Part shown: positions 1-64,000 of the stretch, one piece after another | How the letters are laid out: the number at the start of each line of letters is the position of its first letter | Position numbering within the stretch: the stretch's first letter is position 1 | Source of the DNA: an uncultured Alphaproteobacteria bacterium | GTDB lineage: Bacteria; Pseudomonadota; Alphaproteobacteria; Caulobacterales; Aquidulcibacteraceae | DNA: 64,000 bases | NCBI GenBank assembly: GCA_902826335.1 | Contig: CADEEL010000013.1 | Span: 1-64,000, forward strand | Reading direction: 5' to 3' | Notes under the pieces: generated by a model | What the model was told of the DNA's origin: nothing | Databases searched by the model: none | Seen by the model: the letters and a program-made list of their open reading frames with translations, nothing else | Made by a program: the position numbers and the translations under genes

Positions 1-159
1 GCGCGCCGGACGAAGGCCCTCAGCGGCCGGGAAATCGCGCAGCGCATGATGGGCGCGGTCGGCCCCGCGCGCGGCGATGATCCGATCGGCGTCGCGCTGC
101 ATCGCGACAGCTATGATGCGTGCGAACGCGAAGCGCGGCGGTTATTGGATTCGTCTTGA
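1..159 (+). CDS. C-terminal fragment of an unidentified protein
   Basis: The frame is open from the first base to a TGA at 157-159 and encodes the last 52 residues of a protein whose start lies outside the window. Codon use is strongly GC-biased at the third position, as in the neighbouring genes, so I believe it is coding. The fragment is hydrophilic, rich in Arg and Ala, and ends LLDSS. I recognise no motif and assign no function. Confidence 0.55.
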   Translation, partial: ARRTKALSGREIAQRMMGAVGPARGDDPIGVALHRDSYDACEREARRLLDSS

Positions 160-568
160 AGCGCGCGCTGGCGCCCATCCTCCCCCTTCATGGGGGAGGT
201 GTCGGCGCCCCCGGATTTAATCCGGGGGAGACGACGGAGGGGGTGCATCACCAACCCCCTCCGGTTCGCTGCGCTCACCACCTCCCCCATGAAGGGGGAG
301 GATAAGGGCGTTTGAGGCCCGCGCTTCGACAAGCGCGGCGCGACGATTGTGTTGTCTTTGCAAAGACAAAAGTCTCCACGTCGCGCTGAGCCTGTCGAAG
401 CGCGGGGGCGACGCTGCGCGGTTGCCTATGGCGAAATCTTATTGCATAGAGGCCCCATGCTCAGTCGGATTCAGACGGTTCCGCCATCACGGCGACAGCG
501 ACAGGTTCTGTAAACACCCGCTTGTCCGCGCATGCGCGCGTCCGTCTCATCCGTATAGAGAGCTTTCC
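160..568. other. Gene-free stretch with repeat elements
   Basis: These 409 bases hold no convincing gene. The first half is a complex palindromic repeat (172-310), followed by a perfect hairpin at 319-338 (CCGCGCTT, loop CGAC, AAGCGCGG) and a weaker one at 382-404 (CGCGCT and AGCGCG arms) containing the GCCTGTCGAAGC motif that is common between genes of high-GC alphaproteobacteria. Short open frames here translate the repeat itself. The stretch from 430 to 568 shows nothing beyond a probable ribosome binding site (GAGAGC) for the next gene. Confidence 0.7.
172..310. repeat. Complex intergenic palindromic repeat
   Basis: Outer arms are CGCCCATCCTCCCCCTTCAT at 172-191, continuing with GGGGGAGGTG, and its near-complement at 277-310. 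Inside are two more hairpins: CCCCGGATTTAATCCGGGG near 209-227, and GGAGGGGGT/AACCCCCTCC near 237-262. The whole could fold into a cloverleaf-like structure on either strand. This resembles the mobile, REP-like palindromes scattered between genes in many alphaproteobacteria. Its function is unknown. Confidence 0.75.
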
Positions 569-1195
569 ATGTTTCCCGTCGATCCGGAGCGCTATGCGCT
601 CTATCTGGGCGTGATGGCCGCGATGGCCGCCACGCCCGGCCCCGCCAATCTCTTCGCCATCGCCACAGGCCTCGCGCGCGGTCCGCGCGCCGCTTTGATC
701 GGCGTCGCCGGCATGAATACGGCGATGCTGGTCTGGTATTGCGCCGCGGGGCTTGGGCTCGCGGCGCTGGCCCAAGCGTGGCCGAGCCTTTTCCGCATCG
801 TCGCGCTCGGGGGCGGGCTCTACATCGCCTGGCTGGGCGTGAAGGCGCTGATCGCGGCCGCGCGGGGCGAGGCGAGCCTTGGCGCGGCGCGCGCGGCCAA
901 TCCCAATGCGGCGTTCCGGGATGGCTTCGCGGTGCAGATCGGCAATCCAAAGGCGTTGTTGTTTTTCACGGTCGTTCTGCCGCCTTTCATCGATCCGGCG
1001 CGGCCAATGGCGGGGCAATTGGCGGCGTTCGCGGCGGCGACTCTTGCGCTCGATGGGATCGCCATGTCCGGATACGGATTAATGGGCGGCGCGCTTTCGG
1101 CGCGCATGCAATCTCCAGGATTTCGGCGCGCGTTTGGCGTTGCGGTCGGCCTTATTCTACTTGCCGCGGCGGCGCTTGTCGTAGTGCGCGAATAA
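569..1195 (+). CDS. LysE/RhtB family amino-acid exporter
   Basis: This 208-residue, very hydrophobic protein has the layout of LysE/RhtB transporters, inner-membrane exporters that expel amino acids or small metabolites using the proton gradient. The N-terminal helix carries the family signature (TPGPANLFAIATGLARGPRAA, residues about 22-42), and a central segment has the conserved GNPKALLFFTVVLPPFI. Five or six membrane segments can be seen, and the length fits the usual 200-210 residues. The open frame extends further upstream, but the ATG at 569 is preceded by GAGAGC and gives a normal N-terminus. The substrate cannot be inferred. It stands alone between repeats and usg. Confidence 0.88.
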   Translation: MFPVDPERYALYLGVMAAMAATPGPANLFAIATGLARGPRAALIGVAGMNTAMLVWYCAAGLGLAALAQAWPSLFRIVALGGGLYIAWLGVKALIAAARGEASLGAARAANPNAAFRDGFAVQIGNPKALLFFTVVLPPFIDPARPMAGQLAAFAAATLALDGIAMSGYGLMGGALSARMQSPGFRRAFGVAVGLILLAAAALVVVRE

Positions 1196-1333
1196 TTGGC
1201 AGCGTGCGCACTGTGCTGCCAAGTTGCGCGATTTCATCCACCTGCTGGAGATTCTCATTGCCTGTTAAGCTCTCTGGCCGCAGCCTTCGAAAACCCAATG
1301 CACGCATAAGGCGCGCATGGCTTGGAGACGGTG

Positions 1334-1615
1334 ATGTCGTCCCTGTCGAACAGCGAGGAAGAGTTCGCCCTGCGCCTCAAGGGCTGGCGGCTGACAACGG
1401 CCGAAGTGCTCTATTACATGCCGGATCATCCCGTGCTGCTGCAGAGCTTCCTATGGCAGACGCTCGATCTGGCGCCGGAGTTTCCGCGCCTGCGCCAATT
1501 TCTCGATCACTGGAAGCGGGAGATCGAGGCCGTGATCCACTCGGTGCGCCTGGCCAGCGGGGAGACGCTGGCGCCGGCGCGGGTCTCCAAAGTGGACGCG
1601 CTTTATCACCACTAG
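1334..1615 (+). CDS. usg: Usg-like protein
   Basis: A 93-residue soluble protein matching the Usg family, first noted beside tryptophan genes in alphaproteobacteria and still of unknown function. Family hallmarks visible here are LTTAEVLYYMPDHP (residues about 22-35), SFLWQTLDLAPEFPRLRQFLDHW (about 39-61) and a closing IHSVRLA segment. The ATG at 1334 is chosen because GGAG lies six bases upstream at 1324-1327; TTG 1322 and GTG 1331 are alternatives. No trp genes are nearby, so any link to tryptophan synthesis is not supported by this context. Confidence 0.85.
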   Translation: MSSLSNSEEEFALRLKGWRLTTAEVLYYMPDHPVLLQSFLWQTLDLAPEFPRLRQFLDHWKREIEAVIHSVRLASGETLAPARVSKVDALYHH

Positions 1616-1753
1616 GCCCGCGCCCTTTGCGCCCGATCAAGGACAGGGCCGGCGCGCGCGCCTCAAGTTCAAGGCGATCAAACTTTCGCGAGGTGGTCGC
1701 CTCGGCGGCGCTGAGCGGCTAAGCTGGCGGGGCTTGATCGAATGAGGCCCAGC

Positions 1754-2296
1754 ATGCGTGGACGTGCACATTTTATAGCGGCGGGACTGGCGCTGGCGCT
1801 CGTCTCCGGCTGCGCGACAGCGACGCTTTATCAGCCCAGCGTCACGCCGCACGGCTATGGCTATAGCGAGCAGGCGGTCGAGCAGGATCGCACGCGCATC
1901 AGTTTTCGCGGCAATTCGCTGACCGACCGCGAAACGGTGGAGACGTATCTTCTCTATCGCGCGGCGGAGCTGACGCTGGCGCGTGGCTTCGATCATTTCA
2001 TCCTGGTCGAGCGCGATACAGAGGCGCGCTCACGTTATGAATCGAGCGGGCGCTCCTTTTATCGCTATCCGGGCTTTTATCCGCATTGGACTTATTATTC
2101 GCCGCGCTGGGGCTGGCGGCCCTGGTACGATCCGTTCTTCGACAATCCTGGCTCGTACCGCCAGGTGACGCGCTATGAGGCGACCGCTGAGATCCGCTTC
2201 GGGCGCGGGCCCCGGCCCGACGATCCCAAGGCGTTCGATGCGCGTGACGTGATGCGCAATCTCGAAGGGCGCGTGGCGCGTCCGCCCGCGCAATAG
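1754..2296 (+). CDS. CC0125/CC1285-type lipoprotein
   Basis: A 180-residue envelope lipoprotein. The N-terminus is a short basic stretch, a hydrophobic run and the lipobox LVSGC, after which the mature protein begins CATATLYQP. The conserved block GYSEQAVEQDRTRISFRGNS..DRETVETYLLYRAAELTL is typical of the CC0125/CC1285 family known from Caulobacter. The second half is rich in Tyr and Trp. Function is unknown. The start at 1754 has GAGG six bases upstream, better than the in-frame ATG at 1742. The stop codon forms the first bases of an inverted repeat (2294-2345). Confidence 0.8.
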   Translation: MRGRAHFIAAGLALALVSGCATATLYQPSVTPHGYGYSEQAVEQDRTRISFRGNSLTDRETVETYLLYRAAELTLARGFDHFILVERDTEARSRYESSGRSFYRYPGFYPHWTYYSPRWGWRPWYDPFFDNPGSYRQVTRYEATAEIRFGRGPRPDDPKAFDARDVMRNLEGRVARPPAQ

Positions 2297-2345
2297 ACCC
2301 GCTTCCGATCGGCGTGCGTGACGCCAAGCGGAAACAACGGGTCTA
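2294..2345. repeat. Inverted repeat at the lipoprotein gene end
   Basis: TAGACCCG at 2294-2301 pairs perfectly with CGGGTCTA at 2338-2345. Directly inside, CTTCCG faces CGGAA. The left arm includes the stop codon of the lipoprotein gene. No T-run follows, so it is not a classical intrinsic terminator, but it could act as an mRNA 3'-end structure. Confidence 0.6.
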
Positions 2346-2356
2346 GGCACATGAGT

Positions 2357-2406
2357 GGAGCGGTTCTCATCCGAAAACCGCTTCACATTTTTCGGGAACC
2401 GCTCCG
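2357..2406. repeat. Palindromic element with GGAGCGGTT arms
   Basis: GGAGCGGTT at the left end is the complement of AACCGCTCC at the right end. Within it, CCGAAAA pairs with TTTTCGG, and a second CGGTT/AACCG pair allows alternative folds. The pattern (GCGGTT..CCGAAAACCGCTTCACATTTTTCGGGAACCGC) is of a kind seen between genes across alphaproteobacteria. It lies in the short gap between two converging genes. Confidence 0.65.
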
Positions 2407-2410
2407 GGCC

Positions 2411-3316
2411 TTATGGCCCTTCAATCGTGTGGCCGCGCGCGCGCAAGAGGGCGATGACGCTGTCGTCGCCGATCAGATGCGCCGCGCCGACGGCGATGAA
2501 GATGCGGCCTTCGCCGGCCAGCAGGGTTTCGATCTCGCCGGCCCAGCGCGCATTGCGCTCCGTGATCAAAACGCGGCGCACGTCGGGGCCCGCATCGGCC
2601 ATGGACTCGGAGAGCAGGCGCGCCAGCGTTTGCGTATCGCCGCTGACCCAGGCCGCATCGAGGGCCTGGATGTCGCCCGCGTCGGCTTCGATTTCGTTGA
2701 GCGTGCTGGTCAGGAAGGTTCGTTCAGCGTCCGGCGGCAGGTCGGCGAGGAAACCGATCTGCTGCTCGGCGGTTTCGAAATAACGTCGCGGAATTCCGCG
2801 CCGGTTCGCTTCGGCGTTGAGGATGGTGTCGACTCCAGATTCGGCGGCCTGGCCTTGAGCCTGCACATAGGCGATCGAAAGCTGAACGGCGGCGAACCAG
2901 GGCCGCATCGGTTCGAGGGCCGCCGCGTTGAGGCCAAATCGGCGGGCGGCGCGCTGCAGGCGGGCGCGGTCTTCGGGCGCGAGCTGGGCCGAGAGGGGCG
3001 GGCCTGTCCGGTCAAAGCCGCGCTCGAGGAAGAGCGCGCGGAGACGGTCCTGGGCGGGGCCTTCGGTGTCGGTTTCGAACATGACCCAGTCCGCGCCCGT
3101 GAAGGCGGCGTCGATGCGGTCGGTGCGCCAGTCCAGATCGGGCGGGAGCATATGGACCGTGCCGAACAGCCAGATTTCGCTGTCCTCGTCGGCGAGACGC
3201 CACAGGGCCGGGCCGGACGCGCGGCCCGGTTCGGCGCAGGCGGCCGCGCCGAGGAGGAGCGCCAAGCCAAGGGCCAGGCCTTTGAACCAATGCGCCACCG
3301 GCCTTCGCCTCTTCAT
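2411..3316 (-). CDS. TraB/GumN family protein
   Basis: A 301-residue protein of the TraB/GumN (PrgY-like) family, some members of which are membrane-linked metal-dependent proteases. Most bacterial members are uncharacterised. The N-terminus has a hydrophobic export signal followed by AACAEP, so it may be a lipoprotein. The family's two GxxH motifs are present: FGTVHMLP near residue 50 and VGAAHLIG near the C-terminus. The start is ATG at 3316, with GAGG just upstream. The frame stays open further upstream only because it reads through the antisense strand of the neighbouring tRNA gene. It converges on the lipoprotein gene, separated by two palindromes. Confidence 0.82.
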   Translation of the reverse strand: MKRRRPVAHWFKGLALGLALLLGAAACAEPGRASGPALWRLADEDSEIWLFGTVHMLPPDLDWRTDRIDAAFTGADWVMFETDTEGPAQDRLRALFLERGFDRTGPPLSAQLAPEDRARLQRAARRFGLNAAALEPMRPWFAAVQLSIAYVQAQGQAAESGVDTILNAEANRRGIPRRYFETAEQQIGFLADLPPDAERTFLTSTLNEIEADAGDIQALDAAWVSGDTQTLARLLSESMADAGPDVRRVLITERNARWAGEIETLLAGEGRIFIAVGAAHLIGDDSVIALLRARGHTIEGP

Positions 3317-3378
3317 TGCCTCACCCGCGCCGAGCCGGTAGAGCTTGGCGCCGCCGCGCGGCGCGCTCAAGGGCGTCT

Positions 3379-3455
<77 letters not shown>

Positions 3456-3504
3456 GCGGGGAAGCTGCGCCAACGGCGCAAGCGCAAAAAAGAGAAAGTC
3501 AGTG

Positions 3505-4317
3505 ATGGGACTGAAGTGGAGAAGCGCCGCGGCGCTCGCGGCCTGCGCTGCGCTGCTTTTTTCGGCGCCTGCGTTCGCGCATGGGGTTCCTGACGCGGAA
3601 GCGCAACGACTCGCGACCGGATCCATGCTCGACTATCTCATCTCAGGCGCCGTGCACATGGTCACGGGCTACGATCATTTGCTGTTCCTGTTCGGCGTCA
3701 TGTTCTTTTTGACGCGGCTCACCGAGATCATCAGCTTCATCACCGCCTTTACGATCGGGCACAGCATGACTCTGCTAGGGGCGACGCTGCTCGGCATCAA
3801 TGCAAACTACTATCTGATCGACGCAATCATCGCGATTTCGGTCATCTATAAGGGGTTCGACAATGTCGACGGCTTTCGCAAGGCGTTCGGAATGGCGCCG
3901 CCCAATCTCCTGTTCATGGTGTTCGGCTTCGGACTAATTCATGGTTTTGGCCTATCGGCGCGCCTGCAGCGCCTGCCGCTGCCCGATGAGGGGCTTATCG
4001 AGCGCATCATCTCATTTAATGTCGGGGTTGAGCTTGGGCAGATCGCGGCCTTGATCGCCATGGTCGCTGTGCTTACGGCGATGCGGCGAACGCCGGCATT
4101 TCCGGCGTTTTCTAAAATTGCGAATTACGGCCTGATCGCGGCCGGCGCACTGCTATTTCTCTTTCAGATGCATGGCTGGCTTCATACGCGCCACCCGGAT
4201 GCGTTTGGATTTTCGCTGGACGGCCATTATCATGCCCATCAGACCATGGATGAAGACTTGGCGCGCCAGCGCGATGGCCGGGAGACTCTCATGCCGGCGG
4301 ACGAGTTACAGCCCTAG
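3505..4317 (+). CDS. HupE/UreJ-like membrane protein
   Basis: A 270-residue inner-membrane protein with a cleavable signal (ends APAFAHG) and about six membrane segments. The block GYDHLLFLFGVMFFLTRLTEI and the following FITAFTIGHSMTL are typical of the HupE/UreJ_2 group, thought to be metal (nickel/cobalt) permease-like proteins, though most members are uncharacterised. Conserved His and Asp residues sit within membrane segments (VTGYDH, GHS, GLIHGFG). The tail is His-rich (DGHYHAHQ). ATG at 3505 is chosen; GTG at 3502 is possible. It is followed five bases later by a small secreted protein gene, probably co-transcribed. No urease or hydrogenase genes are in the window. Confidence 0.8.
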   Translation: MGLKWRSAAALAACAALLFSAPAFAHGVPDAEAQRLATGSMLDYLISGAVHMVTGYDHLLFLFGVMFFLTRLTEIISFITAFTIGHSMTLLGATLLGINANYYLIDAIIAISVIYKGFDNVDGFRKAFGMAPPNLLFMVFGFGLIHGFGLSARLQRLPLPDEGLIERIISFNVGVELGQIAALIAMVAVLTAMRRTPAFPAFSKIANYGLIAAGALLFLFQMHGWLHTRHPDAFGFSLDGHYHAHQTMDEDLARQRDGRETLMPADELQP

Positions 4318-4322
4318 GGAGT

Positions 4323-4664
4323 ATGATTGTGAGGCCAATTCTTGTCGCCGTCGCGCTCATGTTCGCATCCACCGCGCCGGCGGGCGCGCATCCCGATCAT
4401 GACATGTATGAGGCGGAGAATCCGCGTGAATTGGCCATGGCGAGCGCCGTCAATATCGTGGCGCGCATGATTGAGCGCGGAGCGATCCCCGCAAGCTGGA
4501 GCGCCATCCATCCCGGGGGCGCCAGCCTGCGGCAGCGCAATGGCGTAAACGAGTGGGTCGTTACATTTCAAAACCCAGCCGTCGCCGATTCGGCGCAGCG
4601 CACGCTTTATGTGATGTTGACGGTAAGCGGCGTCTATATCGCGGCTAATTATTCGGGGAATTGA
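4323..4664 (+). CDS. Small secreted protein paired with HupE-like gene
   Basis: A 113-residue protein with a clear signal peptide ending PAGAHPDHD. The mature part opens with His/Asp residues that could bind metal, followed by one amphipathic helix (ELAMASAVNIVARMIERGAIPASW) and a beta-rich half with EWVVTFQNP and RTLYVMLTVSG. The layout resembles small periplasmic DUF6488-type proteins that I associate with HupE-like genes, but the family call is from memory. GGGAG lies just upstream of the ATG, five bases after the previous gene, so the two are very likely one operon. Confidence 0.65.
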   Translation: MIVRPILVAVALMFASTAPAGAHPDHDMYEAENPRELAMASAVNIVARMIERGAIPASWSAIHPGGASLRQRNGVNEWVVTFQNPAVADSAQRTLYVMLTVSGVYIAANYSGN

Positions 4665-4762
4665 GAAGGGCGGCCGGGCGCGCTGATGTGATCGACTGAG
4701 AGCAATCCGCATAGGCGCCGTCCTTCTTGGCTCGCGCGCCTGGGCGCAAAAGCGGATCGTAT

Positions 4763-6043
4763 ATGAACCCCGCCCTCATTCACGCGGCCATAGCCTTCTG
4801 GCGCACCAAGCGCCTCGCGCGCCGGCTGCGCACGCGGGCGGATGTGCTTGCATGGCGGGCGGCGCGGCTCGACCGGTTTGTGCGGACAGTTATTCCGCAT
4901 GCGCCCTATTATGCGAGCCTTCACGCCACGCGGCTTGAGGATCTGCCAATCATCGACAAAGCGACGCATCTTGCGTGCTTTCACGATTTCAACACACGCG
5001 GCGTTTCGTCTGCCCAAGTGCGCGCGGCGCTGGATGACGGGCGCGAGCGGATCGGCGGCCTGATCATCGGGCAGAGCACGGGCACGAGCGGCAATCGCGG
5101 CGTTTACATCATCAGCGAGGCGGAGCGTTTTACCTGGCTTGGCGTATTATTGGCGAAGGCGCTGCCGGATTTTCCATTCACGCGCCACAAGGTGGCGCTG
5201 GCGCTGCCCGGCGCCAATCAACTCTACGCCTCGGCGAACGAGACCGGGAGATTGTCGCTGCGCTTCTTCGACCTGGGGCGCGGGCTCGAGTCCTGGCGCG
5301 ATGCGCTGGTGAGGTTCCAGCCGGATACGATTGTCGCGCCGCCCAAAGTGCTGCGCGCGCTGGCTGGAACGCCGGGGCTTGGCCCTACGCAGTTATTTTC
5401 CGGAGCGGAGGTCCTCGATCCACTCGATCGCGCGGCCATTGAAGCGGGCTTCGGCGTGCGTGTGCGCGAAATCTATATGGCGACGGAGGGTCTATTCGGC
5501 GTTGGCTGCACGCACGGAACGCTGCATCTGGCGGAGGATGTCGTGGCGTTTGAGTTTGAAGCGGTGGGCGAGGGTCTTGTTTCGCCGCTGATCACGGACT
5601 TCACGCGCACAACGCAGATCATGGCGCGCTATCGCATGAACGACCTCTTGCGTCTTGACGATGCGATGTGCGCGTGCGGCTCGCCCCTGCAAAGCGTGGC
5701 GAGCGTCGTGGGCCGCCAGGACGATGTGTTTCTCATTCCGGACGCGCGCGGCGCATTGGTGATGGTGACTCCCGACGTGTTGCGCAATGCGGTGGTGGAC
5801 AGCGATCGGCGTATTGTCGATTTCCGCATCGTTCAAGTCGAGGCGAGGCGTGTGGTGCTTTCGCTTGCGCGTGACCTACCAGCCGAAGCGGGCGCGTACG
5901 CGGCGGATGCTCTCAAGCGCGCGTTCGCAAAGGCGGGCGCCGGGGAGGTTGAGATCACGCTTCAGGCCGGCATAGAGGCGGTGATGGATCGTAAACTGCG
6001 GCGCGTGCGCCGCGGGTGGGCGCCCGCTACAAATTCAGTCTGA
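4763..6043 (+). CDS. PaaK/F390-synthetase-like adenylate-forming enzyme
   Basis: A 426-residue member of the adenylate-forming superfamily, of the phenylacetate-CoA ligase / F390 synthetase type, which activates a carboxylic acid with ATP. The phosphate-binding loop GQSTGTSGNRG (residues about 102-112) is clear. Further conserved blocks are LFSGAEVLD, YMATEG, and RYRMNDLLRLDD with the adenylate-binding Asp. CACGSPLQSV matches the C-terminal cysteine-rich region of PaaK relatives. The C-terminal lid carries the catalytic Lys region (DRKLRRVRRGW). ATG 4763 gives a normal N-terminus. It ends 17 bases inside the oppositely oriented Rieske gene, so it faces the biosynthetic operon and is probably part of the same pathway, activating an acid for ligation or thioester formation. 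The substrate is unknown. Confidence 0.8.
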   Translation: MNPALIHAAIAFWRTKRLARRLRTRADVLAWRAARLDRFVRTVIPHAPYYASLHATRLEDLPIIDKATHLACFHDFNTRGVSSAQVRAALDDGRERIGGLIIGQSTGTSGNRGVYIISEAERFTWLGVLLAKALPDFPFTRHKVALALPGANQLYASANETGRLSLRFFDLGRGLESWRDALVRFQPDTIVAPPKVLRALAGTPGLGPTQLFSGAEVLDPLDRAAIEAGFGVRVREIYMATEGLFGVGCTHGTLHLAEDVVAFEFEAVGEGLVSPLITDFTRTTQIMARYRMNDLLRLDDAMCACGSPLQSVASVVGRQDDVFLIPDARGALVMVTPDVLRNAVVDSDRRIVDFRIVQVEARRVVLSLARDLPAEAGAYAADALKRAFAKAGAGEVEITLQAGIEAVMDRKLRRVRRGWAPATNSV

Positions 6044-7025
6044 GCGTGCGCTCGCTCTCGGGCGGCGTCTCGCCGGCGATCAAGGCATTTATGGCGGGAT
6101 ACAGCACGTCAAGCGGGCCCAAAGCGTAGCGCGGCGCGCCGAAGGCGGCGATGTCGTCAGTCTGCTTGCGCAGCGCGGCGCGATCCTGCGCCAAGACGGG
6201 GATGTGGAAGGCGCGCAACAGCGCTTCCTTGAGCCAGGCGGGCGCCATGCCGCGCGGCGTGGCGAAATGCGCGAAGGGACGCACGCAGGTTTCGGTTTCG
6301 GGCGTGAAGAACACGGTGATGGCGAGGCGCAGGCCCTTGGGCCCCTCGAATGCGACCTGGCCCGTCGATGGCGGAAAAAAGCGGCCGATGCTGGCGGTGC
6401 GAAGGCCCTCCAGGAGGCGCGGCATGAGGGCCCGCGCGCGGGTGTTTTCCACATAACGGGCTTCCGCAAAAGTCGACCGTACACGGATGGTGACGTCAAC
6501 GGGGCGGCGCATTTCTCGCGCCCGAACGATGCCGGCGTGCAGGAAATGGGGATGGGCTGGATCAAGCAGGTTTTCAATGGCGTCAATGAGGCGCGCGCGC
6601 GAGGGGCGCACAGGCCAAAGGAATGTATCGAAGCCTTCTGCTTCAATCGGAAACGGGAGGCGCGGTTCGTCTTCCGGCGCTGGCGCAAGCGTCGTCCATA
6701 CCAGGCCGGCGCGTACGCGCGTCGGCAAGGCTTGCGCGCCGTGTTTGGCTGGTTGATCAACGCCCGGCGTCAACACGCAGGCGCCGTCGCCAGCAAAGCG
6801 CCAACCATGATAGGGGCACTCGATCGCGCCCGCTTCAACACGCCCACGCGAGAGCGCCATGTTGCGATGAGGGCAGCGATCGATCAGCACGGCGGGGCCG
6901 GCCGCGGATTGGAACACAACGAGCGGCGTATCCATCAGGCGCCGGGCCAATGGTCCGCGCCCAAGCTCTCGCACAGCCGCGACGGGGGCCCATCCGCTGG
7001 CGACGGCGGCGGGATACGCGCTCAC
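6027..7025 (-). CDS. Rieske non-haem iron oxygenase
   Basis: A 332-residue oxygenase with an N-terminal Rieske [2Fe-2S] domain (C51-P-H53 and C70-P-Y-H73-G-W) and a C-terminal mononuclear iron domain with N152-x2-D155-x2-H158-x4-H163. Such proteins hydroxylate or demethylate small molecules using electrons from a separate reductase; no reductase is encoded nearby. The start is GTG at 7025, overlapping the TGA of the gene upstream (GTGA), so translation is coupled. It is the last gene of the operon starting at 12063 and likely performs a late tailoring oxidation. Its final 17 bases overlap the converging adenylating-enzyme gene. Confidence 0.88.
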   Translation of the reverse strand: MSAYPAAVASGWAPVAAVRELGRGPLARRLMDTPLVVFQSAAGPAVLIDRCPHRNMALSRGRVEAGAIECPYHGWRFAGDGACVLTPGVDQPAKHGAQALPTRVRAGLVWTTLAPAPEDEPRLPFPIEAEGFDTFLWPVRPSRARLIDAIENLLDPAHPHFLHAGIVRAREMRRPVDVTIRVRSTFAEARYVENTRARALMPRLLEGLRTASIGRFFPPSTGQVAFEGPKGLRLAITVFFTPETETCVRPFAHFATPRGMAPAWLKEALLRAFHIPVLAQDRAALRKQTDDIAAFGAPRYALGPLDVLYPAINALIAGETPPESERTLRLNL

Positions 7026-8161
7026 AAGCCGCGCTCACGCATGAGTGGGGCGGCGATCTTGTTCAGCGCATGCTCGATCGCGGCGATCAGCGCGCGGCGC
7101 GATCGCGAGAGGTGCGCGACATAATAAGCGGAATATTCCAGCACGGCGCGCGCGCCGCGATTGCGCTTGAACGAGGCCGCGCCCGCGGAGCCGTTGAGCT
7201 TAGCGCCATGTTCGAGTGCGACTTGCGCAAGCAGTGCGCTGGCGATGCGGTAAAGCCCTTCGGCGGCGGGTCGGGCGGTGTCATAGCCCACGATCGGCGT
7301 GGTCAGCACGCCGCCGCGCAGGAAGCAGCCGACAATGCTGACGAGCGCACCATCGGCGTCGCGCAGGCCTCGGTACTGAAAAATTTCCGCGCGGTGGGTC
7401 ATATCAATAAAGGCCGCCGTGAACACTGGATTAAGTCTGGAATAGCGATCCAGATAGAGCATCGCGTAGAGTTCGGCGATCCTTTCAGCGTCTCCCGGGC
7501 GCAATTCATCGAGGCGGTCTATGTGCGCCGCATGCGCGGCGAGCAAGGTGAGATCGCGGCGCGTGTCGCGGCGGGGCGCCCAATCGGCGGCGAGATCGTC
7601 GGTGACGTAGATTTGCCGGCTGGGCAGCAAGCGCCAACCGGCTCGCCTGAACGCCGCGCACAGGTCAGGGTCTGACCAGTCATTGAGCGAGCGAACGGCG
7701 ATGACGTGTTCGGGGAATGTGTGCGTGAGCAGGGCGCCGATCGCGCCGATATCTTCGCCGCGCCATCCGTCATGCAGATTGGTCGAGAGCATCCAATTGC
7801 CCACATGCACAATCTTGTTGATGCGCGCCGCGCGCAGCGCCGCGCCCGCGCCGCTGGCGAGCACGGCGAGCGCCGGCGTCCATCGTCCCGCGTCGACAAG
7901 GCGAAGCTCTTCCTTGGCGTAGAGCGCGTAGGCGGTGTGCGGCAGGCAGACATAGGAATCTCCATATTCGCCGTCATTTATGGTGACGGGGTGGATACGG
8001 TCGTTCGAGGCGAGGCCCATCACACTGGTGCGCAAATTGGAGATCAGAGCCGGCGCGCCATGCGCCGCGAAGGCCTGGAGATAGGCGCGTTCCTTTGCGT
8101 GGGCGGGGTTCCAGCCGCCTGGCGGGCCGATCATTGGATCGAAGAGCGCGGGAGCGGTCAC
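7022..8161 (-). CDS. GNAT-like protein of the biosynthetic operon
   Basis: A 379-residue soluble protein that seems to have two halves. The N-terminal half contains SNLRTSVMGLASND and the unusual INDGEYGDSYVCLPHTAY. The C-terminal half (from about DELRPGDAERIAELY) has the order of a GNAT/FemAB-type acyltransferase fold, including YRGLRDADGALVSIVGCFLRGG, a beta-strand pair on either side of a conserved turn. I infer that it transfers an acyl or aminoacyl group to the pathway intermediate, but no catalytic residue can be named. GTG at 8161 is the start, in a GTGA overlap with the ATP-grasp gene; the longer frame upstream is antisense-like and rejected. Confidence 0.62.
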   Translation of the reverse strand: MTAPALFDPMIGPPGGWNPAHAKERAYLQAFAAHGAPALISNLRTSVMGLASNDRIHPVTINDGEYGDSYVCLPHTAYALYAKEELRLVDAGRWTPALAVLASGAGAALRAARINKIVHVGNWMLSTNLHDGWRGEDIGAIGALLTHTFPEHVIAVRSLNDWSDPDLCAAFRRAGWRLLPSRQIYVTDDLAADWAPRRDTRRDLTLLAAHAAHIDRLDELRPGDAERIAELYAMLYLDRYSRLNPVFTAAFIDMTHRAEIFQYRGLRDADGALVSIVGCFLRGGVLTTPIVGYDTARPAAEGLYRIASALLAQVALEHGAKLNGSAGAASFKRNRGARAVLEYSAYYVAHLSRSRRALIAAIEHALNKIAAPLMRERGL

Positions 8162-9309
8162 GCGATGGGCTCGCCGTTCCACTCGATGTCGTCCGTGCTT
8201 TGTCCGGACGCGGAGCGACCGCGGCTGAGGCCGATGGCGGTGAAGCGGGCGGCGTCCAGCAATGCGCCAAGAGCAAGCCACGGCTCGCCTGGAACATCCA
8301 GCACATCACGGCTGCGCTTGCGATCCCGATTGAAGTCGCGCCATCGCCCGTTCGCCAGAGCGTGCGGCGCGCCGAGCAGCCACATGGCCGGCGCCAAATG
8401 GCGGGCCTCGGCGCTCGGCGTCTGCAACGGCGCTTCGCCAAGAAAGGCGCGTGCAAGGCGCGGAGCGGCGTCAAACAAGTGCAAACCGCTGACGCCGCGC
8501 GGATTGCATTCGATCGGCGCGAGGCGCCCGTCAGGCGCGCGGATGACGTCGTAGGAAAGCTGCCCCGTCGCGCCTGTGGCGGCGGCGATTGCGCGCGCCA
8601 TGTCCAGCAAGGCCGGATCGCGATCCGTTTCGAAATAGAAGCTCGCGGAGCGGCCCAGCCGCCACAATGGTCGGTAGGCGGCGAAGGCGATGACTTCGCC
8701 GGCGCGGCACGCGGACCAGACGCAGACCTCTTCGCCTGGCGCGAACGCCTGCACGGCCCAGGGTTCTTGCGGCAAAGGCGAGACGGCGCCGAACGAGCGC
8801 GCGTCCGGGCGGATGCGCGCATGGGAGGCGAAGCGAGAATACTCGGGCTTGAGCACGATCTCGCGCGCGTGCGCGCGCCATGGGGCCAGTTCATCGCGCG
8901 ATGTGACGCGCGCTGTTTCCGGTGCGGCGAGGCCGAGGCCTCGCGCGAACGCCGCGAACGCGACCTTTGAGTGCAGCATACGAAGCGTATCGGGCGGCGG
9001 CGCAAACACGCGGTCCGCGAAGCCGAACCGTACGGCGGCCTCCGCCACATAGAACACTTCTTCGCACGTGGGGACGATGAGGCGCGGATCGAGGCGTGCG
9101 ACGAGGCTCGCCAATCCAAGCGCGAAGTCTTGAAACGCGAACCGGGGCGGGGCGAGGCGATGCGTACACGCGCGAAAGCGCGGCGAAAGGCGCGCGGTCC
9201 AGTTCGTAATGGAATCGGCAAGATGCGGCGTATGGCCCGCCGCCAGGAAACTGCGCGCTAGATCGAGCGCGATGGGCGCGCGCGCGCCGGTGATCAAGAT
9301 CGCGCTCAT
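8158..9309 (-). CDS. ATP-grasp ligase
   Basis: A 383-residue ATP-grasp enzyme, the family that joins a carboxylate to an amine or thiol through an acyl-phosphate. The N-terminus has a Rossmann-like start (ILITGARAPIALDLARSF) as in carbamoyl-phosphate-synthase-like members. The ATP-binding middle shows EIVLKPEYSRF with the conserved Lys and WAVQAFAPGEEVCVW, and the metal-binding end shows IECNPRGVSGLHLF (conserved E and N). Start ATG 9309 lies in an ATGA overlap with the upstream hydrolase gene. Together with the adenylating enzyme it suggests amide or peptide-like bond formation in the product. The substrate is unknown. Confidence 0.83.
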   Translation of the reverse strand: MSAILITGARAPIALDLARSFLAAGHTPHLADSITNWTARLSPRFRACTHRLAPPRFAFQDFALGLASLVARLDPRLIVPTCEEVFYVAEAAVRFGFADRVFAPPPDTLRMLHSKVAFAAFARGLGLAAPETARVTSRDELAPWRAHAREIVLKPEYSRFASHARIRPDARSFGAVSPLPQEPWAVQAFAPGEEVCVWSACRAGEVIAFAAYRPLWRLGRSASFYFETDRDPALLDMARAIAAATGATGQLSYDVIRAPDGRLAPIECNPRGVSGLHLFDAAPRLARAFLGEAPLQTPSAEARHLAPAMWLLGAPHALANGRWRDFNRDRKRSRDVLDVPGEPWLALGALLDAARFTAIGLSRGRSASGQSTDDIEWNGEPIA

Positions 9310-10082
9310 TCGAGCGGCGCCGGATCGTGACAATAGATAACGTCGCCTCCCGCGCGGGCGAAGGCGGCGATGCGGGCGCGCGTTATCTTGTCCGCCTCAG
9401 AATCGTCCATGATCCAGCGCGCGGGCGGTCCCGGCGGTCGATTCTCCATGACGGCGCAGGCGCACCATTGAGCGTCCGCCGCGTAGAGCAATGGCGGATC
9501 CAGTTTGGGCCAGACGAACCCGGTGTGACCGCGCATATGGCCGGGCAGCGGGACGGCGAGCACGGCGCCATCGCCAAACACGTCGCGCGCGGGGCCGAGG
9601 CCGAGCGGCGCCTCAGCCAGCGGGCGCGATCCAAAACGCACAATTCGCTCGGTGAAGTCTGCGGGCAGCAATTCGCGGAAAACGCCGTGGCGAAGGCGGG
9701 TGAGCCCTATTGCATTGAGATAATGATCGACGCCGGCGCCGTCCGCGTAGATGGGCGCTTCAGGATAATCGCGCAGTGCGGCGATGTGATCGGCGTGGAG
9801 GTGCGTAAGCAGGATCGCGGCGATGGCCTCCGGCGCGGGCCGCTGATCGCGCAGGAGACGGGGGCGGAGCGCCGCCGCATAGAGTCGCAGCGCTGCTGAT
9901 CGCGGGCCTTGCATCACGCGCGGGGCGTAACCGGTGTCGATGAGGCAGCGACCCATGGTGGGATGATCGAAGACGCCATAACGAACTGGGATATCGATCG
10001 CGCGCCAGGCGCCGCCGCGCAGAATGAGGCGCTCGGGCGCACGCACGAAGGCGCTGTTGTAAAAGACCGGACGCGCGCTCAT
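9306..10082 (-). CDS. Metallo-beta-lactamase-fold hydrolase
   Basis: A 258-residue metallo-beta-lactamase-fold protein. The zinc motif H94-L-H96-A-D98-H99 is intact, with further likely ligands H182 (PLPGHMRGHTG), D203 (YAADAQW) and H252 (YCHDP). The overall form, with CLIDTGYAPRV and ILLTHLHADHI, is closest to N-acyl-homoserine-lactonase-like members, so a lactone or thioester is a reasonable substrate class. In this operon it may cut an acyl thioester or open a lactone intermediate. It may also give self-protection; the sequence does not decide. ATG at 10082 overlaps the reductase gene stop (ATGA). Confidence 0.85.
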   Translation of the reverse strand: MSARPVFYNSAFVRAPERLILRGGAWRAIDIPVRYGVFDHPTMGRCLIDTGYAPRVMQGPRSAALRLYAAALRPRLLRDQRPAPEAIAAILLTHLHADHIAALRDYPEAPIYADGAGVDHYLNAIGLTRLRHGVFRELLPADFTERIVRFGSRPLAEAPLGLGPARDVFGDGAVLAVPLPGHMRGHTGFVWPKLDPPLLYAADAQWCACAVMENRPPGPPARWIMDDSEADKITRARIAAFARAGGDVIYCHDPAPLE

Positions 10083-11050
10083 GAGCGAGTTTTCTCGAAT
10101 GTGCGGGCGAGACCTTCATCGAACGTCACGCGCGGGCACCAGCCAAGTTGCGCCTTCGCGGCTGATATATCGAGCGTTTGGGTGTAGGCGAAGAGCGCCG
10201 CGCCATAGGCTGTAATGGCCGGCTCGGGCCGATTGGGACGGCTGGCGGCGAGCGCTTCGAGCGTTCGCGCGTAGGCGAGCACCGCCCAAATAGGGCGCGC
10301 GCGCCAGCGCAAGTTTTGGTTCGCGCGCGCGGCGGCGCGTTCGGCCACGTCGCGCACATTGAGAGCGACGCCGCCGGAAATATTAAAAATACGCTGGGTC
10401 AAGGCGGCGCTTGGTGTGTCGAGCGCCGCGAGCGCGGCGTCGGCCACATCGTCAACATAGGTCAGATCGGTGGCGGCGCGCCCGCCCTTCATAAGCGGCA
10501 AGGCGCGTTTCTCGGCGGCGGCCAGGAGACGCGGCAACAGGGTCGTATCGCCGGGGCCATAAAGCCCGCGTGGACGCAGAATGATGGGATCGAGATCGGA
10601 CGCCGCCAGGACCAGTGCCTCCGCTTGGCGTTTCGTATGCGCGTAGGCGTTGACGGGGCACGGCAGCGGCGCATCTTCGCGCACGTTCACCTGATCCTTG
10701 AATCTGAAATAGAGGCTCGGCGTTGAGATATGCACGAAGCGTTTCGCGCCAGCGGCGCGTGCGATGGCCAGCGCCGATTGCGTTCCGTGCACATTCGCGG
10801 CGTGAAATTCCCGGCGCGCGCCCCAGGGCGCGGAAAGCGCCGCGCAGTGGATAACTGCGTCGCAAGTCAAGCCTCTGTGTTGTGCGGCGGCGCTTAGGTC
10901 GCACGCAATCGGCGTCGCGCCGGCTGCGGCGAGGCGCGTTAATTTCGCTCGATCTCGGCCAAGCGCGATGACGTCGCGCCGATCGGCCAGCAATCGGCGC
11001 GTCAAGGCGCCGCCAAGGAATCCAGTCGCGCCGGTGACGAGAATGCGCAT
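10079..11050 (-). CDS. NAD-dependent epimerase/dehydratase-type reductase
   Basis: A 323-residue extended short-chain dehydrogenase. The cofactor loop GATGFLG is at residues 8-14, the active-site motif Y-A-H-T-K sits near residue 147, and RPRGLYGPGD follows as in the 3-beta-hydroxysteroid dehydrogenase / OleD-like branch. Members of that branch reduce a beta-keto acid made by a condensing enzyme, which fits the KAS III-like gene directly upstream (2 bases between them). I therefore infer reduction of a 3-keto intermediate, not sugar epimerisation. ATG 11050 is used; the longer frame runs into the upstream gene. Confidence 0.82.
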   Translation of the reverse strand: MRILVTGATGFLGGALTRRLLADRRDVIALGRDRAKLTRLAAAGATPIACDLSAAAQHRGLTCDAVIHCAALSAPWGARREFHAANVHGTQSALAIARAAGAKRFVHISTPSLYFRFKDQVNVREDAPLPCPVNAYAHTKRQAEALVLAASDLDPIILRPRGLYGPGDTTLLPRLLAAAEKRALPLMKGGRAATDLTYVDDVADAALAALDTPSAALTQRIFNISGGVALNVRDVAERAAARANQNLRWRARPIWAVLAYARTLEALAASRPNRPEPAITAYGAALFAYTQTLDISAAKAQLGWCPRVTFDEGLARTFEKTRS

Positions 11051-11052
11051 GC

Positions 11053-12063
11053 TCAAATCACGAGCGCGGCGCCGCCAAGCGATACGCCGGCGGAGGTTCC
11101 GAGCAGCAAGACCCTCATGCCGCGCTGGAGGCGGCCCTGGCCGCGCGCCTTGTGAAGCGCGATCGGCCACGACGCGGCGACCTGGTTGCCGATCTCGGCG
11201 ACGAGATCGACAACGCGATCAGCGGGAAAACCGCACCGCTTGATGATGTGGGCGAGGGCGTGTGGGCTGGCCTGGTGCGGTACGACAAGATCGACCTCGT
11301 CCTGGCGCCAGCCCGCCTTATCGAGCAGACGCGCGATGAAATCGGGCGCGGCTTCGGAACTCAAACGGTAAAGCTGCGCGCCCTTCATGTCGAACCACGC
11401 ATTGGCGGCGAAGACGTCATGTTCGGCATGAAAATCATAGCGCGTGCCGCCGGCGCGTAATTCGCAATATTCATAGCCTTCGGCATAGGTCTCCATGTGC
11501 GCCGCGCCGAGGCGATAGGGCGCATCGCCATCGCCGGCGCGTACGAGAAGCGCGGCCGCGCCATCGCCGAAGAGGCCGGCGGTGCGCGGATCGGTTGTCC
11601 ACGGCAGCGCGCGCGAGGCGATTTCAGATGTGACGATGAGAATATTTTCGGCGCGCCCCGCCGCGATGTGCAATGCGGCGACATCGAGCGCCACGAGCGC
11701 GCTGAGGCATGTGGCGTTGACGTCATAGGCCGGGCAGGGGTGTGTGTTCAGCCCAAGCTCCCGTTTGATCAGCGGCGCCGTTGCGGGGATTGGCTGGCGG
11801 CCCACCGCGGCCGCGAACAAGACAAGATCTAGTTCGCTTGCTTCAACGCCCGCTTCGGCAAGGGCGGCGCACGCCGCGTCCGCGCCCATGCGCTCTTGGG
11901 TTTCATCGCTGCTTGCGATGTGGCGCTGGCGCACGCCGCAATTGCGCTCGATCCAGCCGGGAGACAGGCCGTATTGGCTGTCAAGATCGCGCGACAGCGC
12001 GATCCTGTGCGGCAGGTAAACGCCGAGTCCCGCAATGAACGGCGTTGAAGAGGCCTGGACCAT
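11053..12063 (-). CDS. KAS III-like condensing enzyme
   Basis: A 336-residue thiolase-fold condensing enzyme related to FabH. The catalytic triad is visible: C119 in VNATCLSAL, H263 in VPHQASPHAL and N293 in GNQVAAS (FabH usually has GNTSAAS). GDGAAALLV and the closing GTSAGVSLGGAALV complete the pattern. It should join an acyl-CoA or acyl carrier protein thioester to another thioester. No acyl carrier protein is encoded nearby. It is the first gene of a six-gene leftward operon, so its promoter lies in 12064-12290. ATG 12063 has GGGA six bases upstream; ATG 12081 is less likely. Confidence 0.85.
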   Translation of the reverse strand: MVQASSTPFIAGLGVYLPHRIALSRDLDSQYGLSPGWIERNCGVRQRHIASSDETQERMGADAACAALAEAGVEASELDLVLFAAAVGRQPIPATAPLIKRELGLNTHPCPAYDVNATCLSALVALDVAALHIAAGRAENILIVTSEIASRALPWTTDPRTAGLFGDGAAALLVRAGDGDAPYRLGAAHMETYAEGYEYCELRAGGTRYDFHAEHDVFAANAWFDMKGAQLYRLSSEAAPDFIARLLDKAGWRQDEVDLVVPHQASPHALAHIIKRCGFPADRVVDLVAEIGNQVAASWPIALHKARGQGRLQRGMRVLLLGTSAGVSLGGAALVI

Positions 12064-12294
12064 AATCGTTCCCAAACGCATTCCAGGTTTGTGTGATCCC
12101 ACGGATGCGGCAAGCGTCAAAACTGGGGGCGGCGCGGCCGCTCTAAGTCCAGAATTGGGCGAAGATGGGGGCCCTCCGCAAGCCAGCATGGCGATTAACC
12201 GCCTATGAACGCGGGCTTGCGGGGCGTTCAGGCGCTGGCGGTCAGTATGGCTCCGAACCGAGGGAGGCTCCCCATGACGACCCGCTTCATCCGC

Positions 12295-13788
12295 TCAACC
12301 TGCGCCGGCTGGATCCATCGCCTCGATGTCGTTCTGCGCGCTCTGATGGTTTGACGCCGGTGCGCGTGGCGCAGCGAAGCCTTTTCTGGGCATGTCGCCC
12401 CAAGCGCGCTCACCATGCGCCCATTGCCAAAGACCCTGCAGACGCCAGATCGAATTAAGCTGGCGGTAGCCGAAATTCTCCAGCACCGCCGCGCCGGCCA
12501 GGCGCACAAGATCGCGCGCCTTGGGAAAGCGGCGCAGCTCGGCTTCCTCGATGGCCAGCGCGCCGACGCTGATGGCAACGCCAAAGGCGAACGACACCGC
12601 GAGATAAGCGAGCAGAAAATCGAACGAGAGAACGCCCAGCGCCCACATCAGCGGCATGAGGATGTAGCCGCAGAGCTCGAACACGGGGCCGAGCACATCG
12701 AATATGAGCACCTGTCCGAGCCCGATGGCGCCGACGCGGCCATAACGCGGATTGAACAGCATGGCCTTGTGGGTGAAGAACGTCTCCAGCGCGCCGCGAT
12801 GCCAGCGGGCGCGTTGGCGCGACAGCGTGCGCAAGGATTCCGGCGCCTCGGTCCAGCAGACCGGTTCGGGCACGAAAGCGATTCGATAAGGCTTGCCGCG
12901 CTCCAGAAAGGTGCGATGCAGGCGCACGACCAATTCCATATCCTCGCCGACGGTTCCGCGCGCGTAGCCGCCAATGTCAAGCAGCGCGGCGCGGCGGAAA
13001 AGGCCGAAAGCGCCGGAGACGATCGTCAGTGCGCCGATGCGGCTCCAGGCCAGGCGCGCGAGCAGGAAGGCGCGCAGATATTCGATGGTTTGAAACAGCG
13101 CCCAGATATTGCGCGCCACGCCGATTTCTACGATGCGGCCATCCTCGACGCGGCAGCCATTGGCGATGCGCACCGTGCCGCCAACGGCGATGACCCGTTC
13201 TGGATCCTCGACAAACGGCTGCACGGCGCGCAGCAGTGAATCGGGCTCCAGTAAGGAATCCGCGTCCATCGCGCAGACAATTGGCGCGCGGGCCAAATTG
13301 AGGCCGGCGTTCAGCGCATCGGCCTTGCCGCCATTCAGCTTGTCAATCACGATCAATTGCGGATAGCGCGCCGAGCCGTAGACGCCGCGAATGGGCGCGT
13401 GCGTCAGAGCGGGGTCATAGTCGCGCTCGATCGGCTGAAGATCGAAGGCGGCGATGAGCACGGCGAGCGTTTCATCCTTCGATCCGTCATTGATGACGAT
13501 GATTTCAAAGTGCGGATAGTCGAGCTGCAGAAGCGAGTGGACGCTGTTTTCGACGGTGGCGGATTCGTTATAGGCCGGCGCGAGCAGGGCGATCGGCGGG
13601 GCGATGGCGGCCGAGCGGCGCCAGAGCACGCGCGCGCGCGGCTCAGGCGGATCGCTGGCGAGTGCGCGCTGGGCCACAATCAGCTGGGCGAGATAGATGA
13701 GGTTTTGCAGCACGCCGGCGGCGATGATAAGCCACGCCAGCGCATGCGCCACGGCGACTGCGGCGGAGTTGAGGAGGGCTTCAGTCAC
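12295..13788 (-). CDS. Membrane glycosyltransferase, family 2
   Basis: A 497-residue inner-membrane GT2 enzyme of the processive polysaccharide-synthase type. One membrane helix opens the protein (about 10-40). The catalytic domain has the nucleotide-binding APAYNES (about 70-76), NDGSKDE, the D175-A-D177 metal motif, G-E282-D283 as base, and Q325-R-A-R-W329. Three to four helices follow (about 350-440). The last 40 residues are a polar tail. The start is GTG 13788 in a GTGA overlap with the HEAT-repeat gene, so this is the third gene of an operon with that protein and a YaiO-like barrel. It is likely to build an exopolysaccharide in the membrane; the sugar is unknown. Confidence 0.86.
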   Translation of the reverse strand: MTEALLNSAAVAVAHALAWLIIAAGVLQNLIYLAQLIVAQRALASDPPEPRARVLWRRSAAIAPPIALLAPAYNESATVENSVHSLLQLDYPHFEIIVINDGSKDETLAVLIAAFDLQPIERDYDPALTHAPIRGVYGSARYPQLIVIDKLNGGKADALNAGLNLARAPIVCAMDADSLLEPDSLLRAVQPFVEDPERVIAVGGTVRIANGCRVEDGRIVEIGVARNIWALFQTIEYLRAFLLARLAWSRIGALTIVSGAFGLFRRAALLDIGGYARGTVGEDMELVVRLHRTFLERGKPYRIAFVPEPVCWTEAPESLRTLSRQRARWHRGALETFFTHKAMLFNPRYGRVGAIGLGQVLIFDVLGPVFELCGYILMPLMWALGVLSFDFLLAYLAVSFAFGVAISVGALAIEEAELRRFPKARDLVRLAGAAVLENFGYRQLNSIWRLQGLWQWAHGERAWGDMPRKGFAAPRAPASNHQSAQNDIEAMDPAGAG

Positions 13789-14822
13789 AGCCGGCGATCC
13801 CGCGCGGCGCCGCGTTGCGGGGCCAGCGCACGTAGGGATTGCGCCACTGACACGATGTGCGCCGCGCCGCGCTCATTCAGTTTGTGCAGGGCTTCTTCGG
13901 CTCGAAAGCGCACCCACCAGACCTCATCCTCAAGCAGGCGCGCGACCCGCGCGTGATGTTCGAACGCGCCGATGCGGCCGAGGGCTTCGGCGGCCTTGAG
14001 GCGCACGCACCAATGCGCATCTTCGGTCGCGGCGGCGAGCACGGGGGCGGCGTCCGCGTACCCGAGTGCGCCCAGCGCGCTGATCGCCGCGGCGCGCACG
14101 TCGGCGTTATCGTCTCGCGCCGCCCGCGCCACCGGTTCGAGACAGGAGAGTTTTCCTGTTTCTCCCAACGCTCGGAGCAGCGCGCACTTTTCAGCCGGGT
14201 CGGCCGCACTGGCGAGGGCGCCCAGCGAACCAGGAACATCGGCCTCCACGCTGGTCTCAATCAACTCATAGAGCGCGGGGGATTTGTGCGCGCCGGGCCG
14301 TGCGGCGATTTCCAGAAGCCGTGTGAGATCGGCGCCGACGCCGAGTTCGGCACGTGTTTTCAGCGCCGCGATCACCACGCGCAGCTGGCGTGAGCGTTCG
14401 GCGTGCTTCAACACGTTTAGCGTGCGCGTATCTGGAAACAGGCGAAGCGCTTCGATCGAGGCGATTCGCTCGGTTGTGCGGCCGCGGCGGGCCTGGCGCC
14501 GCATGCGCTCGTCCAGACCGATCTCACGCAACAGCGCCACTAAACGCGTGCGCGCCGGCCCACGCATGATGGCGGCCGCGTCCAGGGCGGTCTCGATCAG
14601 CAGCATACGATCGACCGATGTCGCGATTGAGAGATTGGGCCGTGTATCGCCGGAGAGCGCGAAGTGGAGCAGGGCCTTTGAAATCGCCGCACGCCGCTCT
14701 GGCAAGTTCGTCATGCCGTGCGCGCGATAGAGGCGGGCGAGTATGAGAGCGCCCATCGTACCGCACGCCAGCGCGGCGAGCGCGACCGCCGATAGCCACA
14801 CGAAGGCGAGGAGGCTCGGCAT
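13785..14822 (-). CDS. Membrane-anchored HEAT-repeat protein
   Basis: A 345-residue protein with one N-terminal membrane helix (about 3-30, LLAFVWLSAVALAALACG) and a long helical solenoid. The clearest HEAT units are near the end: DDNADVRAAAISALGALGYADAAPVL, EDAHWCVRLKAAEALGRIG, and EDEVWWVRFRAEEALHKLNE, each about 31 residues. Such proteins are scaffolds. Its position between a polysaccharide synthase and a TPR/outer-membrane barrel suggests that it links synthesis to export. ATG 14822 lies one base after the upstream stop. A longer frame starting at 14867 would run into the upstream gene and is rejected. Confidence 0.82.
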   Translation of the reverse strand: MPSLLAFVWLSAVALAALACGTMGALILARLYRAHGMTNLPERRAAISKALLHFALSGDTRPNLSIATSVDRMLLIETALDAAAIMRGPARTRLVALLREIGLDERMRRQARRGRTTERIASIEALRLFPDTRTLNVLKHAERSRQLRVVIAALKTRAELGVGADLTRLLEIAARPGAHKSPALYELIETSVEADVPGSLGALASAADPAEKCALLRALGETGKLSCLEPVARAARDDNADVRAAAISALGALGYADAAPVLAAATEDAHWCVRLKAAEALGRIGAFEHHARVARLLEDEVWWVRFRAEEALHKLNERGAAHIVSVAQSLRALAPQRGAARDRRL

Positions 14823-14823
14823 G

Positions 14824-15915
14824 TCAGAGCGTCCAGGCCACAGCGAGCAGCGCTTCGGTGCGCTCATAGGCCTCGCGCTGCTCGCGCGTCAGGCCAATTC
14901 GCAAGCGTCTGTTCGGCGAGAGTTGAAATGCGACGCCCAGAGTTAGCGCCCGAACCTCAACTGTGGCGCCATCGGAAGATTCGGGCGCGTCCGCCCAGCT
15001 CGCATCGATGGCGAGGCCGCCGCGCAAGCGCCACGTTGCCCCCAGTGCGTAGCCGGGGCGCAAATCACCGAATTCGTCGCGGACGACAGCGCCTCTCACC
15101 TGCGTGGACAGCGCCTCGCCGAACCGGCGTGCGGCGCGCAGCTCGAGCTTGTCCACGTCGCCTGTGGCGTAGTGCGCGAAGGTCGCCGCCGCCGCGAAAT
15201 CCCAAGCGGGCGCCAGATCGGGCGCTTCGACTTCGAGGCGCATGAGGCGCTCGGGACGGAAGTCAGCATCTGGCGTTCCACCCAAGGCCAACGTCCAGAT
15301 CGCGCCATAGGCCGCGCGGGCGAGACGCGCCTCGGCGTAAACATCTGTCCGCCCAAAGCGCTCGGCCGCTTCGATGGCGCCGGCGTAGGACCAGGGTCCG
15401 GCGCGGCGGGAGAGGGCGAAGGCGGCTTCGCGCCAGCTTGGCAGATCGTTGGAGAGCGTGCTGGCGGCGGCGGACACGTCGATGCGCCAGCGCGCTGGAG
15501 GCCGTGTTGCAGTCCGCGCCGCGAGGGCGCGACGCAGGTCAAGCACTTCGCCGTCGCCGGCGCGTGTGGGCGAGACGTGGGCCAGGTGCGCGGCGGCGCC
15601 CGCCGCGTCGCCCGCGCGCAGATCGAGCCGGGCGAGCGCGACGTGCGCGTCGTCATAATTGGGGGCGAGGCGCAAAGTCTGGCCGAAGGCGGCGCGGGCG
15701 GCTTGGTCGCGCCCGAGCGCGGCATGGCTGAGGCCCAGTTCGAGCCAGGCGTCCGCGTCGGCGGGGTGCGCGGCCAAGTGGCGTTCAAGCTGTGATGCCG
15801 CCTCCTCGAAGCGGCCGGCATGACGCGCCTGCCGGGCGGTTTCCTGCGCTGGCGCGGGGGCCTGGCAGCTCTCAAGAATGGCGGGGGGGATGGCGATGAG
15901 CAGCGCTAGAGGCAT
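14824..15915 (-). CDS. TPR protein with YaiO-type outer-membrane barrel
   Basis: A 363-residue exported protein. A short hydrophobic leader (with IPPAILESCQ, possibly a lipoprotein signal) is followed by TPR units (about 25-130: ARHAGRFEEAASQLERHLAA, ALGRDQAARAAFGQTLRL, and LDLRAGDAAGAAAHL). The rest is beta-rich with alternating aromatic strands and ends in a terminal hydrophobic strand (ALLAVAWTL), as in YaiO-family outer-membrane barrels. In E. coli yaiO sits by the glycosyltransferase gene yaiP; here the partner glycosyltransferase is two genes downstream. It probably forms the outer-membrane exit for the polysaccharide. It is the first gene of the three-gene operon, with GAGG nine bases before ATG 15915. 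Confidence 0.78.
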   Translation of the reverse strand: MPLALLIAIPPAILESCQAPAPAQETARQARHAGRFEEAASQLERHLAAHPADADAWLELGLSHAALGRDQAARAAFGQTLRLAPNYDDAHVALARLDLRAGDAAGAAAHLAHVSPTRAGDGEVLDLRRALAARTATRPPARWRIDVSAAASTLSNDLPSWREAAFALSRRAGPWSYAGAIEAAERFGRTDVYAEARLARAAYGAIWTLALGGTPDADFRPERLMRLEVEAPDLAPAWDFAAAATFAHYATGDVDKLELRAARRFGEALSTQVRGAVVRDEFGDLRPGYALGATWRLRGGLAIDASWADAPESSDGATVEVRALTLGVAFQLSPNRRLRIGLTREQREAYERTEALLAVAWTL

Positions 15916-16210
15916 GGCGCAAGCCTCCCCGGCGCGCCGCCACGCCCGTCACCGCTGGGGCCGGGGGAGATTGCGAGGTGTGGCATTCAAAATCCGGGCG
16001 CCAGGCGCCGCACAGCGCGACGGGCCCATCTTGCCTGTTAAGTCTAAATTCCTGGTGAGGTTCGCGGGCGTTCCGGCGACCCATTCTGGTTAACGCAAGC
16101 TTGCCGCGCGGACGCGCGCGGCGCCTCCGTACAATCCCTTAGGTGGTCGTCCCGAATGGGCGCGGGTTGCGCCGGCGCCTAGCTTCGTCCCAAGCGCAGG
16201 GAGAATTGTC

Positions 16211-16882
16211 ATGGCCGCTGGTCTCATTCAGGAACGCCCACATCCCGATTTCGCCTCCCAGGCGCGGCCGCAAGCCTTCGCCGATGGAATTGGCCTGACG
16301 CCGCTCTCGGCGCCCTATGCGCCCAATGAAGAGATTTACGCTGAAGAGGACGCCACCAAGTGCGTCTACAAGGTGCTCTCCGGCGCGGTGCGCATCACGC
16401 GGCATTTGAGCGATGGACGCCGGCACATCAGCGCTTTTTATCTACCAGGCGAGATTTTCGGGTTTGAGCCTGGCGCCGCGCACCGCTTCGCCGCCGAAGC
16501 GATCGCCGACAGCCGCATCGCGATGGTGCGGCGCGCGCAGATTGAGGACGCGGCGCTGCGCGATCCGGGCGTGGGGCGCGCAATGTGGGATCTCGCCGCG
16601 CAGGATCTTGAGCGCCTGCAAGAACATATGCTTCTGCTGGGACGGCGATCGGCCGCGCAGCGCGTCGCCGCGTTTCTGATCGAATTGTCTGAGCGGCTGA
16701 ACAATCGCGATACGGTTGACGTGCCGATGTCACGCACGGACATCGCGGATTATCTTGGGCTGACGATTGAAACCGTGTCGCGCACGCTGACGCAGTTCGA
16801 GCGCGACGGGTTGATCGAAATGCCGTCCGCGCGGCACATTTTTATCAAGAATCGCGCGGCGCTGGAACGGCTTGATTCTTGA
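16211..16882 (+). CDS. fixK: Crp/Fnr-family regulator, FixK-like
   Basis: A 223-residue transcription factor. Residues 40-130 form the cyclic-nucleotide-type sensor domain, and the C-terminal winged helix has PMSRTDIADYLGLTIETVSRTL, whose E..SR recognition residues favour TTGAT half-sites. There is no N-terminal cysteine cluster for an iron-sulphur cluster (only one Cys, in KCVYK), so it is FixK-like and not an oxygen-sensing FNR. It lies next to fixLJ and upstream of cco, matching the classical FixLJ to FixK cascade. GGGAG precedes the ATG. The 295 bases before it, shared with the exopolysaccharide operon, hold no recognisable FNR box, only AT-richer patches near 16035 and 16090. Confidence 0.85.
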   Translation: MAAGLIQERPHPDFASQARPQAFADGIGLTPLSAPYAPNEEIYAEEDATKCVYKVLSGAVRITRHLSDGRRHISAFYLPGEIFGFEPGAAHRFAAEAIADSRIAMVRRAQIEDAALRDPGVGRAMWDLAAQDLERLQEHMLLLGRRSAAQRVAAFLIELSERLNNRDTVDVPMSRTDIADYLGLTIETVSRTLTQFERDGLIEMPSARHIFIKNRAALERLDS

Positions 16883-16887
16883 ACTCG

Positions 16888-17280
16888 TCAACCCGCGCTG
16901 AGACTTGCTCTGATCGCGTCAGTCAGGGCGTCGTCCAGGATCGGCTTTTCAATGAGCTTAACGTCCGCCGCGCGCGCGCGCCGACGCAGCGCCGCGTTCG
17001 GGTTGGTGGCGAGCAAGAAGGTGCGCGGGGCTTGGCCTGCCTTCTTAAGCGCTTCGACAAGGTCGAGGCCGGTGAATACAGGCAATTGGTGTTCCACGAC
17101 CAGCACATCGCACGCGACACGCATGCGTCCAGAGAGCAGGGCCAGCGCGTCTGGGAAAGGCGTTACGTCAAAGCCGCCGACGGCCATGGCGAATTGAAAT
17201 GAGTGGAGAACCGCCGGATCGGAGTCGACGACAAAGACCCGGGCGCCGCCCTCTCGTGTCGGGAATTGGTTTGTCGTCAT
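16888..17280 (-). CDS. Receiver-domain protein lacking the phospho-acceptor Asp
   Basis: A 130-residue stand-alone receiver domain. The acidic pocket (VVDSDPAV, D19 and D21) and the conserved Lys (LIEKPI, K112) are present, but the site normally occupied by the phosphorylated Asp reads VVEHQLP, with Glu at 63, and the switch Thr is replaced (LLATN). It cannot be phosphorylated in the usual way; a Glu can mimic a permanently active state. It is the last of three leftward genes after fixL and fixJ, 76 bases beyond fixJ, and may have its own promoter since a FixK-like box lies at 17332-17345. A role in tuning FixLJ output is inference. Confidence 0.8.
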   Translation of the reverse strand: MTTNQFPTREGGARVFVVDSDPAVLHSFQFAMAVGGFDVTPFPDALALLSGRMRVACDVLVVEHQLPVFTGLDLVEALKKAGQAPRTFLLATNPNAALRRRARAADVKLIEKPILDDALTDAIRASLSAG

Positions 17281-17331
17281 GAGCGCCGCCTAAGGTTGAC
17301 GCGCATTCAAGCTTATTCGCATCGCCCTTCT

Positions 17332-17345
17332 TTGACCCAACGCAA
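17332..17345. promoter_or_regulatory. Possible FixK/FNR half-perfect box
   Basis: TTGACCCAACGCAA: TTGAC, four bases, CGCAA. It lies 52 bases upstream of the receiver gene start at 17280 and differs from the TTGAT-N4-ATCAA consensus at three of ten positions. The same TTGAC-N4-CGCAA form recurs at 19490-19503. Weak on its own. Confidence 0.35.
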
Positions 17346-17356
17346 ATGCGCGCTGC

Positions 17357-17965
17357 CTAGCTGCTCGCGAGAATCGCCATACGCACGAGGTCCGACAAGC
17401 TCGCGGCCTCCATCTTAGCCATGACGTTCGCGCGGTAGATTTCCACCGTGCGCGGACTGATGCCAAGGTTCTGGGCGATGACCTTGTTGGCCATGCCGGC
17501 GACAAGTCCGTCCAATACTTCACGCTCCCGCCCACTCAAGGTCGCGATGCGGGCGACGGCTGCGGCGCGCGCGGCGGCGCGCTCCCCCGAAACGCTGTCG
17601 CGCTGGAGCGCGGCGCGCACGGCGGCGAGTAGCGTTTCGTCGTCGAACGGCTTTTCTATGAAATCCTGCGCGCCGGCCTTCATGGCTTCAACAGCGAGTG
17701 GCACGTCGCCATGGCCGGTGATGACGATGATCTGGCGATGCACGCCGCGGCGGCGTAATTCAGCGATCAGGTCGAGCCCACCCATCGCCGGCATGCGGAT
17801 ATCCGTGACAATGCAGCCAGGTTCGAGCGCGGGCGCGCGATCCAGCAAGGCTTCCGCGCTTTCATAAGCGCGAACGTCGAAACCGGCGGTCGAGAGTAGA
17901 AACGCGACGGATTCGCGCACGGCTGGATCGTCATCCACGATATGAACAACGGGCTCGGCGGTCAT
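17357..17965 (-). CDS. fixJ: Two-component response regulator FixJ
   Basis: A 202-residue response regulator: receiver domain (acid pocket D11-D13, phospho-acceptor D55 in VTDIRMP, switch Thr in VITGHGD, Lys in FIEKPF) followed by a LuxR/FixJ-type helix-turn-helix (LSGREREVLDGLVAGMANKVIAQNLGISPRTVEIYRANVMAKM). The length matches FixJ (about 205). ATG 17965 overlaps the fixL stop (ATGA), so the pair is translated together. FixJ activated by FixL under low oxygen is expected to switch on fixK, which lies just beyond. The 7 codons before this ATG belong to the open frame only. Confidence 0.92.
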   Translation of the reverse strand: MTAEPVVHIVDDDPAVRESVAFLLSTAGFDVRAYESAEALLDRAPALEPGCIVTDIRMPAMGGLDLIAELRRRGVHRQIIVITGHGDVPLAVEAMKAGAQDFIEKPFDDETLLAAVRAALQRDSVSGERAAARAAAVARIATLSGREREVLDGLVAGMANKVIAQNLGISPRTVEIYRANVMAKMEAASLSDLVRMAILASS

Positions 17966-19449
17966 CGCGCGCTCGCCGCCTTGCACCGCGGGAGTGTAAA
18001 TTTAAACAACGCGCCGCCGGTTGGGTTGGCCTCAAACCACATCTTGCCGCCATGATTTTCAACAATGGTGCGCGAGATGGACAGACCAACGCCCATGCCG
18101 TCTGGCTTCGAGGTGACGAAGGGCTGAAACAGGCGCGGCGCGATCTCCGGCACCACGCCCGGGCCGCGATCGGCGACGCAGACGAGCGTCAGTTCCTCGC
18201 CATGGGGTGCGACGGAAATGGTGAGGTCGCGCGTCGACATCTCGCTCATGGCGTCGGTCGCGTTGCGGATGAGATTGATGAGAACCTGCTGGATTTGCAC
18301 GCGGTCAGCCTCAACGCAATCGGCGCTTTCGTCGAACGAGAATGTGTGACGGACACCTTGATCGGCCAGGCCGACGAGGGCGAGCGCGCTCGCCTCCTCG
18401 ATGATTTTGCGCAGGCTCTGTGGCGACGCCTCCGCTTCGCGGCGAGTTACGAAATCACGCAGGCGGCGAATGATTTCTCCCGCGCGCAGAGCCTGATCGC
18501 CGGCCTTGTCGACGGCGTCACGAATGCGGGCGGCGTCGATCACTGACTCTTCCAGCAGGCGGACAGAGCCTTTAAGATAATTCGATATGGCAGAGAGTGG
18601 CTGATTAAGTTCGTGCGCAAGAGCGGATGCCATTTCGCCCAAGGCCGTTAGCCGAGAAACGTGAACAAGTTCGGATTGAAGCTCCTGCAGGCGCGCCTCG
18701 GTGCGTTGGCGCCTGGAGATGTCACGAATGAAGCCGGTGAAGCAGCGCCGCCCGCCGGCTTGTACTTCGCCGATCGCGAGTTCGATGGGAAAGGTCGCGC
18801 CGTCGCGCCGCTTGGCCGTGACGATGCGGCCAAGGCCGATGATGCGCTTTTCGCCGGTCTCGAGGTAACGCGATATGTAGCGATCATGCCTGCTGTGATC
18901 CGGCTCGGGCATCAGCATATCGACATTGGCGCCGATGACCTCTTCGGCGCGCCAGCCGAACATGCGCTCGGCCGTGGCGCTGAAGGATTGAATGAGGCCG
19001 CCTTCATCGATGACGATGATTGCGTCCGGCGCCGTTTCCATAATGGATTGGAGGCGCGCCTCGCGTGCGCGCAATTCCACATTGGCGGCTTCGGCGTCCT
19101 GGTAGTGACGACGCATGCGTTCGCCGACGCCGGCGACCGCGAGGGCGACGAGAAGGAACAACAGGGCGTGCGCGACGTTCGCGCCCGTGGCGTCAGCGCC
19201 GGCGGCTAACGCGCCGGCGGCCAGACCCAACAGCGTCGCGAAGCTGCCGCCGGCGAATCCCGCCAGCGCCGCGCCAAGAAGCACGGGAAGAAGAAAGGGC
19301 AGCAGCGAAAAATCCGCTTGGCCGCTTGGCGCGACCGCGTGGAAGGCCCAGGCGGCCGCGACCGCCGCTGCGATCATCGCATAGGCGAGGGGCGGGTGAT
19401 CCCCGGCGCGGCGCCACAAGCGCGCGATTGATTGCCCGATCGGCTCCAT
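17962..19449 (-). CDS. fixL: Oxygen-sensing histidine kinase FixL
   Basis: A 495-residue sensor kinase. Membrane helices fill residues 20-110, a PAS domain spans about 135-250, and the kinase core follows. The PAS has the haem-pocket residues of FixL: His188 in DHSRHDRYISRY as iron ligand, and Arg208 in IIGLGRIVTAKRRDG, which contacts oxygen in Bradyrhizobium FixL. The phospho-His is H279 in ALAHELNQPL, followed by N-box LINLIRNATDA, DRGPGV and GMGVGLSISR. When oxygen falls, the kinase is released from inhibition and phosphorylates FixJ. It is divergent from a universal stress gene, with a FixK-like box between them. Confidence 0.92.
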   Translation of the reverse strand: MEPIGQSIARLWRRAGDHPPLAYAMIAAAVAAAWAFHAVAPSGQADFSLLPFLLPVLLGAALAGFAGGSFATLLGLAAGALAAGADATGANVAHALLFLLVALAVAGVGERMRRHYQDAEAANVELRAREARLQSIMETAPDAIIVIDEGGLIQSFSATAERMFGWRAEEVIGANVDMLMPEPDHSRHDRYISRYLETGEKRIIGLGRIVTAKRRDGATFPIELAIGEVQAGGRRCFTGFIRDISRRQRTEARLQELQSELVHVSRLTALGEMASALAHELNQPLSAISNYLKGSVRLLEESVIDAARIRDAVDKAGDQALRAGEIIRRLRDFVTRREAEASPQSLRKIIEEASALALVGLADQGVRHTFSFDESADCVEADRVQIQQVLINLIRNATDAMSEMSTRDLTISVAPHGEELTLVCVADRGPGVVPEIAPRLFQPFVTSKPDGMGVGLSISRTIVENHGGKMWFEANPTGGALFKFTLPRCKAASAR

Positions 19450-19489
19450 TAGGTCCGCTTAGACCTCATTTGGCCGCGCCGCCAAGGGC

Positions 19490-19503
19490 TTGCGCCAAGT
19501 CAA
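19490..19503. promoter_or_regulatory. Possible FixK-type box between fixL and a stress gene
   Basis: TTGCGCCAAGTCAA, which reads TTGACTTGGCGCAA on the other strand (TTGAC-N4-CGCAA). It is centred about 55 bases upstream of the stress-protein ATG (19552) and about 47 bases from the fixL start (19449). Outer TTG/CAA bases match the FNR/FixK consensus. Confidence 0.4.
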
Positions 19504-19551
19504 GGCTGGCCGCCGGCTCGATGCGCAGATAAAGGAAGAAGAGGATCGGCC

Positions 19552-20385
19552 ATGACAATCAAGGATGTGTTCGCCCCAGTGTTCGGCGAGGAGCACGACG
19601 AGGCGGCTTTGGGTGCTCTCGAAACCGTCGCGCTGTTCGAAAGCGCGCACAAGGCGGTGCTGCTGATCACGCCGTTGCCAGAGCCGGTGGCCGTCGGCGA
19701 CGGGGGGATGACGACGGTGCTGAGCGACATCATTGCGCGCATGCACGACGAGGCGCGCGCCGCGCGCGCGCAATTGGATAAGCGCCTGGCGAATGCGGGC
19801 GCGGAGATCCGAACGGTCGAGACCTGGGCGCATCTGGCCGCGGACACCGCGATCACCCATGCGCGCCACGCCGATCTATCGGTCATCGCTTTGTCAAAGA
19901 AGGGGCAGGCCGGCGAGGCGCGGCGTGAAGTGCTCGAAGGGATGGTGATGGAGTCGGGGCGCCCCGTGCTCGCCATTCCAGCGGGCTGCAAGGCGCCAGC
20001 GCGGTTCGCGCGCGTGTTCATAGCCTGGGATGGCAGCGGCAAGGCCGCGCGCGCCGTGGGCGATGCGGCGCCGTTTCTGGCGACGGCCGACGAAGTCATT
20101 ATCGGGACGGTCGATGCAAAGCCCGGCGCGGGCGGTGTCGGCGCAGCGCCTGGGGCCGATATCGCCGCGCATCTGGCGCGACATGGGTGCAAGGTCGATG
20201 TGCGCAATTATGACGGGTTGGGACGGGGCGCGGGCAAAGCCCTGATCGAGGGCGCGTTCGAGGCGGGCGCGGACCTCATCGTCATGGGCGCCTATCGCCA
20301 TGCGCGGCTGCAGCAGGCCTTGTTCGGCGGCGTCACGCGCACGATCTTGGACGAATCCAAACTGCCGCTGCTGATTTCGCACTGA
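19552..20385 (+). CDS. Tandem universal stress protein
   Basis: A 277-residue protein with two UspA-like domains (about 1-145 and 150-277). The second has the better ATP-binding signature, IVMGAYRHARLQQALFGGVTRTIL (G-x2-R-x9-G..T), while in the first it is replaced by ALSKKGQAGEARREVLEGMV. Genes of this type are commonly under FixK/FNR control. Position fits: it is divergent from fixL, near cco, and has a candidate box at 19490-19503. Cytoplasmic; role in energy-limitation survival is inferred from the family. Confidence 0.87.
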   Translation: MTIKDVFAPVFGEEHDEAALGALETVALFESAHKAVLLITPLPEPVAVGDGGMTTVLSDIIARMHDEARAARAQLDKRLANAGAEIRTVETWAHLAADTAITHARHADLSVIALSKKGQAGEARREVLEGMVMESGRPVLAIPAGCKAPARFARVFIAWDGSGKAARAVGDAAPFLATADEVIIGTVDAKPGAGGVGAAPGADIAAHLARHGCKVDVRNYDGLGRGAGKALIEGAFEAGADLIVMGAYRHARLQQALFGGVTRTILDESKLPLLISH

Positions 20386-20422
20386 TGTCAGCGCGGAGCT
20401 AAGAAGCTAAAAGGGAGCGTCC

Positions 20423-20803
20423 ATGACCGGCCTATCGACTGTTGTATTGCGCTTGGCGCGTAATCCGGACGCCGGCTATCCGGACGGCGATCCGGCGCGC
20501 GGCTACGCCATCGTGGCGCCGCTCGATGGGGAGGGCCATCTGGACGCCAGCGCGTGGCGCGGCGCCAAGGAGAAGTGCACCGTCAACCGTTTTTCTCCGG
20601 ATCCGGATGAACATGCCGATGGCTGGCTGTCGCATCGCGGTTCGCACTGGTACTTTCGCTATGACGAAGAAGACGAGGGGCCGGATGAGCCGGTCTTTCG
20701 CCTTGGCGAGCATCGCCTGGCCATCGGCGAATATGTGACGATTCATGAAGCGGAGGGCGAAGCGCTGGTCTATCGCGTTTCCGATGTGCGCGCGACGCGG
20801 TGA
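20423..20803 (+). CDS. Conserved hypothetical protein, 126 aa
   Basis: An acidic soluble protein, read as one compact beta-rich domain with no signal or membrane segment. Notable runs are GYAIVAPLDGEGHL, WLSHRGSHWYFRYDEEDEG, FRLGEHRLAIGEYVTIHE. I have an impression of similar proteins beside stress and respiration genes in other alphaproteobacteria but know no function. GGGAG lies six bases before the ATG. It follows the stress gene by 37 bases and precedes the cytochrome gene by the same distance, so all three may be one transcript. Confidence 0.72.
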   Translation: MTGLSTVVLRLARNPDAGYPDGDPARGYAIVAPLDGEGHLDASAWRGAKEKCTVNRFSPDPDEHADGWLSHRGSHWYFRYDEEDEGPDEPVFRLGEHRLAIGEYVTIHEAEGEALVYRVSDVRATR

Positions 20804-20840
20804 TGGTCTCGGCGCTTAAGATCGTGAGGAGGGATGCACC

Positions 20841-21191
20841 ATGCGCCTTCGTGGTTTGATCGCCGTTCTCGGGCTGGTTTTGCTGGCGGCGTGCTCGCAC
20901 GCAGCCTCACAGACGCCGCCGCGCCGCGATCTGGTCGGCGAGGGGCGCGCGCTCGTTGAAGTGTATTGCATTTCCTGTCACGCGATCGGCGAGACGGGCG
21001 AGAGCCGGCTTGCCGAAGCGCCGCCGTTTCGCACCCTCTCCGAGCGCTATCCGATCACGGCGCTCGAGGAGGCGTTCGCGGAAGGCGTGTTGGTCGGCCA
21101 TCCGGCGATGCCGGAATTCCGGCTCGAGCCCGATCAGATCGATGCGCTGGTCGCCTATTTGGAATCGATTCAGCCGCGCCGGGGCGGCTGA
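20841..21191 (+). CDS. Cytochrome c lipoprotein
   Basis: A 116-residue single-haem c-type cytochrome. The leader ends in LLAAC (Cys18), a good lipobox, so it is probably anchored in the membrane facing the periplasm. The haem motif is CISCH (about 44-48) and the likely sixth ligand is Met in HPAMPEF. The closing helix LEPDQIDALVAYLESI is typical of class I cytochrome c. It may carry electrons to the cbb3 oxidase whose genes face it. The last 22 bases overlap the end of ccoS on the opposite strand. RBS GAGGAGG lies upstream of ATG 20841. Confidence 0.88.
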   Translation: MRLRGLIAVLGLVLLAACSHAASQTPPRRDLVGEGRALVEVYCISCHAIGETGESRLAEAPPFRTLSERYPITALEEAFAEGVLVGHPAMPEFRLEPDQIDALVAYLESIQPRRGG

Positions 21192-21340
21192 GGGCTTTCA
21201 TCATCCTCGTCGATGAGGATGCGATGGGCGGCGCCTTCGATGTCTTCGTACTGGCCGGTGCGCAGCGCCCAGATGAAGGCGCATAGCCCCAACGCGCCCA
21301 TGAACACGGCGGCGGGAATGAGCCAGATCACAATGTCCAT
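21170..21340 (-). CDS. ccoS: Cytochrome oxidase maturation protein CcoS
   Basis: A 56-residue single-span membrane protein. MDIVIWLIPAAVFMGALGLCAFIWAL is followed by RTGQYEDIEGAAHRIL, matching the CcoS signature (short helix then GQYDDLxGxAxRIL) and ending in an acidic tail. CcoS is needed to insert haem and copper into CcoN. ATG 21340 starts 13 bases inside the 3' end of ccoI, so it is the last gene of ccoGHIS. Confidence 0.9.
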   Translation of the reverse strand: MDIVIWLIPAAVFMGALGLCAFIWALRTGQYEDIEGAAHRILIDEDDESPQPPRRG

Positions 21341-23583
21341 CGGCGCGCTCCGACCTGGAGGCGCAACGCGTTCAGCGTCACGATGAGCGAGGAACTCGAC
21401 ATGGCGATGGCGGCGATGAGCGGCGTCACCCAACCAATGACCGCGATCGGAATCGCGAGCACATTGTAAAGCGCCGAGAAGCCAAGATTTTCGATCACTC
21501 TGCGATGCGCGGCGCGCGCGACATCAATGGCTTCGACAAGCGGCGCGAGCGCTTCGCCCTGAAAGACGAGATCGGCGGCGGCTTGGCTCGCGTCGATCGC
21601 CGAGCCTGGCGAGGCGGACGCGAACGCAGCGGCAAGCGCGGCGGCGTCGTTGAGGCCATCGCCGATCATCAGCGGTTTGCGGCCTTCGGCCTTCAGCGCG
21701 GCGAGGCGCGCGATCTTGTCCTGCGGGGAAGCGCCGCCGCGCCAAGCCGCGACGCCGGCGGAGCGCGCGGCCGCTTCGACAGCTTCGGGGCGATCGCCGG
21801 ACAACAATTCAATGGTAAGACCGCGCGCCTTGAGCGCGGCGATCACGGCCGCGGCGTCGCTGCGTAGGGCGTCTTCAAAACGCAACTGAAGTGGCGCACC
21901 GTCGCCAAGTCGAAACCAGAGTTCGGCGCCGGCATGCGCCTCCCCGATGGCGTTCGGCGCAACGAATGCGCGTGCGCCCAAGCGCGCGGGTACGCCGTCA
22001 ATCAGTGCTTCAAGACCTTGGCCGGGTGTTTCGCGCACATTGGCGGCCGCGCGGCCCGGTCCAGCCGCGGCGACCAGCGCGCGCGCCAGCGGGTGACGCG
22101 AGGCGCGCGCCAGCGATGCGGCGGTGCGCAGCGTTTCCGCGCCGACGGCGCTGACAAGGCGGGGGCGGCCGAGCGTCAATGTGCCGGTCTTATCCATCAC
22201 GATCGTATCGATCTGAGCGAGACGCTCCAGCGCATCACCTGATTTTACGAACACACCGCGCTTGAAGAGGCGGCCCGTCGCTACGATCTGCACGGCAGGC
22301 ACGGCGAGGCCCAGCGCGCACGGGCAGGTGATGATGAGCACGGCTATGGCGTTGGTCAGCGCGCCGCGCACGCCGAGCGCTTCGATGTCGAACAGAAGTG
22401 GTGCAATCAGCCAGCCGATGAAGGTGAGCGCCGCCAGCGTGTGCACGATAGGCACGTAAAGCGCGGCCGCCTTGTCCACCAGGCGCATGCGCGCGGCGCG
22501 AGTCTGCTCGCCCAATTCGATCAGCCGCGCCAGTTCAGCGACTGTCGAATCCTCCACCCGCGCGCTGGCGCGCATGATCAGCGGGCGGGTGAGGTTGACG
22601 GCGCCGGCGTGAAGCGTCTCACCGACGCTTATGGGCGCGGGCGTGCTTTCGCCGGTGAGGATGGCGCGATCAAGTTCGGATGCGCCATCCTCGACAATTC
22701 CGTTCACCGGCACGCGGTCGCCAGGCGCGAGAGCAATGCGATCACCAACCGCGATGTCGCGCACGGGAATGGCGCGCGCAATTCCATCCGCGTCAAGGCG
22801 CGCGGCGGTTACGGCTTGAAGCGCAAGGAGATCACGCGCGGCGGTGCGGGCTTCCTGGCGCAAGCGGTGATCGAGATAGCGCCCGATCAGCAGTAGGAAG
22901 AGCAACATGACGACGCCGTCGAAATAGGCGTGGCGCCCGCCGGCGGCGGTTTCAAACACGCTCATCGCCAGCGTGAGGAGGACGGCGAGCGAGATCGGCA
23001 CGTCCATATTGGCGCGGCCCTTGGAGAGGGCGGCCCACGCCGAGCGGAAAAAGGGCTGGCCGGCGTAGAGCGCGGCGGGCACGCCGATCAGCGCCGAAAT
23101 CCAATACATCAGCGCCCGCGTGCCGGCGCCCATTTCGCCCACGCCGCTCCACACCGGCACGGAGAGCATCATGATGTTCATGGACGCGAAGCCAGCGACG
23201 GCGAGGCGAATGAGCAGGGCGCGGCCCTCCGCGTCAGTGGATTTTTCCGCCGTTGTCGGATCGAAGGCGACCGCCTCGTAGCCGAGATCATTCAAGGCGG
23301 AGACGATGCGCGTGGGGGCGAGCGCGCCCGCGGGCCACGCGACGGCGAGGCGCCCGGTGGTGAGGTTGAGACGCGCGTCCTCGACGCCTGGCAGTGCGAG
23401 CAAGCCGCCCTCGATCTTGCGGATGCAGCCGGCGCAGCGCGCGCCCTTGACCAGGAGATCGAGCGTGTCGCGCCCGCGCGCGTCGCGGCGCACGAAGGCG
23501 CTTGGGTCAGGGCGCGACGCTTCCGCATCCGGCGGCGGCGCCAAGCCGGAAGGGCAGCCCGGCGCTAATCCGATGGCGGCCAT
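21328..23583 (-). CDS. ccoI: Copper-exporting P1B-ATPase CcoI (FixI)
   Basis: A 751-residue copper pump used for cbb3 oxidase assembly. An N-terminal metal-binding domain has RCAGCIRKIE (about 49-58). Eight membrane helices surround the CPC copper site (TCPCALGLAVP), and the soluble part shows DKTGTLT (phosphorylated Asp) with IGDGLNDAAAL in the hinge. LTGESTP is the phosphatase loop. It moves Cu+ toward the periplasm for loading the CuB site. ATG 23583 lies 19 bases inside ccoH, and the gene overlaps ccoS by 13 bases. Confidence 0.93.
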   Translation of the reverse strand: MAAIGLAPGCPSGLAPPPDAEASRPDPSAFVRRDARGRDTLDLLVKGARCAGCIRKIEGGLLALPGVEDARLNLTTGRLAVAWPAGALAPTRIVSALNDLGYEAVAFDPTTAEKSTDAEGRALLIRLAVAGFASMNIMMLSVPVWSGVGEMGAGTRALMYWISALIGVPAALYAGQPFFRSAWAALSKGRANMDVPISLAVLLTLAMSVFETAAGGRHAYFDGVVMLLFLLLIGRYLDHRLRQEARTAARDLLALQAVTAARLDADGIARAIPVRDIAVGDRIALAPGDRVPVNGIVEDGASELDRAILTGESTPAPISVGETLHAGAVNLTRPLIMRASARVEDSTVAELARLIELGEQTRAARMRLVDKAAALYVPIVHTLAALTFIGWLIAPLLFDIEALGVRGALTNAIAVLIITCPCALGLAVPAVQIVATGRLFKRGVFVKSGDALERLAQIDTIVMDKTGTLTLGRPRLVSAVGAETLRTAASLARASRHPLARALVAAAGPGRAAANVRETPGQGLEALIDGVPARLGARAFVAPNAIGEAHAGAELWFRLGDGAPLQLRFEDALRSDAAAVIAALKARGLTIELLSGDRPEAVEAAARSAGVAAWRGGASPQDKIARLAALKAEGRKPLMIGDGLNDAAALAAAFASASPGSAIDASQAAADLVFQGEALAPLVEAIDVARAAHRRVIENLGFSALYNVLAIPIAVIGWVTPLIAAIAMSSSSLIVTLNALRLQVGARRWTL

Positions 23584-24071
23584 GACACTCTCCGCGTCAC
23601 TTCAAAGCGCACGTGGTTGCGGCGCGCGCCCGCGCGCAGCTCCCATTGGCCGGGCGCGGGCGCTTCGAGGCGCGCGCGGTAATGGCCGGCTTGAATTTCC
23701 TCGAATTGCAGCGGGTGGTCTTCCTGCGCGGCGAGCGGCCGGCGCAAGGCGCCCGTGAAGACGAGGCCGGCAATGGCGCGCCCATCGCGATCAACCACGC
23801 GCAAATCAAGCTGCGCCGCGCCACCGCGTGCGCGCGCCAGTTCAGCCGAGGCGCGCCAGCCAAGCGCGGCCTGCGCGCGCCGCGCCGCCAGCGTGTCATT
23901 ATAGGCCAGGCCCTGCACGTAGGAGCGGCGCACATCCTCACCAGGGAAGGTGCGAATGGCGACGATGGAGAACGCTACGTTGATGGCGATGATCGCCGCG
24001 AAGAAGGCGATGAGCGCCCACAAGACGTGGACGCCGCGTATTTCCCGCGTCGGCGATGCAGCGTTTCTCAT
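23565..24071 (-). CDS. ccoH: Cbb3 oxidase accessory protein CcoH (FixH)
   Basis: A 168-residue membrane protein with one helix (about 14-38, VHVLWALIAFFAAIIAINVAF) and a periplasmic beta-rich domain, the standard FixH layout. The conserved segment SYVQGLAYNDTLAARRAQAALGW is present. It assists assembly and stability of the oxidase. ATG at 24071 overlaps the ccoG stop (ATGA). Confidence 0.9.
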   Translation of the reverse strand: MRNAASPTREIRGVHVLWALIAFFAAIIAINVAFSIVAIRTFPGEDVRRSYVQGLAYNDTLAARRAQAALGWRASAELARARGGAAQLDLRVVDRDGRAIAGLVFTGALRRPLAAQEDHPLQFEEIQAGHYRARLEAPAPGQWELRAGARRNHVRFEVTRRVSWPPSD

Positions 24072-25564
24072 GGCCGCGCGCCCACAAAGGCCGCTGGGCT
24101 TTGGGCCAGTTCCGAGCCGCTTTGGGGATCGGCGAGCGAGAAGGTGACTTCGTCAGGCCCTTCAACGGCGCCGGCCGGGGCGGTGACGTGCACACGCACG
24201 GTGGTGACTTCGTCGGCGCGGGCGTTGACGGTCAATCGTTCGCTTTCACCCTCACGCCCGAACATGGAGAGGCGCGCGCCGGGCACGCCGGCGATCGAGA
24301 CGGACAGCGTGCGCGGCTCGGGGTCCATGTTGATGATCTTGAGCTGATAATTGTTGCGGATGGAGCCGTCCGCCAGGCGCACGAAAGGCGGGCTGCGATC
24401 GCGCACGACATCGAGATTGAGCGTCTGGCGGTTGATCAATTGGGTGAGCATTACGACGCCCACGAGGGTGAGCACCACGGCGTAAAGGATCGTGCGCGGG
24501 CGCACAAACCGCCAAAGCGCCCGTTCCTTATGGGCGCGGCGCTGCACATTGGCGGCGGTGTCATAAGCGATGAGACCCGTTGGGCGGCCGACGCGCGCCA
24601 TAATGGCGTCGCAGGCGTCAATGCACAGCGCGCAATTGATGCACTCGAGCTGATCGCCATTGCGGATGTCTATGCCTTGCGGGCAGGCGGCGACGCATTG
24701 GTTGCAATCGATGCAGTCGCCGCGCCCCTCCCAGCTGTCGCCCTTTTTGTGCGGCCCGCGCGGTTCGCCGCGATCGACGCGGTAGGTGACGGAGAGCGCG
24801 TCCTTGTCCGTCATGGCGGCCTGGATGCGCGGCCAGGGGCACAGATACGTGCAGACCTGCTCGCGCATGGTGCCGGCGAGCGTGTACGTCGTGAAGGTCA
24901 ATAGCGCGACGAACAGATAGGCGCTGGGCGAAGCCGCGCCGGTGAACAGGCCGCGAAAGAGGCTCGGCGCGTCAGCGAAATAGAAGACCCAGGCGCCGCC
25001 GGTTGCGGCCGCGATCGCGATCCAGACCGCGTGCTTCGATATTTTCTTGGTGGCCTTCGACAATGTCCATGGCGCCTTGTCCAGGCGGATGCGTGCGCTG
25101 CGGTCGCCCTCAATCCAACGCTCAACATGAATGTAAAGGTCAGTCCACACCGTTTGCGGGCATGCATAGCCGCACCAAACTCGGCCGAATAGGGCGGTGG
25201 CGAGAAACAGGCCGACGGCCGCCAGAATGAGCAGGCCGGTTATGTAATAGACTTCCTGGGGCCAGAGTTCGATGAAGAAGAAGTAGAAGCGCCGATGCTC
25301 GAAATCCACGAGCACGGCCTGATCGGGCTGGCCCGCGCCACGCGCCCAGCGAATCCAGGGCGTGATGTAATAGATGGCGAGCAGCACCGCCATCGCGATC
25401 CATTTGATCGTGCGCCAACGCCCGTGGACGAGCTTCGGGTAGATCGGGATGCGCCTTTTATAAAGTGCGCGCGCTTCCTTGGTGTTGACCGCCTCCACAT
25501 CGATGCGGTGAGGCTCGTCCGGGCCCGCACGTGTGCGGGGCAGAAGCTGGACGCTCTCTCCCAT
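24068..25564 (-). CDS. ccoG: Cupric reductase / accessory protein CcoG (FixG)
   Basis: A 498-residue membrane iron-sulphur protein. Five or so membrane helices carry WCGYACPQTVW and CTYLCPWPRIQ, followed by two [4Fe-4S] motifs (CIDCNQCVAACPQGIDI and CINCALCIDACDAIM) and a C-terminal Ig-like periplasmic domain with VRDRSPPFVRL and NNYQLKIINMD. Known members reduce Cu2+ before CcoI exports it. ATG 25564 lies four bases after the ccoP stop, so ccoNOQP and ccoGHIS are one run of genes. The longer frame upstream overlaps ccoP and is rejected. Confidence 0.92.
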   Translation of the reverse strand: MGESVQLLPRTRAGPDEPHRIDVEAVNTKEARALYKRRIPIYPKLVHGRWRTIKWIAMAVLLAIYYITPWIRWARGAGQPDQAVLVDFEHRRFYFFFIELWPQEVYYITGLLILAAVGLFLATALFGRVWCGYACPQTVWTDLYIHVERWIEGDRSARIRLDKAPWTLSKATKKISKHAVWIAIAAATGGAWVFYFADAPSLFRGLFTGAASPSAYLFVALLTFTTYTLAGTMREQVCTYLCPWPRIQAAMTDKDALSVTYRVDRGEPRGPHKKGDSWEGRGDCIDCNQCVAACPQGIDIRNGDQLECINCALCIDACDAIMARVGRPTGLIAYDTAANVQRRAHKERALWRFVRPRTILYAVVLTLVGVVMLTQLINRQTLNLDVVRDRSPPFVRLADGSIRNNYQLKIINMDPEPRTLSVSIAGVPGARLSMFGREGESERLTVNARADEVTTVRVHVTAPAGAVEGPDEVTFSLADPQSGSELAQSPAAFVGARP

Positions 25565-25568
25565 GCCG

Positions 25569-26528
25569 TTAGCGCAAAGGCGCTTGCGGCGGCGCGCCTT
25601 CGCCTTCGCCTTCGCCTGCCGGGGCGGCCGCTGGAGGCGCGGCTTCGCCGCCGCCAAGCGCGTACACATAGACTGCGAGCGCGCGGATCATGGCCGGATC
25701 GAAGCGGCGGTCCCAGTTCGGCATGACGCCGCCGCGTCCCAACTCGATCTGCCGGCGCACTTCAGCGCGTGAGCCGCCATAGAGCCAGATGTCGTCAACG
25801 AGGCTCGGCGCGCCAAGGGTGCGATCGCCGGCGCCCGTCGCGCCATGGCAGGCGGCGCATTGCTCGCCATAGATGGCCGCGCCGCGGGCGGCGGCGGTCG
25901 CGTTTGGATTCTCCCGCGCGCGCGCCGGCCCGAGGCTGAGCACATGCTCGGTGACATCCGAAATCTGCGCGCGGGTCAGCAATTGATCGCGCCCGAACGC
26001 CGGCATCATGGATTGGCGCGCCTCCGGGTGCGGCGAGCGAACGCCGACGGTGATGGTGTGCTCGATATCGGCCAGCGTACCGCCCCAAATCCACACATCG
26101 TCCGCCAGGCTCGGGAAACCGGGTGCGCCCGCGCCGCCGGCGCCATGGCAAGTGCGGCAATTGTCCCCAAAGGCCGCCTCGCCGGCGGCGAACGCGAATT
26201 CCCGCAATTGCGGATCGGCGACGACTTCCTCATTGCTCGCCGCGCGCAAGCGTTCGTACTGAGGCGCGCGCGCCGTTTCGAGGGCGCGCACATCGGCGGC
26301 CACATTGCGTCGATCTGAAAAGTTGAGCAGGCCATGGGTGTAGCCGTTGACCATCGGCCAGGCTGGCATCAGCACCCAGTAAATGATCGCGACGACGATC
26401 GAGGCATAAAAAATGTAGAGCCACCAGCGCGGCAGGGGCGTGTCGAGCTCCTTGATCCCGTCCCATTCGTGGCCGGTTGTTTCGCGCCCGCTATGGGCGT
26501 CGATCTCACGATCTTCAGGCGCGGCCAT
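25569..26528 (-). CDS. ccoP: Cbb3 oxidase diheme subunit CcoP
   Basis: A 319-residue cytochrome c subunit. It begins in the cytoplasm (IDAHSGRETTGHEWDGIKELDTPLPRWW), crosses the membrane once (about 38-60), and carries two periplasmic haem sites, CRTCH and CAACH, each with a later Met. It receives electrons and passes them to CcoO. The last 20 or so residues are an unusual Pro/Gly/Glu/Ala-rich tail encoded partly by a six-base repeat (25596-25616). ATG 26528 with GGAGGA upstream overlaps ccoQ by 14 bases. Confidence 0.94.
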   Translation of the reverse strand: MAAPEDREIDAHSGRETTGHEWDGIKELDTPLPRWWLYIFYASIVVAIIYWVLMPAWPMVNGYTHGLLNFSDRRNVAADVRALETARAPQYERLRAASNEEVVADPQLREFAFAAGEAAFGDNCRTCHGAGGAGAPGFPSLADDVWIWGGTLADIEHTITVGVRSPHPEARQSMMPAFGRDQLLTRAQISDVTEHVLSLGPARARENPNATAAARGAAIYGEQCAACHGATGAGDRTLGAPSLVDDIWLYGGSRAEVRRQIELGRGGVMPNWDRRFDPAMIRALAVYVYALGGGEAAPPAAAPAGEGEGEGAPPQAPLR

Positions 26529-26679
26529 TGTCGTCCTCCTCCAGAGGCAGGCGTCTTGCGTGTTCGAATTTGGCGCGGTTGCCCGGCCACAACGCGTAGG
26601 CGATTGCGGCGAGAAATCCGGCGACGAGGAGCGCAAGGCCCCACGTCTGGGCGAAATGGGCGACTTCAGAATAGGTCAT
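26515..26679 (-). CDS. ccoQ: Cbb3 oxidase small subunit CcoQ
   Basis: A 54-residue single-span protein: MTYSEVAHFAQTWGLALLVAGFLAAIAYALWPGN, then a basic and acidic tail (KFEHARRLPLEEDD), typical of CcoQ/FixQ, which stabilises the complex. It sits between ccoO (4 bases away) and ccoP (14-base overlap). Confidence 0.9.
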   Translation of the reverse strand: MTYSEVAHFAQTWGLALLVAGFLAAIAYALWPGNRAKFEHARRLPLEEDDNGRA

Positions 26680-26683
26680 GGCG

Positions 26684-27418
26684 TCACCGCAGATTGCCGG
26701 GCGCTTCGGCCTCGTAGGTTGAGAAATCGACGCCCGTTCCAAGATGCTGGAGGTAGGCGATCAGCGCGTCCATTTCCGTCAGCCGCGAGGGATCGCCATC
26801 GAAATCGCGGACAACGGCGTTCGGATAGCGCGCCGTGAAGGCGTCATAGTCAGCCGCCGTCGGATCGCCCTGGGTGCGCATGTCCCCAGCCGCGTTGGCG
26901 ACCATATCGTCCGTGTACGGTACGCCGACGACGCGGTTGGCGCGCAGATGGGCGGCGGCGCGGCCAGCATCGACATCTGCGCGTTGCAGGAAGGCGTACG
27001 GGGGCATGACCGATTCGGGCACGACCGAGCGTGGGTTGATCAAGTGATCGCGCTGCCATTCGTCCGAATAGCGCCCGCCCACCCGGGCGAGATCGGGGCC
27101 AGTGCGTTTGGAGCCCCATTGGAAAGGATGATCGTACATGCTTTCGGCGGCGAGGCTGTAATGGCCGTAGCGTTCGACCTCATCGCGCAGGGGACGGATC
27201 ATCTGCGAGTGGCATGTATAGCAGCCCTCGCGAATGTAGATCTGCCGGCCGGCGAGTTCGAGCGGCGTGTAAGGCCGCACGCCTTCGACGCGTTCAATCG
27301 TCGATTCGATGAAGAAGAGTGGGGTGATCTGAACAAGGCCGCCGAGTGACACGACGATCAAGATCCCGACGATCAGGATCATTGTATGTTTTTCGAGGAG
27401 CTTATGGAAATTCCACAT
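26684..27418 (-). CDS. ccoO: Cbb3 oxidase monoheme subunit CcoO
   Basis: A 244-residue membrane-anchored cytochrome c (one helix at about 10-35, then [25 protein letters not shown]). The CYTCHSQM(I)RP block is diagnostic of Cco[25 protein letters not shown] gives the Met ligand region. It passes electrons from CcoP to CcoN. AGGAGG lies upstream of ATG 27418, 11 bases after ccoN. Confidence 0.94.
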
Positions 27419-27429
27419 CGCGGCGCCTC

Positions 27430-29076
27430 CTATTCAGCGGCCACGGCGGCGGGCGCCGGTTCATCGGCGCGCGCGGGCGCATCGCCACGCGCGGTGCGCC
27501 AGAGATTGTAGACCATGAGCAGTGCGCCCACGAGGTAGAGGCCGCCGCCCAAGGCGCGGATGATGTAATAGGGGTTCATCGCCTCAACGGTTTCAACGAA
27601 AGAGTATTCGAGGAAGCCGAGTTCATTGTAGGCGCGCCACATGAGGCCCTGCATGATGCCGGCCACCCACATCGATGTGATGTAGAGCACGATGCCAAGC
27701 GTCGCGATCCAGAAGTGCCAATCGACCAGCGCCAACGAATACAGACGCTGGCGTTTCCACAGCCAGGGCGTCAGGCAATAGAGCGCGCCAAAGCTGACAA
27801 AGCCGACCCAGCCGAGTGCGCCGGAATGCACGTGGCCGATCGTCCAATCCGTATAGTGCGACAGCGAGTTGACGGCGCGGATCGACATGACCGGGCCTTC
27901 AAAAGTGCTCATGCCGTAGAAGGCGACGGAAACGACCAGCATGCGCAGCACGGGATCGGTGCGGAGCTTATCCCACGCGCCGGAGAGCGTCATGAGCCCG
28001 TTGATCATGCCGCCCCAGGACGGCATCCAGAGCATGATCGAGAAGGTGGCGCCGAGGCTCTGGGCCCATTGCGGCAGCGCCGTGTAATGCAGATGGTGCG
28101 GGCCCGCCCAGATGTAGAGGAAAATGAGCGCCCAGAAGTGCACGATGGACAGGCGATAGGAATAGATCGGCCGCTCGGCCTGCTTGGGCACGAAATAATA
28201 CATGATGGCGAGGAAGCCGGCGGTGAGGAAGAAACCGACGGCGTTGTGGCCGTACCACCATTGAGTCAGCGCGTCCTGCACGCCGGAGAAGGCCGAGTAG
28301 GAAAACCAGTTCGAGAATGAGATCGGAATCGCCAAATTGTTGACGATGTGCAGCATCGCGATGGTGACGATGAAGGCGAGGTAGAACCAGTTCGCCACGT
28401 AAATGTGCTTTTCCTGGCGCTTCCAGAGTGTGGCCAGAAAAACAAGCAGGTAGACGACCCAGACGAGGGTCAGCCACAAATCCGTGTACCAGGCCGGTTC
28501 CGCGTACTCACGGCCCTGTGTGACGCCGAGCAGATAGCCTGTGCCGGCGAGCAGGATGAAGAGCTGATAGCCCCAGAATACAAACCAAGGCCAGGCACCG
28601 CCGGCGAGACGCGCGCGGCAAGTGCGCTGGACGACATAGAAGCTGGTTGCGAGCAGCACATTGCCGCCGAAGGCGAAAATCACCGCCGATGTGTGCAAGG
28701 GGCGGAGGCGGCCGAAATTGGTCCAGCCGAAATCGGCGAAGTAGAGAAGGTTCGGATAGGCCAATTGCAGCGCGATGATGACGCCGACGAGCATGCCTGC
28801 GACGCCCCAGAACATCGAGGCGATGACGCCGGCCTTGACCACATTATCCTGGTATTTGGTCGGCTGCGTCTTCCTGCGATTCGCCAGCCAATAGGCGAGC
28901 GCCCAAAGGCCAAACACAAAGCCGGCGGCGGCCGTGTACATCTGGACCGCGAAGCGCGAATCCTCCGCCGTGGCGGCGCCGGCGATGCTCAATAGCGCGC
29001 CCAGCACGGCGATCGCCGCGATTGGTATGGCTTCCCACGGGTCGTCCCTGCCGACGGGCTGTGTCGCTGTGGTCAT
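27430..29076 (-). CDS. ccoN: Cbb3 oxidase catalytic subunit CcoN
   Basis: A 548-residue haem-copper oxidase core with about 14 membrane helices. Visible landmarks are [12 protein letters not shown] (low-spin haem ligand), [27 protein letters not shown] (copper ligand region with the His-Tyr pair of cbb3 enzymes), [13 protein letters not shown] (two His copper ligands) and [15 protein letters not shown] (haem ligands). It reduces oxygen with very high affinity. First gene of the eight-gene cco run; GAGAGG precedes ATG 29076. A perfect FNR/FixK box lies 57-70 bases upstream. Confidence 0.95.
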
Positions 29077-29132
29077 GCGCCCCTCTCGCAATCCAATCGT
29101 CGGCAACCTGATTATTGCGTCGCGCGGGAGCG

Positions 29133-29146
29133 TTGATCTAAATCAA
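29133..29146. promoter_or_regulatory. Perfect FNR/FixK box upstream of ccoN
   Basis: TTGATCTAAATCAA matches the TTGAT-N4-ATCAA consensus at every position. It lies 57-70 bases before ccoN (leftward, start 29076) and 48-61 bases before the small rightward membrane protein gene (29194), so it can serve both. The FixK-like factor encoded at 16211-16882 is the likely ligand. Confidence 0.9.
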
Positions 29147-29193
29147 GTGCGACAAGGCGCTCCGTGCGCGAGTGTTTATTGCGTGGAGGGCGA

Positions 29194-29466
29194 ATGAGGA
29201 TGGCTACGGCGATTGTGAACACCACCGCCTCAGCGCGGCGCTTGATCGCACTGGCGGCGGTGAACGCGGCGGGGGCGGGCGCGGCCTGGGCTGGGGCGCT
29301 GATCACCATGGCGGCGAATACAGGCGGAGGCGTTGTCTGGTGCGGTCCAGCGTCACACGCGGGCCTGCCAATTCTGTTCGGTCATTGCGTGTTGCGCCTG
29401 CCAGCGGCGGCGTTCACGCTGATGAGTATCGGCGCGCTGGCGCGCCTCGCGCGGCAATCCAGTTAA
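29194..29466 (+). CDS. Small membrane protein divergent from ccoN
   Basis: A 90-residue protein with two predicted membrane helices (about 18-42, then 60-85), linked by a loop with VVWCGPASHAGLPILFGHC; its two Cys and two His residues could bind metal or haem or form a disulphide, but no family is recognised. GGAGGG precedes ATG 29194; ATG 29200 is the alternative. It shares the perfect FixK box with ccoN, which suggests induction at low oxygen. The stop overlaps the end of the next gene by four bases on the opposite strand. Confidence 0.65.
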   Translation: MRMATAIVNTTASARRLIALAAVNAAGAGAAWAGALITMAANTGGGVVWCGPASHAGLPILFGHCVLRLPAAAFTLMSIGALARLARQSS

Positions 29467-30284
29467 TGCGACATGAAGAGCGGACATTCCATCCGCTCGA
29501 GCATGCCGCGCGTCATGCCGCCGAGCAGGAATTCGCTCATGCGTGAGCGGCCATAGCCGCCCATCACGATAAGGTCGGCGTCAAAAGCGCGCGTTTCGCG
29601 CAGCAAGGCGTTGGCGGCGCCGCCGCGCTTGGGCGCAACCGTGCAGGCGGGTAGCTTTACGTTTTGCGCGCGCAGGGCCGCGCCGATCCGGTCAAAGGCC
29701 GGCTGGCCCGCGAACAATTCATCCTCTTCGGGCTTCAGCGCCACAAGGGCGACTGCGTCCGCGGCCTTAAGCGCCGGCAATGAATCGTGCAGGGCGCGCG
29801 CGGATTCGCGGCAATCCTTCCAGGCGACGATGATGCGCCGGCCAAAGGGTGCGTGCTCAGCGCGGTAGGGCAGGACGAGGCAGGGCCGGCCGCTCATGAA
29901 GAGGGCGGCGTGGAAGAGGTCGTCATCAACAAAAAGATCGTCGCGCAGCGGCGGGCCGATAACTACGAGATCCGCGGTGCGCATGAGACTTGCTGCGTCG
30001 GTGCGCACGCGGTCGGCGCGCACGAAGAGAGTCTCCGGCGCCGTTTCCGCAACGGCCTCAACCGCCTTGGCGGCGCTGGCTAGATCGGCGGCGATCGCTT
30101 CGCGCCGCGCCGCAAGCGCGGTTTTGAGCGCGGCCGCGCCCGGGCCGTAGGGCTCCTGCGGCTCAACGGCGACGAGTAGCGGACGCACGCGGCCATCGTG
30201 CGCATCGGCCCAAGCGCGCGCGGCGCGTAGGCGCGCCAATCCTTCCGGGCTTGCGTCCGCGTGCACGAGAATTGTCTGAGTCAT
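29463..30284 (-). CDS. Tandem universal stress protein
   Basis: A 273-residue protein with two UspA-like domains. The second ends with the ATP-binding signature IVMGGYGRSRMSEFLLGGMTRGMLERMECPLF, and the first retains a degenerate one (VVIGPPLRDDLFVDDDLFHAALF). It is the second Usp of the window and, like the first, stands near a FixK-like box (30321-30334, 37-50 bases upstream). It shows only moderate resemblance to 19552-20385, so the two are not recent copies. ATG 30284 is the start; 18 upstream in-frame codons lack support. Confidence 0.87.
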   Translation of the reverse strand: MTQTILVHADASPEGLARLRAARAWADAHDGRVRPLLVAVEPQEPYGPGAAALKTALAARREAIAADLASAAKAVEAVAETAPETLFVRADRVRTDAASLMRTADLVVIGPPLRDDLFVDDDLFHAALFMSGRPCLVLPYRAEHAPFGRRIIVAWKDCRESARALHDSLPALKAADAVALVALKPEEDELFAGQPAFDRIGAALRAQNVKLPACTVAPKRGGAANALLRETRAFDADLIVMGGYGRSRMSEFLLGGMTRGMLERMECPLFMSH

Positions 30285-30320
30285 TGTCAACCTATGTCGG
30301 CTCGGGAGATGTTGGTAGCG

Positions 30321-30334
30321 TTGACGCCGATCAA
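30321..30334. promoter_or_regulatory. Probable FNR/FixK box between stress gene and channel
   Basis: TTGACGCCGATCAA matches the TTGAT-N4-ATCAA consensus at nine of ten positions. It lies midway between two divergent genes, 37 bases from the stress protein start and 49 bases from the ion channel start. Confidence 0.7.
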
Positions 30335-30382
30335 GCACAAGGAACGACGCGTGGTCGAGGAAAGTAGAGGGCGGAGCCGCAC

Positions 30383-30859
30383 ATGAACGCCGAGATGACG
30401 CAGCTCGCCGCCAATCTCGCCTGGGCGAGCGCCATGGTGGCGACGACCGTGCTCATACACTTCTGGGGGCTGACGGCGCTGGCGCAGACCATGCATTTCA
30501 GCCGCCATCGCTTGCGGCCGCACGAAAGCCATGCGCGACTCGCGACGCTCATTCTGTTCACCGTGTTCGGCATCTTCGCGCTGCACACAGTCGAAATTTG
30601 GCTCTATGCGGCGCTCTATCTTGGGCTTGGCGAAATGAGCAGCCTTGAAGAGGCGCTCTATTTCGCGACCGTCACCTTCGCGTCGCTTGGCTATGGCGAT
30701 GTCGTGCTCAGCCCGCGTTGGCGGGTGCTCAGCGCAATCGAGGGCGCTAATGGCGTCATCCTGTTTGCGTGGTCCACGGCGTTTTTGCTCGCGGTGATGG
30801 AGCGATTGCGATTCTTGCAGCACGATTGGCTGGCGCCGCCGGATCGTGGCGGGGACTAA
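30383..30859 (+). CDS. Two-helix ion channel protein
   Basis: A 158-residue membrane protein. After an N-terminal helix (about 12-35) and a second (about 52-77), the segment TVTFASLGYGDVVLSPRWRVLSAIEG carries a potassium-channel-like selectivity filter (LGYGDV), followed by a final helix. This is the small ion-channel family (Kcs-type pore); it lacks any cytoplasmic regulatory domain. Potassium is the likely ion. It shares a probable FixK box with the stress gene on its left. The next gene on the opposite strand begins just beyond its end. Confidence 0.8.
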   Translation: MNAEMTQLAANLAWASAMVATTVLIHFWGLTALAQTMHFSRHRLRPHESHARLATLILFTVFGIFALHTVEIWLYAALYLGLGEMSSLEEALYFATVTFASLGYGDVVLSPRWRVLSAIEGANGVILFAWSTAFLLAVMERLRFLQHDWLAPPDRGGD

Positions 30860-30860
30860 T

Positions 30861-32438
30861 TTAGCCGCGCCGTCGAAAAATTGCGCCGCCCCAGGCGGGG
30901 AGGGTGATTTCGTCACGGTCGCGCGCCGCTTCCAGCCCGAATTCGATTGGCTCCATCAGCGCAAGTCCGCCATGGGTGAATGCGCGCGGTGCGCGCGAAA
31001 GATTGAAGACGCACAGAAAGGATTCCTCGTCACCCACGCGCTCGAAGGCGAGGATCGCCTCGTCGGCGCGCAGAAACCGCCAGGCGCCGGCGCGCAACGC
31101 CGCGTGCGTGCGCCGCAGCGCGATGAGGCGGCGTGTGAAGGCGAGCAGCGAGTCGCCATTCCGCTCCTGCGCTTCGACAGCGCAATCGAGGTGGCGCGGA
31201 TCGATCGGCAGCCAGGGGGCGGCGTTTGTCGAGAAACCGCCCGCGCGCGTCCAGGGCATGGGTGTGCGGGCGCCATCGCGGCCCACGCCCTTCGGCCAGA
31301 ATCTGATCGCCTCGGGATCGCGCAATTTCTCGAATGGCACGTGCGCGTCGGGCAATCCCAGTTCCTCGCCCTGATAGAGGAAAATTGTGCCGCGCAAGAG
31401 GAGGAGAATGGCGAGCGCTTGGCGCGCGCGGGCGGGCTCATCGCCCGCGACGCGCGTGGCGGCGCGCGGCACGTCATGATTTGAGAGGCTCCAGGAAGGC
31501 CATCCGGCCGCGCCGTCCCAGCCGGCCATGGCTTCGGCGATGACCGCAGGGGTCAGCGCGCGCTGGCGCAAGAGATAGAAGGAATAGGCCGTGTGCAGAC
31601 GATCCGGGCCATTGGTGTATTCGATCTGTCGCGCGAGCGCATCCTCATCCTCGATTTCACCGACCATCATGCGGGCGTCGTAGGCATCCGTCAGCGTGCG
31701 CAGACGCGAGATGAAGGCCAGCGTTTCCGGTTGGGACCGGTCATAGAGGTGGCGCTGAAACTGATGTGGGCGCGGGGGTGTGCGATCATGATGGGCGGGG
31801 GGATTGTCTCGTAGTTGGGCGTCTTGGACGAAGAAGTTCGCGACATCGAGACGAAACCCATCAACGCCGCGATCGAGCCAGAAGCGCGCCACATCAAGGA
31901 GCGCGTCCTGCACGGCGGCGTTGCGTACGTTGAGATCGGGCTGTTCAGTCAGGAAATTGTGCAGGTAATATTGGCGCCGGCGCGCATCCCATTCCCAGGC
32001 GGCGCCGCCGAACATGGCTTGCCAATTGTTGGGCGGGGTTCCGTCGGGCTTGGCGTCCGCCCAGACATACCAATCCGCCTTCGGATTAGTTCGGCTCTCG
32101 CGGCTCTCCATGAACCAGGCGTGCGCGTCCGATGTGTGCGAATAGACCTGATCGATGATGACTTTGAGGCCGAGCGCGTGCGCGCGCGTCAATAGAGCGT
32201 CAAAATCCGCAAGCGATCCGAACAGGGGATCGACATCGCGATAGTCGGATACGTCGTATCCGTAATCCTTCATCGGCGAGCGAAAGAAGGGCGAGAGCCA
32301 TATGCCGTCAACGCCGAGACGCGCGACATAATCAAGCTTCTCGATCGCGCCCCGCAAATCGCCAACGCCATCTCCATTCGAATCCACGAAGCTTCGCGGG
32401 TAAATTTGGTAGAGAATTGCGCCTCGCCACCAGGTCAT
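30861..32438 (-). CDS. GH13 alpha-glucosidase-like enzyme
   Basis: A 525-residue cytoplasmic alpha-amylase-family glycosidase. Conserved regions are in order: DQVYSHTSD (region I), GFRLDVANFF (nucleophile Asp), MVGEIEDED (acid Glu) and LSNHDVPR (third acid). The start MTWWRGAILYQIYPRSFVDSNGDGVGDL is typical of oligo-1,6- or alpha-glucosidases and not of secreted amylases, as no signal is present. It should split glucose from short alpha-glucosides. It is the last of five leftward genes starting at 36832; five bases separate it from the oxidase gene. No sugar transporter is nearby. Confidence 0.9.
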   Translation of the reverse strand: MTWWRGAILYQIYPRSFVDSNGDGVGDLRGAIEKLDYVARLGVDGIWLSPFFRSPMKDYGYDVSDYRDVDPLFGSLADFDALLTRAHALGLKVIIDQVYSHTSDAHAWFMESRESRTNPKADWYVWADAKPDGTPPNNWQAMFGGAAWEWDARRRQYYLHNFLTEQPDLNVRNAAVQDALLDVARFWLDRGVDGFRLDVANFFVQDAQLRDNPPAHHDRTPPRPHQFQRHLYDRSQPETLAFISRLRTLTDAYDARMMVGEIEDEDALARQIEYTNGPDRLHTAYSFYLLRQRALTPAVIAEAMAGWDGAAGWPSWSLSNHDVPRAATRVAGDEPARARQALAILLLLRGTIFLYQGEELGLPDAHVPFEKLRDPEAIRFWPKGVGRDGARTPMPWTRAGGFSTNAAPWLPIDPRHLDCAVEAQERNGDSLLAFTRRLIALRRTHAALRAGAWRFLRADEAILAFERVGDEESFLCVFNLSRAPRAFTHGGLALMEPIEFGLEAARDRDEITLPAWGGAIFRRRG

Positions 32439-32443
32439 TCACG

Positions 32444-33559
32444 TCAATCCTTCAACAAGCGCGCGACTTCTTCTCCGATGGCCAGCGAGGAGGTGAGCCC
32501 GGGGCTTTCGATACCAAATAAAGTGACAAGTCCGGCCAAGCCATGGGCGGCGGGCGCATCGATGACGAAATCGCCTTGTGGTTCGCCAGGACCGTGAAGT
32601 TTCGGACGGATGCCCGCGAAATCGGGCCGGAGCGCTCCATCCGGCAAACCGGGCCAAAAGCGGCGCACATAATCCTGGAAATAGGCGGCGCGCGCATCGT
32701 TGACGCGATAGTCGATCGCGTCAACGAATTCGAGATCGGGGCCGAAATGCGCCTGGCCAGCAACGTCGCGCTTGTAGTGGACTCCCAAGGCGCCTGGAAT
32801 GGGCGTTGGGTAGACAAGGCGCTGAAAAGGCGCACGCCCCGTCAATGCGAAGTAATTGCCCTTGCCGAGAAAGAGCGGAGGAATGCGCGCGGCGGGAAAG
32901 CCCTCAATCGCGCGCGCGCACTCTTGCGCGGACAGACCGGCCGCGACGACAAGCCGGCGCGCGGACAGCGCCGCCGGCTCGGCGCCGCCGACGCGCACGC
33001 ACCAGCCGTCGCGCTCCGTCGCCGCGCCAAGAAACGGCGCATTGAGCGCGATCACGCCGCCATGACCCTCGATTTCACCCTGCAGGGCCAGTATGAGGCC
33101 GTGCGCCTCCAATATCCCGCTCGAGTCCGACAAGATGGCGCCGACGCAGGCGAGCGCTGGCTCCAGACGTTTCGCGGTCGCGCCGTCAATGAGGCTTAAG
33201 TCCTCGACGCCATTGGCGCCGCCTTGGGCGAACATGTGTTCGAGTTGCGCGATGTCCGCGTCGCGTGTGGCGACGATGAGCTTGCCACATCGCTCAAAGG
33301 CGACGCCGTGGGCGGGCAGGAAGTCATAGAGCGCGCGTTTGCCCTCGACGCAGAGCCGCGCCCTGAGCGAGCCCGTAGGATAGTGAAGGCCGGCATGGAT
33401 GACTTCGGAATTGCGCGACGAAATCCCTTGCCCGATGCGCCCCTCGCGCTCAAGAACGACGACGGTTTCGCCGCGCCGCGCCAGCGCGTAGGCGCAGGCG
33501 AGGCCGACAACGCCCGCACCGATGACAATTGCGTCCGTATTGAAATCAGAGACAGCCAC
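32444..33559 (-). CDS. FAD-dependent 2-hydroxyglutarate-oxidase-like enzyme
   Basis: A 371-residue flavoprotein of the DAO family. The FAD loop is VIGAGVVGLACAYALARRG (about 12-30), and the segment SSRNSEVIHAGLHYPTGSLRARLC is characteristic of the L-2-hydroxyglutarate dehydrogenase group (LhgO, L2HGDH). The closing block FGIESPGLTSSLAIGEEVA completes the pattern. It likely oxidises L-2-hydroxyglutarate or a related 2-hydroxyacid, removing a toxic by-product. The start is GTG 33559, eight bases beyond the phosphatase stop. Confidence 0.86.
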   Translation of the reverse strand: MAVSDFNTDAIVIGAGVVGLACAYALARRGETVVVLEREGRIGQGISSRNSEVIHAGLHYPTGSLRARLCVEGKRALYDFLPAHGVAFERCGKLIVATRDADIAQLEHMFAQGGANGVEDLSLIDGATAKRLEPALACVGAILSDSSGILEAHGLILALQGEIEGHGGVIALNAPFLGAATERDGWCVRVGGAEPAALSARRLVVAAGLSAQECARAIEGFPAARIPPLFLGKGNYFALTGRAPFQRLVYPTPIPGALGVHYKRDVAGQAHFGPDLEFVDAIDYRVNDARAAYFQDYVRRFWPGLPDGALRPDFAGIRPKLHGPGEPQGDFVIDAPAAHGLAGLVTLFGIESPGLTSSLAIGEEVARLLKD

Positions 33560-33567
33560 TTGTCACG

Positions 33568-34230
33568 TTACCCGAACAGAGCCGGCAAGTCTCGGATGGT
33601 GGGGATGATGTGCGTGTGGGGCGCGCCGCGCAGGGCGGCTTCCTCATGCGCGCCGGTGGTCACGCCTATGTTGAAGCGAACGCCCGCACTGGCGCCCGCT
33701 TCTAAATCAAGCGTCGTATCGCCCACGGCGGCGACACGCGCGATATCGGTGCGGGCGGTTGTTCTCATCGCTTCTAAGATCAGTTCGGGCGCCGGCCTGC
33801 CGAGTGAAACATCGTCGCAGCAGATCGTCGCGTCAATCAACGGCGCGCGCCAACCCAGCGAGTCGAGGAGCAATAACATTGTCGGGCGATCAAATCCGGT
33901 ATTGAGCGCAATGGCAATGCCGCGCCGTTTGAAATGCGCGAATACGCTTTCAGCGCCGTCAATGGCACGCGGCGGATTGTCCTTAAAGGCGCGCCGCAGA
34001 TGCGAGACAAAGGCGGCGTAAATCTTGGCCGGATCGGCGCTCGATCCGGCTGTCAGGCGCCGCAATGCTTCGCGTTTCGAGGCGCCGCGCACGGCCCGCA
34101 AGGCGTCCGGGTGGATCGACAGGCCGTGCTCAGCTAGGGCCGTCGCGAACGCCAATGGAACCTGGCCGCGATCGGCGATCGTTGTGCCAGCCATATCAAA
34201 CACAATGAGATCAAGCGCGGTGGCGGTCAT
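33568..34230 (-). CDS. HAD-family phosphatase, phosphonatase-like
   Basis: A 220-residue HAD hydrolase. Motif I is VFDMAGTTIAD (nucleophile Asp and second Asp replaced by the A-G-T-T pattern seen in phosphonoacetaldehyde hydrolase relatives), and motif IV is VAAVGDTTLDLEAG. LNTGFDRPTMLLLLDSLGW and SLGRPAPELILEAM are the middle motifs. It may act on a phosphorylated or phosphonate compound; substrate unknown. The reading frame is open upstream without a stop, but ATG 34230, in an ATGA overlap with the HIT-like gene's shifted frame, is the true start. Confidence 0.84.
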   Translation of the reverse strand: MTATALDLIVFDMAGTTIADRGQVPLAFATALAEHGLSIHPDALRAVRGASKREALRRLTAGSSADPAKIYAAFVSHLRRAFKDNPPRAIDGAESVFAHFKRRGIAIALNTGFDRPTMLLLLDSLGWRAPLIDATICCDDVSLGRPAPELILEAMRTTARTDIARVAAVGDTTLDLEAGASAGVRFNIGVTTGAHEEAALRGAPHTHIIPTIRDLPALFG

Positions 34231-34830
34231 GTGGGTGCGCATTCCTCGCAAACGTCCGCGCCGGCGCCAATGCGCGCGCTGATGTACCCGCAGGAGGGGC
34301 AGGGCGCGGAAAGGGCGATTTTTTCCGTCACGACATCGTATTTTCTCACACAGCAACGTCACCGCGCGTGCGACGATCGCTGCGACCTCTTCAGTATGGA
34401 GACGCTGATGCGTGGACGCCCAGTCCAGCCGATCGGCATAGGCTGGAAACATCGGCGCTTCGCCCCAGCGCCAATCGGCGCGGCGTGCGTGGCGCGAGCG
34501 GCCCAAGAGGTGCAAGTGAACACGCCTGTGCGCTTCGGCCCGCTTCGGCCCGCGCGGGGGCGCCTCGTCATTCAACGCCCAATTGCCTGCCTCCCAATAA
34601 TTGATGCAGCCGCCCTCCAATTGGGGCAGTGCGTCGATCATCGCGCGTCCGGCGGACGCGACGAGGAGGGTCCAGTTCGTCAACTCAGGCGCCGAGAGTT
34701 CACTGCGTTCCCAGACTTCGCGCGGCGGATTTACGATCAGGTTTCCGCCGTCGGCGCGATCAGCCAAGGTCAAGTCAGCGTCCGGCAAAATGATACTTCC
34801 GCCCACGCACGAAAATAGGACGAGCGCCAC
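34227..34830 (-). pseudogene. HIT-like protein gene with an apparent frameshift
   Basis: From GTG 34830 the frame encodes about 163 residues of a HIT-like (histidine-triad) protein: GGCINYWEAGNWALND, then HRRVHLHLLGRS, near residues 101-111. After LLCEK the frame loses sense and runs without a stop into the phosphatase gene. Shifting by one base in the AAAA run (34341-34344) gives LLCEKYDVVTEKIALSAPCPSCGY..DVCEECAPT and a stop at 34227, which overlaps the phosphatase ATG exactly as in other operon pairs. The restored protein would be about 200 residues with a C-terminal zinc ribbon (CPSC..CEEC). A sequencing error, a real mutation or programmed frameshifting are possible. GTG 34349 could alternatively start a separate 40-residue zinc-ribbon protein. 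Confidence 0.6.
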
Positions 34831-34840
34831 GTTCGATCCG

Positions 34841-36832
34841 TCACGCCGCGCTCTTGGTTTTCTTCATCGCTTCCTCGGCGCGCCGGCCGGTGACTTCCAC
34901 CATATGGTCGAACACGCATTCGAACGTGGCCAGCCCTTGCGTCATTGAGCGCAGTTCGGAAATGAAATCCTGCCGTTCGGCATGGGGCAAATAGACCTCG
35001 ATCTTGTCCCACCCTGGCCAGCCCTCCCGGCCTTCAAAGCCCAGGATTTGCCCATTGCGGGAAGAGACGGCGGAATTGATTCGCGGCGTGCCGGTGGAGG
35101 GTGTGAAAATCGTCAGCTTCTCAATGGGTTCGAGCAGGACGGGATCGCACGCGGCCAAAGCCTCGCTCATGCCGATGCGGCCGGCTGTGCGAAATGCGAG
35201 CTCTGAGGAATCGACGGTGTGGTAGGAGCCATCGATCAACGACACCGCGACATCGACCACGGGGTGGCCAAGCGGGCCTTTTTCCATCGCATCCCTCACG
35301 CCAATTTCGACGGCGGGAATCCACTGACGCGGAATGGCGCCGCCGGTGATCTTATCCTCAAACGCGAAGCCCTCGCCGCGCGCGCGGGGCCCCACTTCAA
35401 TCACGCAATCTCCAAACTGGCCGTGGCCGCCGGATTGCTTTTTGTGGCGCCCGCGCTGCGTGGCGGACTTGCGGATGGTTTCGCGATAGGGCGTTGAGGG
35501 CCGCGCTGTATCAACCTCAACGTTGAAGCGCTTCTTCAGCCGATCGAGCACCACGCGCAGATGCGCATCGCCCTGACCCAACAGGATGATCTCATGCGAA
35601 TCCTGATCGTGATGGATGGCGAGGCCCGCATCTTCTTCCGCCAACTTCGATAGTGCGCCCGAAAGGCGCACATCATCCTTGCGGTCCTTGGTCGAGATGG
35701 CGAGCTGGAAAACGGGAAAGCGTGGGATGGGCGCGCTCCTGGCCTTGGGCGAGGCCGCGCCAGTCGAGAGAATGTCGCCAGCCGCGACCGGATCGAGCTT
35801 GCCGATGGCGATCACATCGCCTTCCGCGGCGGTGGAGACTTTTTTGGTCTGCGCACCCTGGACGGAAAACAGCGCGCCCGCGCGTCCGCGCGCGCCATCG
35901 CTGAGCGTGAATTCCGCGCCGTCGCCCAGCGCGCCGCCGAAGATGCGCGCATAGGCGAGTTTGCCGGCCTGGCCGGCGTGCGAAATCTTGAGCACGTAAG
36001 CGCCCGCGCCAGAGACGCCCAGGCGCTCCGCCGCCAGGGCGGGCTCGGGCGTGTCGTGGCGCAGCGCCTTTAACAGGCGACGTACGCCAAAGCCTTGGGC
36101 GGCGGCGCCGAAAAACACCGGCGCGATGAGGCCTTCGCGCGTTTCATTCACAAGGTCCGTGAAAATCGCGTCACGCGTGGGCATTGCATCACTCAGCAAT
36201 TGCTCCATCAGCGCATCATCGAAATCGGCGAGCTGTTCGAGCATGTGAAAGCGCGCTTCCGCCTCACGCTCGGCGAGGTCAGCCGGCATATCGATGCGTT
36301 CGCTTTCCTTGCCAGGGCGATAGATGAAGGCGCGTTCAAGCGCCAGGTCGACGAAGCCGGCGACGTGCTCGTCTTTCCAGATCGGGATTTGGCGCGCGAC
36401 CAGGGGCGCGGCGCTCATCGGCTGGAGCGCGCTGAGGAGGTCGCGCACGCGGCCATGAGCAAGATCGATCTTGTTCACGAAGAGGGCGCGCGGAATCCCC
36501 AGGCGCTCAATCTCCTTGAGGAAGGGCTGGAGGAGGATCGCCTTGTCGGGCTCGGGATCGGCGACGACGAGGGCGAGGTCCACGGCGGGCAGGGCGAAAT
36601 CGGCCTCGGCCTGAAAGTCAACCGCGCCGGGCGTATCGATCAGCGCGTATTGATCTCCCATGAAGTCAATCGACTTGATTGAGAGGTCCACCGATTGGCC
36701 GGCCGCTTCGCCGGCATGGCCGGCGCCGCCGCTGGCCGCCGATTGCAGCGAATGAATGAGCGCCGTCTTGCCAGCCCCGGTTGGGCCGACGACGGCGATG
36801 GCGCGGACATTGCTGGTTTTGCGGTCACCCAT
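34841..36832 (-). CDS. EF-G-like translation GTPase
   Basis: A 663-residue paralogue of elongation factor G. The P-loop GPTGAGKT starts at residue 16, and the G domain also shows DTPGAVDF and NKID. EF-G domains II to V follow, including the domain IV stretch GGHGQFGDCVIEVGPR and DGSYHTVDSSE. The translocation factor proper is about 690-700 residues; this copy is shorter and more divergent, like the second EF-G found in many bacteria, so it is unlikely to be the essential one. GGAGGTG precedes ATG 36832. It is first in a five-gene leftward operon with metabolic enzymes. Confidence 0.86.
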   Translation of the reverse strand: MGDRKTSNVRAIAVVGPTGAGKTALIHSLQSAASGGAGHAGEAAGQSVDLSIKSIDFMGDQYALIDTPGAVDFQAEADFALPAVDLALVVADPEPDKAILLQPFLKEIERLGIPRALFVNKIDLAHGRVRDLLSALQPMSAAPLVARQIPIWKDEHVAGFVDLALERAFIYRPGKESERIDMPADLAEREAEARFHMLEQLADFDDALMEQLLSDAMPTRDAIFTDLVNETREGLIAPVFFGAAAQGFGVRRLLKALRHDTPEPALAAERLGVSGAGAYVLKISHAGQAGKLAYARIFGGALGDGAEFTLSDGARGRAGALFSVQGAQTKKVSTAAEGDVIAIGKLDPVAAGDILSTGAASPKARSAPIPRFPVFQLAISTKDRKDDVRLSGALSKLAEEDAGLAIHHDQDSHEIILLGQGDAHLRVVLDRLKKRFNVEVDTARPSTPYRETIRKSATQRGRHKKQSGGHGQFGDCVIEVGPRARGEGFAFEDKITGGAIPRQWIPAVEIGVRDAMEKGPLGHPVVDVAVSLIDGSYHTVDSSELAFRTAGRIGMSEALAACDPVLLEPIEKLTIFTPSTGTPRINSAVSSRNGQILGFEGREGWPGWDKIEVYLPHAERQDFISELRSMTQGLATFECVFDHMVEVTGRRAEEAMKKTKSAA

Positions 36833-36993
36833 GCACACCTCCACCAAGTGGCGGCGGCGCCGGCGCGCGGCGATGGCCGCCTTCTTCTCCCGCAGCCTTC
36901 GGCCGTCAGGCGAGCGCATGTTCAACCGGCGCGCTGGTAAGCACAAGGCCCGCACGCGGCGCGCGCGGAGAATCTTTTACGTTGGCGTCCCGC

Positions 36994-39603
36994 CTAGCGC
37001 CGCTCGATCCAGGCTTCCGCCGCCGGCAGGCGCCGATTGATCATGTCGGCGCGCGCATTGATCTGGGCGATGGCGGCGGCCACGGTCGGCCGCGCTCCGG
37101 CTGGGAAATCACGCGCATAGGCTTCAAGCTCGGCGGCCATGGCCGGCTCGGCGCTCACGGACGCGATTTCCGGCGCATATTCGAGGCGCTGGAGCGGATC
37201 GAGCAGGTTTTCGACCGCGGCGCGATGCGCGACCAGGAAATCCCAGGCCAATCGCGGATGTGCGGCGGCGACATTCTGGATGACCTGGGTGCGGATTTGG
37301 CGCGGGATGGCTTCGCCAAGCGTCAAATCAAGCGTGTGCCGCGCAAGGCGCGGATCGCGTGCTTGGGCCAGAATATTGTAGAGGCGGCGCTGCTCTACGA
37401 AATCACGCGCCGCTTCAGCCTCTGCGCGCAAGCGCGCATAGCGAGGCTCATCCGCGTTCATGGCGACGACGGTGAGCGCCGCGCCGCGTATGGCGCCAGG
37501 CAGCGCGCCTGGATCGCTCGGCGCCGCGTCGACGCGGCGGCGCGCCTCCGCAATCACCGCCGGATCGCCCATTTCGCCCAGCGCGGTGATGAGCGCGCTG
37601 CGCAGAAGCGTTTCGTTCGCCGGTTCTCCGGCGCGGGGCGCCCAGCCCACGCGCGCAAGGAAGGGCGCAAGCGTGCGGCGCGCATAGGCCGTCACGGCGG
37701 CTTCGCTGGGCCGGCCGCGAGCGAGGGCGACGAGCGCGCGCATCGACCCCGTCGTGTCCATGGCGACGTAGGAATCCGCGTCCGCCGGGAGTGTGGCGAC
37801 GAGGTCGAGATAATCCGTCAAGGGCGCGTGCCCGCTGCGCCCAAACGCCCAGTAGTCGAGCAGGAGGCCCAATTGGTCATCCGCGCTCAAGGCGCGCATA
37901 TTCGCGGCGAGGGCGCTAAAATTCGCGCGGTCGTAGAGGACGCGGAAAAAGCCAGACTGGCCGGCGTTGACGACGTAGGGGCCGCAGGCGCCAGGCAAGC
38001 TCATCGAGAAGCTCGGCGCCGCAGGCGAGAGAACGCGTGCTGGTTCGCCGCCAACGCGCCGCGCGACGATTGGAATGGTCCAGCGTTCGCCGGTGCGGGA
38101 GGCTTCGTCCATGGCGAAACGTGTTTGCGTCATGTCGATGGACAGCGCGCCGCCCTCGTTGGCGCAACGGGCTTGCGCGGTGATAATCGGGTACCCAACC
38201 TGACTGGTGAAATTGCGCGCCACATCCAGCACGGGCTGGCCCGACGCGGCCTGCACGGCGCGCCATAGATCCTCGGTGGCGGCGTTGCCGTAGAGGCGCT
38301 CGTTCAAATAGGCGCGCACGCCGTCGCGGAACGCATCCTCGCCGACATAGGCTTCCAACATTCGGATGACGGCCTGGCCCTTATTGTAAGTAATGGTGTC
38401 AAAGGCGAGGTTCGCTTCGTCGATTGTATTGACAGTCTGGACCACGGCGTGCGTGCCGGCGCGCGCATCGAGCGCGAGCGCGGTGGCGCGCCCATCGACG
38501 GCTTCGGCGCGCCAGGGCGCCCAATCGGGATGAAGCGCTTCAGCGGCTTTTGAAGCCATCCAGGAGGCGAAGCCTTCGTTGAGCCAGAGATCGTCCCACC
38601 AGGCCATGGTGACGAGGTTGCCGAACCATTGGTGCGCGATCTCATGGGCGACGATGCCGAAGACATTCTGGCGATCGGCTTCGCTGGAGCGATCGGCGTC
38701 GAGCAGCAGATATTGATCGAAATAGAGAATGGCGCCCCAATTTTCCATGGCGCCAAACCCGCCCGCGCCAGGCACGGCGATCATATCCAGCTTCGGTAGC
38801 GGATAACGGATGCCGAAATAGTCCGTGTACCAGCGCAAGGATTCCGCCGCGAAGTTGAGCGCCGCGCGCCCGCGTTCGGCCTGACCGCGCCTTGTGATGA
38901 CGCCGACATCGACGCCGTCAACGTCCATGTGGATGCGCTCGATATCTCCCACGGCGGTGAAGAGGAGGTAGGACGGCATGGGCGGCGTTGGTTCGAACGT
39001 GAAGCGCGTGGCGCCGCCGCGCAGGCGCTCCGTGGTGGCGAGCGGCATGTTGGAGACGGCTTGCTGACCAGCCGGCGCATCGACGCTCAGCACAAAGACG
39101 GCGCGGCGATTGGGTTGATCCCACATGGGCGCGAGGCGGCGCGCATCCGCTGGCTCAAATTGCGTGGCCAGCATTCGCTGTGGGCCGCGTTCATCTTCAT
39201 AGGAAACGCGGAAGAGGCCGTAGGCCTCGTCATAGATGCGGCCTGCATAGCTGATTTCGATGACGTGGCGGCCGGCGCGCAACGTGCGCGCGGGCGTCAG
39301 TGTTACGGTTTGGGTGGATTCATCGAATGCGGCCGCGGCGGCGCGCCCGTCTATGCGTGCGCGCGAGATCGTCATGTCCAGCGCATTGAGCGTCAGGGCT
39401 GGCATTTCCCGGCTGGTTCGCGCCTCGATGCGCACCGTTCCGGTGAAAGTTCCGGCTTCGGCGTTCGGCGCGATGGCGATCACATAGCGGGTGGGCGTAA
39501 CGCCATCGTCCAGCCATTGGCGCTGCGCAGAGGCTGGGCCGGCGAGCAGCAAGAGCGCGAGGAAACCGAACAAGCGGACGGCGCGGGAGAGGGCAGGGCG
39601 CAT
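36994..39603 (-). CDS. Secreted M1-family aminopeptidase
   Basis: An 869-residue zinc aminopeptidase with a signal peptide (ends PASAQ, near residue 27). The exopeptidase motif GAMENWG and the zinc site HEIAHQWFGNLVTMAWWDDLWLNEGF (HExxH-x18-E) are intact. The remaining half is an ERAP-type helical C-terminal domain. It removes N-terminal residues from peptides in the periplasm. It stands alone: 161 bases from the EF-G-like gene and 113 bases from the divergent Rieske gene. The long open frames seen on the opposite strand of this gene are shadows. Confidence 0.93.
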   Translation of the reverse strand: MRPALSRAVRLFGFLALLLLAGPASAQRQWLDDGVTPTRYVIAIAPNAEAGTFTGTVRIEARTSREMPALTLNALDMTISRARIDGRAAAAAFDESTQTVTLTPARTLRAGRHVIEISYAGRIYDEAYGLFRVSYEDERGPQRMLATQFEPADARRLAPMWDQPNRRAVFVLSVDAPAGQQAVSNMPLATTERLRGGATRFTFEPTPPMPSYLLFTAVGDIERIHMDVDGVDVGVITRRGQAERGRAALNFAAESLRWYTDYFGIRYPLPKLDMIAVPGAGGFGAMENWGAILYFDQYLLLDADRSSEADRQNVFGIVAHEIAHQWFGNLVTMAWWDDLWLNEGFASWMASKAAEALHPDWAPWRAEAVDGRATALALDARAGTHAVVQTVNTIDEANLAFDTITYNKGQAVIRMLEAYVGEDAFRDGVRAYLNERLYGNAATEDLWRAVQAASGQPVLDVARNFTSQVGYPIITAQARCANEGGALSIDMTQTRFAMDEASRTGERWTIPIVARRVGGEPARVLSPAAPSFSMSLPGACGPYVVNAGQSGFFRVLYDRANFSALAANMRALSADDQLGLLLDYWAFGRSGHAPLTDYLDLVATLPADADSYVAMDTTGSMRALVALARGRPSEAAVTAYARRTLAPFLARVGWAPRAGEPANETLLRSALITALGEMGDPAVIAEARRRVDAAPSDPGALPGAIRGAALTVVAMNADEPRYARLRAEAEAARDFVEQRRLYNILAQARDPRLARHTLDLTLGEAIPRQIRTQVIQNVAAAHPRLAWDFLVAHRAAVENLLDPLQRLEYAPEIASVSAEPAMAAELEAYARDFPAGARPTVAAAIAQINARADMINRRLPAAEAWIERR

Positions 39604-39716
39604 GAATGCTCCGGAATAGGGTCCTCGTTCTTAGAGAGGCGCGCGGCCGGCGTCCAAGGCGTTCGTCGTAATTCCGTAGGCTGGCGCCCCGCCAAGGGTA
39701 AAGCTAGGCTCTCGCG

Positions 39717-40727
39717 ATGCACGTCCAGGCCACGCTGCCCGCGCGTCTCTATGCGGGCGAGGCGCATTTCGCGATCGAGAAAGAGACTCTGTTGGCCAAG
39801 TCCTGGCGGCTGGCGGCGCATGAAAGCATGCTTGCCCGCGCCGGGGATTATGTGGCGGACCTTGTCGCCGGGCGGCCAATCGTCATCGTGCGCGACGAAG
39901 CGGGCGGGCTCAACGCCTTTCACAATGTATGCCGGCATCGCGCCGGCCCGCTCGTCACTGATGAAGCTGGGCGCTGCGAAAAGGAGTTCGTGTGCGCCTA
40001 TCATGGCTGGCGCTATGCGCTGGACGGGCGGTTGCGCAACGCGACGGATTTTGGCGCGGCGGACGGATTTGATGCGCGCGCGTTTGGGCTTTTTCCGCTC
40101 AAGGTCGAGACGTGGCGTGGGTTTGTGTTCGTCAATTGCGATCTATCCGCGCCGCCGCTGGCGGAGGCCATCGCGCCCTTGGAGGCGATCTGGGCGGAGC
40201 GAAACTTCGCGCCGCAACCGTTTGCGTTGAGGCGACGCCACGACATCGCCTGCAATTGGAAAACTTATGTTGAAAATTACCTCGAAGGCTATCATGTGCC
40301 GCGCGTGCATCCCGCGCTCAATGACGAAATCGAAGCGGGCGCATATCGCGTTGAAATGCGCGGCGCCGTGGCGATCCATCATGCGCCTTCAAGAGCGCGT
40401 GACGGCGTCTATGACGGATTGTGGGCGTGGATGTGGCCCGATCTCGGCGTCAATGTCTATCGCCATGGCGTTATGATGGAGCGCATCACGCCGCTTTCGG
40501 CGGGCATGACGCGCCTCGATTACCTTTATTTCTATGATCCGGCGCGGCGCGAGGACCTCGAAGCCACGCTGGCGATGTCCGATGCTGTGACGGCGGAGGA
40601 CAAGGACATCTGCGAGCGCGTGCAGGCCAATCTCAATGCGGGCGTTTATGAACAGGGCGTGCTCTCGCCCAAGCACGAGGGCGCTGTGGCGTGGTTTCAG
40701 ACGCGGATCGCGGAGGCGCACGCATGA
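39717..40727 (+). CDS. Rieske ring-hydroxylating or demethylating oxygenase
   Basis: A 336-residue oxygenase alpha subunit. The Rieske ligands are C72-R-H74 and C93-A-Y-H96-G-W; the mononuclear iron site shows ENYLEGYHVPRVHP (His193 and His198). The arrangement resembles oxygenases that demethylate quaternary amines (choline, betaine and stachydrine types) or hydroxylate aromatics. A reductase partner is not encoded here. It is first in an operon with an amino-acid-type permease and an FAH hydrolase, overlapping the permease start (ATGA). Confidence 0.87.
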   Translation: MHVQATLPARLYAGEAHFAIEKETLLAKSWRLAAHESMLARAGDYVADLVAGRPIVIVRDEAGGLNAFHNVCRHRAGPLVTDEAGRCEKEFVCAYHGWRYALDGRLRNATDFGAADGFDARAFGLFPLKVETWRGFVFVNCDLSAPPLAEAIAPLEAIWAERNFAPQPFALRRRHDIACNWKTYVENYLEGYHVPRVHPALNDEIEAGAYRVEMRGAVAIHHAPSRARDGVYDGLWAWMWPDLGVNVYRHGVMMERITPLSAGMTRLDYLYFYDPARREDLEATLAMSDAVTAEDKDICERVQANLNAGVYEQGVLSPKHEGAVAWFQTRIAEAHA

Positions 40728-42025
40728 GCGACAAGAAAATCGGGCCGCTGCGCGCGACTTTTCTGGTCGCGGGCAACATGATCGGCGCGGGCGTTTATCT
40801 CTTGCCCGCGAGCCTTGGCGCGGTTGGGTCCGTGAGCATTCTGGGCTGGATCGTCACTAGCGTCGGGGCATTGTTGCTTGCGCTTGTTTTTTCGGCGCTG
40901 TTTCGGCTGCGCCCGGAGGCGCACGGCGTCATCGCGCAAGTGCGCGACGGAATGGGTGGATTTTTCGGGTTTCAATCCAGTTTGCTTTATTGGATCGGAT
41001 GCTGGGTCGGCAATGTGGCCATCGCGGTGGCGGCGAGCGGCTATTTGGCGAGTTTTTTTCCTGCGCTGCGCGCGGCGCCGGCGGCGGCGGCGTCAACCAT
41101 CGGGCTTATATGGCTTGTTGCCGCGCTTAATTTTTTCGGCGCCCGGCGGGTGACGGATTTCAAGGCGCTGGCGCTCGTTATTGGGCTCGCGCCCGTGCTC
41201 GGCGTCGCGGTGTTCGGGTGGATTGCATTCGACGCGGATGTGTTCATCGCCTCCTGGAACGTCAGTGGACGGACGGACATGGCGGCCGTGCCGGCGACGT
41301 TTGCGCTCATATTCTGGGCGTTTCTGGGCCTTGAAAGCGCGGCCGTGGCGGCGGCCGTCGTGCGCAATCCTGGGCGCGATGTGCCGATCGCCACGATCTC
41401 GGGAGCGGCGCTGGCGGCGTGCGTCTATATCGCCGCGTCGGGCGCCATGATGGGGCTATTGCCGGCCGCGCAGCTTGCGGCGTCAACCGCGCCGTTCGCG
41501 GACGCGGCCGCGCGCTGGGTTGGGCCGATCGCGGGCGCGCTCGTTGCGGTGTGCGCGATCCTCAAGGCGGTGGGAACGCTGTCCGGCTGGGCGCTGGTGA
41601 CGGCGGAGGCTTCACGCAGCGGCGCGGCGGCCGGCGTTTTTCCAGCGCTGTTTCACGAAGCGGGAGGCGGGCCGCCGCGGCGAAACCTGATCATCGTCGC
41701 CGCGCTCATGAGCCTTGTTGCGCTGCTGACGGCCTCCCCGCGCTTGGCCGCGCAATTCACCTATCTCGTTAATTTGTCCGTGCTGCCGTTTCTTATCGTG
41801 TTCACTTATTGTTGTGTTTCGCTGTGGCGATTGTGCGCCGCTTCACCCGCGCGTTGGCCGCTGCGCTTCGTCGCCGTGATGGCGGGCGTGTTTTGCGAGT
41901 GGGCGATCACCGCGACGGATATTGTTCAAGTCGCGCTCGTGGCGGCGGTGGCTGTGCTTGCGCTGCCGATGTATCTGCTCATGCGGCCGAGCATGGCGGC
42001 GAACGCGGCGGAGAGGGCGACATGA
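40724..42025 (+). CDS. APC-family amino acid/amine permease
   Basis: A 433-residue membrane protein with about 12 helices. The first helix has the APC signature AGNMIGAGVYLLPASLG (substrate-binding GxG break), and helix 6 has FALIFWAFLGLESAAVAAAVVRNPGRDVP, as in AdiC/arginine-agmatine-type exchangers. It probably imports a cationic amino acid or amine that the oxygenase then attacks. ATG 40724 overlaps the oxygenase stop, and the gene's own stop overlaps the next ATG; both overlaps are ATGA. Confidence 0.88.
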   Translation: MSDKKIGPLRATFLVAGNMIGAGVYLLPASLGAVGSVSILGWIVTSVGALLLALVFSALFRLRPEAHGVIAQVRDGMGGFFGFQSSLLYWIGCWVGNVAIAVAASGYLASFFPALRAAPAAAASTIGLIWLVAALNFFGARRVTDFKALALVIGLAPVLGVAVFGWIAFDADVFIASWNVSGRTDMAAVPATFALIFWAFLGLESAAVAAAVVRNPGRDVPIATISGAALAACVYIAASGAMMGLLPAAQLAASTAPFADAAARWVGPIAGALVAVCAILKAVGTLSGWALVTAEASRSGAAAGVFPALFHEAGGGPPRRNLIIVAALMSLVALLTASPRLAAQFTYLVNLSVLPFLIVFTYCCVSLWRLCAASPARWPLRFVAVMAGVFCEWAITATDIVQVALVAAVAVLALPMYLLMRPSMAANAAERAT

Positions 42026-42705
42026 GCGAATTCGTTTTTCCGCCGCCGGCGATCCCGTCAGTTCAGGTCGAGGGCGGCGGCCTCTATGGCGTGCGCCGGA
42101 TTTTTTGTGTCGGGCGCAATTACGCTGAGCACGCGCGGGAAATGGGCGGCGATGCGCGCGAGCCGCCCTTCTTCTTCACCAAGCCCGCCGATGCGCTGAG
42201 CGCGAGCGGCGCGCCCATGCGCTATCCGCCGGGTACGGATAATCTGCACCACGAGGTCGAGCTCGTGCTCGCGCTTGGCGCGCCGGCGTTCGAGATTGAA
42301 GCGGATGCGGCGCAAGACGCGATCTTCGGCTATGCGTGCGGCCTCGATATGACGCGCCGCGATCTGCAGAACGCCGCGCGCGAGAAGAAGCAGCCCTGGG
42401 ATTTGGGCAAGGCGTTCGAACAAAGCGCAATTTTGGGCCCGATCGCGTCAGCGGCGCGCATCGGCCATCCGGCGCGCGGGGCGATCACGCTCGATGTCAA
42501 TGGCGCGCGCCGCCAAACCGGCGATATCGGCGACATGATCTGGTCGCCCGGTGAAATTCTCGCGGCGCTTTCTCGCTATTATCATCTTGGCCCGGGCGAT
42601 CTTATTTTTACAGGCACGCCGGCGGGCGTCGGCCCGGTGCGGCGTGGGGATGCGCTGGCGGGAGCGATCGCCGGAATCGGCGCGGTGAGGATCGAAATCG
42701 TGTGA
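42022..42705 (+). CDS. Fumarylacetoacetate-hydrolase-family enzyme
   Basis: A 227-residue FAH-fold hydrolase. The signature blocks are IFCVGRNYAEHAREMG, FFFTKPADAL, HHEVELVLALG (metal-binding acids) and PGDLIFTGTPAGVGPV. The size and motif set match fumarylpyruvate hydrolase and similar enzymes that cut C-C bonds in ring-cleavage products. It is the third gene of the oxygenase-permease operon, suggesting catabolism of an aromatic or heterocyclic compound. The same frame is open far upstream, but the ATG at 42022 is in an ATGA overlap and is preceded by GAGAGG. Confidence 0.88.
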   Translation: MSEFVFPPPAIPSVQVEGGGLYGVRRIFCVGRNYAEHAREMGGDAREPPFFFTKPADALSASGAPMRYPPGTDNLHHEVELVLALGAPAFEIEADAAQDAIFGYACGLDMTRRDLQNAAREKKQPWDLGKAFEQSAILGPIASAARIGHPARGAITLDVNGARRQTGDIGDMIWSPGEILAALSRYYHLGPGDLIFTGTPAGVGPVRRGDALAGAIAGIGAVRIEIV

Positions 42706-42890
42706 ACGGCCGAAACGAGTTGTCGCCAAAGGGAATGTACACGCTTAAGTGGCTGAGCGTGGAAACCCAAACACCGAAAAACATAAAGATTTTCGTTGAG
42801 CGCAATTCGCAGCCCGCTGGATGCTCGCTCGGGTAGAGAAGTTGTTAACCGAAGTCAGTGCATGCCCGCACCGATATTCGGGAGGGCGTA

Positions 42891-45512
42891 ATGGCTGGCA
42901 TGTTTGGCGCGGGTGGAAAAAAGGCCGAGCGTGCGGAGCGGGGGGAGGCGGATACGCAGGCCTCGCTGTTCAAAAGCGCCGCCTTCGATAGCGCCGCGAC
43001 CGCCATGATGATGGTCGATCGCGATCTCAAGATCACTTACGTCAACGAATCGACGAAGAATCTGCTGCGGGCGAACGCGGCGGCGTTCCGCGCCAACTGG
43101 CCCAGCTTCGATCCGGAGCGGATCATCGGCGCGTGCATCGACATGTTTCACAAGAACCCGTCGCACCAGCGCCAAATTCTCGCCGATCCCTCCCGCATGC
43201 CCTTCCGCACCGACATCACGGTGGGGGATCTCAAATTCGCGCTCAATGTGAGCGCCGTGTTCGACGCGGATCGGCGTCATGTGGGCAACATCCTGCAATG
43301 GGACGACGTCACCGCCACGCGCCTGAACGCCGGCATGCTCAACGCGCTGCAAAAATCGCAGGCGGTGATTGAATTTGGGCTGGACGGAAAGATCGTCAAC
43401 GCCAACGAGAATTTCCTCAAGACGCTCGGCTATACGATCGAGGAGATTCGCGGCCAGCACCATTCCATGTTCGTCGAGGCGAATTATCGCCAAAGCGCGG
43501 ACTACCGCGCGTTCTGGGACAAGCTGGGGCGCGGCGAATTCCAGGCGGGCAAGTTCCTGCGCATCGGCAAGGGCGGGCGCGAAGTCTGGATTCAGGCATC
43601 CTACAACCCAATCCTCGACGGCAATGGCAAGCCCTTCAAGGTGGTCAAATTCGCCAACGACATCACCGAGGCGGAGCATGCGGCGCGGGCGGCGCTGTTC
43701 AAGAGCTCGGCGTTCGAGGGCTCATCGGTCGCGATGATGATGGTCGATCGCGATCTCAAGATCACGTATGTCAATGAGTCGACGAAGAAGCTGCTGCAGG
43801 ATAACGCCGCGGCGTTCCGCGCCATCTGGCCGAGCTTCAATCCTGACGCCATTCTCGGCGCGTGCATCGATATGTTCCATAAGAACCCCGCGCATCAGCG
43901 CCAGATTCTGGCCAATCCTTCGCGCCTTCCGCACAAGACCGATATCAGCGTCGGCGATCTCAAATTCGCGCTCAATGTGAGCGGCGTGTTCGATGCGCAG
44001 CGCAATTATGTGGGCAACGTCCTTGAGTGGGATAATGTCACCGAGACGCGACTCAATACGGGCATGCTCGCGGCGCTGAATCGGTCCCAGGCGGTGATCG
44101 AATTTTCGCTCGACGGCAAGATTTTGAACGCGAACGAGAATTTCCTGCGCACGCTGGGCTATTCACTCAGCGAGATCGTCGGCCAGCACCATTCCATATT
44201 TGTGGAGCCGGGCTATCGCCAGAGCGGCGAGTATCGTGCGTTCTGGGAAAAGCTTGGGCGCGGGGAATTCGACGCCGGCAAGTATTTGCGCATCGGGCGG
44301 GGCGGCAAGGAAATCTGGATTCAGGCTTCCTACAATCCAATTCTCGACGGGAATGGAAAGCCGTTCAAGGTCGTTAAGTTCGCGGACGATATTACCGCGA
44401 TCGAGAACGAGCGCACGCGCAACGAGCAAGAGCGCGCGGCCAAGGCGGCAGAGCAGGCGCGTGTCGTTGAGGTATTGGCCTCTAATCTCAAGCATTTGTC
44501 GGATGGCGATCTTACGGGACGAATTCTGGAAGTGTTCCCAGGCGATTACGAAAAACTGCGCGCCGATTTCAATTTGGCGATGGATAAGCTGCAAGACGCG
44601 ATGCAAGCCATCGTGCTCAACGCCAGCGGCATCCGCACGGGCGCGGGTGAAATCAGCCAGGCCGCGGATGATCTCTCGCGTCGCACCGAGCAACAGGCGG
44701 CGAGCCTTGAAGAAACGGCGGCGGCGCTCGATGAAATCACGGCCACTGTGCGCAAGACGGCGGAGGGCGCGAAGCAGGCCAATACCGTTGTGTCCGGCGC
44801 GCGCAGCGACGCCGAGGCAAGCGGGCTTGTGGTGCGCGAAGCCGTGGCGGCGATGAGCGAAATCGAGAAATCATCGCGCCAAATCTCGCAGATCATCGGC
44901 GTCATCGACGAAATCTCGTTCCAGACAAACCTTCTGGCGCTCAACGCCGGCGTCGAAGCGGCGCGGGCGGGCGATGCGGGGCGGGGCTTTGCGGTTGTCG
45001 CTTCGGAAGTGCGCGCTTTGGCGCAGCGCTCGTCAGAGGCGGCGAAGGAGATCAAGGGGCTCATCTCGGCGAGCACGCAGCATGTTGAAACCGGCGTGGG
45101 TCTCGTCGGGCGCACAGGCAAGGCGCTTGAATTGATCGTCACGAAAGTTGGCGAGATCAACAGTCTCGTTTCGGAAATCGCAGCGTCCGCGCAAGAACAA
45201 GCGACTGGCCTTGCCGAAGTGAACACTGCGATAAACCAGATGGATCAGGTGACGCAGCAGAATGCGGCCATGGTCGAGCAGTCCACGGCGGCGAGCCATT
45301 CGCTAACGCAGGAGGCCGAAGAGCTGGCGCGTGCGACGGCGCGGTTCCAAACGGGCGGGGAAACCGATGCGGCGCCGGCGCCTGTGCGGCGCGGCGGTTC
45401 GCATGGGGCTAAGGCCGCGCAGCCGGTCGCGGCGCAGCGCAAGCGTGTGGCGGCGTTCGCCGCCACGCAGGGCGCGACCGCGCTGAAGGACGACGATTGG
45501 AAAGACTTCTAA
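42891..45512 (+). CDS. Soluble PAS-containing chemotaxis receptor
   Basis: An 873-residue methyl-accepting chemotaxis protein with no membrane segment, so cytoplasmic. The first 500 residues contain four PAS domains arranged as a tandem copy of a two-PAS unit (residues about 26-260 and 269-503; offset 243 residues). Then follow a HAMP-like linker (about 525-575) and the signalling domain with the hairpin tip EISFQTNLLALNAGVEAARAGDAGRGFAVVA. The C-terminus DDDWKDF resembles the tethering pentapeptide (NWETF type) that recruits CheR/CheB. GGAGGG precedes ATG 42891. First gene of the che operon; which signal it senses is unknown. Confidence 0.9.
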   Translation: MAGMFGAGGKKAERAERGEADTQASLFKSAAFDSAATAMMMVDRDLKITYVNESTKNLLRANAAAFRANWPSFDPERIIGACIDMFHKNPSHQRQILADPSRMPFRTDITVGDLKFALNVSAVFDADRRHVGNILQWDDVTATRLNAGMLNALQKSQAVIEFGLDGKIVNANENFLKTLGYTIEEIRGQHHSMFVEANYRQSADYRAFWDKLGRGEFQAGKFLRIGKGGREVWIQASYNPILDGNGKPFKVVKFANDITEAEHAARAALFKSSAFEGSSVAMMMVDRDLKITYVNESTKKLLQDNAAAFRAIWPSFNPDAILGACIDMFHKNPAHQRQILANPSRLPHKTDISVGDLKFALNVSGVFDAQRNYVGNVLEWDNVTETRLNTGMLAALNRSQAVIEFSLDGKILNANENFLRTLGYSLSEIVGQHHSIFVEPGYRQSGEYRAFWEKLGRGEFDAGKYLRIGRGGKEIWIQASYNPILDGNGKPFKVVKFADDITAIENERTRNEQERAAKAAEQARVVEVLASNLKHLSDGDLTGRILEVFPGDYEKLRADFNLAMDKLQDAMQAIVLNASGIRTGAGEISQAADDLSRRTEQQAASLEETAAALDEITATVRKTAEGAKQANTVVSGARSDAEASGLVVREAVAAMSEIEKSSRQISQIIGVIDEISFQTNLLALNAGVEAARAGDAGRGFAVVASEVRALAQRSSEAAKEIKGLISASTQHVETGVGLVGRTGKALELIVTKVGEINSLVSEIAASAQEQATGLAEVNTAINQMDQVTQQNAAMVEQSTAASHSLTQEAEELARATARFQTGGETDAAPAPVRRGGSHGAKAAQPVAAQRKRVAAFAATQGATALKDDDWKDF
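42966..44397 (+). repeat. In-frame tandem duplication inside receptor gene
   Basis: Two copies of about 703 bases, 42966-43668 and 43695-44397, offset by exactly 729 bases (243 codons). Both begin CTGTTCAA and end with a GACATCACC-like triplet series, and the proteins share long identical stretches such as MMMVDRDLKITYVNESTK. The DNA differs at many third positions, so the duplication is not very recent. Confidence 0.9.
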
Positions 45513-45513
45513 C

Positions 45514-45783
45514 ATGTCGGCGCCCTTTCTTTTGCCCAGGGTGCTCGATCTCGGCGCCGCCGGCCCGCTTTGGTCGGCGCTGGCCGCGCAGCGCGGCCAT
45601 GGGCTGACGCTCGACGCCTCGGAGGTTGAGCGGCTTGGCGGCTTGTGTCTGCAAGTGCTGCTCGCCGCGCGCACGGCCTGGGCCGGCGATGGGTTTCAAA
45701 TCATCAATCCCTCGCCGGCGTTTTGCGCGGGCGCGGAGCTCATGGGCGCCGCCAATCTGTGCGGCGCCAAGGAGGCGCCATGA
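45514..45783 (+). CDS. STAS-domain chemotaxis protein
   Basis: An 89-residue single STAS domain. LTLDASEVERLGGLCLQVLLAARTAW and FQIINPSPAFCAGAEL match the STAS core; the usual phospho-Ser position is Gly-Gly (ERLGGLCLQ), so switching by phosphorylation is doubtful. It occupies the place of the small gene (CC0431, cheX in my recollection) between the receptor and cheY in the Caulobacter cluster. It begins one base after the receptor stop and overlaps cheY by four bases (ATGA). Confidence 0.8.
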   Translation: MSAPFLLPRVLDLGAAGPLWSALAAQRGHGLTLDASEVERLGGLCLQVLLAARTAWAGDGFQIINPSPAFCAGAELMGAANLCGAKEAP

Positions 45784-46148
45784 CGGGGCGGACGATCCTC
45801 ACTGTCGATGATTCCCGGATGATGCGGGAGATGCTGCTTATGGTGCTGCGCGACGCGGGCTTCAATGTCGTGCAGGCGGAAGACGGCGTCGATGGGCTGA
45901 GCGTGCTTTCCGCCACGAGCCCTGACGTCATCATCACCGATATCAACATGCCGCGCATGGATGGGTACGGCTTCATCGAGCATGTGCGCAAGGATGAGCG
46001 TCATCGCGCGACGCCGATACTCGTTCTCTCCACAGAGAGCGCGCCGGAGAAAAAAGCGCGTGCGCGCGAGGCGGGCGCGACGGGTTGGATCGTCAAGCCA
46101 TTCAACGCGGACAATTTACTCGGCGCCATTCGCCGCGTCTCGGCTTGA
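45780..46148 (+). CDS. cheY: Chemotaxis response regulator CheY (first)
   Basis: A 122-residue single receiver: acid pocket VDDSRMM (D10, D11), phospho-acceptor D54 in ITDINMPRMDG, switch Ser in LVLSTES and Lys in WIVKPFNADN. CheA phosphorylates such proteins, which then bind the flagellar switch. ATG at 45780 overlaps the STAS gene stop. It is one of three CheY-like proteins in the operon. Confidence 0.93.
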   Translation: MTGRTILTVDDSRMMREMLLMVLRDAGFNVVQAEDGVDGLSVLSATSPDVIITDINMPRMDGYGFIEHVRKDERHRATPILVLSTESAPEKKARAREAGATGWIVKPFNADNLLGAIRRVSA

Positions 46149-46160
46149 GGAGGCGCGCCC

Positions 46161-48308
46161 GTGGATCCGCTTGAATCGATCAAGGTCACCTTCTTCCAGG
46201 AGTGTGACGAACTGCTCGCCGATCTCGAGGCGGGATTGCTGGCGCTCGAAAGCGGGCAGGGCGACAGCGACACGATCAATGCGGTGTTTCGCGCGGTGCA
46301 TTCGGTCAAAGGCGGGGCGGGCGCCTTCGGATTCGAGCCGATGGTGAAGTTCGCGCACGTGTTCGAAACGGCGCTGGACGCGATGCGGTCCGGTTCGCTC
46401 GCGGCCGAGACCGATACGCTCAAGACCATGCTGCGCGCCTCCGATGTGCTGGCCGATCATGTGCAGGCCGCGAAAGGGCAAGGCGCTGTCGATGAGGCGC
46501 GGACGCTGACCATGGCGGAGGAGCTTGCGGCCTTGACGGCCCCGCCCGAGACCGCGTTGGGGAGTGTTGCGCCGATGGGCGCGGCGGCCGATGAGCCGCC
46601 CACGGACGAATGGGGATTTCGCCCGCTCAAAATGGCGATCGACGGGCCCGCCGAGGACGGCGATGGCTGGACGCTCATCATGCGGCCGAAGGCGGAGATG
46701 TACGCCAAGGGCGACGATGCGGCGATCCTGCTGCGAGAACTTGGCCGGCTCGGACCTTGCGAAGCATCGTTCGAGGATTCGGCGCTGCCGGAGTTTGATT
46801 TCCTTAATCCCGAAGCCTCCTATCTTGTGTGGCGCGTGAAAATTCCGGGCGATGTGGCGGAGGCCGCGATCCGGGACGTGTTCGATTTCGTCGGCGATGA
46901 GTGCCCGATTGACTTGACGCGCGGCGAGGCCGCGGCGCTTGCGCCAGGGCCCGTTGCGCCGGTTGTCGATATCGACGCCTTGCTGCAGGCCGCGAAAGCG
47001 GAGACGGCCGCGAGTGCGCCGAAGCCCTTGGCGGCGGCGGCGCCCGCGCCGAGCGGAGAGGATCCCGCCGCCAAGGACAGCGCCAAGGCGCCCGGGCCGG
47101 GCGCGGCGGCGACGATTCGCGTCGATCTCGACCGTGTCGATCGCTTGATCGATCTCGTTGGCGAATTGGTGATCAATCAGGCGATGCTGCAACAGCGCGT
47201 CGGCGAGAGCGATCTGGCGCGCTCATCGACGGTGGCGATCGGCCTTGACGAACTCGAGCAATTGACGCGCGAAATCCAAGACAGCGTCATGGCGATCCGC
47301 GCGCAGCCTGTGAAATCCGTGTTCCAGCGTATGCCGCGGCTGGTGCGCGAGATTGCGGGCTCAACCGGTAAGCAAGTGCGTCTTGTCACCGAGGGCGAGA
47401 ATACCGAAGTCGACAAGACGGTGATCGAGCGGCTGTCCGACCCGATTACGCACATGTTGCGCAACGCTATCGATCACGGCCTCGAAACGCCTGAAGAGCG
47501 CATGGCCGCGGGCAAGCCAGCCGAGGGCGTCGTGCGCCTGGCGGCCTTGCATCGCTCCGGACGCATCGTGCTTGAAGTGTCGGACGACGGCAAAGGCATC
47601 AATCGCAAGCGCGTGCGGGAGATCGCCGTCAATAAGGGCCTCATCGGCGCCGATGCGCAATTGAGCGACGACGAGATCGACAATTTGATTTTCCTGCCGG
47701 GTTTTTCGACGGCCACGGTCGTGTCGAACATCTCGGGCCGCGGCGTCGGCATGGATGTGGTCAAGCGCTCGATCCAGGCGCTGGGCGGGCGCATCTCGAT
47801 CAGCTCGCAACCGGGGCGCGGATCAACGTTTACGCTCTCGCTGCCGCTAACGCTCGCTGTGCTCGACGGCATGGTCGTGACGGCGGCGGGGCAGACGCTG
47901 GTGGCGCCGCTCACCGCCATCATTGAGACGCTGCAGCCCAAGCCGGGCGAGGTGCGCCCGCTCGGGCCGCGCGGCGCCGTGCTCGCCGTGCGCGGGGCGC
48001 ATGTGCCGCTCATCGATATCGGCGTGGCGTTGGGCTGGCGCGACATTCCGATCGATCCCACGGCGGGTGTTACCTTGCTCGTTGAGAGCGAAGTCGGCGG
48101 GCGCGCGGCGCTCGTCGTCGATGCGATCCAGGGGCAAAGGCAGGTCGTCATCAAGAGTCTCGAATCCAATTTCCAGCGCGTGGAGGCGATCGCGGCGGCG
48201 ACTATTCTCGGCGATGGGCGCGTGGCGCTTATCCTCGATGTCGACGCCGTGATCGACGCGCGCTTCCTTGAACGCATTGAACCCGTGTCCCTAGCGAAGG
48301 CGAGCTGA
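46161..48308 (+). CDS. cheA: Chemotaxis histidine kinase CheA
   Basis: A 715-residue kinase. The N-terminal HPt domain has the phospho-His H47 (RAVHSVKGGAGAFGF). A middle region (about 150-300) includes a CheY-binding-type segment and an Ala/Pro-rich linker. The dimerisation domain begins near IRVDLDRVDRLIDLVGELVINQAML. The ATPase core shows NAIDHGLETPEER (N box), DDGKGI and GRGVGMDVV, and a CheW-like domain closes the protein. GTG 46161 is the start, with GAGGAGG seven bases upstream. Confidence 0.95.
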   Translation: MDPLESIKVTFFQECDELLADLEAGLLALESGQGDSDTINAVFRAVHSVKGGAGAFGFEPMVKFAHVFETALDAMRSGSLAAETDTLKTMLRASDVLADHVQAAKGQGAVDEARTLTMAEELAALTAPPETALGSVAPMGAAADEPPTDEWGFRPLKMAIDGPAEDGDGWTLIMRPKAEMYAKGDDAAILLRELGRLGPCEASFEDSALPEFDFLNPEASYLVWRVKIPGDVAEAAIRDVFDFVGDECPIDLTRGEAAALAPGPVAPVVDIDALLQAAKAETAASAPKPLAAAAPAPSGEDPAAKDSAKAPGPGAAATIRVDLDRVDRLIDLVGELVINQAMLQQRVGESDLARSSTVAIGLDELEQLTREIQDSVMAIRAQPVKSVFQRMPRLVREIAGSTGKQVRLVTEGENTEVDKTVIERLSDPITHMLRNAIDHGLETPEERMAAGKPAEGVVRLAALHRSGRIVLEVSDDGKGINRKRVREIAVNKGLIGADAQLSDDEIDNLIFLPGFSTATVVSNISGRGVGMDVVKRSIQALGGRISISSQPGRGSTFTLSLPLTLAVLDGMVVTAAGQTLVAPLTAIIETLQPKPGEVRPLGPRGAVLAVRGAHVPLIDIGVALGWRDIPIDPTAGVTLLVESEVGGRAALVVDAIQGQRQVVIKSLESNFQRVEAIAAATILGDGRVALILDVDAVIDARFLERIEPVSLAKAS

Positions 48309-48311
48309 CCC

Positions 48312-48776
48312 ATGGACCAGATCGAAAACTCGCATGATGAATTCGAACTCATCTCGTTTTGCATCGGGGATCAGGAATTCTGCCTCGATATCATGGCCGT
48401 GCGCGAAATTCGCGGCTGGACGCAGGCGACGCCGTTGCCTCACTCGCCGAGCTATGTGCGCGGCGTGATCAATCTGCGCGGCGCCGTTCTGCCCATTCTT
48501 GATCTGAAGACGCGCCTGGGGCTCGGCGTCACGGAAGTGAGTCCGCGCAGTGTGATCATCGTGGTCCATATTGGCGGACGCCTCGTCGGGCTGCTCGTGG
48601 ACGCCGTTTCGGAAATTTTGGCGACCACGAAGGCCTCGATCCAGCCGACGCCGAATGTCGCGTGCGATACGGTCAATCGCTTTGTGCGCGGCATCATCGC
48701 ACTCGAGGGGCGCATGGTGTCCTGGATATCGCTCGATCACATCCTGCCAGAACAGGAGGCGGCCGAGGCCGCATGA
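48312..48776 (+). CDS. cheW: Chemotaxis coupling protein CheW
   Basis: A 154-residue protein, [25 protein letters not shown] then [23 protein letters not shown] and [12 protein letters not shown], the full CheW pattern. It links the receptor to CheA. Begins three bases after cheA and overlaps cheR by four bases (ATGA). Confidence 0.95.
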
Positions 48777-49648
48777 GCGCCGCGCCCGCCCCCCGCCGCG
48801 CGCGCGCCGTCCTGGTCGAAGGCGAATACGCCTTCACGGCCGAGGATTTCCGCCGCATCGCCGATCTGCTCAAGGCGCAGTCGGGCATTCACCTCGCCGA
48901 GGCGAAGGCGTCGCTCGTCTATTCGCGGCTGGCCAAACGGCTGCGCACGCTGGGGCTCAGATCGTTCGCGGATTATTGCGCGCTTGTAGCGTCGCCCGAT
49001 GGAGTTGAGGAGCGCAGCGCCATGCTCGCGGCGCTGACCACCAACGTCACGCGCTTCTATCGCGAACCACATCATTTCGATCATTTGCGCGATCGTGTGC
49101 TGAAGCCCATGGCCGACGCGGCGCGCGCGGGCGGGCGCATACGGATCTGGTCCTCGGCGTGCTCGACGGGGCAGGAGCCCTATTCGATCGCGCTCACCGT
49201 GCTTGATGTGTTGCCGGAGGCGGCGCGTCTCAATGTGCGGATTCTCGCCACGGATATCGATCCAATCGTTGTTCAGACTGCGCGGACGGGCGTCTATAAT
49301 TCAGAGGCCGTGTCGCCGATCCCGAAAACGCTGCGTGATCGTCATCTCATAAGGGAGCGCGACGGCGAGCACTGGCGCGTTGGAGAAGAGGCGCGCGCGC
49401 TCATTACGTTCAATCAGCTCAATCTCATCGGCGATTGGCCGATGCGCGGGGCGTTCGATGTCATCTTCTGCCGCAACGTCGTCATCTATTTCGAGGAAGA
49501 CACACAAAACATGATCTGGTCGCGCTTTCGCTCCTGCCTCGCGCCGCGCGGTCGGCTCTATGTCGGCCATTCCGAGCGCGTGGATGCGCAGGGGTTCGAG
49601 AGCGATGGCCTCACAGTTTATCGGCTGGCGAATGGGGTGCGCGCATGA
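48773..49648 (+). CDS. cheR: Chemotaxis methyltransferase CheR
   Basis: A 291-residue SAM-dependent methyltransferase that methylates glutamates of receptors. The N-terminal helical domain (about 20-85) is followed by [17 protein letters not shown], the SAM motif [24 protein letters not shown] and [21 protein letters not shown] is near the C-terminus. ATG 48773 overlaps the cheW stop (ATGA). Confidence 0.95.
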
Positions 49649-50661
49649 GCAGGGTGCGTGTTCTTGTTGTGGACGATTCCGCCACCATGCGGGGCGTCAT
49701 TACCGCCGCGTTGCGGCGCGATCCCGACATAGAGGTGATCGGCGGCGCTGGCGATCCGCTCGAAGCGCGCGAAGCGATCAAGGCGCTGTCGCCCGATGTG
49801 ATCACGCTCGATGTTGAAATGCCGAAGATGAGCGGCATCGAGTTCCTGGACAAGATCATGAGGTTGCGGCCCATGCCGGTGATCATGGTGTCGACGCTGA
49901 CGCAGGCGGGCGCGGCGATTTCGCTGCAAGCGCTTGAGATCGGCGCGTTCGATTGCGTGGGCAAGCCGGATTTCGATGGCCTCGCGGAGAAGGTTAAGGC
50001 GGCGGCGAAGGCGCGCGTGCGACCGCTGGGCGAGGCGCCGCGTCCGCAACCGCCGCCGGCATCCTATCGGCCAAATGAGCGGGTCATCGCGATCGGCTCG
50101 TCTACGGGCGGGGTCGAGGCGCTGATCACGGTTCTTGCCGGTTTTCCGAAGAATTGTCCGCCTACGGTGATTACACAGCACATGCCGGCGACGTTCACCA
50201 AGAGTTTCGCCGCGCGGCTCGATCGCCTGTGCGAACCGAGCGTGGAGGAAGCGTGGGATGGTGCGCCGCTGCGCATCGGGTCGATATATCTGGCCCCAGG
50301 CGGGCCCGCGCATTTGGAGGTCAAGGGCGGATTGCATCCGACTTGTCGATTGCGAGAGAGCGATCTGGTGAACGGCCATCGGCCGTCGGTCGATGTGCTG
50401 TTTCAGTCCGTGAACGAGGCGTTTGGCGCGCGCAGCGTAGGCGTCATTCTTACCGGGATGGGTAAGGACGGCGCCAAGGGCCTCAAGGCGCTGCGCGATG
50501 CCGGCGCGCGCACGATCGGGCAGGATGAGGATTCTTGCGTGGTCTATGGCATGCCCAAGGCCGCTTACGAACTTGGCGCCGTCGAGCGGCAATTGACGCT
50601 GTCGAAAATCGGCCGTGCGGCGCTTGAACTGTGCACTTCGGAAATGAAGGGGGCCGCCTAA
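49645..50661 (+). CDS. cheB: Chemotaxis methylesterase CheB
   Basis: A 338-residue protein: receiver domain (VVDDSATMR, phospho-acceptor in [10 protein letters not shown], Lys in CVGKPDF) joined by a Pro-rich linker to the methylesterase domain with catalytic Ser (IGSSTGG), His (ITQHMP) and Asp (GMGKDGAKG). It removes receptor methyl groups and can deamidate. ATG 49645 overlaps the cheR stop. Confidence 0.95.
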
Positions 50662-51050
50662 TGCCCGCCGCCGCCGCCATCAAGGTGCTCGTCGTCGACG
50701 ATCAGATGACGATGCGGGCGCTCATTCGCTCAAGCCTGCAGCAGATCGGATTCAAGGAGATCGAGGATGCGCCCGATGGCGAGGAGGGGTTCAAGGCGCT
50801 GCTTTCGCGCCCCTCCCATCTCGTCATTTCCGATTTCAATATGCCGAAATTGGACGGGCTTTCTTTTTTGCGCGCCGTGCGCGGCCATGAACCGATCCGA
50901 AAGACAGCCTTCATTATGCTGACCGGCCGCGCGGACAAGGAACTTGTCCAGCGCGCCATGCAGCATGGCGTTAACAATTACATCACCAAACCGTTCACGG
51001 TGGCCGCGCTCCGTGAAAAGATAGAGGAAGTGTTCGGCGCACTGACATGA
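50661..51050 (+). CDS. cheY: Chemotaxis response regulator CheY (second)
   Basis: A 129-residue receiver. D13 and D14 form the acid pocket, D58 in VISDFNMPKLDG is the phospho-acceptor, the switch Thr is in IMLTGRAD and Lys in YITKPFTVA. The fit to motor-binding CheY (with AAIKVLVVDDQMTMR) is better than for the first copy, so it is a good candidate for the main motor signal, by analogy with CheYII. TAATG overlaps the cheB stop. Confidence 0.93.
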   Translation: MPAAAAIKVLVVDDQMTMRALIRSSLQQIGFKEIEDAPDGEEGFKALLSRPSHLVISDFNMPKLDGLSFLRAVRGHEPIRKTAFIMLTGRADKELVQRAMQHGVNNYITKPFTVAALREKIEEVFGALT

Positions 51051-51625
51051 GCACGCTCCACGCTTACGCATCGGATCGCGATCCGGAGGTCGCCAGCGCG
51101 CGCATGGTTCATGTCGTGCAGGGCGAATACGCGATCGTGGCCGAGCCCGACGTGGTGCTGACGACAATCCTCGGCTCGTGCGTGGCGGCCTGCATCACAG
51201 ATCCCATGGCGCGCGTCGGCGGCATGAACCATTTTCTCCTTCCAGGCTCGAAAGAAGCTGGGAGCGACTCGCTCAAGTACGGCGTCCACTCGATGGAGCT
51301 TCTGATCAACGGGCTGCTGCAACGCGGCGCGATGCGATCGCGCCTGCAAGCCAAGCTTTTCGGCGGCGCGCACGTGGTGGTGGGCCTTTCGGATGTCGGC
51401 CAGCAAAATTGCGAGTTCGCCGAGCGATTTCTTACGGCGGAAAACATCGCTTGCATGGGCAAGAGCCTGGGCGGGGATCGCGCGCGACGCATTCGCTATT
51501 GGCCGCTGACGGGGCGCGCCTCCATGCAATTGCTGGCGCCGACGGAGCGGCAGGTGTTCGAGGCCGAACGCCGGCGCGGCGCGCCGCCGCCGCCGCCAGC
51601 GGCCGGTGATGTGGAGCTGTTCTGA
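51047..51625 (+). CDS. cheD: Receptor deamidase CheD
   Basis: A 192-residue CheD with the catalytic cysteine in TILGSCVAAC and GGMNHFLLPG, and the His in VKLFGGAH-type form (KLFGGAHVV). It deamidates glutamines on receptors before methylation. The protein ends with a Pro run and GDVELF, a tail almost identical to the GDVEFF ending of the next gene. ATG 51047 overlaps cheY (ATGA). Confidence 0.92.
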   Translation: MSTLHAYASDRDPEVASARMVHVVQGEYAIVAEPDVVLTTILGSCVAACITDPMARVGGMNHFLLPGSKEAGSDSLKYGVHSMELLINGLLQRGAMRSRLQAKLFGGAHVVVGLSDVGQQNCEFAERFLTAENIACMGKSLGGDRARRIRYWPLTGRASMQLLAPTERQVFEAERRRGAPPPPPAAGDVELF

Positions 51626-52002
51626 TGTCGAGCGCGGCGATTGCGGCGCACGAAGCGCCGGAGACAGAACGCGCCCTGGGCGAGATGTGTGCGCGTCTGG
51701 CGCTGGAAATCGAGCTCTTGCGTCTGATTGGCGTGCGCATCGAGCAATCCTTGTGCGCCTCGACCGCTGCACTTGGCCTCGATTCCGAACGCGTGCGCGA
51801 TCTTCAACAACTCGATCTTCTGATGCAACACCTCGCGGCGCTGCGGGATTTCATGGGTGCGCTTTCCAGTTTGCCGGAAACAGCCACGCCGCTCGATGCG
51901 CGCGCGGCGCTGGAGCGCATCACGCTGGCCGAGATGAAAAACCGTCTCGGTGGTGAGGCAAGCGTTGTAGACGCCAATAGCGGTGACGTGGAATTTTTTT
52001 AG
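51625..52002 (+). CDS. cheU: CheU-like chemotaxis protein
   Basis: A 125-residue, mostly helical protein with no recognised domain; it occupies the place of cheU between cheD and the third cheY in Caulobacter, which is the basis for the name. Helices at about 15-45 and 55-80 could form a coiled pair like a small CheZ, but no catalytic residue can be named. It ends GDVEFF, which is shared with the CheD end. TGATG overlaps the cheD stop, so the two are translated together. Confidence 0.65.
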   Translation: MSSAAIAAHEAPETERALGEMCARLALEIELLRLIGVRIEQSLCASTAALGLDSERVRDLQQLDLLMQHLAALRDFMGALSSLPETATPLDARAALERITLAEMKNRLGGEASVVDANSGDVEFF

Positions 52003-52011
52003 GACGAAGAT

Positions 52012-52608
52012 GTGGCGACGACATTAGACCCTAATGGGCGGATCAATTTCGAGTCCGCGGTTGTTCTGCTGGTCGAGCGGAGCCATCATAGCGCCGACGT
52101 GCTTCAACAAATATTTGTTGGGTTCGGAGCGCGGAATTGTCTGCGTGCGACGACCGCGGACGAGGCGCAAGATATTGTCAAACGGCGCCCGGTCGATCTC
52201 ATCGTGATCGACCCAACGATTGAGGGCGGGTATGATTTCGTAACCTGGCTGCGCCGTTCGGATCTTGAACCCAATCGCGGCGCGCCGGTTATCGCCGTTT
52301 CGGCGAACGGGGCCAAGTCCGGCATTTTGAAAGCGCGAAATTCCGGCGCGAGCTTTTTCATCACAAAACCTCTCACGCCCGCGACGCTGCTCGATCGCAT
52401 CTTGTGGGTGGTGAAGGACAATCGGCCATTTGTAGTTTCCCAAGTCTATGCCGGCCCGGATCGCCGCTTCAAATTCGAAGGGCCGCCGCCAGGCGTCAGC
52501 GCGCGGCGCAGCACGGATGTGGATACGCAATTGGGCGAGGCGGTGGAGCCGAATATGTCTCAGTCTGAAATCGACTCGTTGCTGAAACCGCAGAAAGTGT
52601 CCTTGTGA
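52012..52608 (+). CDS. CheYIII/Cle-type receiver with FliM-like tail
   Basis: A 198-residue receiver protein in the position of CheYIII. The acid pocket is degenerate (VERSHHS in place of VDDD), but D67 in VIDPTIEGG and the Lys of ITKPLTP are kept. After the receiver comes YAGPDRRFKFEGPPPG and a second Arg pair, an arginine-rich pattern found in alphaproteobacterial CheY relatives, some of which (Cle proteins) bind c-di-GMP. The C-terminus NMSQSEIDSLLKP (182-193) closely resembles the N-terminal CheY-binding peptide of FliM. Start is GTG 52012, AGGACGA upstream; the end overlaps cheE (GTGA). Confidence 0.78.
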   Translation: MATTLDPNGRINFESAVVLLVERSHHSADVLQQIFVGFGARNCLRATTADEAQDIVKRRPVDLIVIDPTIEGGYDFVTWLRRSDLEPNRGAPVIAVSANGAKSGILKARNSGASFFITKPLTPATLLDRILWVVKDNRPFVVSQVYAGPDRRFKFEGPPPGVSARRSTDVDTQLGEAVEPNMSQSEIDSLLKPQKVSL

Positions 52609-53084
52609 GCGCCGTCATCACCTTTCAACCGGTGCGACGTCTTGCGCGGCTCATGCGGCAGTCGGGCGGCATGAGCGTAGCGCGTGCGCTGCAGGCTGCG
52701 GAAGAGCGGTTGGAGACAGTACGCGAGTCCTGCATGGAAGGGATCGACGCCAGTATCGAGGCGCTCACGGCTCTGGTCAGCGCCGATGGCGTGGGCGATC
52801 TCGCAACGCTCTATCATGGCGCGAGCGAAATTTTCGCCATGGCCGGCACGTTTCAGCTGAATGAATTGAGCGAAGCAGCGGGGAGCTTGTGCGATCTCAT
52901 CGATGGTCATATCGAGAGTGGGGGTGAGATTGCCGACGCGCCGTGGGAATCGGCGCGCGTCCATGTGAATGCGCTGCGTACGCTTCGCCGGCCGGAATTG
53001 TCAGCCGACCAAGCAACACGGCGCGCCGTGCTGGTGGGTCTGCGTAGACTTACGGCGCAGGCCAAAGGGGCCGCCGCGGGGTAG
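52605..53084 (+). CDS. cheE: CheE-like chemotaxis protein
   Basis: A 159-residue helical protein that closes the che operon, as cheE does in Caulobacter. The stretch LATLYHGASEIFAMAGTFQLNELSEAAGSLCDLID is arranged like an HPt domain (one exposed His in a helix, then a Gly and a helical turn), so a phosphotransfer or phosphate-sink role is possible but unproven. GTG 52605 overlaps the preceding stop. Confidence 0.65.
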   Translation: MSAVITFQPVRRLARLMRQSGGMSVARALQAAEERLETVRESCMEGIDASIEALTALVSADGVGDLATLYHGASEIFAMAGTFQLNELSEAAGSLCDLIDGHIESGGEIADAPWESARVHVNALRTLRRPELSADQATRRAVLVGLRRLTAQAKGAAAG

Positions 53085-53128
53085 CTGGCGCACTGGCGGC
53101 GTCGGGCCAGGCTTGGTAGGCTTTCCTT

Positions 53129-54421
53129 ATGGACCTTCGCGTTTCTATCGCCGCGCTGCTTGCGCTCTCCAGCCCAGCGGCTGCGCAGGATGCTCACCAG
53201 CACATGCATGGTGCGCCTGCGGCGCCGGCCCGGGAAACGCCCGTGGATCACAGGGATCATGGTTCTGGCGGCGCACTCGGCGCCTATCCCATGGCGCGGG
53301 AGGCCTCGGGCACGAGTTGGCAGCCGGACGCCTCCGAGCATGGCGGCGTGCATGCGCGTGTCGGCGACTGGACGTTCATGGGGCACGCCCTGCTCAACGG
53401 CGTGCTGACGACGCAGGGCGGGCCGCGCGGGGATGATGACGCCTTCATCGCCGGCATGATCATGGGCGCGGCGCGACGCGATTTCGCCAATGGAGACACG
53501 CTCAATCTGCGTGCGATGCTCAGCCCCGATCCGTTGATGGGCGCGGATGGCTATCCATTGCTGTTCGCAGCGGGCGAGACGGCCGACGGCGTCACGACTT
53601 TGGTGGATCGTCAGCACCCGCACGATCTTTTCGTTGAGCTGTCCGCATCCTATGCGCATCGTTTGTCGGTGCGCGACAGCGTGTTCGTCTATGCGGGCCT
53701 GCCTGGCGAGCCGGCGTTCGGGCCGCCAGTGTTTATGCACCGGCTCTCGGGCATGGATTCGCCGGAAGCGCCGATCACGCATCACTGGCTCGATTCCACG
53801 CACGTCACGTTTGGCGTGCTCACCGCCGGCTATGTGCATGACGGCTTCAAGATCGAGGCGTCGCGCTTTCGCGGCCGCGAGCCGGATGAGCATCGGTATG
53901 ACGTCGAAACCGGCGATCTCGATTCTACTTCGGTGCGCCTGAGCTGGAACCCGACGCCCAATTGGGCGTTGCAGGCGTCATGGGCCGAGATACGCAGCCC
54001 GGAGGCGCTTGAGCCTGATGAGGATGAAACACGCACATCGGTGAGCGCGATCTATACGCGCGCGATCGGCGCCGAGGGCTGGCTTTCGGTGACGGGGGCG
54101 GCCGCGCTGAAAGAACGGAGCGACGGGGCCTCGCTCGACGCTTGGCTCCTTGAAGGTGCGCTACGGCCCAATCCGCGCTGGACGATCTTCGCGCGCCTCG
54201 AACATCTGGAGACGGATGAGTTGGGATTGGCGCCGCATGGGCCGGCCGAACGGGTGACGCGTGCTTCCCTCGGCGCGGTGCGGGACTGGCGCGTGGCCGA
54301 ACATGCCGCGCTGGGGTTTGGCCTGCAAGGGAGCCTCGCGCTGCCGTCGGACGGACTTTCGCCGAGCTATAATGGAGATCAGGCGGGCGGCGTGGCGTTC
54401 GTCCGCCTTCGGATCGATTAG
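53129..54421 (+). CDS. Outer-membrane protein, His/Met-rich N-terminus
   Basis: A 430-residue exported protein. After a signal peptide (ends AAAQDA) the mature protein opens with a His- and Met-rich stretch (HQHMHGAP, DHRDHG) that could bind copper, and contains HPHD, a Met-rich patch and SPEAPITHHWLDSTHVTFGV. The rest shows alternating beta-strands ending in VAFVRLRID, as for an outer-membrane barrel. Proteins with this segment are often found beside copper-resistance genes, from memory; none is nearby. It converges on the large gene with overlapping stops at 54418-54421 (TTAG). Confidence 0.62.
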   Translation: MDLRVSIAALLALSSPAAAQDAHQHMHGAPAAPARETPVDHRDHGSGGALGAYPMAREASGTSWQPDASEHGGVHARVGDWTFMGHALLNGVLTTQGGPRGDDDAFIAGMIMGAARRDFANGDTLNLRAMLSPDPLMGADGYPLLFAAGETADGVTTLVDRQHPHDLFVELSASYAHRLSVRDSVFVYAGLPGEPAFGPPVFMHRLSGMDSPEAPITHHWLDSTHVTFGVLTAGYVHDGFKIEASRFRGREPDEHRYDVETGDLDSTSVRLSWNPTPNWALQASWAEIRSPEALEPDEDETRTSVSAIYTRAIGAEGWLSVTGAAALKERSDGASLDAWLLEGALRPNPRWTIFARLEHLETDELGLAPHGPAERVTRASLGAVRDWRVAEHAALGFGLQGSLALPSDGLSPSYNGDQAGGVAFVRLRID

Positions 54422-57400
54422 ATAAGACCGCCAAGGCGCAGCAGCGCGGCGCGGTAATTTGCGTACTGCGCCTGGATGTGGGCGGGCGCGGCGCCGTTGA
54501 GGCGCTGCTCGCGTGCTTTTTCCGCATCGGTTTTGTCCAAGGAGGCGGGATCGGCGAGGGCGTCATAGGCCTGGCGCAGAATGGACAGCGCGGCGGAGAT
54601 GTCGATTTTCGCTTTGCGCGCCTCGTCCTTGTCGCCGACCTTCAAGTCCGACAGCGAGAGGCCAAGGCCGAAGGCGCGGATTTCGCCTTTGCCGCCCGGC
54701 GAGTCTGGCGTCGGCCTGATCGAGATGACGCCGGCGTCGACGCCAAGCGCGGCCAGCGCATCGCGCCCCTCGCGGCCTGGCGATAGAAAGATCGCATCGC
54801 CGCGCCGCGCGGTGAGTTCGATGCGATGGACTTCTCCATCGCGAACGATGCGCGCATCGCCGCGTGCGCCGAGCGCCTGATCAAGGCGGCTTGCGAGGCT
54901 CGCAAGCGTGTCGTCCTTTGAGATCGTGATGCGCCGGGCGCGGCCCTCATTGACGGAGATGCTCAACTCATCGCCGACGCGTAAGGCGGTGAGGTCAATG
55001 AGGCGCGTTGAATCGCGCGCGGCGACGGCGCCGCGCGGCAGGCCGAAGACATCAAGCGCGGAGACGCCCTCGGGGTCGACCGCAAGCGACGTGAGGCGCA
55101 GAGTTCCGCCGGATGTGTTGAAATTGCGCAGCCAGGCGATATCGCCTGCTTCATCGAGGCGCGCGAGAAAGCCGTCTGTCGCGCCTTTTCTCTGCGCGCC
55201 GGCGATCGCGCCTTCGGCGGCGCCCGCGGCGTAGACGGCGCCGCCCACGATCTTCAGTGTGCTGATGGAGTCGCCGCCCGCGGCGCCAAGATAGGTCGTG
55301 CGGTCAATCGCGGCGGAGCCCAGATCGGTTGAAATGCGCGCGACGAAGCCTTCAAGGCCGGCCACGGCGACGCGCGCGAGACCGCCTGTCGTCAAATGAT
55401 CGGCGCGGACCGCCCCGCCGACATAGAGCGCCGCGCCATCGATGACGAGGCTTTTGATCGCCGCGCCGGCGCCGAAAGCGCCAAGGTCACGCGTGGCGCC
55501 GGTGCTGAGGCCGGTCGTCGTGGAGTAGGTGAATTGGCGAATGATTCCGCGCGTCGATTCAACGCCGCCCGTGGTGATTTCGATCGCGTCTCCGGCCGTG
55601 CGCAGGGTCAGTGCTGTGGCGCCGTCCGCGCCCGCGCCGCCGAACTGGCGCGTGAAGAGCTCGGCGCCGGCGGTGGAGTAGCCGCGTACATAGGCGTCCG
55701 CGCCGCCGAGGGCTGTCTGGTTGGAGAGCGATCCGCTGGTGCGCCCGATGACGATCAGTGCGCCAGTGTCAGCGAAGGCCAGCGCCGCTGCCTCATCATC
55801 GGCCTTGGCGCCGCGCCGTGCCGTCCAGGCTTCGCGGCCTTCCGCGTCAAACACGGTAACGAAGGAATCGCGCTCACCGCCCGCCGCGCCCGCGCCCGAC
55901 AGGGCGCCTTCTATGGCGCCGGCGATGGCCACGCGCCCATCAGCGGCGACCGCAAGCGCGAAGCCTTGCGCCTCGTCCGCCGCGCCCAAGGTACGTGTGT
56001 ACAAGAGCTTACCGGCGGAATCGTATTTAAGCAGCGCGACATCGCGCGCGCCTTTCACGGGCTGATCGCCGGCGAGGTTTTCAAGGTCCGCCACGACATA
56101 GATCGCGCCGTCGGCGCCGACAGCGCTGGCGCGCGCGCCTGACACTTTCGCGCCATCGCCCAGCGCCACATCGAAGGCGCGCCCGGGAAACCAGCCCGTG
56201 ATGTTGACGCTGGGCGCGACCGCCGTTGATCCACCCGGCGCGGTGGCGATCGCCGCGGCGCCGCGCGCGGCGCGCGTCGCTACGGCCGCGGCGCCGATTG
56301 GATCGTCCGCGTGCGAGGTCGCGTCAATTGCATCGAGAGTCAGCGGCGCCTCAACGCCGCCGAGTGCGAGCCCGCTGGCGCGCACAATAGTGGACGAGGC
56401 GCCGGCGACGATGCGCAGACCCGCGCCCACCGCAAGATCGGCGGCCTCCACGCCAACATCGTAGCCCGCCGCGGCGAGCGCTTCGTTGAGGCGCAAGGCG
56501 GCGGATTCCAGTGTGCGCGGGTCGCCGGCCTCAAGCGACGCCGTGACGGTGCGTTCGCCCCAAATCGTGTCGAGCGTGAGCGAGACGATTGGATCATTCG
56601 TCAGCGACGCGAGCGTGTCGGTTGTGGTGGTTGCGAGGCCATCGGCTGCAAAGGTGCGCTGCGCCGCGAATGCGCCGCCCAGCACGGCGGGGGCGCTCGC
56701 CGCATAGTCAAAAGTCACGCCGTTGACGACCACGGACTTCAAACGCTGGCCGCTGTCTTCGGCGATCGTGATGGCCGCCAAGCTGTCGCTGGCGGCGTAG
56801 ATGCCGGCGGCGTTCAAGGCTTCATCGAGGCGGGCCTGAAAGGCGCTCGCCCATTGGCCGGGCGCGGGATCTGGATCGCCCGCGCGTTCGAGCGCGCTCA
56901 CCGCGACGGTGACGACTTTATCGCCCGCGCCGGTTTCAAATGTGATGGCGATGTCGAGCGCGCCCTCATTGCCGAGCGCGGTGAGGGGCGCACCCGCGCT
57001 CGCGCTCCAGGTGCGGCGGAAATCGGCGGTCGGCGCGCCCGCAACGGTGATGGGCAGGCCGCCATCGACCCAGGCGCCGGGCGCTATGCGCGCAGCGGTG
57101 AAGTTGCTTTCGTTGAGCCGTGTAGCGACCGCGCTGATTTCGTGGCTTGAATCGACTTGAAGCGTGAGCTGGCCCGCGACATCGACGAGCGCGACGCGCG
57201 CTGGGAGATTCAACTCCGCGAGCTTGGCGTTGAAGGCGAGCGCCAGATCGGCGGCGGAGAGACCGTCCTCACCGCCGTCGACCGTGATCGCGTGTGCGGT
57301 GCGTGCATCGGTGATGGTGAGCGTTTGCGCTTCCGTGAACAGCGCGCTTGCGCCCGCGACGGCGACCGCTTCAAAGCGGCGCGCATGTACGCCGGCGCGC

Positions 57401-58866
57401 AGGCCGCCGTCGAGCCCGCCGGTCGGCGCGCGGCCATTCTGGAGCGTGATCTGCTTGGCGCCGATTGTGAGGTTGGTGAGTTTGAGAAAATCCGTTCCGT
57501 AGAGGGATAGGCCTGAGAGGCCGTCTCCATCTGACCAGACATCGAGACCGGCGCTGACGCCTTGTTCATGCAGCAGCTGCGTCAAACGCTCGGCGAGATC
57601 GTGCAGGCGTGCGGCGCTCTCGGACTCGCCCGCGCGCGTGCGCCAGGCTTCCTGCGTCTCGTCCCGCCAAGCCGTGGTGACCGAAAGATTGCGGCCATCG
57701 GCGAATTGCACGGTAATTTGCGCTTCGCCTGCGGCGGCGAGCGCGGCCTCGGTCCCCGTCGCGGTGTCGGCGTCTTCGTCGACGAGCGCGAAGCTGTTGC
57801 GCTCCCAGGCCTCGGCGGGGGTTGCCGCATAAGGCGCGCCGGCGCCCAAAAACCCCGCGGCCGCGCTGATCGGCGCTTCGGTCGCGGCGCTGCGCGCGCG
57901 CCGCACCGGCTCACCTGGCGTTCCGAGCATGTCCTCAAGCTTGATAAGGCGCGCGCCCGATTGCGTTTCGCCGACGACATAGAAGGCCGGGCGCGGGGCG
58001 GCGGCTTCGAACGCGATTTGTTCGCCGGCGCGCGCATCCACTTTCAGCGCGTAGAGCGGGGGGCCGACATAGGGCTTTTCGATGGTGCGGCCGGCGACGA
58101 ATATTTTGGTGGTTTTGGGCGCCTGATTGACTGTCTGAAGGCGGGTCGCGGCGCCTGCCGAGGCGAGCTCGGCGTTGATGAAATTAACAACCGACCCCAG
58201 CGAGCGCGGCAGCGACCCCATCTCCGCGAGATCGATCGCCACGTGCTGCGTGGCGCCGGCCGCGTTTGTCACGACGATGTCGAATTGCGCATTGGGATCG
58301 AGGCCGAGCAATTTATCGGTCAAGCCGCCCTTATGAATGAGGCCGGTGATGTAATCTTCCGATTGCACAGGTACGCCGAGCTTGGAGGCGGCCTTGTCCG
58401 TTCGATCGCCGAGCGCGACGCGCACATCCGAAAACGTCTCGGCCTTGAAGAAGGCGTCGAGCTCTTCCTTGCCGCGCGTGACGACATCCTCCAGACGCGT
58501 GCGCCGCGCGCCATTGAGTTTGTCCGCCTCCAGCGCCTCGGCCAGGGCGGAGAGCTTTTTCAGACCGGAGTGCAGAGCGAACAGGCGGGCGTAATCGCCC
58601 TCCACGCCGGCATCGGCGAATTGGGCCGCGCCCGTGTCGAAAAACGCCGCGCCGCCGAGCGCGGATTCGACGAGCGCTTCGTCCTTTGGCTGGGACACGC
58701 CCACAGCCCAGGGTGCGCGCGGCGCATTGGGATCGCCGCTGGCGACCGGCTGGGGGTTCGCCGAGGCGGTGCGGGCCGAGGCCCAGGCGGCGAGCAGGTC
58801 AGCGCCCAGCCCCGCCTGGCCGCTGGAGGCGGTGTTGAACAGCGAAAGGGCGATCAAATTGTTCAT
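54418..58866 (-). CDS. 1482-residue repeat protein, flagellin-IN and propeller-like
   Basis: A very long, Ala-rich protein without an obvious signal peptide or membrane segment. Residues about 400-870 contain repeated blocks of the kind LTITDARTAHAITVDGGEDGLSAADLALAFNAKLAE, which look like flagellin-hook IN motifs (tlsdLA..IN). Residues about 920-1220 carry propeller-type repeats (DVALLKYDSAGKLLYTRTLGA, DSFVTVFDAEGREAWTARRGA, DAYVRGYSTAGAELFTRQFGG). A further IN-like block lies near 1290-1370. The ends are helical. A flagellar or surface role is possible; I have a weak memory of long flagellar regulators called FlaEY in Caulobacter, unverified. ATG 58866. Confidence 0.6.
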   Translation of the reverse strand: MNNLIALSLFNTASSGQAGLGADLLAAWASARTASANPQPVASGDPNAPRAPWAVGVSQPKDEALVESALGGAAFFDTGAAQFADAGVEGDYARLFALHSGLKKLSALAEALEADKLNGARRTRLEDVVTRGKEELDAFFKAETFSDVRVALGDRTDKAASKLGVPVQSEDYITGLIHKGGLTDKLLGLDPNAQFDIVVTNAAGATQHVAIDLAEMGSLPRSLGSVVNFINAELASAGAATRLQTVNQAPKTTKIFVAGRTIEKPYVGPPLYALKVDARAGEQIAFEAAAPRPAFYVVGETQSGARLIKLEDMLGTPGEPVRRARSAATEAPISAAAGFLGAGAPYAATPAEAWERNSFALVDEDADTATGTEAALAAAGEAQITVQFADGRNLSVTTAWRDETQEAWRTRAGESESAARLHDLAERLTQLLHEQGVSAGLDVWSDGDGLSGLSLYGTDFLKLTNLTIGAKQITLQNGRAPTGGLDGGLRAGVHARRFEAVAVAGASALFTEAQTLTITDARTAHAITVDGGEDGLSAADLALAFNAKLAELNLPARVALVDVAGQLTLQVDSSHEISAVATRLNESNFTAARIAPGAWVDGGLPITVAGAPTADFRRTWSASAGAPLTALGNEGALDIAITFETGAGDKVVTVAVSALERAGDPDPAPGQWASAFQARLDEALNAAGIYAASDSLAAITIAEDSGQRLKSVVVNGVTFDYAASAPAVLGGAFAAQRTFAADGLATTTTDTLASLTNDPIVSLTLDTIWGERTVTASLEAGDPRTLESAALRLNEALAAAGYDVGVEAADLAVGAGLRIVAGASSTIVRASGLALGGVEAPLTLDAIDATSHADDPIGAAAVATRAARGAAAIATAPGGSTAVAPSVNITGWFPGRAFDVALGDGAKVSGARASAVGADGAIYVVADLENLAGDQPVKGARDVALLKYDSAGKLLYTRTLGAADEAQGFALAVAADGRVAIAGAIEGALSGAGAAGGERDSFVTVFDAEGREAWTARRGAKADDEAAALAFADTGALIVIGRTSGSLSNQTALGGADAYVRGYSTAGAELFTRQFGGAGADGATALTLRTAGDAIEITTGGVESTRGIIRQFTYSTTTGLSTGATRDLGAFGAGAAIKSLVIDGAALYVGGAVRADHLTTGGLARVAVAGLEGFVARISTDLGSAAIDRTTYLGAAGGDSISTLKIVGGAVYAAGAAEGAIAGAQRKGATDGFLARLDEAGDIAWLRNFNTSGGTLRLTSLAVDPEGVSALDVFGLPRGAVAARDSTRLIDLTALRVGDELSISVNEGRARRITISKDDTLASLASRLDQALGARGDARIVRDGEVHRIELTARRGDAIFLSPGREGRDALAALGVDAGVISIRPTPDSPGGKGEIRAFGLGLSLSDLKVGDKDEARKAKIDISAALSILRQAYDALADPASLDKTDAEKAREQRLNGAAPAHIQAQYANYRAALLRLGGLI

Positions 58867-59029
58867 GGCCGAAAAGCCAGTATCGCGCGCAGGCGTAAAG
58901 GCTTTGTTCGTGCAAACAAGGCGTTAACGTGGGCAGGCGAGAGGTAAACGAGATTTCATCCGCGCCGGCTCGGCCGGGGCTGGCCCTGCCTCTTGTCCCG
59001 GCCGGCGGGCTTATGCAGAGTCCGCGGCC

Positions 59030-60841
59030 ATGGGCGAGGCGCGTGCAAATCAGGGGGAGATGGCCGGGGCTGGCCTGCTCTATTCCGTCATATTCGCGAC
59101 ACGCTGCCGCTCGACCCATCATCGCCTCGCCCTAGATGCGCTGCGCCACATGAAGGGGCCGCACGCGGCAGGCTGGCGCGCGCTGCTGCTGCACCATCAC
59201 CAGTCTTATCTCAAAGGCGCCAAGGCGCCGGACGACGAGTTCAAGGACTTCAAAAACCATGTCCTGCATGTGCGCGACGGCGATTGGGGCGGCGCGCGCG
59301 AGGCGGCGTGGGAGTGGCGCCGGCGCCTGGCGCGCGCGCTGGAGCAGAAGGACTGGGCCCATGTCGCCTGGTGCGCGGGGGTGATGAGCCATTACGTGGT
59401 CGATCCGCACCAGCCGTTCCATACGCATCAAACCGAGGAAGAAAACACGATCCACCGCGCCGTGGAGTGGAGCTTCGCGAAATCGTACGAAACATTTCAA
59501 GCGATCATAGCGCGCGATCTCGGCGGGTATCCGGATGTGGCGGCGCCGCAGGGCGAAAACTGGCTTGGCGAACTCATCACCGAAGGCGCGCGCCTCGCGA
59601 CCCGCGAGTATGAGACGATCGTTGCGCACTATGATTTTGAAATGGGCGTTAAGCGCCCGCAAGAAGGGCTCGATCCGCATTTGCGCAAGACGGCGGCGGC
59701 GTTGGTGGCGCGCGCGGCTGTCGCGTGGGCGCGGTGCCTTGATCGGGTGTTCGCGGAGTCCGGCGTCAAGCCGCCGCATGTCGATGGCGGCCTGCACGCC
59801 TTCTTCCTCGCCCTCGAGGCGCCCATTCAATCCGTACTCGGACTGATCGGGGATGTGCGCGAACGTGCGCTCGTCGCGGCTCAGTACGATGAGTACAAAC
59901 GCACGGGCAAGGTGCGCGCCACATTGTCGGAAGACGATGCGGGCGTGCGCGCGCTCTATGCGGCGGAGGTGCTTAAAGCGCCGCTGAGTTCGCTCGATGC
60001 GCTGTGGCCGCGCGAGATCGGCGCCGCGCACGCGCCGAGCGCCAAGACATTGAAGCGGCGGGGGCAGGCCGCCCGCAAGCGCCGGCCGGCGCCCGCGCCG
60101 ATCGAGCCCGCGCCGCCGCCTGGCCGTAATGTGGCGGCGCCAGTGGCCGCGCCCGCCGAGCCGGCTGCGTTCGCCGCGCCGCCGCCACCGCCGCCGGCGC
60201 CGCCCGTTGCGGAGGCCGCGCCGATCGCTCCACCTGAAGCGCCCGAACCGTCAGCGGCGCCGAAGCCGCGCCGACGCAAGGCGGCGGCTGGCGATCTCGA
60301 CGCTGGCGTCGCGCTGCCGCCGGTCGATCAACGCGCGCCGCCGCCTTCGCCGCCGCTTCTGCTGACGCGGAAGGCCGGCGATGGCGGTGATGAGGCGCTC
60401 GATGCGTTTACATTGTTCGGCTCAAGCCCGATCGAGGATGCGCCGTCCATCGGACCTAAAACGGCGCGGCGCCTCGAGGGGCTCGGCGTGTTCACTGTGT
60501 CCGATCTTCTGGCGCTATCTCCCGCGACGGCGGCGGTGTTGCTCAATGTGCGCCACATCAGCGCCCCGGATATCGCCGATTGGCAAACGCAAGCGATGCT
60601 TGCTTGCACAATCCCGAGTTTGAAAAGCCGCGAAGCGCAGGCCCTCACGGCGTGCGGATTCGCGGATGCGCAGCGTCTGGCTCAAGCCGATCCGAGGACG
60701 CTCGCCGCGGCGATGCGCGAATGGGCGAAAGAGTCCAAGCGTATCTGGGGTGATGCGCCGGCGCCCACGGAGGCGGACGCAGCCGATCTTATCGCGCGCG
60801 CGCGGGAGTCGGTCGCGATCCGGTCGATGACGCCAGTTTGA
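59030..60841 (+). CDS. Phospholipase-C-like protein fused to helix-hairpin-helix domain
   Basis: A 603-residue protein in three parts. Residues about 10-330 resemble zinc-dependent phospholipase C / S1-P1 nuclease: RCRSTHHRLALDAL, GVMSHYVVDPHQPFHTHQ and several conserved His and Asp that would bind zinc. A Pro/Ala linker (about 345-450) follows. The C-terminal 140 residues have SIGPKTARRLEGLGVFTVSDLL, a helix-hairpin-helix as in DUF4332. No signal peptide is visible, so it is probably cytoplasmic. The start is uncertain (ATG 59030, or 59060, which has GGGGGAG directly in front). No close partner gene. Confidence 0.68.
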   Translation: MGEARANQGEMAGAGLLYSVIFATRCRSTHHRLALDALRHMKGPHAAGWRALLLHHHQSYLKGAKAPDDEFKDFKNHVLHVRDGDWGGAREAAWEWRRRLARALEQKDWAHVAWCAGVMSHYVVDPHQPFHTHQTEEENTIHRAVEWSFAKSYETFQAIIARDLGGYPDVAAPQGENWLGELITEGARLATREYETIVAHYDFEMGVKRPQEGLDPHLRKTAAALVARAAVAWARCLDRVFAESGVKPPHVDGGLHAFFLALEAPIQSVLGLIGDVRERALVAAQYDEYKRTGKVRATLSEDDAGVRALYAAEVLKAPLSSLDALWPREIGAAHAPSAKTLKRRGQAARKRRPAPAPIEPAPPPGRNVAAPVAAPAEPAAFAAPPPPPPAPPVAEAAPIAPPEAPEPSAAPKPRRRKAAAGDLDAGVALPPVDQRAPPPSPPLLLTRKAGDGGDEALDAFTLFGSSPIEDAPSIGPKTARRLEGLGVFTVSDLLALSPATAAVLLNVRHISAPDIADWQTQAMLACTIPSLKSREAQALTACGFADAQRLAQADPRTLAAAMREWAKESKRIWGDAPAPTEADAADLIARARESVAIRSMTPV

Positions 60842-60854
60842 CCACGGTTTCCGA

Positions 60855-61268
60855 TCAAATTCCCAGGCGCGTCAGCACCGCCGCGATCACCATCAACGGC
60901 ATGCCGCCGGCCGTTAGCATCGAGGCGATCACGCGCTGACCTTTCATTTGCCGTCGCGCGCCAGCGGGGCGGGGATCGTCGCGCGGGGCCAGCGTCCAGC
61001 GGCACAGAAGGTAAAATACACCGGTCAATATCGCTACAACCGCGCCGGCGACCGCGCCGGACACTAGACCAAACACACCGCAGGCGAGGCAGATGAGGAA
61101 CAGCGCGCCATTGCCGGCCTTGATGATACGCCGCACATGGCGATCGGCGCGACCATAATCCATGTCCTTAAATGAAACAGGGGCGACAACGAACGAGAAG
61201 AGCGCCGTCCAGCCCAGCGCCATCCCGGCGAGAACAAGGGCGAGCTGCTGCGCGTAGGATTGGATCAT
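60855..61268 (-). CDS. Small four-helix membrane protein
   Basis: A 137-residue hydrophobic protein with four predicted helices (about 10-30, 55-72, 73-92, 115-135). The first helix has GMALGWTALFSFVVAPVSFK, and a cytoplasmic loop has DYGRADRHVRRIIKAGN. I recognise no family with confidence. Converges on the phospholipase-like gene (13 bases between). Confidence 0.65.
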   Translation of the reverse strand: MIQSYAQQLALVLAGMALGWTALFSFVVAPVSFKDMDYGRADRHVRRIIKAGNGALFLICLACGVFGLVSGAVAGAVVAILTGVFYLLCRWTLAPRDDPRPAGARRQMKGQRVIASMLTAGGMPLMVIAAVLTRLGI

Positions 61269-61310
61269 GGCGTTGGCCTAGCATGAGTCGCGGGAGGGGC
61301 AGGCGCGCCA

Positions 61311-61631
61311 TCAGGCGGTCTGGAATTTCCAGACCTGGACAATGTCGGCGCGCGGGGCCTTGATCGGCTCGCCCGTGAGCACCCCGTTATTCTGTGTGCA
61401 GACAAGATAATCTCCGCTGGATTCCAGGATCGCGATCACGATCTCTCCGTCCTTGTAGCCATCGAGCCTGCGGCCGACCTTGGCCATGTGTTCGTGATCC
61501 TCGTGGCGCCAACGGACGCCTTCCACGCGGTCAGTTTGCGGAGACGGATTTTTACCGTTGTAGCGGCATATTCCAACATAGATGCTTTCGCCTTCCGCTG
61601 CGGTCGGCGCCCCAGGCACATAAAACGTCAC
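61311..61631 (-). CDS. Hypothetical protein downstream of rlmN
   Basis: A 106-residue soluble protein, not recognised. Blocks of note are YVGICRYNGKN, VRWRHEDHEHMAKVGRRLDGYKDGEIVIAILESSGDYLVCTQNNGVLTG. GTG 61631 is the start: AAGGAG lies six bases upstream. The frame is open further upstream but overlaps rlmN and is unlikely. It starts 23 bases after rlmN and is probably co-transcribed. Confidence 0.62.
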   Translation of the reverse strand: MTFYVPGAPTAAEGESIYVGICRYNGKNPSPQTDRVEGVRWRHEDHEHMAKVGRRLDGYKDGEIVIAILESSGDYLVCTQNNGVLTGEPIKAPRADIVQVWKFQTA

Positions 61632-61654
61632 GACATACTCCTTGCGCTCGTCAA

Positions 61655-62785
61655 TTAAGCATCGACACGCGCGCTGGCGCGCGCCTTGATGGTTTCGCTT
61701 TTCAATTGCCCGCACGCGGCGAGAATATCGCGCCCGCGCGGCGTGCGGATGGGGCTGGCGTAGCCGGCGCGATTTAGGTGTGCCGCGAAGGCTTCGATCA
61801 CATCCCAATCCGAGCATTCATAGGGCGCGCCGGGCCAGGGATTGAAGGGGATGAGATTGATTTTGGCGGGAATGTTTTTCAGCAGACGCACAAGCGCCTT
61901 GGCGTCCGCCTGAGCATCATTGACGCCTTTGAGCATCACATATTCGAAGGTGACGCGTTTTGCGTTGCCCAATGATGGATAGGCGCGGATCGCCGCGAAC
62001 AGGGATTCAAGATCGTATTTCTTGTTGAGCGGCACGAGTTGATCGCGCAATTCGTCACTGGTCGCATGCAAGGAGATGGCCAGCATCGCCCCCGTGCGCG
62101 CGCCAAGTTCGGGAATTTTCGGCGCGACGCCGGCGGTTGAGACGGTGATGCGGCGCCGGGAGATGGAGATTCCATCGCCATCGGCGATGATGTCGATGGC
62201 GGCGACGACGTTATCCAAGTTGTAGAGCGGTTCGCCCATGCCCATGAAGACGATATTAGTGAGCAGGCGATCGTCATTCGATGTCGGCCATTCGCCAAGA
62301 TCGTCCCGCGCGATCATGACCTGCGCGACGATTTCAGCGGCGGTGAGGTTGCGCACAAGCCGCTGCGTGCCGGTGTGGCAGAACGTGCAGGTCAAGGTGC
62401 AGCCGACCTGGCTCGACACGCACAGCGCGCCGGAGCGGGCGACGTCCGGGATGAAGACGGTTTCGACTTCCGCTCCGTCAGCCAGGCGGATCAGCCATTT
62501 ACGCGTGCCATCGGTGGAGACTTGCCGGGCGCTGACAGTGGGGCGATCGAGCACGAAGGCGTCGGCGAGTGCGCCGCGCAGCTCCTTGGCGACGTTTGTC
62601 ATCGCGGAAAAATCGCGCGCGCCATGATGATAGATCCAGCGCCAGAGCTGATCGGCGCGCATGGCTTGCCTGGCGGGCTCGACGCCGATCTCGCCGAGGC
62701 GCACGGCAAGCTCGGCGCGCGTCAAGCCGACAAGGGTTGGGCGCGCGTTCTGGGCGGCGGAGCGATGATCGAGTAGAACCGGCAT
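61655..62785 (-). CDS. rlmN: 23S rRNA/tRNA adenine methyltransferase RlmN
   Basis: A 376-residue radical-SAM enzyme that methylates C2 of A2503 in 23S rRNA (and A37 in some tRNAs). The iron-sulphur motif is C-x3-C-x2-C in [14 protein letters not shown], and [14 protein letters not shown] and [10 protein letters not shown] complete the RlmN pattern. The catalytic Cys near the C-terminus is in [12 protein letters not shown] 62785. It stands with one small gene downstream. Confidence 0.95.
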
Positions 62786-62840
62786 GGGCGGCGTTATGTA
62801 GGCGGGAAATCAGCGTTTCGCCAGCGTGGGCGTGGCGATC

Positions 62841-63443
62841 TCAACGCTTGCCCGCCTCGATCGCTTCCTCAACATCGCGCAGGCGATCCTTGCCAAAATA
62901 CATCTCCTCGCTGACGAAAAAAGTTGGAACGCCGAACACGCCGCAGGCGATTGCGCGCTCAGTGTTTTCAATCAGTTTCGCCTTCACGGCCGCCTCCTGG
63001 GCGCGCGCGAGGAGGCGTTCGCCGTCCAGCCCCACCGCCTGCAATTCCGCGGTGACGACAGCGGGGTCGTCCATCTTCAAGCCCTTCTCCCACATGGCGG
63101 CGAAGGCCGCCTCGGCGAAGCGGGCCAGCGCGCCGTCTTCATCGGCGGCGACGGCGATGCGCATAAGCAGCAGCGTGTTCACCGGGAAATGCGGGTTCAT
63201 CTGAAACTTCGTGAGGCCGTGGCGGGCGATGAAGCGCTGCATCTCGATACGCTCATAAGCGAGCTTGCTTGGGACGTGGGCGAAGGCCATGACGGGTGAT
63301 TGGTTGTTGGTCGCCTTGAATATTCCGCCAAGCAAAACAGGCGTATAGGCGAAGCGCGCGCCGGTGTGCGCCTCGATGGCCGGCAGGACGCGATGGGCCA
63401 GATAGGCGTTCGGACTGCCGAAATCAAAGATGAACTCGGGCAT
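62841..63443 (-). CDS. 2-hydroxychromene-2-carboxylate isomerase-like protein
   Basis: A 200-residue thioredoxin-fold protein of the DsbA/HCCA isomerase group. FIFDFGSPNAYLAHRVL opens the fold, with a Ser where disulphide oxidoreductases have CxxC, as in the isomerases; GVFGVPTFFV is the cis-Pro loop. HCCA isomerases work in aromatic ring degradation with glutathione. ATG 63443 in a TGATG overlap with the SDR gene; the GTG one codon before is possible. Confidence 0.85.
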   Translation of the reverse strand: MPEFIFDFGSPNAYLAHRVLPAIEAHTGARFAYTPVLLGGIFKATNNQSPVMAFAHVPSKLAYERIEMQRFIARHGLTKFQMNPHFPVNTLLLMRIAVAADEDGALARFAEAAFAAMWEKGLKMDDPAVVTAELQAVGLDGERLLARAQEAAVKAKLIENTERAIACGVFGVPTFFVSEEMYFGKDRLRDVEEAIEAGKR

Positions 63444-64000
63444 CACCAGCGCTCCGAAAAGGGCCGCAGGTCCATTTCAAAAGTCCAGGCGTCCCGGCTC
63501 TGGGTGTGGATCGCCCAATAGGCTTCGGCGATCGATTTTGGGTTCATGAGCTGGTCGGGCGGCAGGTTGGCCAGGGCCTCGTCGCCCCGCGCCGCCTTGA
63601 TCCGTTCACGGACGAAGGCGGTGTCGACGCCGGCGTCGATAATAAGGTGGGCGACGTGGATGCCTTCCGGCCCCAATTCGCGGGCCATGCTTTGCGCGAG
63701 ATTGCGCAGACCCGCCTTGGCCGAGGCGAAGGCCGCATAGCCCACGCCGCCGCGCAAGCTCGCGGTCGCGCCCGTGAAAAAAATGCTGCCTCGCCCACGC
63801 GGCGCCATGAGGCGCGCGGCTTCGCGGCCAGTGAGAAAGCCCGCATAGCAGGCCATCTCCCAGACCTTGCGGAATACGCGCTCGGTGGTGTCAAGGAGCG
63901 GAAACTGCACATTGGCGCCGGGATTGAAGATGCACACGTCGAGCGGCGCATGGGCCTCGGCGGCGGCGAGGAAGGCGGCGATGTCTTCTTCCTTGCGAGC
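63443..64000 (-). CDS. SDR-family protein, N-terminus cut by window edge
   Basis: The last 185 residues of a short-chain dehydrogenase; the frame continues past the window end, so the cofactor-binding loop is missing. GSIFFTGATASLRGGVGYAAFASAKAGLRNLAQSMARELGPEGIHVAHLIID shows the family. The catalytic Tyr-x3-Lys is replaced by F-A-S-A-K (Phe at the Tyr site), as in a subgroup of SDRs, so ordinary oxidoreductase activity is doubtful. It shares a stop/start overlap with the isomerase-like gene downstream. Confidence 0.85.
   Translation of the reverse strand, partial: ARKEEDIAAFLAAAEAHAPLDVCIFNPGANVQFPLLDTTERVFRKVWEMACYAGFLTGREAARLMAPRGRGSIFFTGATASLRGGVGYAAFASAKAGLRNLAQSMARELGPEGIHVAHLIIDAGVDTAFVRERIKAARGDEALANLPPDQLMNPKSIAEAYWAIHTQSRDAWTFEMDLRPFSERW

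Follow-up and report, generated by a model that had tools for sequence, protein, structure and literature searches.

A carrier-free seven-gene cluster putatively directing the synthesis of an acyl-derived small molecule

Related systems and organization of the locus

The alkylquinolone system pqsABCDE brings together an ANL ligase, a KASIII, a thioesterase of the metallo-beta-lactamase (MBL) fold and an oxygenase, and is carrier-free. In lipstatin-type clusters (KASIII, OleC and OleD), Ole-like enzymes make a small lipid product and an NRPS supplies the amino acid step. The OleABCD pathway to olefins and beta-lactones groups its condensing enzyme in one operon with a hydrolase, a ligase of the ANL superfamily and the SDR OleD. 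The ketosynthases MxnB and CorB, from myxopyronin and corallopyronin biosynthesis, serve PKS assembly lines. Their active site contains a Cys-His-Asn triad and an aliphatic residue at the glutamate position (PMC4578411).

In this study, we analyzed a cluster in the window, i.e., the whole stretch of DNA examined (positions 1-64,000 of contig CADEEL010000013.1, assembly GCA_902826335.1), in which an F390-type ligase gene on the + strand converges on a six-gene leftward operon (Table 1). As in OleABCD, the condensing enzyme is encoded together with a hydrolase, a ligase of the ANL superfamily and an SDR, here OleD-like. However, the Glu base of OleA is lacking in the cluster KASIII, the hydrolase has the MBL fold whereas OleB is an alpha/beta hydrolase, the ligase is of the PaaK/F390 type (TIGR02304) and not OleC, and the ATP-grasp, GNAT and Rieske proteins have no counterpart in the Ole pathway. 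Membership of OleABCD was therefore excluded, given the replacement of the KASIII Glu in 39 of 39 members and the different families of hydrolase and ligase. The cluster also shares with pqsABCDE the combination of ligase, KASIII, MBL-fold hydrolase and oxygenase without a carrier, but adds a reductase and an ATP-grasp enzyme, and its MBL protein is lactonase-like. The low PqsD score of the KASIII (176 bits vs. 360 for MxnB) and the lack of any entry named PqsE among the structure matches of the hydrolase excluded it from this system. Unlike the lipstatin-type clusters, it contains no NRPS.

Table 1. Genes of the cluster, with coordinates in the window and basis of assignment
Product	Position	Strand	Basis or remark
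F390-synthetase-related (PaaK-like) adenylate-forming ligase	4763..6043	+	TIGR02304; convergent with operon
Rieske non-haem iron oxygenase, SxtT/VanA type	6027..7025	-	PF00355 + PF19112
GNAT-like protein, tandem GNAT fold, Acetyltransf_6/FemAB + MprF type	7022..8161	-	AlphaFold model; PF13480 in relatives
ATP-grasp ligase, PRK06849-like	8158..9309	-	NF005315 below cut-off; modelled fold
MBL-fold hydrolase, AHL-lactonase type	9306..10082	-	PF00753; closest structures
OleD-like extended SDR, candidate 2-alkyl-3-oxoacid reductase	10079..11050	-	PF01370; NF042422 best NCBIfam match
KASIII-type ketosynthase, operon's first gene	11053..12063	-	PF08545/PF08541; tree

The gene set and junction types described in the sequence-only reading were confirmed by the ORF check, and its family calls were upheld by profile searches and predicted folds. 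A 2-nt gap (GC) separates the KASIII and OleD-like genes, while the remaining four junctions of the operon are 4-nt overlaps, ATGA at OleD/MBL and MBL/ATP-grasp and GTGA at ATP-grasp/GNAT and GNAT/Rieske. At their converging 3' ends, the ligase and Rieske genes share 17 nt (6027-6043). The coupled junctions are kept in close relatives (loci L012-L014), and in the 18 loci compared 82 of the 91 junctions were overlapping, the other nine being spaced 0-10 nt. Therefore, the seven-gene arrangement is not due to chance. Every catalytic residue checked in the cluster enzymes was intact. The GT2-HEAT-TPR genes flanking the cluster (12295-15915) had no match in any related locus and were consequently placed outside it. 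A scan for promoters and terminators gave no signal above chance.

Enzymes of the cluster

In the phylogenetic tree, the cluster KASIII and MxnB/CorB formed one clade apart from FabH (support 98/94), in which MxnB and CorB were nested next to Chloroflexi members; both were also, by a wide margin, its best solved relatives. Housekeeping FabH was excluded by this separate position, and the source genome encodes two additional FabH-type proteins, both outside the clade. Judging from the sequences, the cluster KASIII is thus a dedicated paralogue and not a housekeeping FabH. C119, H263 and N293 were invariant in 39 members, and the column of the OleA/PpyS catalytic base (Glu117/Glu105) held Ile, Leu or Val in all 39. 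The triad and the aliphatic residue are therefore shared with MxnB/CorB; in contrast to these, the KASIII is accompanied by a reductase, a hydrolase and ligases. With no PKS or carrier gene near the cluster, the conversion of PKS-bound beta-keto chains to an alpha-pyrone that defines the MxnB/CorB type had no counterpart at gene level. A search of a phage collection returned weak FabH-like matches at most.

With regard to carrier proteins, no carrier, NRPS or PKS gene was detected near the cluster, the motif scan of 80 sequences revealed no ACP-like small ORF, and the only PP-binding domain of the whole genome lies on a separate contig (C23). The dedicated KASIII paralogue and the absence of a carrier domain near the cluster support a biosynthetic, carrier-free reading, as had been proposed.

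The reductase matched PF01370, and its best NCBIfam match was OleD (NF042422) with 196 bits, far under the cut-off of 580; Y136 and K140 were invariant. In the putative AHL-lactonase-type hydrolase the two-zinc ligand set (HxHxDH plus H182, D203 and H252) is complete, with H94, H96, D98, H99, H182, D203 and H252 invariant in 44 sequences, and the nearest structures were N-acyl homoserine lactonases. The ligase passed the curated cut-off of TIGR02304 (274.1 vs. 251.9 bits) and had PaaK structures as its nearest solved ones. Its S-(S/T)-G-T-S-G and TEG motifs and Lys411 were conserved in 33 relatives, and Cys303xCys305 in 32 of them. Chloroflexi loci carry a PF00501 enzyme in place of this ligase, which would fit a role of the replaced enzyme in activating an acid. 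To our knowledge, the function of no TIGR02304 member has been tested, and the family gains a conserved pathway context from the cluster.

The ATP-grasp protein scored 265 bits against NF005315 (PRK06849), below the cut-off of 406. Its model (pLDDT 95.5) has a fold like those of PurK, L-amino acid ligases and PylC, and K154 and E267-C-N-P-R were invariant. The GNAT-like protein of the window had no Pfam match of its own, and PF13480 was matched by 19 of its 42 relatives. The AlphaFold model (pLDDT 95.9) displays a tandem-GNAT fold whose best PDB matches were L-PGS/MprF, Sbb17/Sba18 and FemX, a likeness at fold level only, with TM-scores of 0.40-0.50 by query length. In addition, the R/QxxGxG/A CoA loop is absent from its expected place in the family. 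The modelled protein appears closer to transferases of the FemX/MprF type than to CoA acetyltransferases. Sequence searches of solved structures with 4-row GNAT and 3-row ATP-grasp alignments gave no match, while the fold comparison did. The Rieske protein contains both a CxH...CxxH cluster and a 2-His-1-Asp iron site, whose ligands (C51, H53, C70, H73 and D155, H158, H163, respectively) were invariant in 17 sequences, and SxtT and SxtDIOX were the nearest structures.

Conserved core and exchangeable tailoring sets

When the linkage was sought in other genomes, all seven genes were found together in 14 of the 79 named homologous loci, and KASIII, SDR and MBL in approximately 70, so the possibility that the genes lie apart in all relatives did not hold. 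Loci of this type are spread over many phyla and show at least six different gene orders; in Shinella, Rhizobium and Roseateles, the same seven genes lie on plasmids, arranged differently from the window. Sphingomonas and Paenibacillus strains are among the non-pathogenic natural carriers. Co-occurrence was likewise evident among 301 sampled Bacilli genomes, in which KASIII was present in 39, ATP-grasp in 42, the F390 ligase in 50 and all three in 38; that is, 38 of the 39 genomes with a cluster-type KASIII also had the other two. Conserved linkage and junctions bear out the claim of one functional unit. Overall, the sequence-only reading stood as regards a biosynthetic, carrier-free unit. The comparison of genomes added that the set is not confined to this genome and belongs to a widespread family.

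The constant part of this family consists of four genes, encoding the KASIII, the OleD-like reductase, the lactonase-like MBL hydrolase and the F390-type ligase. ATP-grasp, GNAT and Rieske form one of several exchangeable tailoring sets, others being PAP2, FA_hydroxylase and FA_desaturase in E. coli and other Enterobacterales, a sulfotransferase in Rhodobacterales and a UGT-type glycosyltransferase in small Bacilli. The core was present in 674 of 5,426 complete E. coli genomes (~12%, about one in eight), located in annotated examples between narI and purU together with membrane-lipid tailoring genes. In the asymptomatic-bacteriuria strain E. coli ABU 83972, the locus is ECABU_RS07620-RS07650. 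The modules [KASIII-SDR-MBL] and [ligase-ATP-grasp-GNAT-Rieske] have different histories, and the cluster of the window is a two-module recombinant. In Actinobacteria and Deinococcus, the ATP-grasp and GNAT pair also occurs without the core, so the reactions of this pair may be independent of what the core produces. The GNAT gene was undetected in many Paenibacillus clusters.

Proposed pathway, alternatives and meaning

The cluster is almost certainly a biosynthetic unit. We consider, with a probability of about 0.6, that its seven genes constitute a self-contained pathway to an acyl-derived small molecule and belong to the widespread family with the four-enzyme core. The product is probably lipid-like and acyl; that it is an acyl amide in the window's branch is a tentative proposal. 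The acyl amide or acyl peptide put forward in the sequence-only reading is still plausible. As for substrates, step order and product, we infer the following. The KASIII would load acyl groups from fatty-acid metabolism (CoA or housekeeping ACP) on Cys119 and condense the chain with another thioester, of beta-keto or malonyl type. The lactonase-like zinc hydrolase would then release the acid from its thioester or lactone, after which the OleD-like reductase would convert the keto group to a hydroxyl. Adenylation of the acid and its transfer to an acceptor would be the task of the F390-type ligase. The branch of the window would continue with the attachment of an amine or amino acid by the ATP-grasp and FemX/MprF-like enzymes, and with hydroxylation or dehydrogenation of the product by the Rieske oxygenase. 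In other branches, the product of this common core is probably decorated with a sugar or a sulfate, or undergoes membrane-bound hydroxylation and desaturation. Single enzymes may have housekeeping or catabolic uses.

It is rather unlikely, although the position of MxnB and CorB within the KASIII clade and as its best solved relatives would fit, that the KASIII couples two (beta-keto)acyl chains head to head as they do, giving a branched scaffold (a 2-alkyl-3-hydroxy acid, pyrone or beta-lactone) that the other genes decorate. The partner reductase resembles OleD, whose known substrate is a 2-alkyl-3-oxoacid. However, the base of OleA/PpyS is replaced as in MxnB/CorB, whose activated beta-keto substrates come from a PKS, and the cluster has no PKS. 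The KASIII also retains the His and Asn found in decarboxylating FabH, so that malonyl extension is equally possible. The GNAT-like protein might instead move an amino acid from aminoacyl-tRNA to a hydroxy-acyl product, yielding a membrane aminolipid and not a diffusible metabolite. The missing CoA loop and the aminoacyl-tRNA-dependent transferases (MprF, FemX) at the top of its fold matches are consistent with this, and PAP2, hydroxylase and desaturase of the E. coli branch suggest membrane lipids. We nevertheless regard it as unlikely, as CoA-dependent tandem GNATs match only somewhat less well, the PF13480 family covers some enzymes that do not use tRNA, and many Paenibacillus clusters have no detected GNAT gene.

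Degradation pathways often contain PaaK-like ligases, Rieske oxygenases and MBL hydrolases. Breakdown or detoxification, with the ligase activating a foreign acid, a thiolase-like KASIII and the MBL and Rieske proteins opening rings, is nevertheless very improbable, given that the KASIII belongs with the condensing enzymes FabH and MxnB, that it has no dehydrogenase/hydratase/thiolase set beside it and that the partners of the core are tailoring enzymes of the lipid, sugar and sulfate types. The location of the ligase gene on the opposite strand could point to chance neighbours or a decayed remnant, but this was ruled out for practical purposes by the conserved linkage, the translational coupling and the invariant active sites, and in other lineages the ligase gene lies inside the operon.

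No product or activity was found on record for any member of the cluster family. Searches of the open-access literature turned up no description of this set of genes, of the operon in E. coli or of the F390 family, and the operon family is apparently large and undescribed. It could, with even chances, represent an as yet unnamed class of lipid natural products, made without a carrier and widely transferred, in which four core enzymes make the scaffold and exchangeable modules tailor it; the class would be present in many phyla and in ~12% of E. coli, and MxnB/CorB would have been recruited from it. The clade of the cluster KASIII suggests an origin for MxnB/CorB-type ketosynthases, and families seemingly without a pathway context (TIGR02304, PRK06849 and PRK07204) would share one. 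It must be noted that such metabolite operons occur in very well studied bacteria, with the core in E. coli and the ATP-grasp version in 38 of the 301 Bacilli genomes, and that a new class of compounds may lie behind the operon family.

Layout and conservation of the seven-gene unit

The host genome of the window is alphaproteobacterial, 2.9 Mb in length and with a G+C content of 65%. An ORF check placed the seven genes as the sequence-only reading had located them (table) and reproduced its junctions, that is, one gap of 2 nt followed by four ATGA or GTGA overlaps of 4 nt. In addition, the ligase and Rieske genes converge and share 17 nt at their 3' ends.

Coordinates of the cluster genes and of other features in the window and in related loci
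Feature	Position	Strand	Remark
F390-type ligase	4763-6043	+	
Rieske	6027-7025	-	
GNAT-like	7022-8161	-	
ATP-grasp	8158-9309	-	
MBL	9306-10082	-	
OleD-like SDR	10079-11050	-	
KASIII	11053-12063	-	
PgaC-like glycosyltransferase (GT2), HEAT-repeat and TPR/YaiO-like genes	12295-15915		consecutive, same strand, directly upstream
Second Rieske oxygenase gene (Ring_hydroxyl_A type) and amino-acid permease gene	39717-42025		permease second; the two genes overlap
ORF of 1,482 residues	54418-58866		no Pfam match
Paenibacillus castaneae locus	L041:8986-17631		eight genes, with GNAT and Rieske
Its two ATP-grasp genes	9974-11140, 14316-15470		
Seven-gene E. coli operon (L148; also L140)	NC_017631.1 1486371-1493252		core, then PAP2, FA-hydroxylase and FA-desaturase genes
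Solitary GNAT-like relative, other genome of the same order	L007:193-1446		contig end

The cluster is one conserved unit, as had been proposed, on the evidence of shared loci and of co-occurrence above chance in Bacilli. Scanning named genomes with an ATP-grasp alignment yielded 79 loci, with all seven genes in 14. Gene by gene, the totals were about 70 each for KASIII, SDR and MBL, 56 for the F390-type ligase, 47 for GNAT and 17 for Rieske; these counts are conditional on ATP-grasp because that gene was the bait. These loci belonged to Pseudomonadota, Bacillota, Chloroflexota, Gemmatimonadota and Cyanobacteria/Sericytochromatia, and also to MAGs labelled Akkermansia and Sandaracinus; the nearest named relatives of the window's cluster were Hyphomonadaceae MAGs. 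In the window's class ATP-grasp was rare (4/385 genomes). Co-occurrence was tested independently by searching 301 Bacilli genomes with three proteins, which gave cluster-type KASIII in 39, ATP-grasp in 42, the ligase in 50 and all three in 38. The overlap of KASIII and ATP-grasp expected by chance was 5.4 genomes (p = 1.7e-42, a value that ignores kinship and is too strong because Bacilli genomes are related), and the positions listed showed both genes to be adjacent. Across 18 loci, 82 of 91 junctions overlapped and the remaining ones measured 0-10 nt.

Enzyme families and putative pathway

The top solved structures for KASIII in a profile search were MxnB (4v2p) and CorB (4yuc), 86 and 76 bits over the best FabH. 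In a tree that took in FabH proteins from several of the same genomes, the cluster KASIIIs and MxnB/CorB formed a single clade (support 98/94) separate from FabH, with MxnB/CorB nested beside Chloroflexi proteins (100/97). The window's genome encodes two further FabH-type proteins. Cys119, His263 and Asn293 were invariant, whereas the column of the OleA/PpyS catalytic Glu held Ile, Leu or Val in 39/39 cluster KASIIIs. MxnB and CorB likewise carry an aliphatic residue, Val, at that position, and PpyS E105A is inactive (Kresovic et al., PMC4578411). An OleA/PpyS-like identity is therefore ruled out; the partner substrate could be either malonyl or beta-ketoacyl.

The family assignments of all seven proteins stood, two of them being refined. 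The GNAT-like protein has no Pfam match of its own and groups with Acetyltransf_6/FemAB-like proteins; the top folds for its confident model were L-PGS/MprF, the tRNA-dependent peptide synthases Sbb17/Sba18 and FemX, and TM-scores of about 0.4-0.5 make kinship to MprF/FemX-type enzymes a fold-level lead. The CoA loop motif was absent from its family at the usual GNAT strand-helix position, a site occupied by GYDTxLPxxxGLYR. The ATP-grasp protein gave a weak Pfam match and a clear ATP-grasp fold in the predicted model, resembling PurK, L-amino acid ligases and PylC. Regarding the others, MBL is AHL-lactonase-like with a complete two-zinc ligand set, Tyr and Lys are invariant in the SDR (top NCBIfam match OleD, far under the cut-off), and the P-loop, TEG and catalytic Lys of the ligase are conserved. 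Both Rieske metal sites are intact, and no reductase partner was found among the cluster genes.

According to family knowledge, KASIII would perform the condensation, MBL would release the product hydrolytically, SDR would reduce the keto group and the F390-type ligase would adenylate, after which ATP-grasp and the GNAT-like protein may attach an amine or amino acid and Rieske would oxidise. The only PP-binding domain in the genome is located away from the cluster; therefore, substrates would have to arrive as CoA esters or on a housekeeping ACP.

Modules, gene orders and cores without ATP-grasp

Outside their own small clade, the window KASIII, SDR and MBL were closest to Rhizobiales/Falsigemmobacter proteins (MBL, 41-50% identity vs 27-31% to the Caulobacter/Sphingomonas group), whereas ATP-grasp, GNAT, Rieske and the ligase were mostly closest to the Caulobacter/Sphingomonas group (ATP-grasp, 54-67% vs 36-42% to Rhizobiales/Falsigemmobacter). 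Trees concurred for MBL and ATP-grasp: with groups picked once the identities were known, the Caulobacter grouping of MBL (AU p 1.4e-39) and the Rhizobiales grouping of ATP-grasp (p 3e-5) were rejected. Given these conflicting relatives, the cluster appears to have arisen by recombination between a scaffold module and a module for activation, ligation and oxidation, a make-up that supports the proposed step order.

At least six gene orders were seen: ligase convergent, as in the window (loci L012-L014, L016, L020-L023, L090); ligase within the operon (L005, L006, L026, L081); ATP-grasp convergent (Rhizobium, Shinella, Roseateles); KASIII-ATP-grasp-SDR-MBL-ligase (Bacilli); a separate Chloroflexi arrangement; and SDR-MBL-ligase-KASIII. 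Homologues of the upstream GT2, HEAT and TPR genes were present in none of the related loci, which places the cluster boundary at 12063. Nearly all Paenibacillus clusters (L040-L089) have an additional SDR gene (PF00106) after the core. ATP-grasp and GNAT also occurred as a coreless pair (L028, L043, L055, L067, L071, L076, L082, L085, L092) in Actinobacteria of the Microbacterium/Herbiconiux type, in a Gemmatimonadaceae MAG and on a plasmid of Deinococcus. Within the 14 kb read around the solitary GNAT-like relative there were no other cluster genes.

A ligase-family search revealed the KASIII-SDR-MBL-ligase core without ATP-grasp in genomes with Enterobacterales-like surroundings, E. coli, Burkholderia stagnalis, Paracoccus, Ketogulonicigenium, a Pseudomonas and small-genome Bacilli. 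In E. coli, its relatives and Burkholderia the tailoring genes encoded a PAP2 phosphatase plus membrane enzymes of the FA_hydroxylase and FA_desaturase families; the two Rhodobacterales had a sulfotransferase and the small Bacilli a UGT-type glycosyltransferase. Six Chloroflexi loci carried a PF00501 ligase in place of the F390 ligase. The E. coli core proteins shared 29-37% identity with those of the window; the operon was found in 674/5,426 genomes, lies between narI and purU in two annotated examples, and bears generic annotation only. In the Bacilli loci L162, L163 and L165 the order was glycosyltransferase-SDR-MBL-F390 ligase-KASIII, with an ffh-like gene near the L162 operon. SDR-MBL-F390 ligase-KASIII was also observed on NZ_CP084075.1 (L143) from Fusobacterium vincentii, called a plasmid, whose 2.1 Mb suggest a mislabelled chromosome.

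The individual enzyme families are already known. No description of their combination or its spread was found in the open-access literature, the scope of our searches, and as far as these show both are apparently undescribed; the E. coli or Paenibacillus operons may possibly have been described in subscription papers. We place the cluster among carrier-free KASIII pathways, a kind already known, and see a new class of compounds as a realistic prospect.

Follow-up and report, generated by a model that had tools for sequence, protein, structure and literature searches.

Organization of the Locus

The DNA analyzed here (the window, a stretch of 64,000 nucleotides) is part of contig C13 of an uncultured alphaproteobacterial genome of 2.9 Mb in 66 contigs. 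Three consecutive genes on its minus strand encode, in order of reading, a TPR/YaiO protein, a HEAT-repeat protein and a GT2 glycosyltransferase (Table 1), and form a predicted co-transcribed set. Profile matches and GT2 motifs agree with the initial annotation of this DNA, which had recognized three leftward genes for a barrel, a HEAT protein and a processive-type GT2 enzyme. It had also described the genes as overlapping or abutting, and this stands for HEAT and GT2, which share 4 nt (GTGA), whereas YaiO and HEAT do not overlap once the HEAT start is corrected. The true HEAT start is more likely the ATG at 14822 than that at 14867, since only 1 base then separates it from the YaiO stop codon (TGAcATG) and since it matches the N-termini of the relatives, which begin MLSLVWL or MSGLLLLWW; the HEAT gene thus abuts YaiO.

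Table 1. Features of the three-gene locus, in coordinates of the window.
Feature	Position	Strand	Basis
TPR + YaiO-family outer-membrane beta-barrel protein, 363 aa, putative polysaccharide export channel	14824..15915	-	TIGR04390, Pfam YaiO, AF2, Foldseek
TPR helices, residues 23-136, predicted periplasmic	15508..15849	-	DSSP on AF2 model, TPR_19
14-strand barrel, residues 143-362	14830..15489	-	AF2 model
Membrane-anchored HEAT-repeat protein, 345 aa (360 aa from ATG 14867)	13785..14822	-	HEAT_2, AF2, starts of relatives
Single TM helix of HEAT protein, positive charges C-terminal of helix	14757..14813	-	Charge count; hydropathy 2.14
GT2 family processive-type glycosyltransferase, 497 aa, GTG start	12295..13788	-	Pfam/NCBIfam, motifs, hydrophobic segments
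QxxRW motif (QRARW) of processive GT2 synthases	12802..12816	-	Alignment with 10 homologues

The intergenic region between yaiO and the fnr-type gene (15916-16210) contained no FNR/FixK box at one mismatch or fewer. A FabH/OleD-like cluster downstream was rejected as part of the module, because no matches occurred near the triple in the relatives searched for those genes. One unrelated weak SDR match was seen at locus L029.

The Three Proteins

The window YaiO protein scored 77.9 bits against TIGR04390 (1.1e-21; cut-off 32) and 24.2 bits against PF19413 (cut-off 23.9), with TPRs N-terminal to the barrel domain (Pfam, TPR_19). An AlphaFold2 model based on 45 homologues comprised seven TPR helices and 14 beta strands (pLDDT 93.4), within the range of 12-16 strands that had been expected for the barrel. 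When this model was used in Foldseek, OmpG ranked first, and BcsC and PelB were among the matches. OmpG is a monomeric 14-strand porin, and BcsC and PelB are known exopolysaccharide exporters. The N-terminus of the window protein, MPLALLIAIPPAILESC, contains neither K nor R, and the YaiO proteins of its clade (the window, L017, L018, L019, L033 and L035) show no clear signal peptide, in contrast to most other members; either their starts were misread or their export is unusual. E. coli YaiO gave no match to the window protein by BLASTP, and the kinship of the two thus rests on profiles. No report of a tested YaiO function was found in open-licence PMC papers.

The HEAT protein matched Pfam HEAT_2 (6e-17, with the gene read as 13785-14867). 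Its AlphaFold2 model (62 homologues, pLDDT 91.9) is all-helical, with a long N-terminal helix that includes the transmembrane part, followed by a solenoid. Its relatives among solved structures are either generic HEAT proteins or designed alphaRep proteins, so the fold alone is uninformative on function. The membrane anchor that had been proposed was confirmed, a single N-terminal TM helix being present in all 62 HEAT proteins compared; in the window it spans residues 19-37 of the 360-aa form. K and R counted in the 15 residues after the TM segment outnumber those before it in 57 of the 62 (mean 4.9 versus 1.0), and for this reason the HEAT domain is most likely cytosolic. Read from 14867, the window protein is one of the few exceptions (three K/R before the helix, two after), and the start at 14822 removes the three pre-helix residues, so that it fits the positive-inside bias as well. 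A cytosolic HEAT domain would be out of reach of an outer-membrane barrel and yet able to sit on the cytosolic glycosyltransferase domain. The window's genome contains only one HEAT gene of this type. Two relatives, L016 and L020, have a shortened middle protein of about 160-220 residues, in which HEAT repeats are few or absent, and a full solenoid is therefore not always needed.

The GT2 protein matched Pfam Glyco_tranf_2_3 (2e-29). Its best NCBIfam match was PgaC/IcaA (TIGR03937; 1e-42, 146.6 bits), below the cut-off of 422.3, and it scored far short of the threshold set for each named synthase family. The motif set of processive GT2 enzymes (D, DxD, (E/G)ED, QxxRW) is present together with C-terminal TM helices: D101, DAD at 175-177, GED at 281-283 and QRARW at 325-329 have key residues invariant in 10 homologues, and three hydrophobic segments exceed the threshold, one N-terminal and two C-terminal. 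A polymerase activity, with its substrate and polymer, would be that expected from the family. On the GT2 tree the nearest named relatives are Alphaproteobacteria (Maricaulaceae, Caulobacteraceae, Sphingomonadales), and one haloarchaeal HEAT-GT2 copy, that of Halosolutus, is adjoined by genes for a sugar-phosphate nucleotidyltransferase and glmS.

Distribution of the Module

Co-occurrence of the genes elsewhere, an expectation of the initial annotation, was borne out. Among 61 relatives, YaiO occurred in six genomes and GT2 in seven, and all six YaiO genomes were among the GT2 genomes. A class-wide sample of 289 genomes gave the same seven for GT2 and for YaiO scored over the family cut-off (hypergeometric P 3e-14); the module is thus sporadic yet travels as a unit. 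The same order, YaiO, HEAT, GT2, recurs in relatives.

For a wider survey, 80 loci of a named genome collection were chosen solely for similarity to GT2, and HEAT was sought afterwards; 75 of them were uncut, that is, with enough room upstream of GT2. A HEAT gene lay directly upstream of GT2 in 72 of these 75, the exceptions being a truncated GT2 fragment (L048) and two Nitrospira loci in which HEAT is elsewhere on the contig, apart from GT2. The pairing persists down to 33-37% GT2 identity (Bacteroides, Planococcus), and annotated plasmids add HEAT-GT2 in Deinococcus, Planococcus, Bacteroides and the haloarchaea Haloarcula and Halosolutus. The window pair belongs to what is defined in this analysis as the HEAT-GT2 core, a HEAT gene with an N-terminal TM helix directly upstream of a GT2 gene of the clade. 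Pairwise distances correlate at 0.78 between HEAT and GT2 and at 0.62 and 0.63 between YaiO and either of them, shared ancestry contributing to all three values. HEAT and GT2 are an almost inseparable pair, from archaea to bacteria, and the comparisons support a putative polysaccharide synthesis and export module of barrel, HEAT and GT2 conserved as a unit.

YaiO is the optional part. It was found in 47 of the 75 loci with a profile built in this work, and at least seven further cases were gained with TIGR04390, most of them 3' of GT2 in Neomarinimicrobiota and Bacteroidota. All 13 actinobacterial, Firmicutes and haloarchaeal loci, two of which are from the same species, have HEAT-GT2 and no YaiO; the pair occurs in this form in Solirubrobacter, Gaiella, Halolactibacillus, Paenibacillus, Planococcus, Haloarcula and Halosolutus. 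Mapped onto the GT2 tree, the YaiO label changes 12 times, of which at least eight are imposed by well-supported branches; shuffled labels require more changes. These patterns suggest that YaiO is a predicted exporter added in diderms.

Response Regulators Near the Core Pair

The initial annotation missed the response-regulator and kinase genes that accompany most relatives. In 65 of the 75 loci the block is directly preceded, within about 1.1 kb, by a response-regulator ORF of the same orientation, and 44 of these 65 are short single-receiver ORFs (<215 aa). Of 78 receivers aligned, 76 retain the phospho-accepting Asp. The relatives' loci often have histidine kinases and Hpt proteins as neighbors, and Hpt-GGDEF-receiver proteins occur in two lineages. 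The upstream response regulators suggest phosphorelay control of the module, and a receiver that lacks an output domain and adjoins a synthase whose HEAT subunit is cytosolic would point to control directly at the protein level.

HEAT-GT2 pairs without a neighboring receiver occur in the window and at L019, L062, L074, L119 and L120. The receiver nearest the window triple (16888-17280) is about 1 kb away, in a FixLJ-like group beyond an opposite-strand CRP/FNR-type gene, and it is degenerate, with E at the phospho-site; being neither adjacent nor intact at this site, it was rejected as the missing partner. Both the window copy and a sister copy in another genome (G013) either lost the adjacent receiver gene or never acquired it.

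Comparison With Known Systems

The module is predicted, by analogy, to work like the synthase-dependent secretion systems Pga, Bcs and Nfr. NfrA and NfrB of E. coli constitute the NGR exopolysaccharide system, whose two overlapping genes form a similar core of an inner-membrane processive GT2 enzyme and an outer-membrane TPR-barrel protein, and homologues of the Nfr glycosyltransferase are occasionally found in Gram-positives without NfrA (PMC8669469, PMC8669472). The Nfr system differs in its fused MshEN domain, which binds c-di-GMP, in its 16-strand barrel and in having no HEAT protein (PMC8669469, PMC8669472), whereas the module described here has a separate HEAT partner, a 14-strand barrel and, in most relatives, receiver genes. 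PgaABCD shares a TPR-barrel exporter and the nearest NCBIfam family of the window GT2, PgaC, but the window module has a YaiO-type barrel, neither the PgaB deacetylase nor PgaD, and a GT2 score under the PgaC cut-off.

The E. coli parallel that had been drawn, yaiO close to yaiP, holds only loosely. The yaiO-yaiX-yaiP-yaiS locus has a YaiO-family barrel gene near a GT2 gene and nothing else in common with the window: it has no HEAT gene but instead yaiX for an acyltransferase, which IS2 interrupts, and yaiS for a deacetylase. The identity between YaiP and the window GT2 is just 25%. The Bcs cellulose system resembles the module in a GT2 enzyme with QxxRW and a TPR-barrel exporter of similar fold (Foldseek). 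The barrel of BcsC is built of 16 strands, the protein contains numerous TPRs, and BcsA is under PilZ control; the window module contains no counterpart of BcsB. No c-di-GMP receptor part (PgaD, PilZ or MshEN) appeared among the Pfam and NCBIfam matches of the three proteins. The loci for EmbRS in Rubrivivax and EPS273 in Pseudomonas stutzeri belong to different systems.

Proposed Mechanism and Alternatives

The three genes probably encode a synthase-dependent polysaccharide secretion module in which HEAT is a cytosolic subunit of GT2 and which, in most relatives, is switched by a receiver. GT2, judged by its family, would polymerize sugar from a cytosolic nucleotide-sugar and move the chain across the inner membrane. 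HEAT, anchored in that membrane and cytosolic, would dock on GT2 and gate or stabilize it, as its topology and near-invariant pairing suggest. The TPR/YaiO barrel, with its TPRs facing the periplasm, would carry the polymer across the outer membrane. In most relatives, a receiver protein encoded just upstream, the last member of a histidine kinase/Hpt/GGDEF phosphorelay, would switch the HEAT-GT2 complex post-translationally, taking the role that PilZ, PgaD or MshEN play in c-di-GMP-controlled synthases. The analysis shows the gene order, its conservation, the predicted folds, the topology bias and the lack of YaiO in monoderms and archaea; polymerase activity, HEAT-GT2 contact and receiver control are the steps that we infer. 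A more specific version is put forward tentatively, for bacteria and archaea alike: once phosphorylated by a kinase/Hpt relay, a response regulator with a single domain would dock on the membrane-anchored HEAT and directly switch GT2, diderms adding the YaiO exporter.

The initial annotation had proposed HEAT as a scaffold linking synthesis to export, and the position of its gene between YaiO and GT2 in most Proteobacteria would suit a periplasm-facing protein joining the two. The charge bias in 57 of 62 proteins places the HEAT domain in the cytosol, monoderms and archaea keep HEAT-GT2 without any YaiO (13 of 13 loci), and YaiO follows GT2 in Neomarinimicrobiota and one gammaproteobacterial MAG, so that HEAT is not always between them. 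The scaffold thus did not hold up and is very improbable: a cytosolic domain cannot contact the outer-membrane barrel, and a partner kept where YaiO is absent is most likely a synthase subunit.

Another possibility is that HEAT serves only the assembly or stability of GT2, the nearby two-component genes acting on transcription and not on the enzyme. The receiver-less pairs, that of the window included, accord with this, and some upstream proteins could affect transcription or c-di-GMP; the 44 of 65 upstream receivers with a single domain lack an output domain of their own, which makes a protein target likely and the assembly role alone rather unlikely. It is less probable still that GT2 glycosylates a lipid or protein instead of polymerizing, with YaiO exporting or displaying something else. 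The scores under every synthase cut-off and the lack of any YaiO functional test in open-licence PMC papers would allow this, but GT2 has the full processive motif set with C-terminal hydrophobic segments, and the barrel-TPR architecture is common to the Bcs, Pel and Nfr exporters (PMC8669472).

Significance

Single proteins of this kind have already been named by genome annotators, for example in Mesorhizobium ciceri WSM1271, where MESCI_RS32000-RS32015 make up a complete annotated set, and the genes are therefore not unseen. In agreement with the view that no three-part system of this form had been described, no account of HEAT, GT2 and YaiO as a system was found in the literature searched, which was open-licence PMC papers.

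For the most part, synthase-dependent polysaccharide systems have been explained as machines switched by c-di-GMP. A synthase with a HEAT partner, retained as a pair from haloarchaea to Proteobacteria and usually located near phosphorelay genes, would operate in a different manner. YaiO, used as a PCR marker for E. coli, gains a testable role as an exporter, and the small parts list of the module makes laboratory testing easy.

Gene surroundings in the window

The gene content beside the YaiO barrel gene (table) suggests that a microaerobic regulon adjoins the YaiO-HEAT-GT2 triple. Exact TTGAN6TCAA sites occur twice in the window, none of them near the YaiO promoter, and TTGATCTAAATCAA is a perfect FNR/FixK-like box of this form. 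By eye, a CcoS-like small ORF was seen to accompany the P-ATPase. The cluster downstream of the triple, on the same strand, resembles a small pathway for a lipid or a secondary metabolite; where relatives were checked, it was not linked to the triple.

Features of the window and of relatives' loci (L-numbers)
Locus	Position	Strand	Feature
Window	7022-12189	-	KAS III/FabH-like protein, OleD-like SDR reductase, MBL-fold hydrolase, ATP-grasp-like protein (PRK06849), one unassigned protein
Window	15820-15915		YaiO N-terminus
Window	16211-23583		FixLJ-like kinase/regulator pair; CRP/FNR-type regulator divergent from YaiO gene; copper-type P-ATPase
Window	29133-29146		TTGAN6TCAA
Window	30321-30334		TTGAN6TCAA
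L016	9603-10259		Short middle protein
L020	9446-9928		Short middle protein
L080	3945-5480		Hpt-GGDEF-receiver protein
L110	4220-5878		Hpt-GGDEF-receiver protein

Variation and signalling in relatives

YaiO of the window, L017, L018, L019, L033 and L035 has no obvious Sec signal peptide; most members outside the window clade carry one. At L016 and L020 the middle protein is shortened to ~160-220 residues and its HEAT repeats are few or absent; a response regulator remains directly upstream of YaiO. At the Nitrospira loci L095 and L108, a HEAT gene lies kilobases from GT2, with opposite-strand genes in between.

L074, recorded as a Klebsiella pneumoniae MAG, probably carries the wrong organism name; its module is nearest to that of L062, a proteobacterial MAG. 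On a Planococcus maritimus plasmid (L120), CotH kinase, polyphosphate-polymerase-domain and DUF4956 genes precede the HEAT-GT2 pair, which is a different cell-envelope setting. Immediately 5' of the HEAT-GT2 block in L080 and L110 (Neomarinimicrobiota and Halolactibacillus), Hpt-GGDEF-receiver proteins are encoded, and at these loci a phosphorelay and c-di-GMP signalling may meet.
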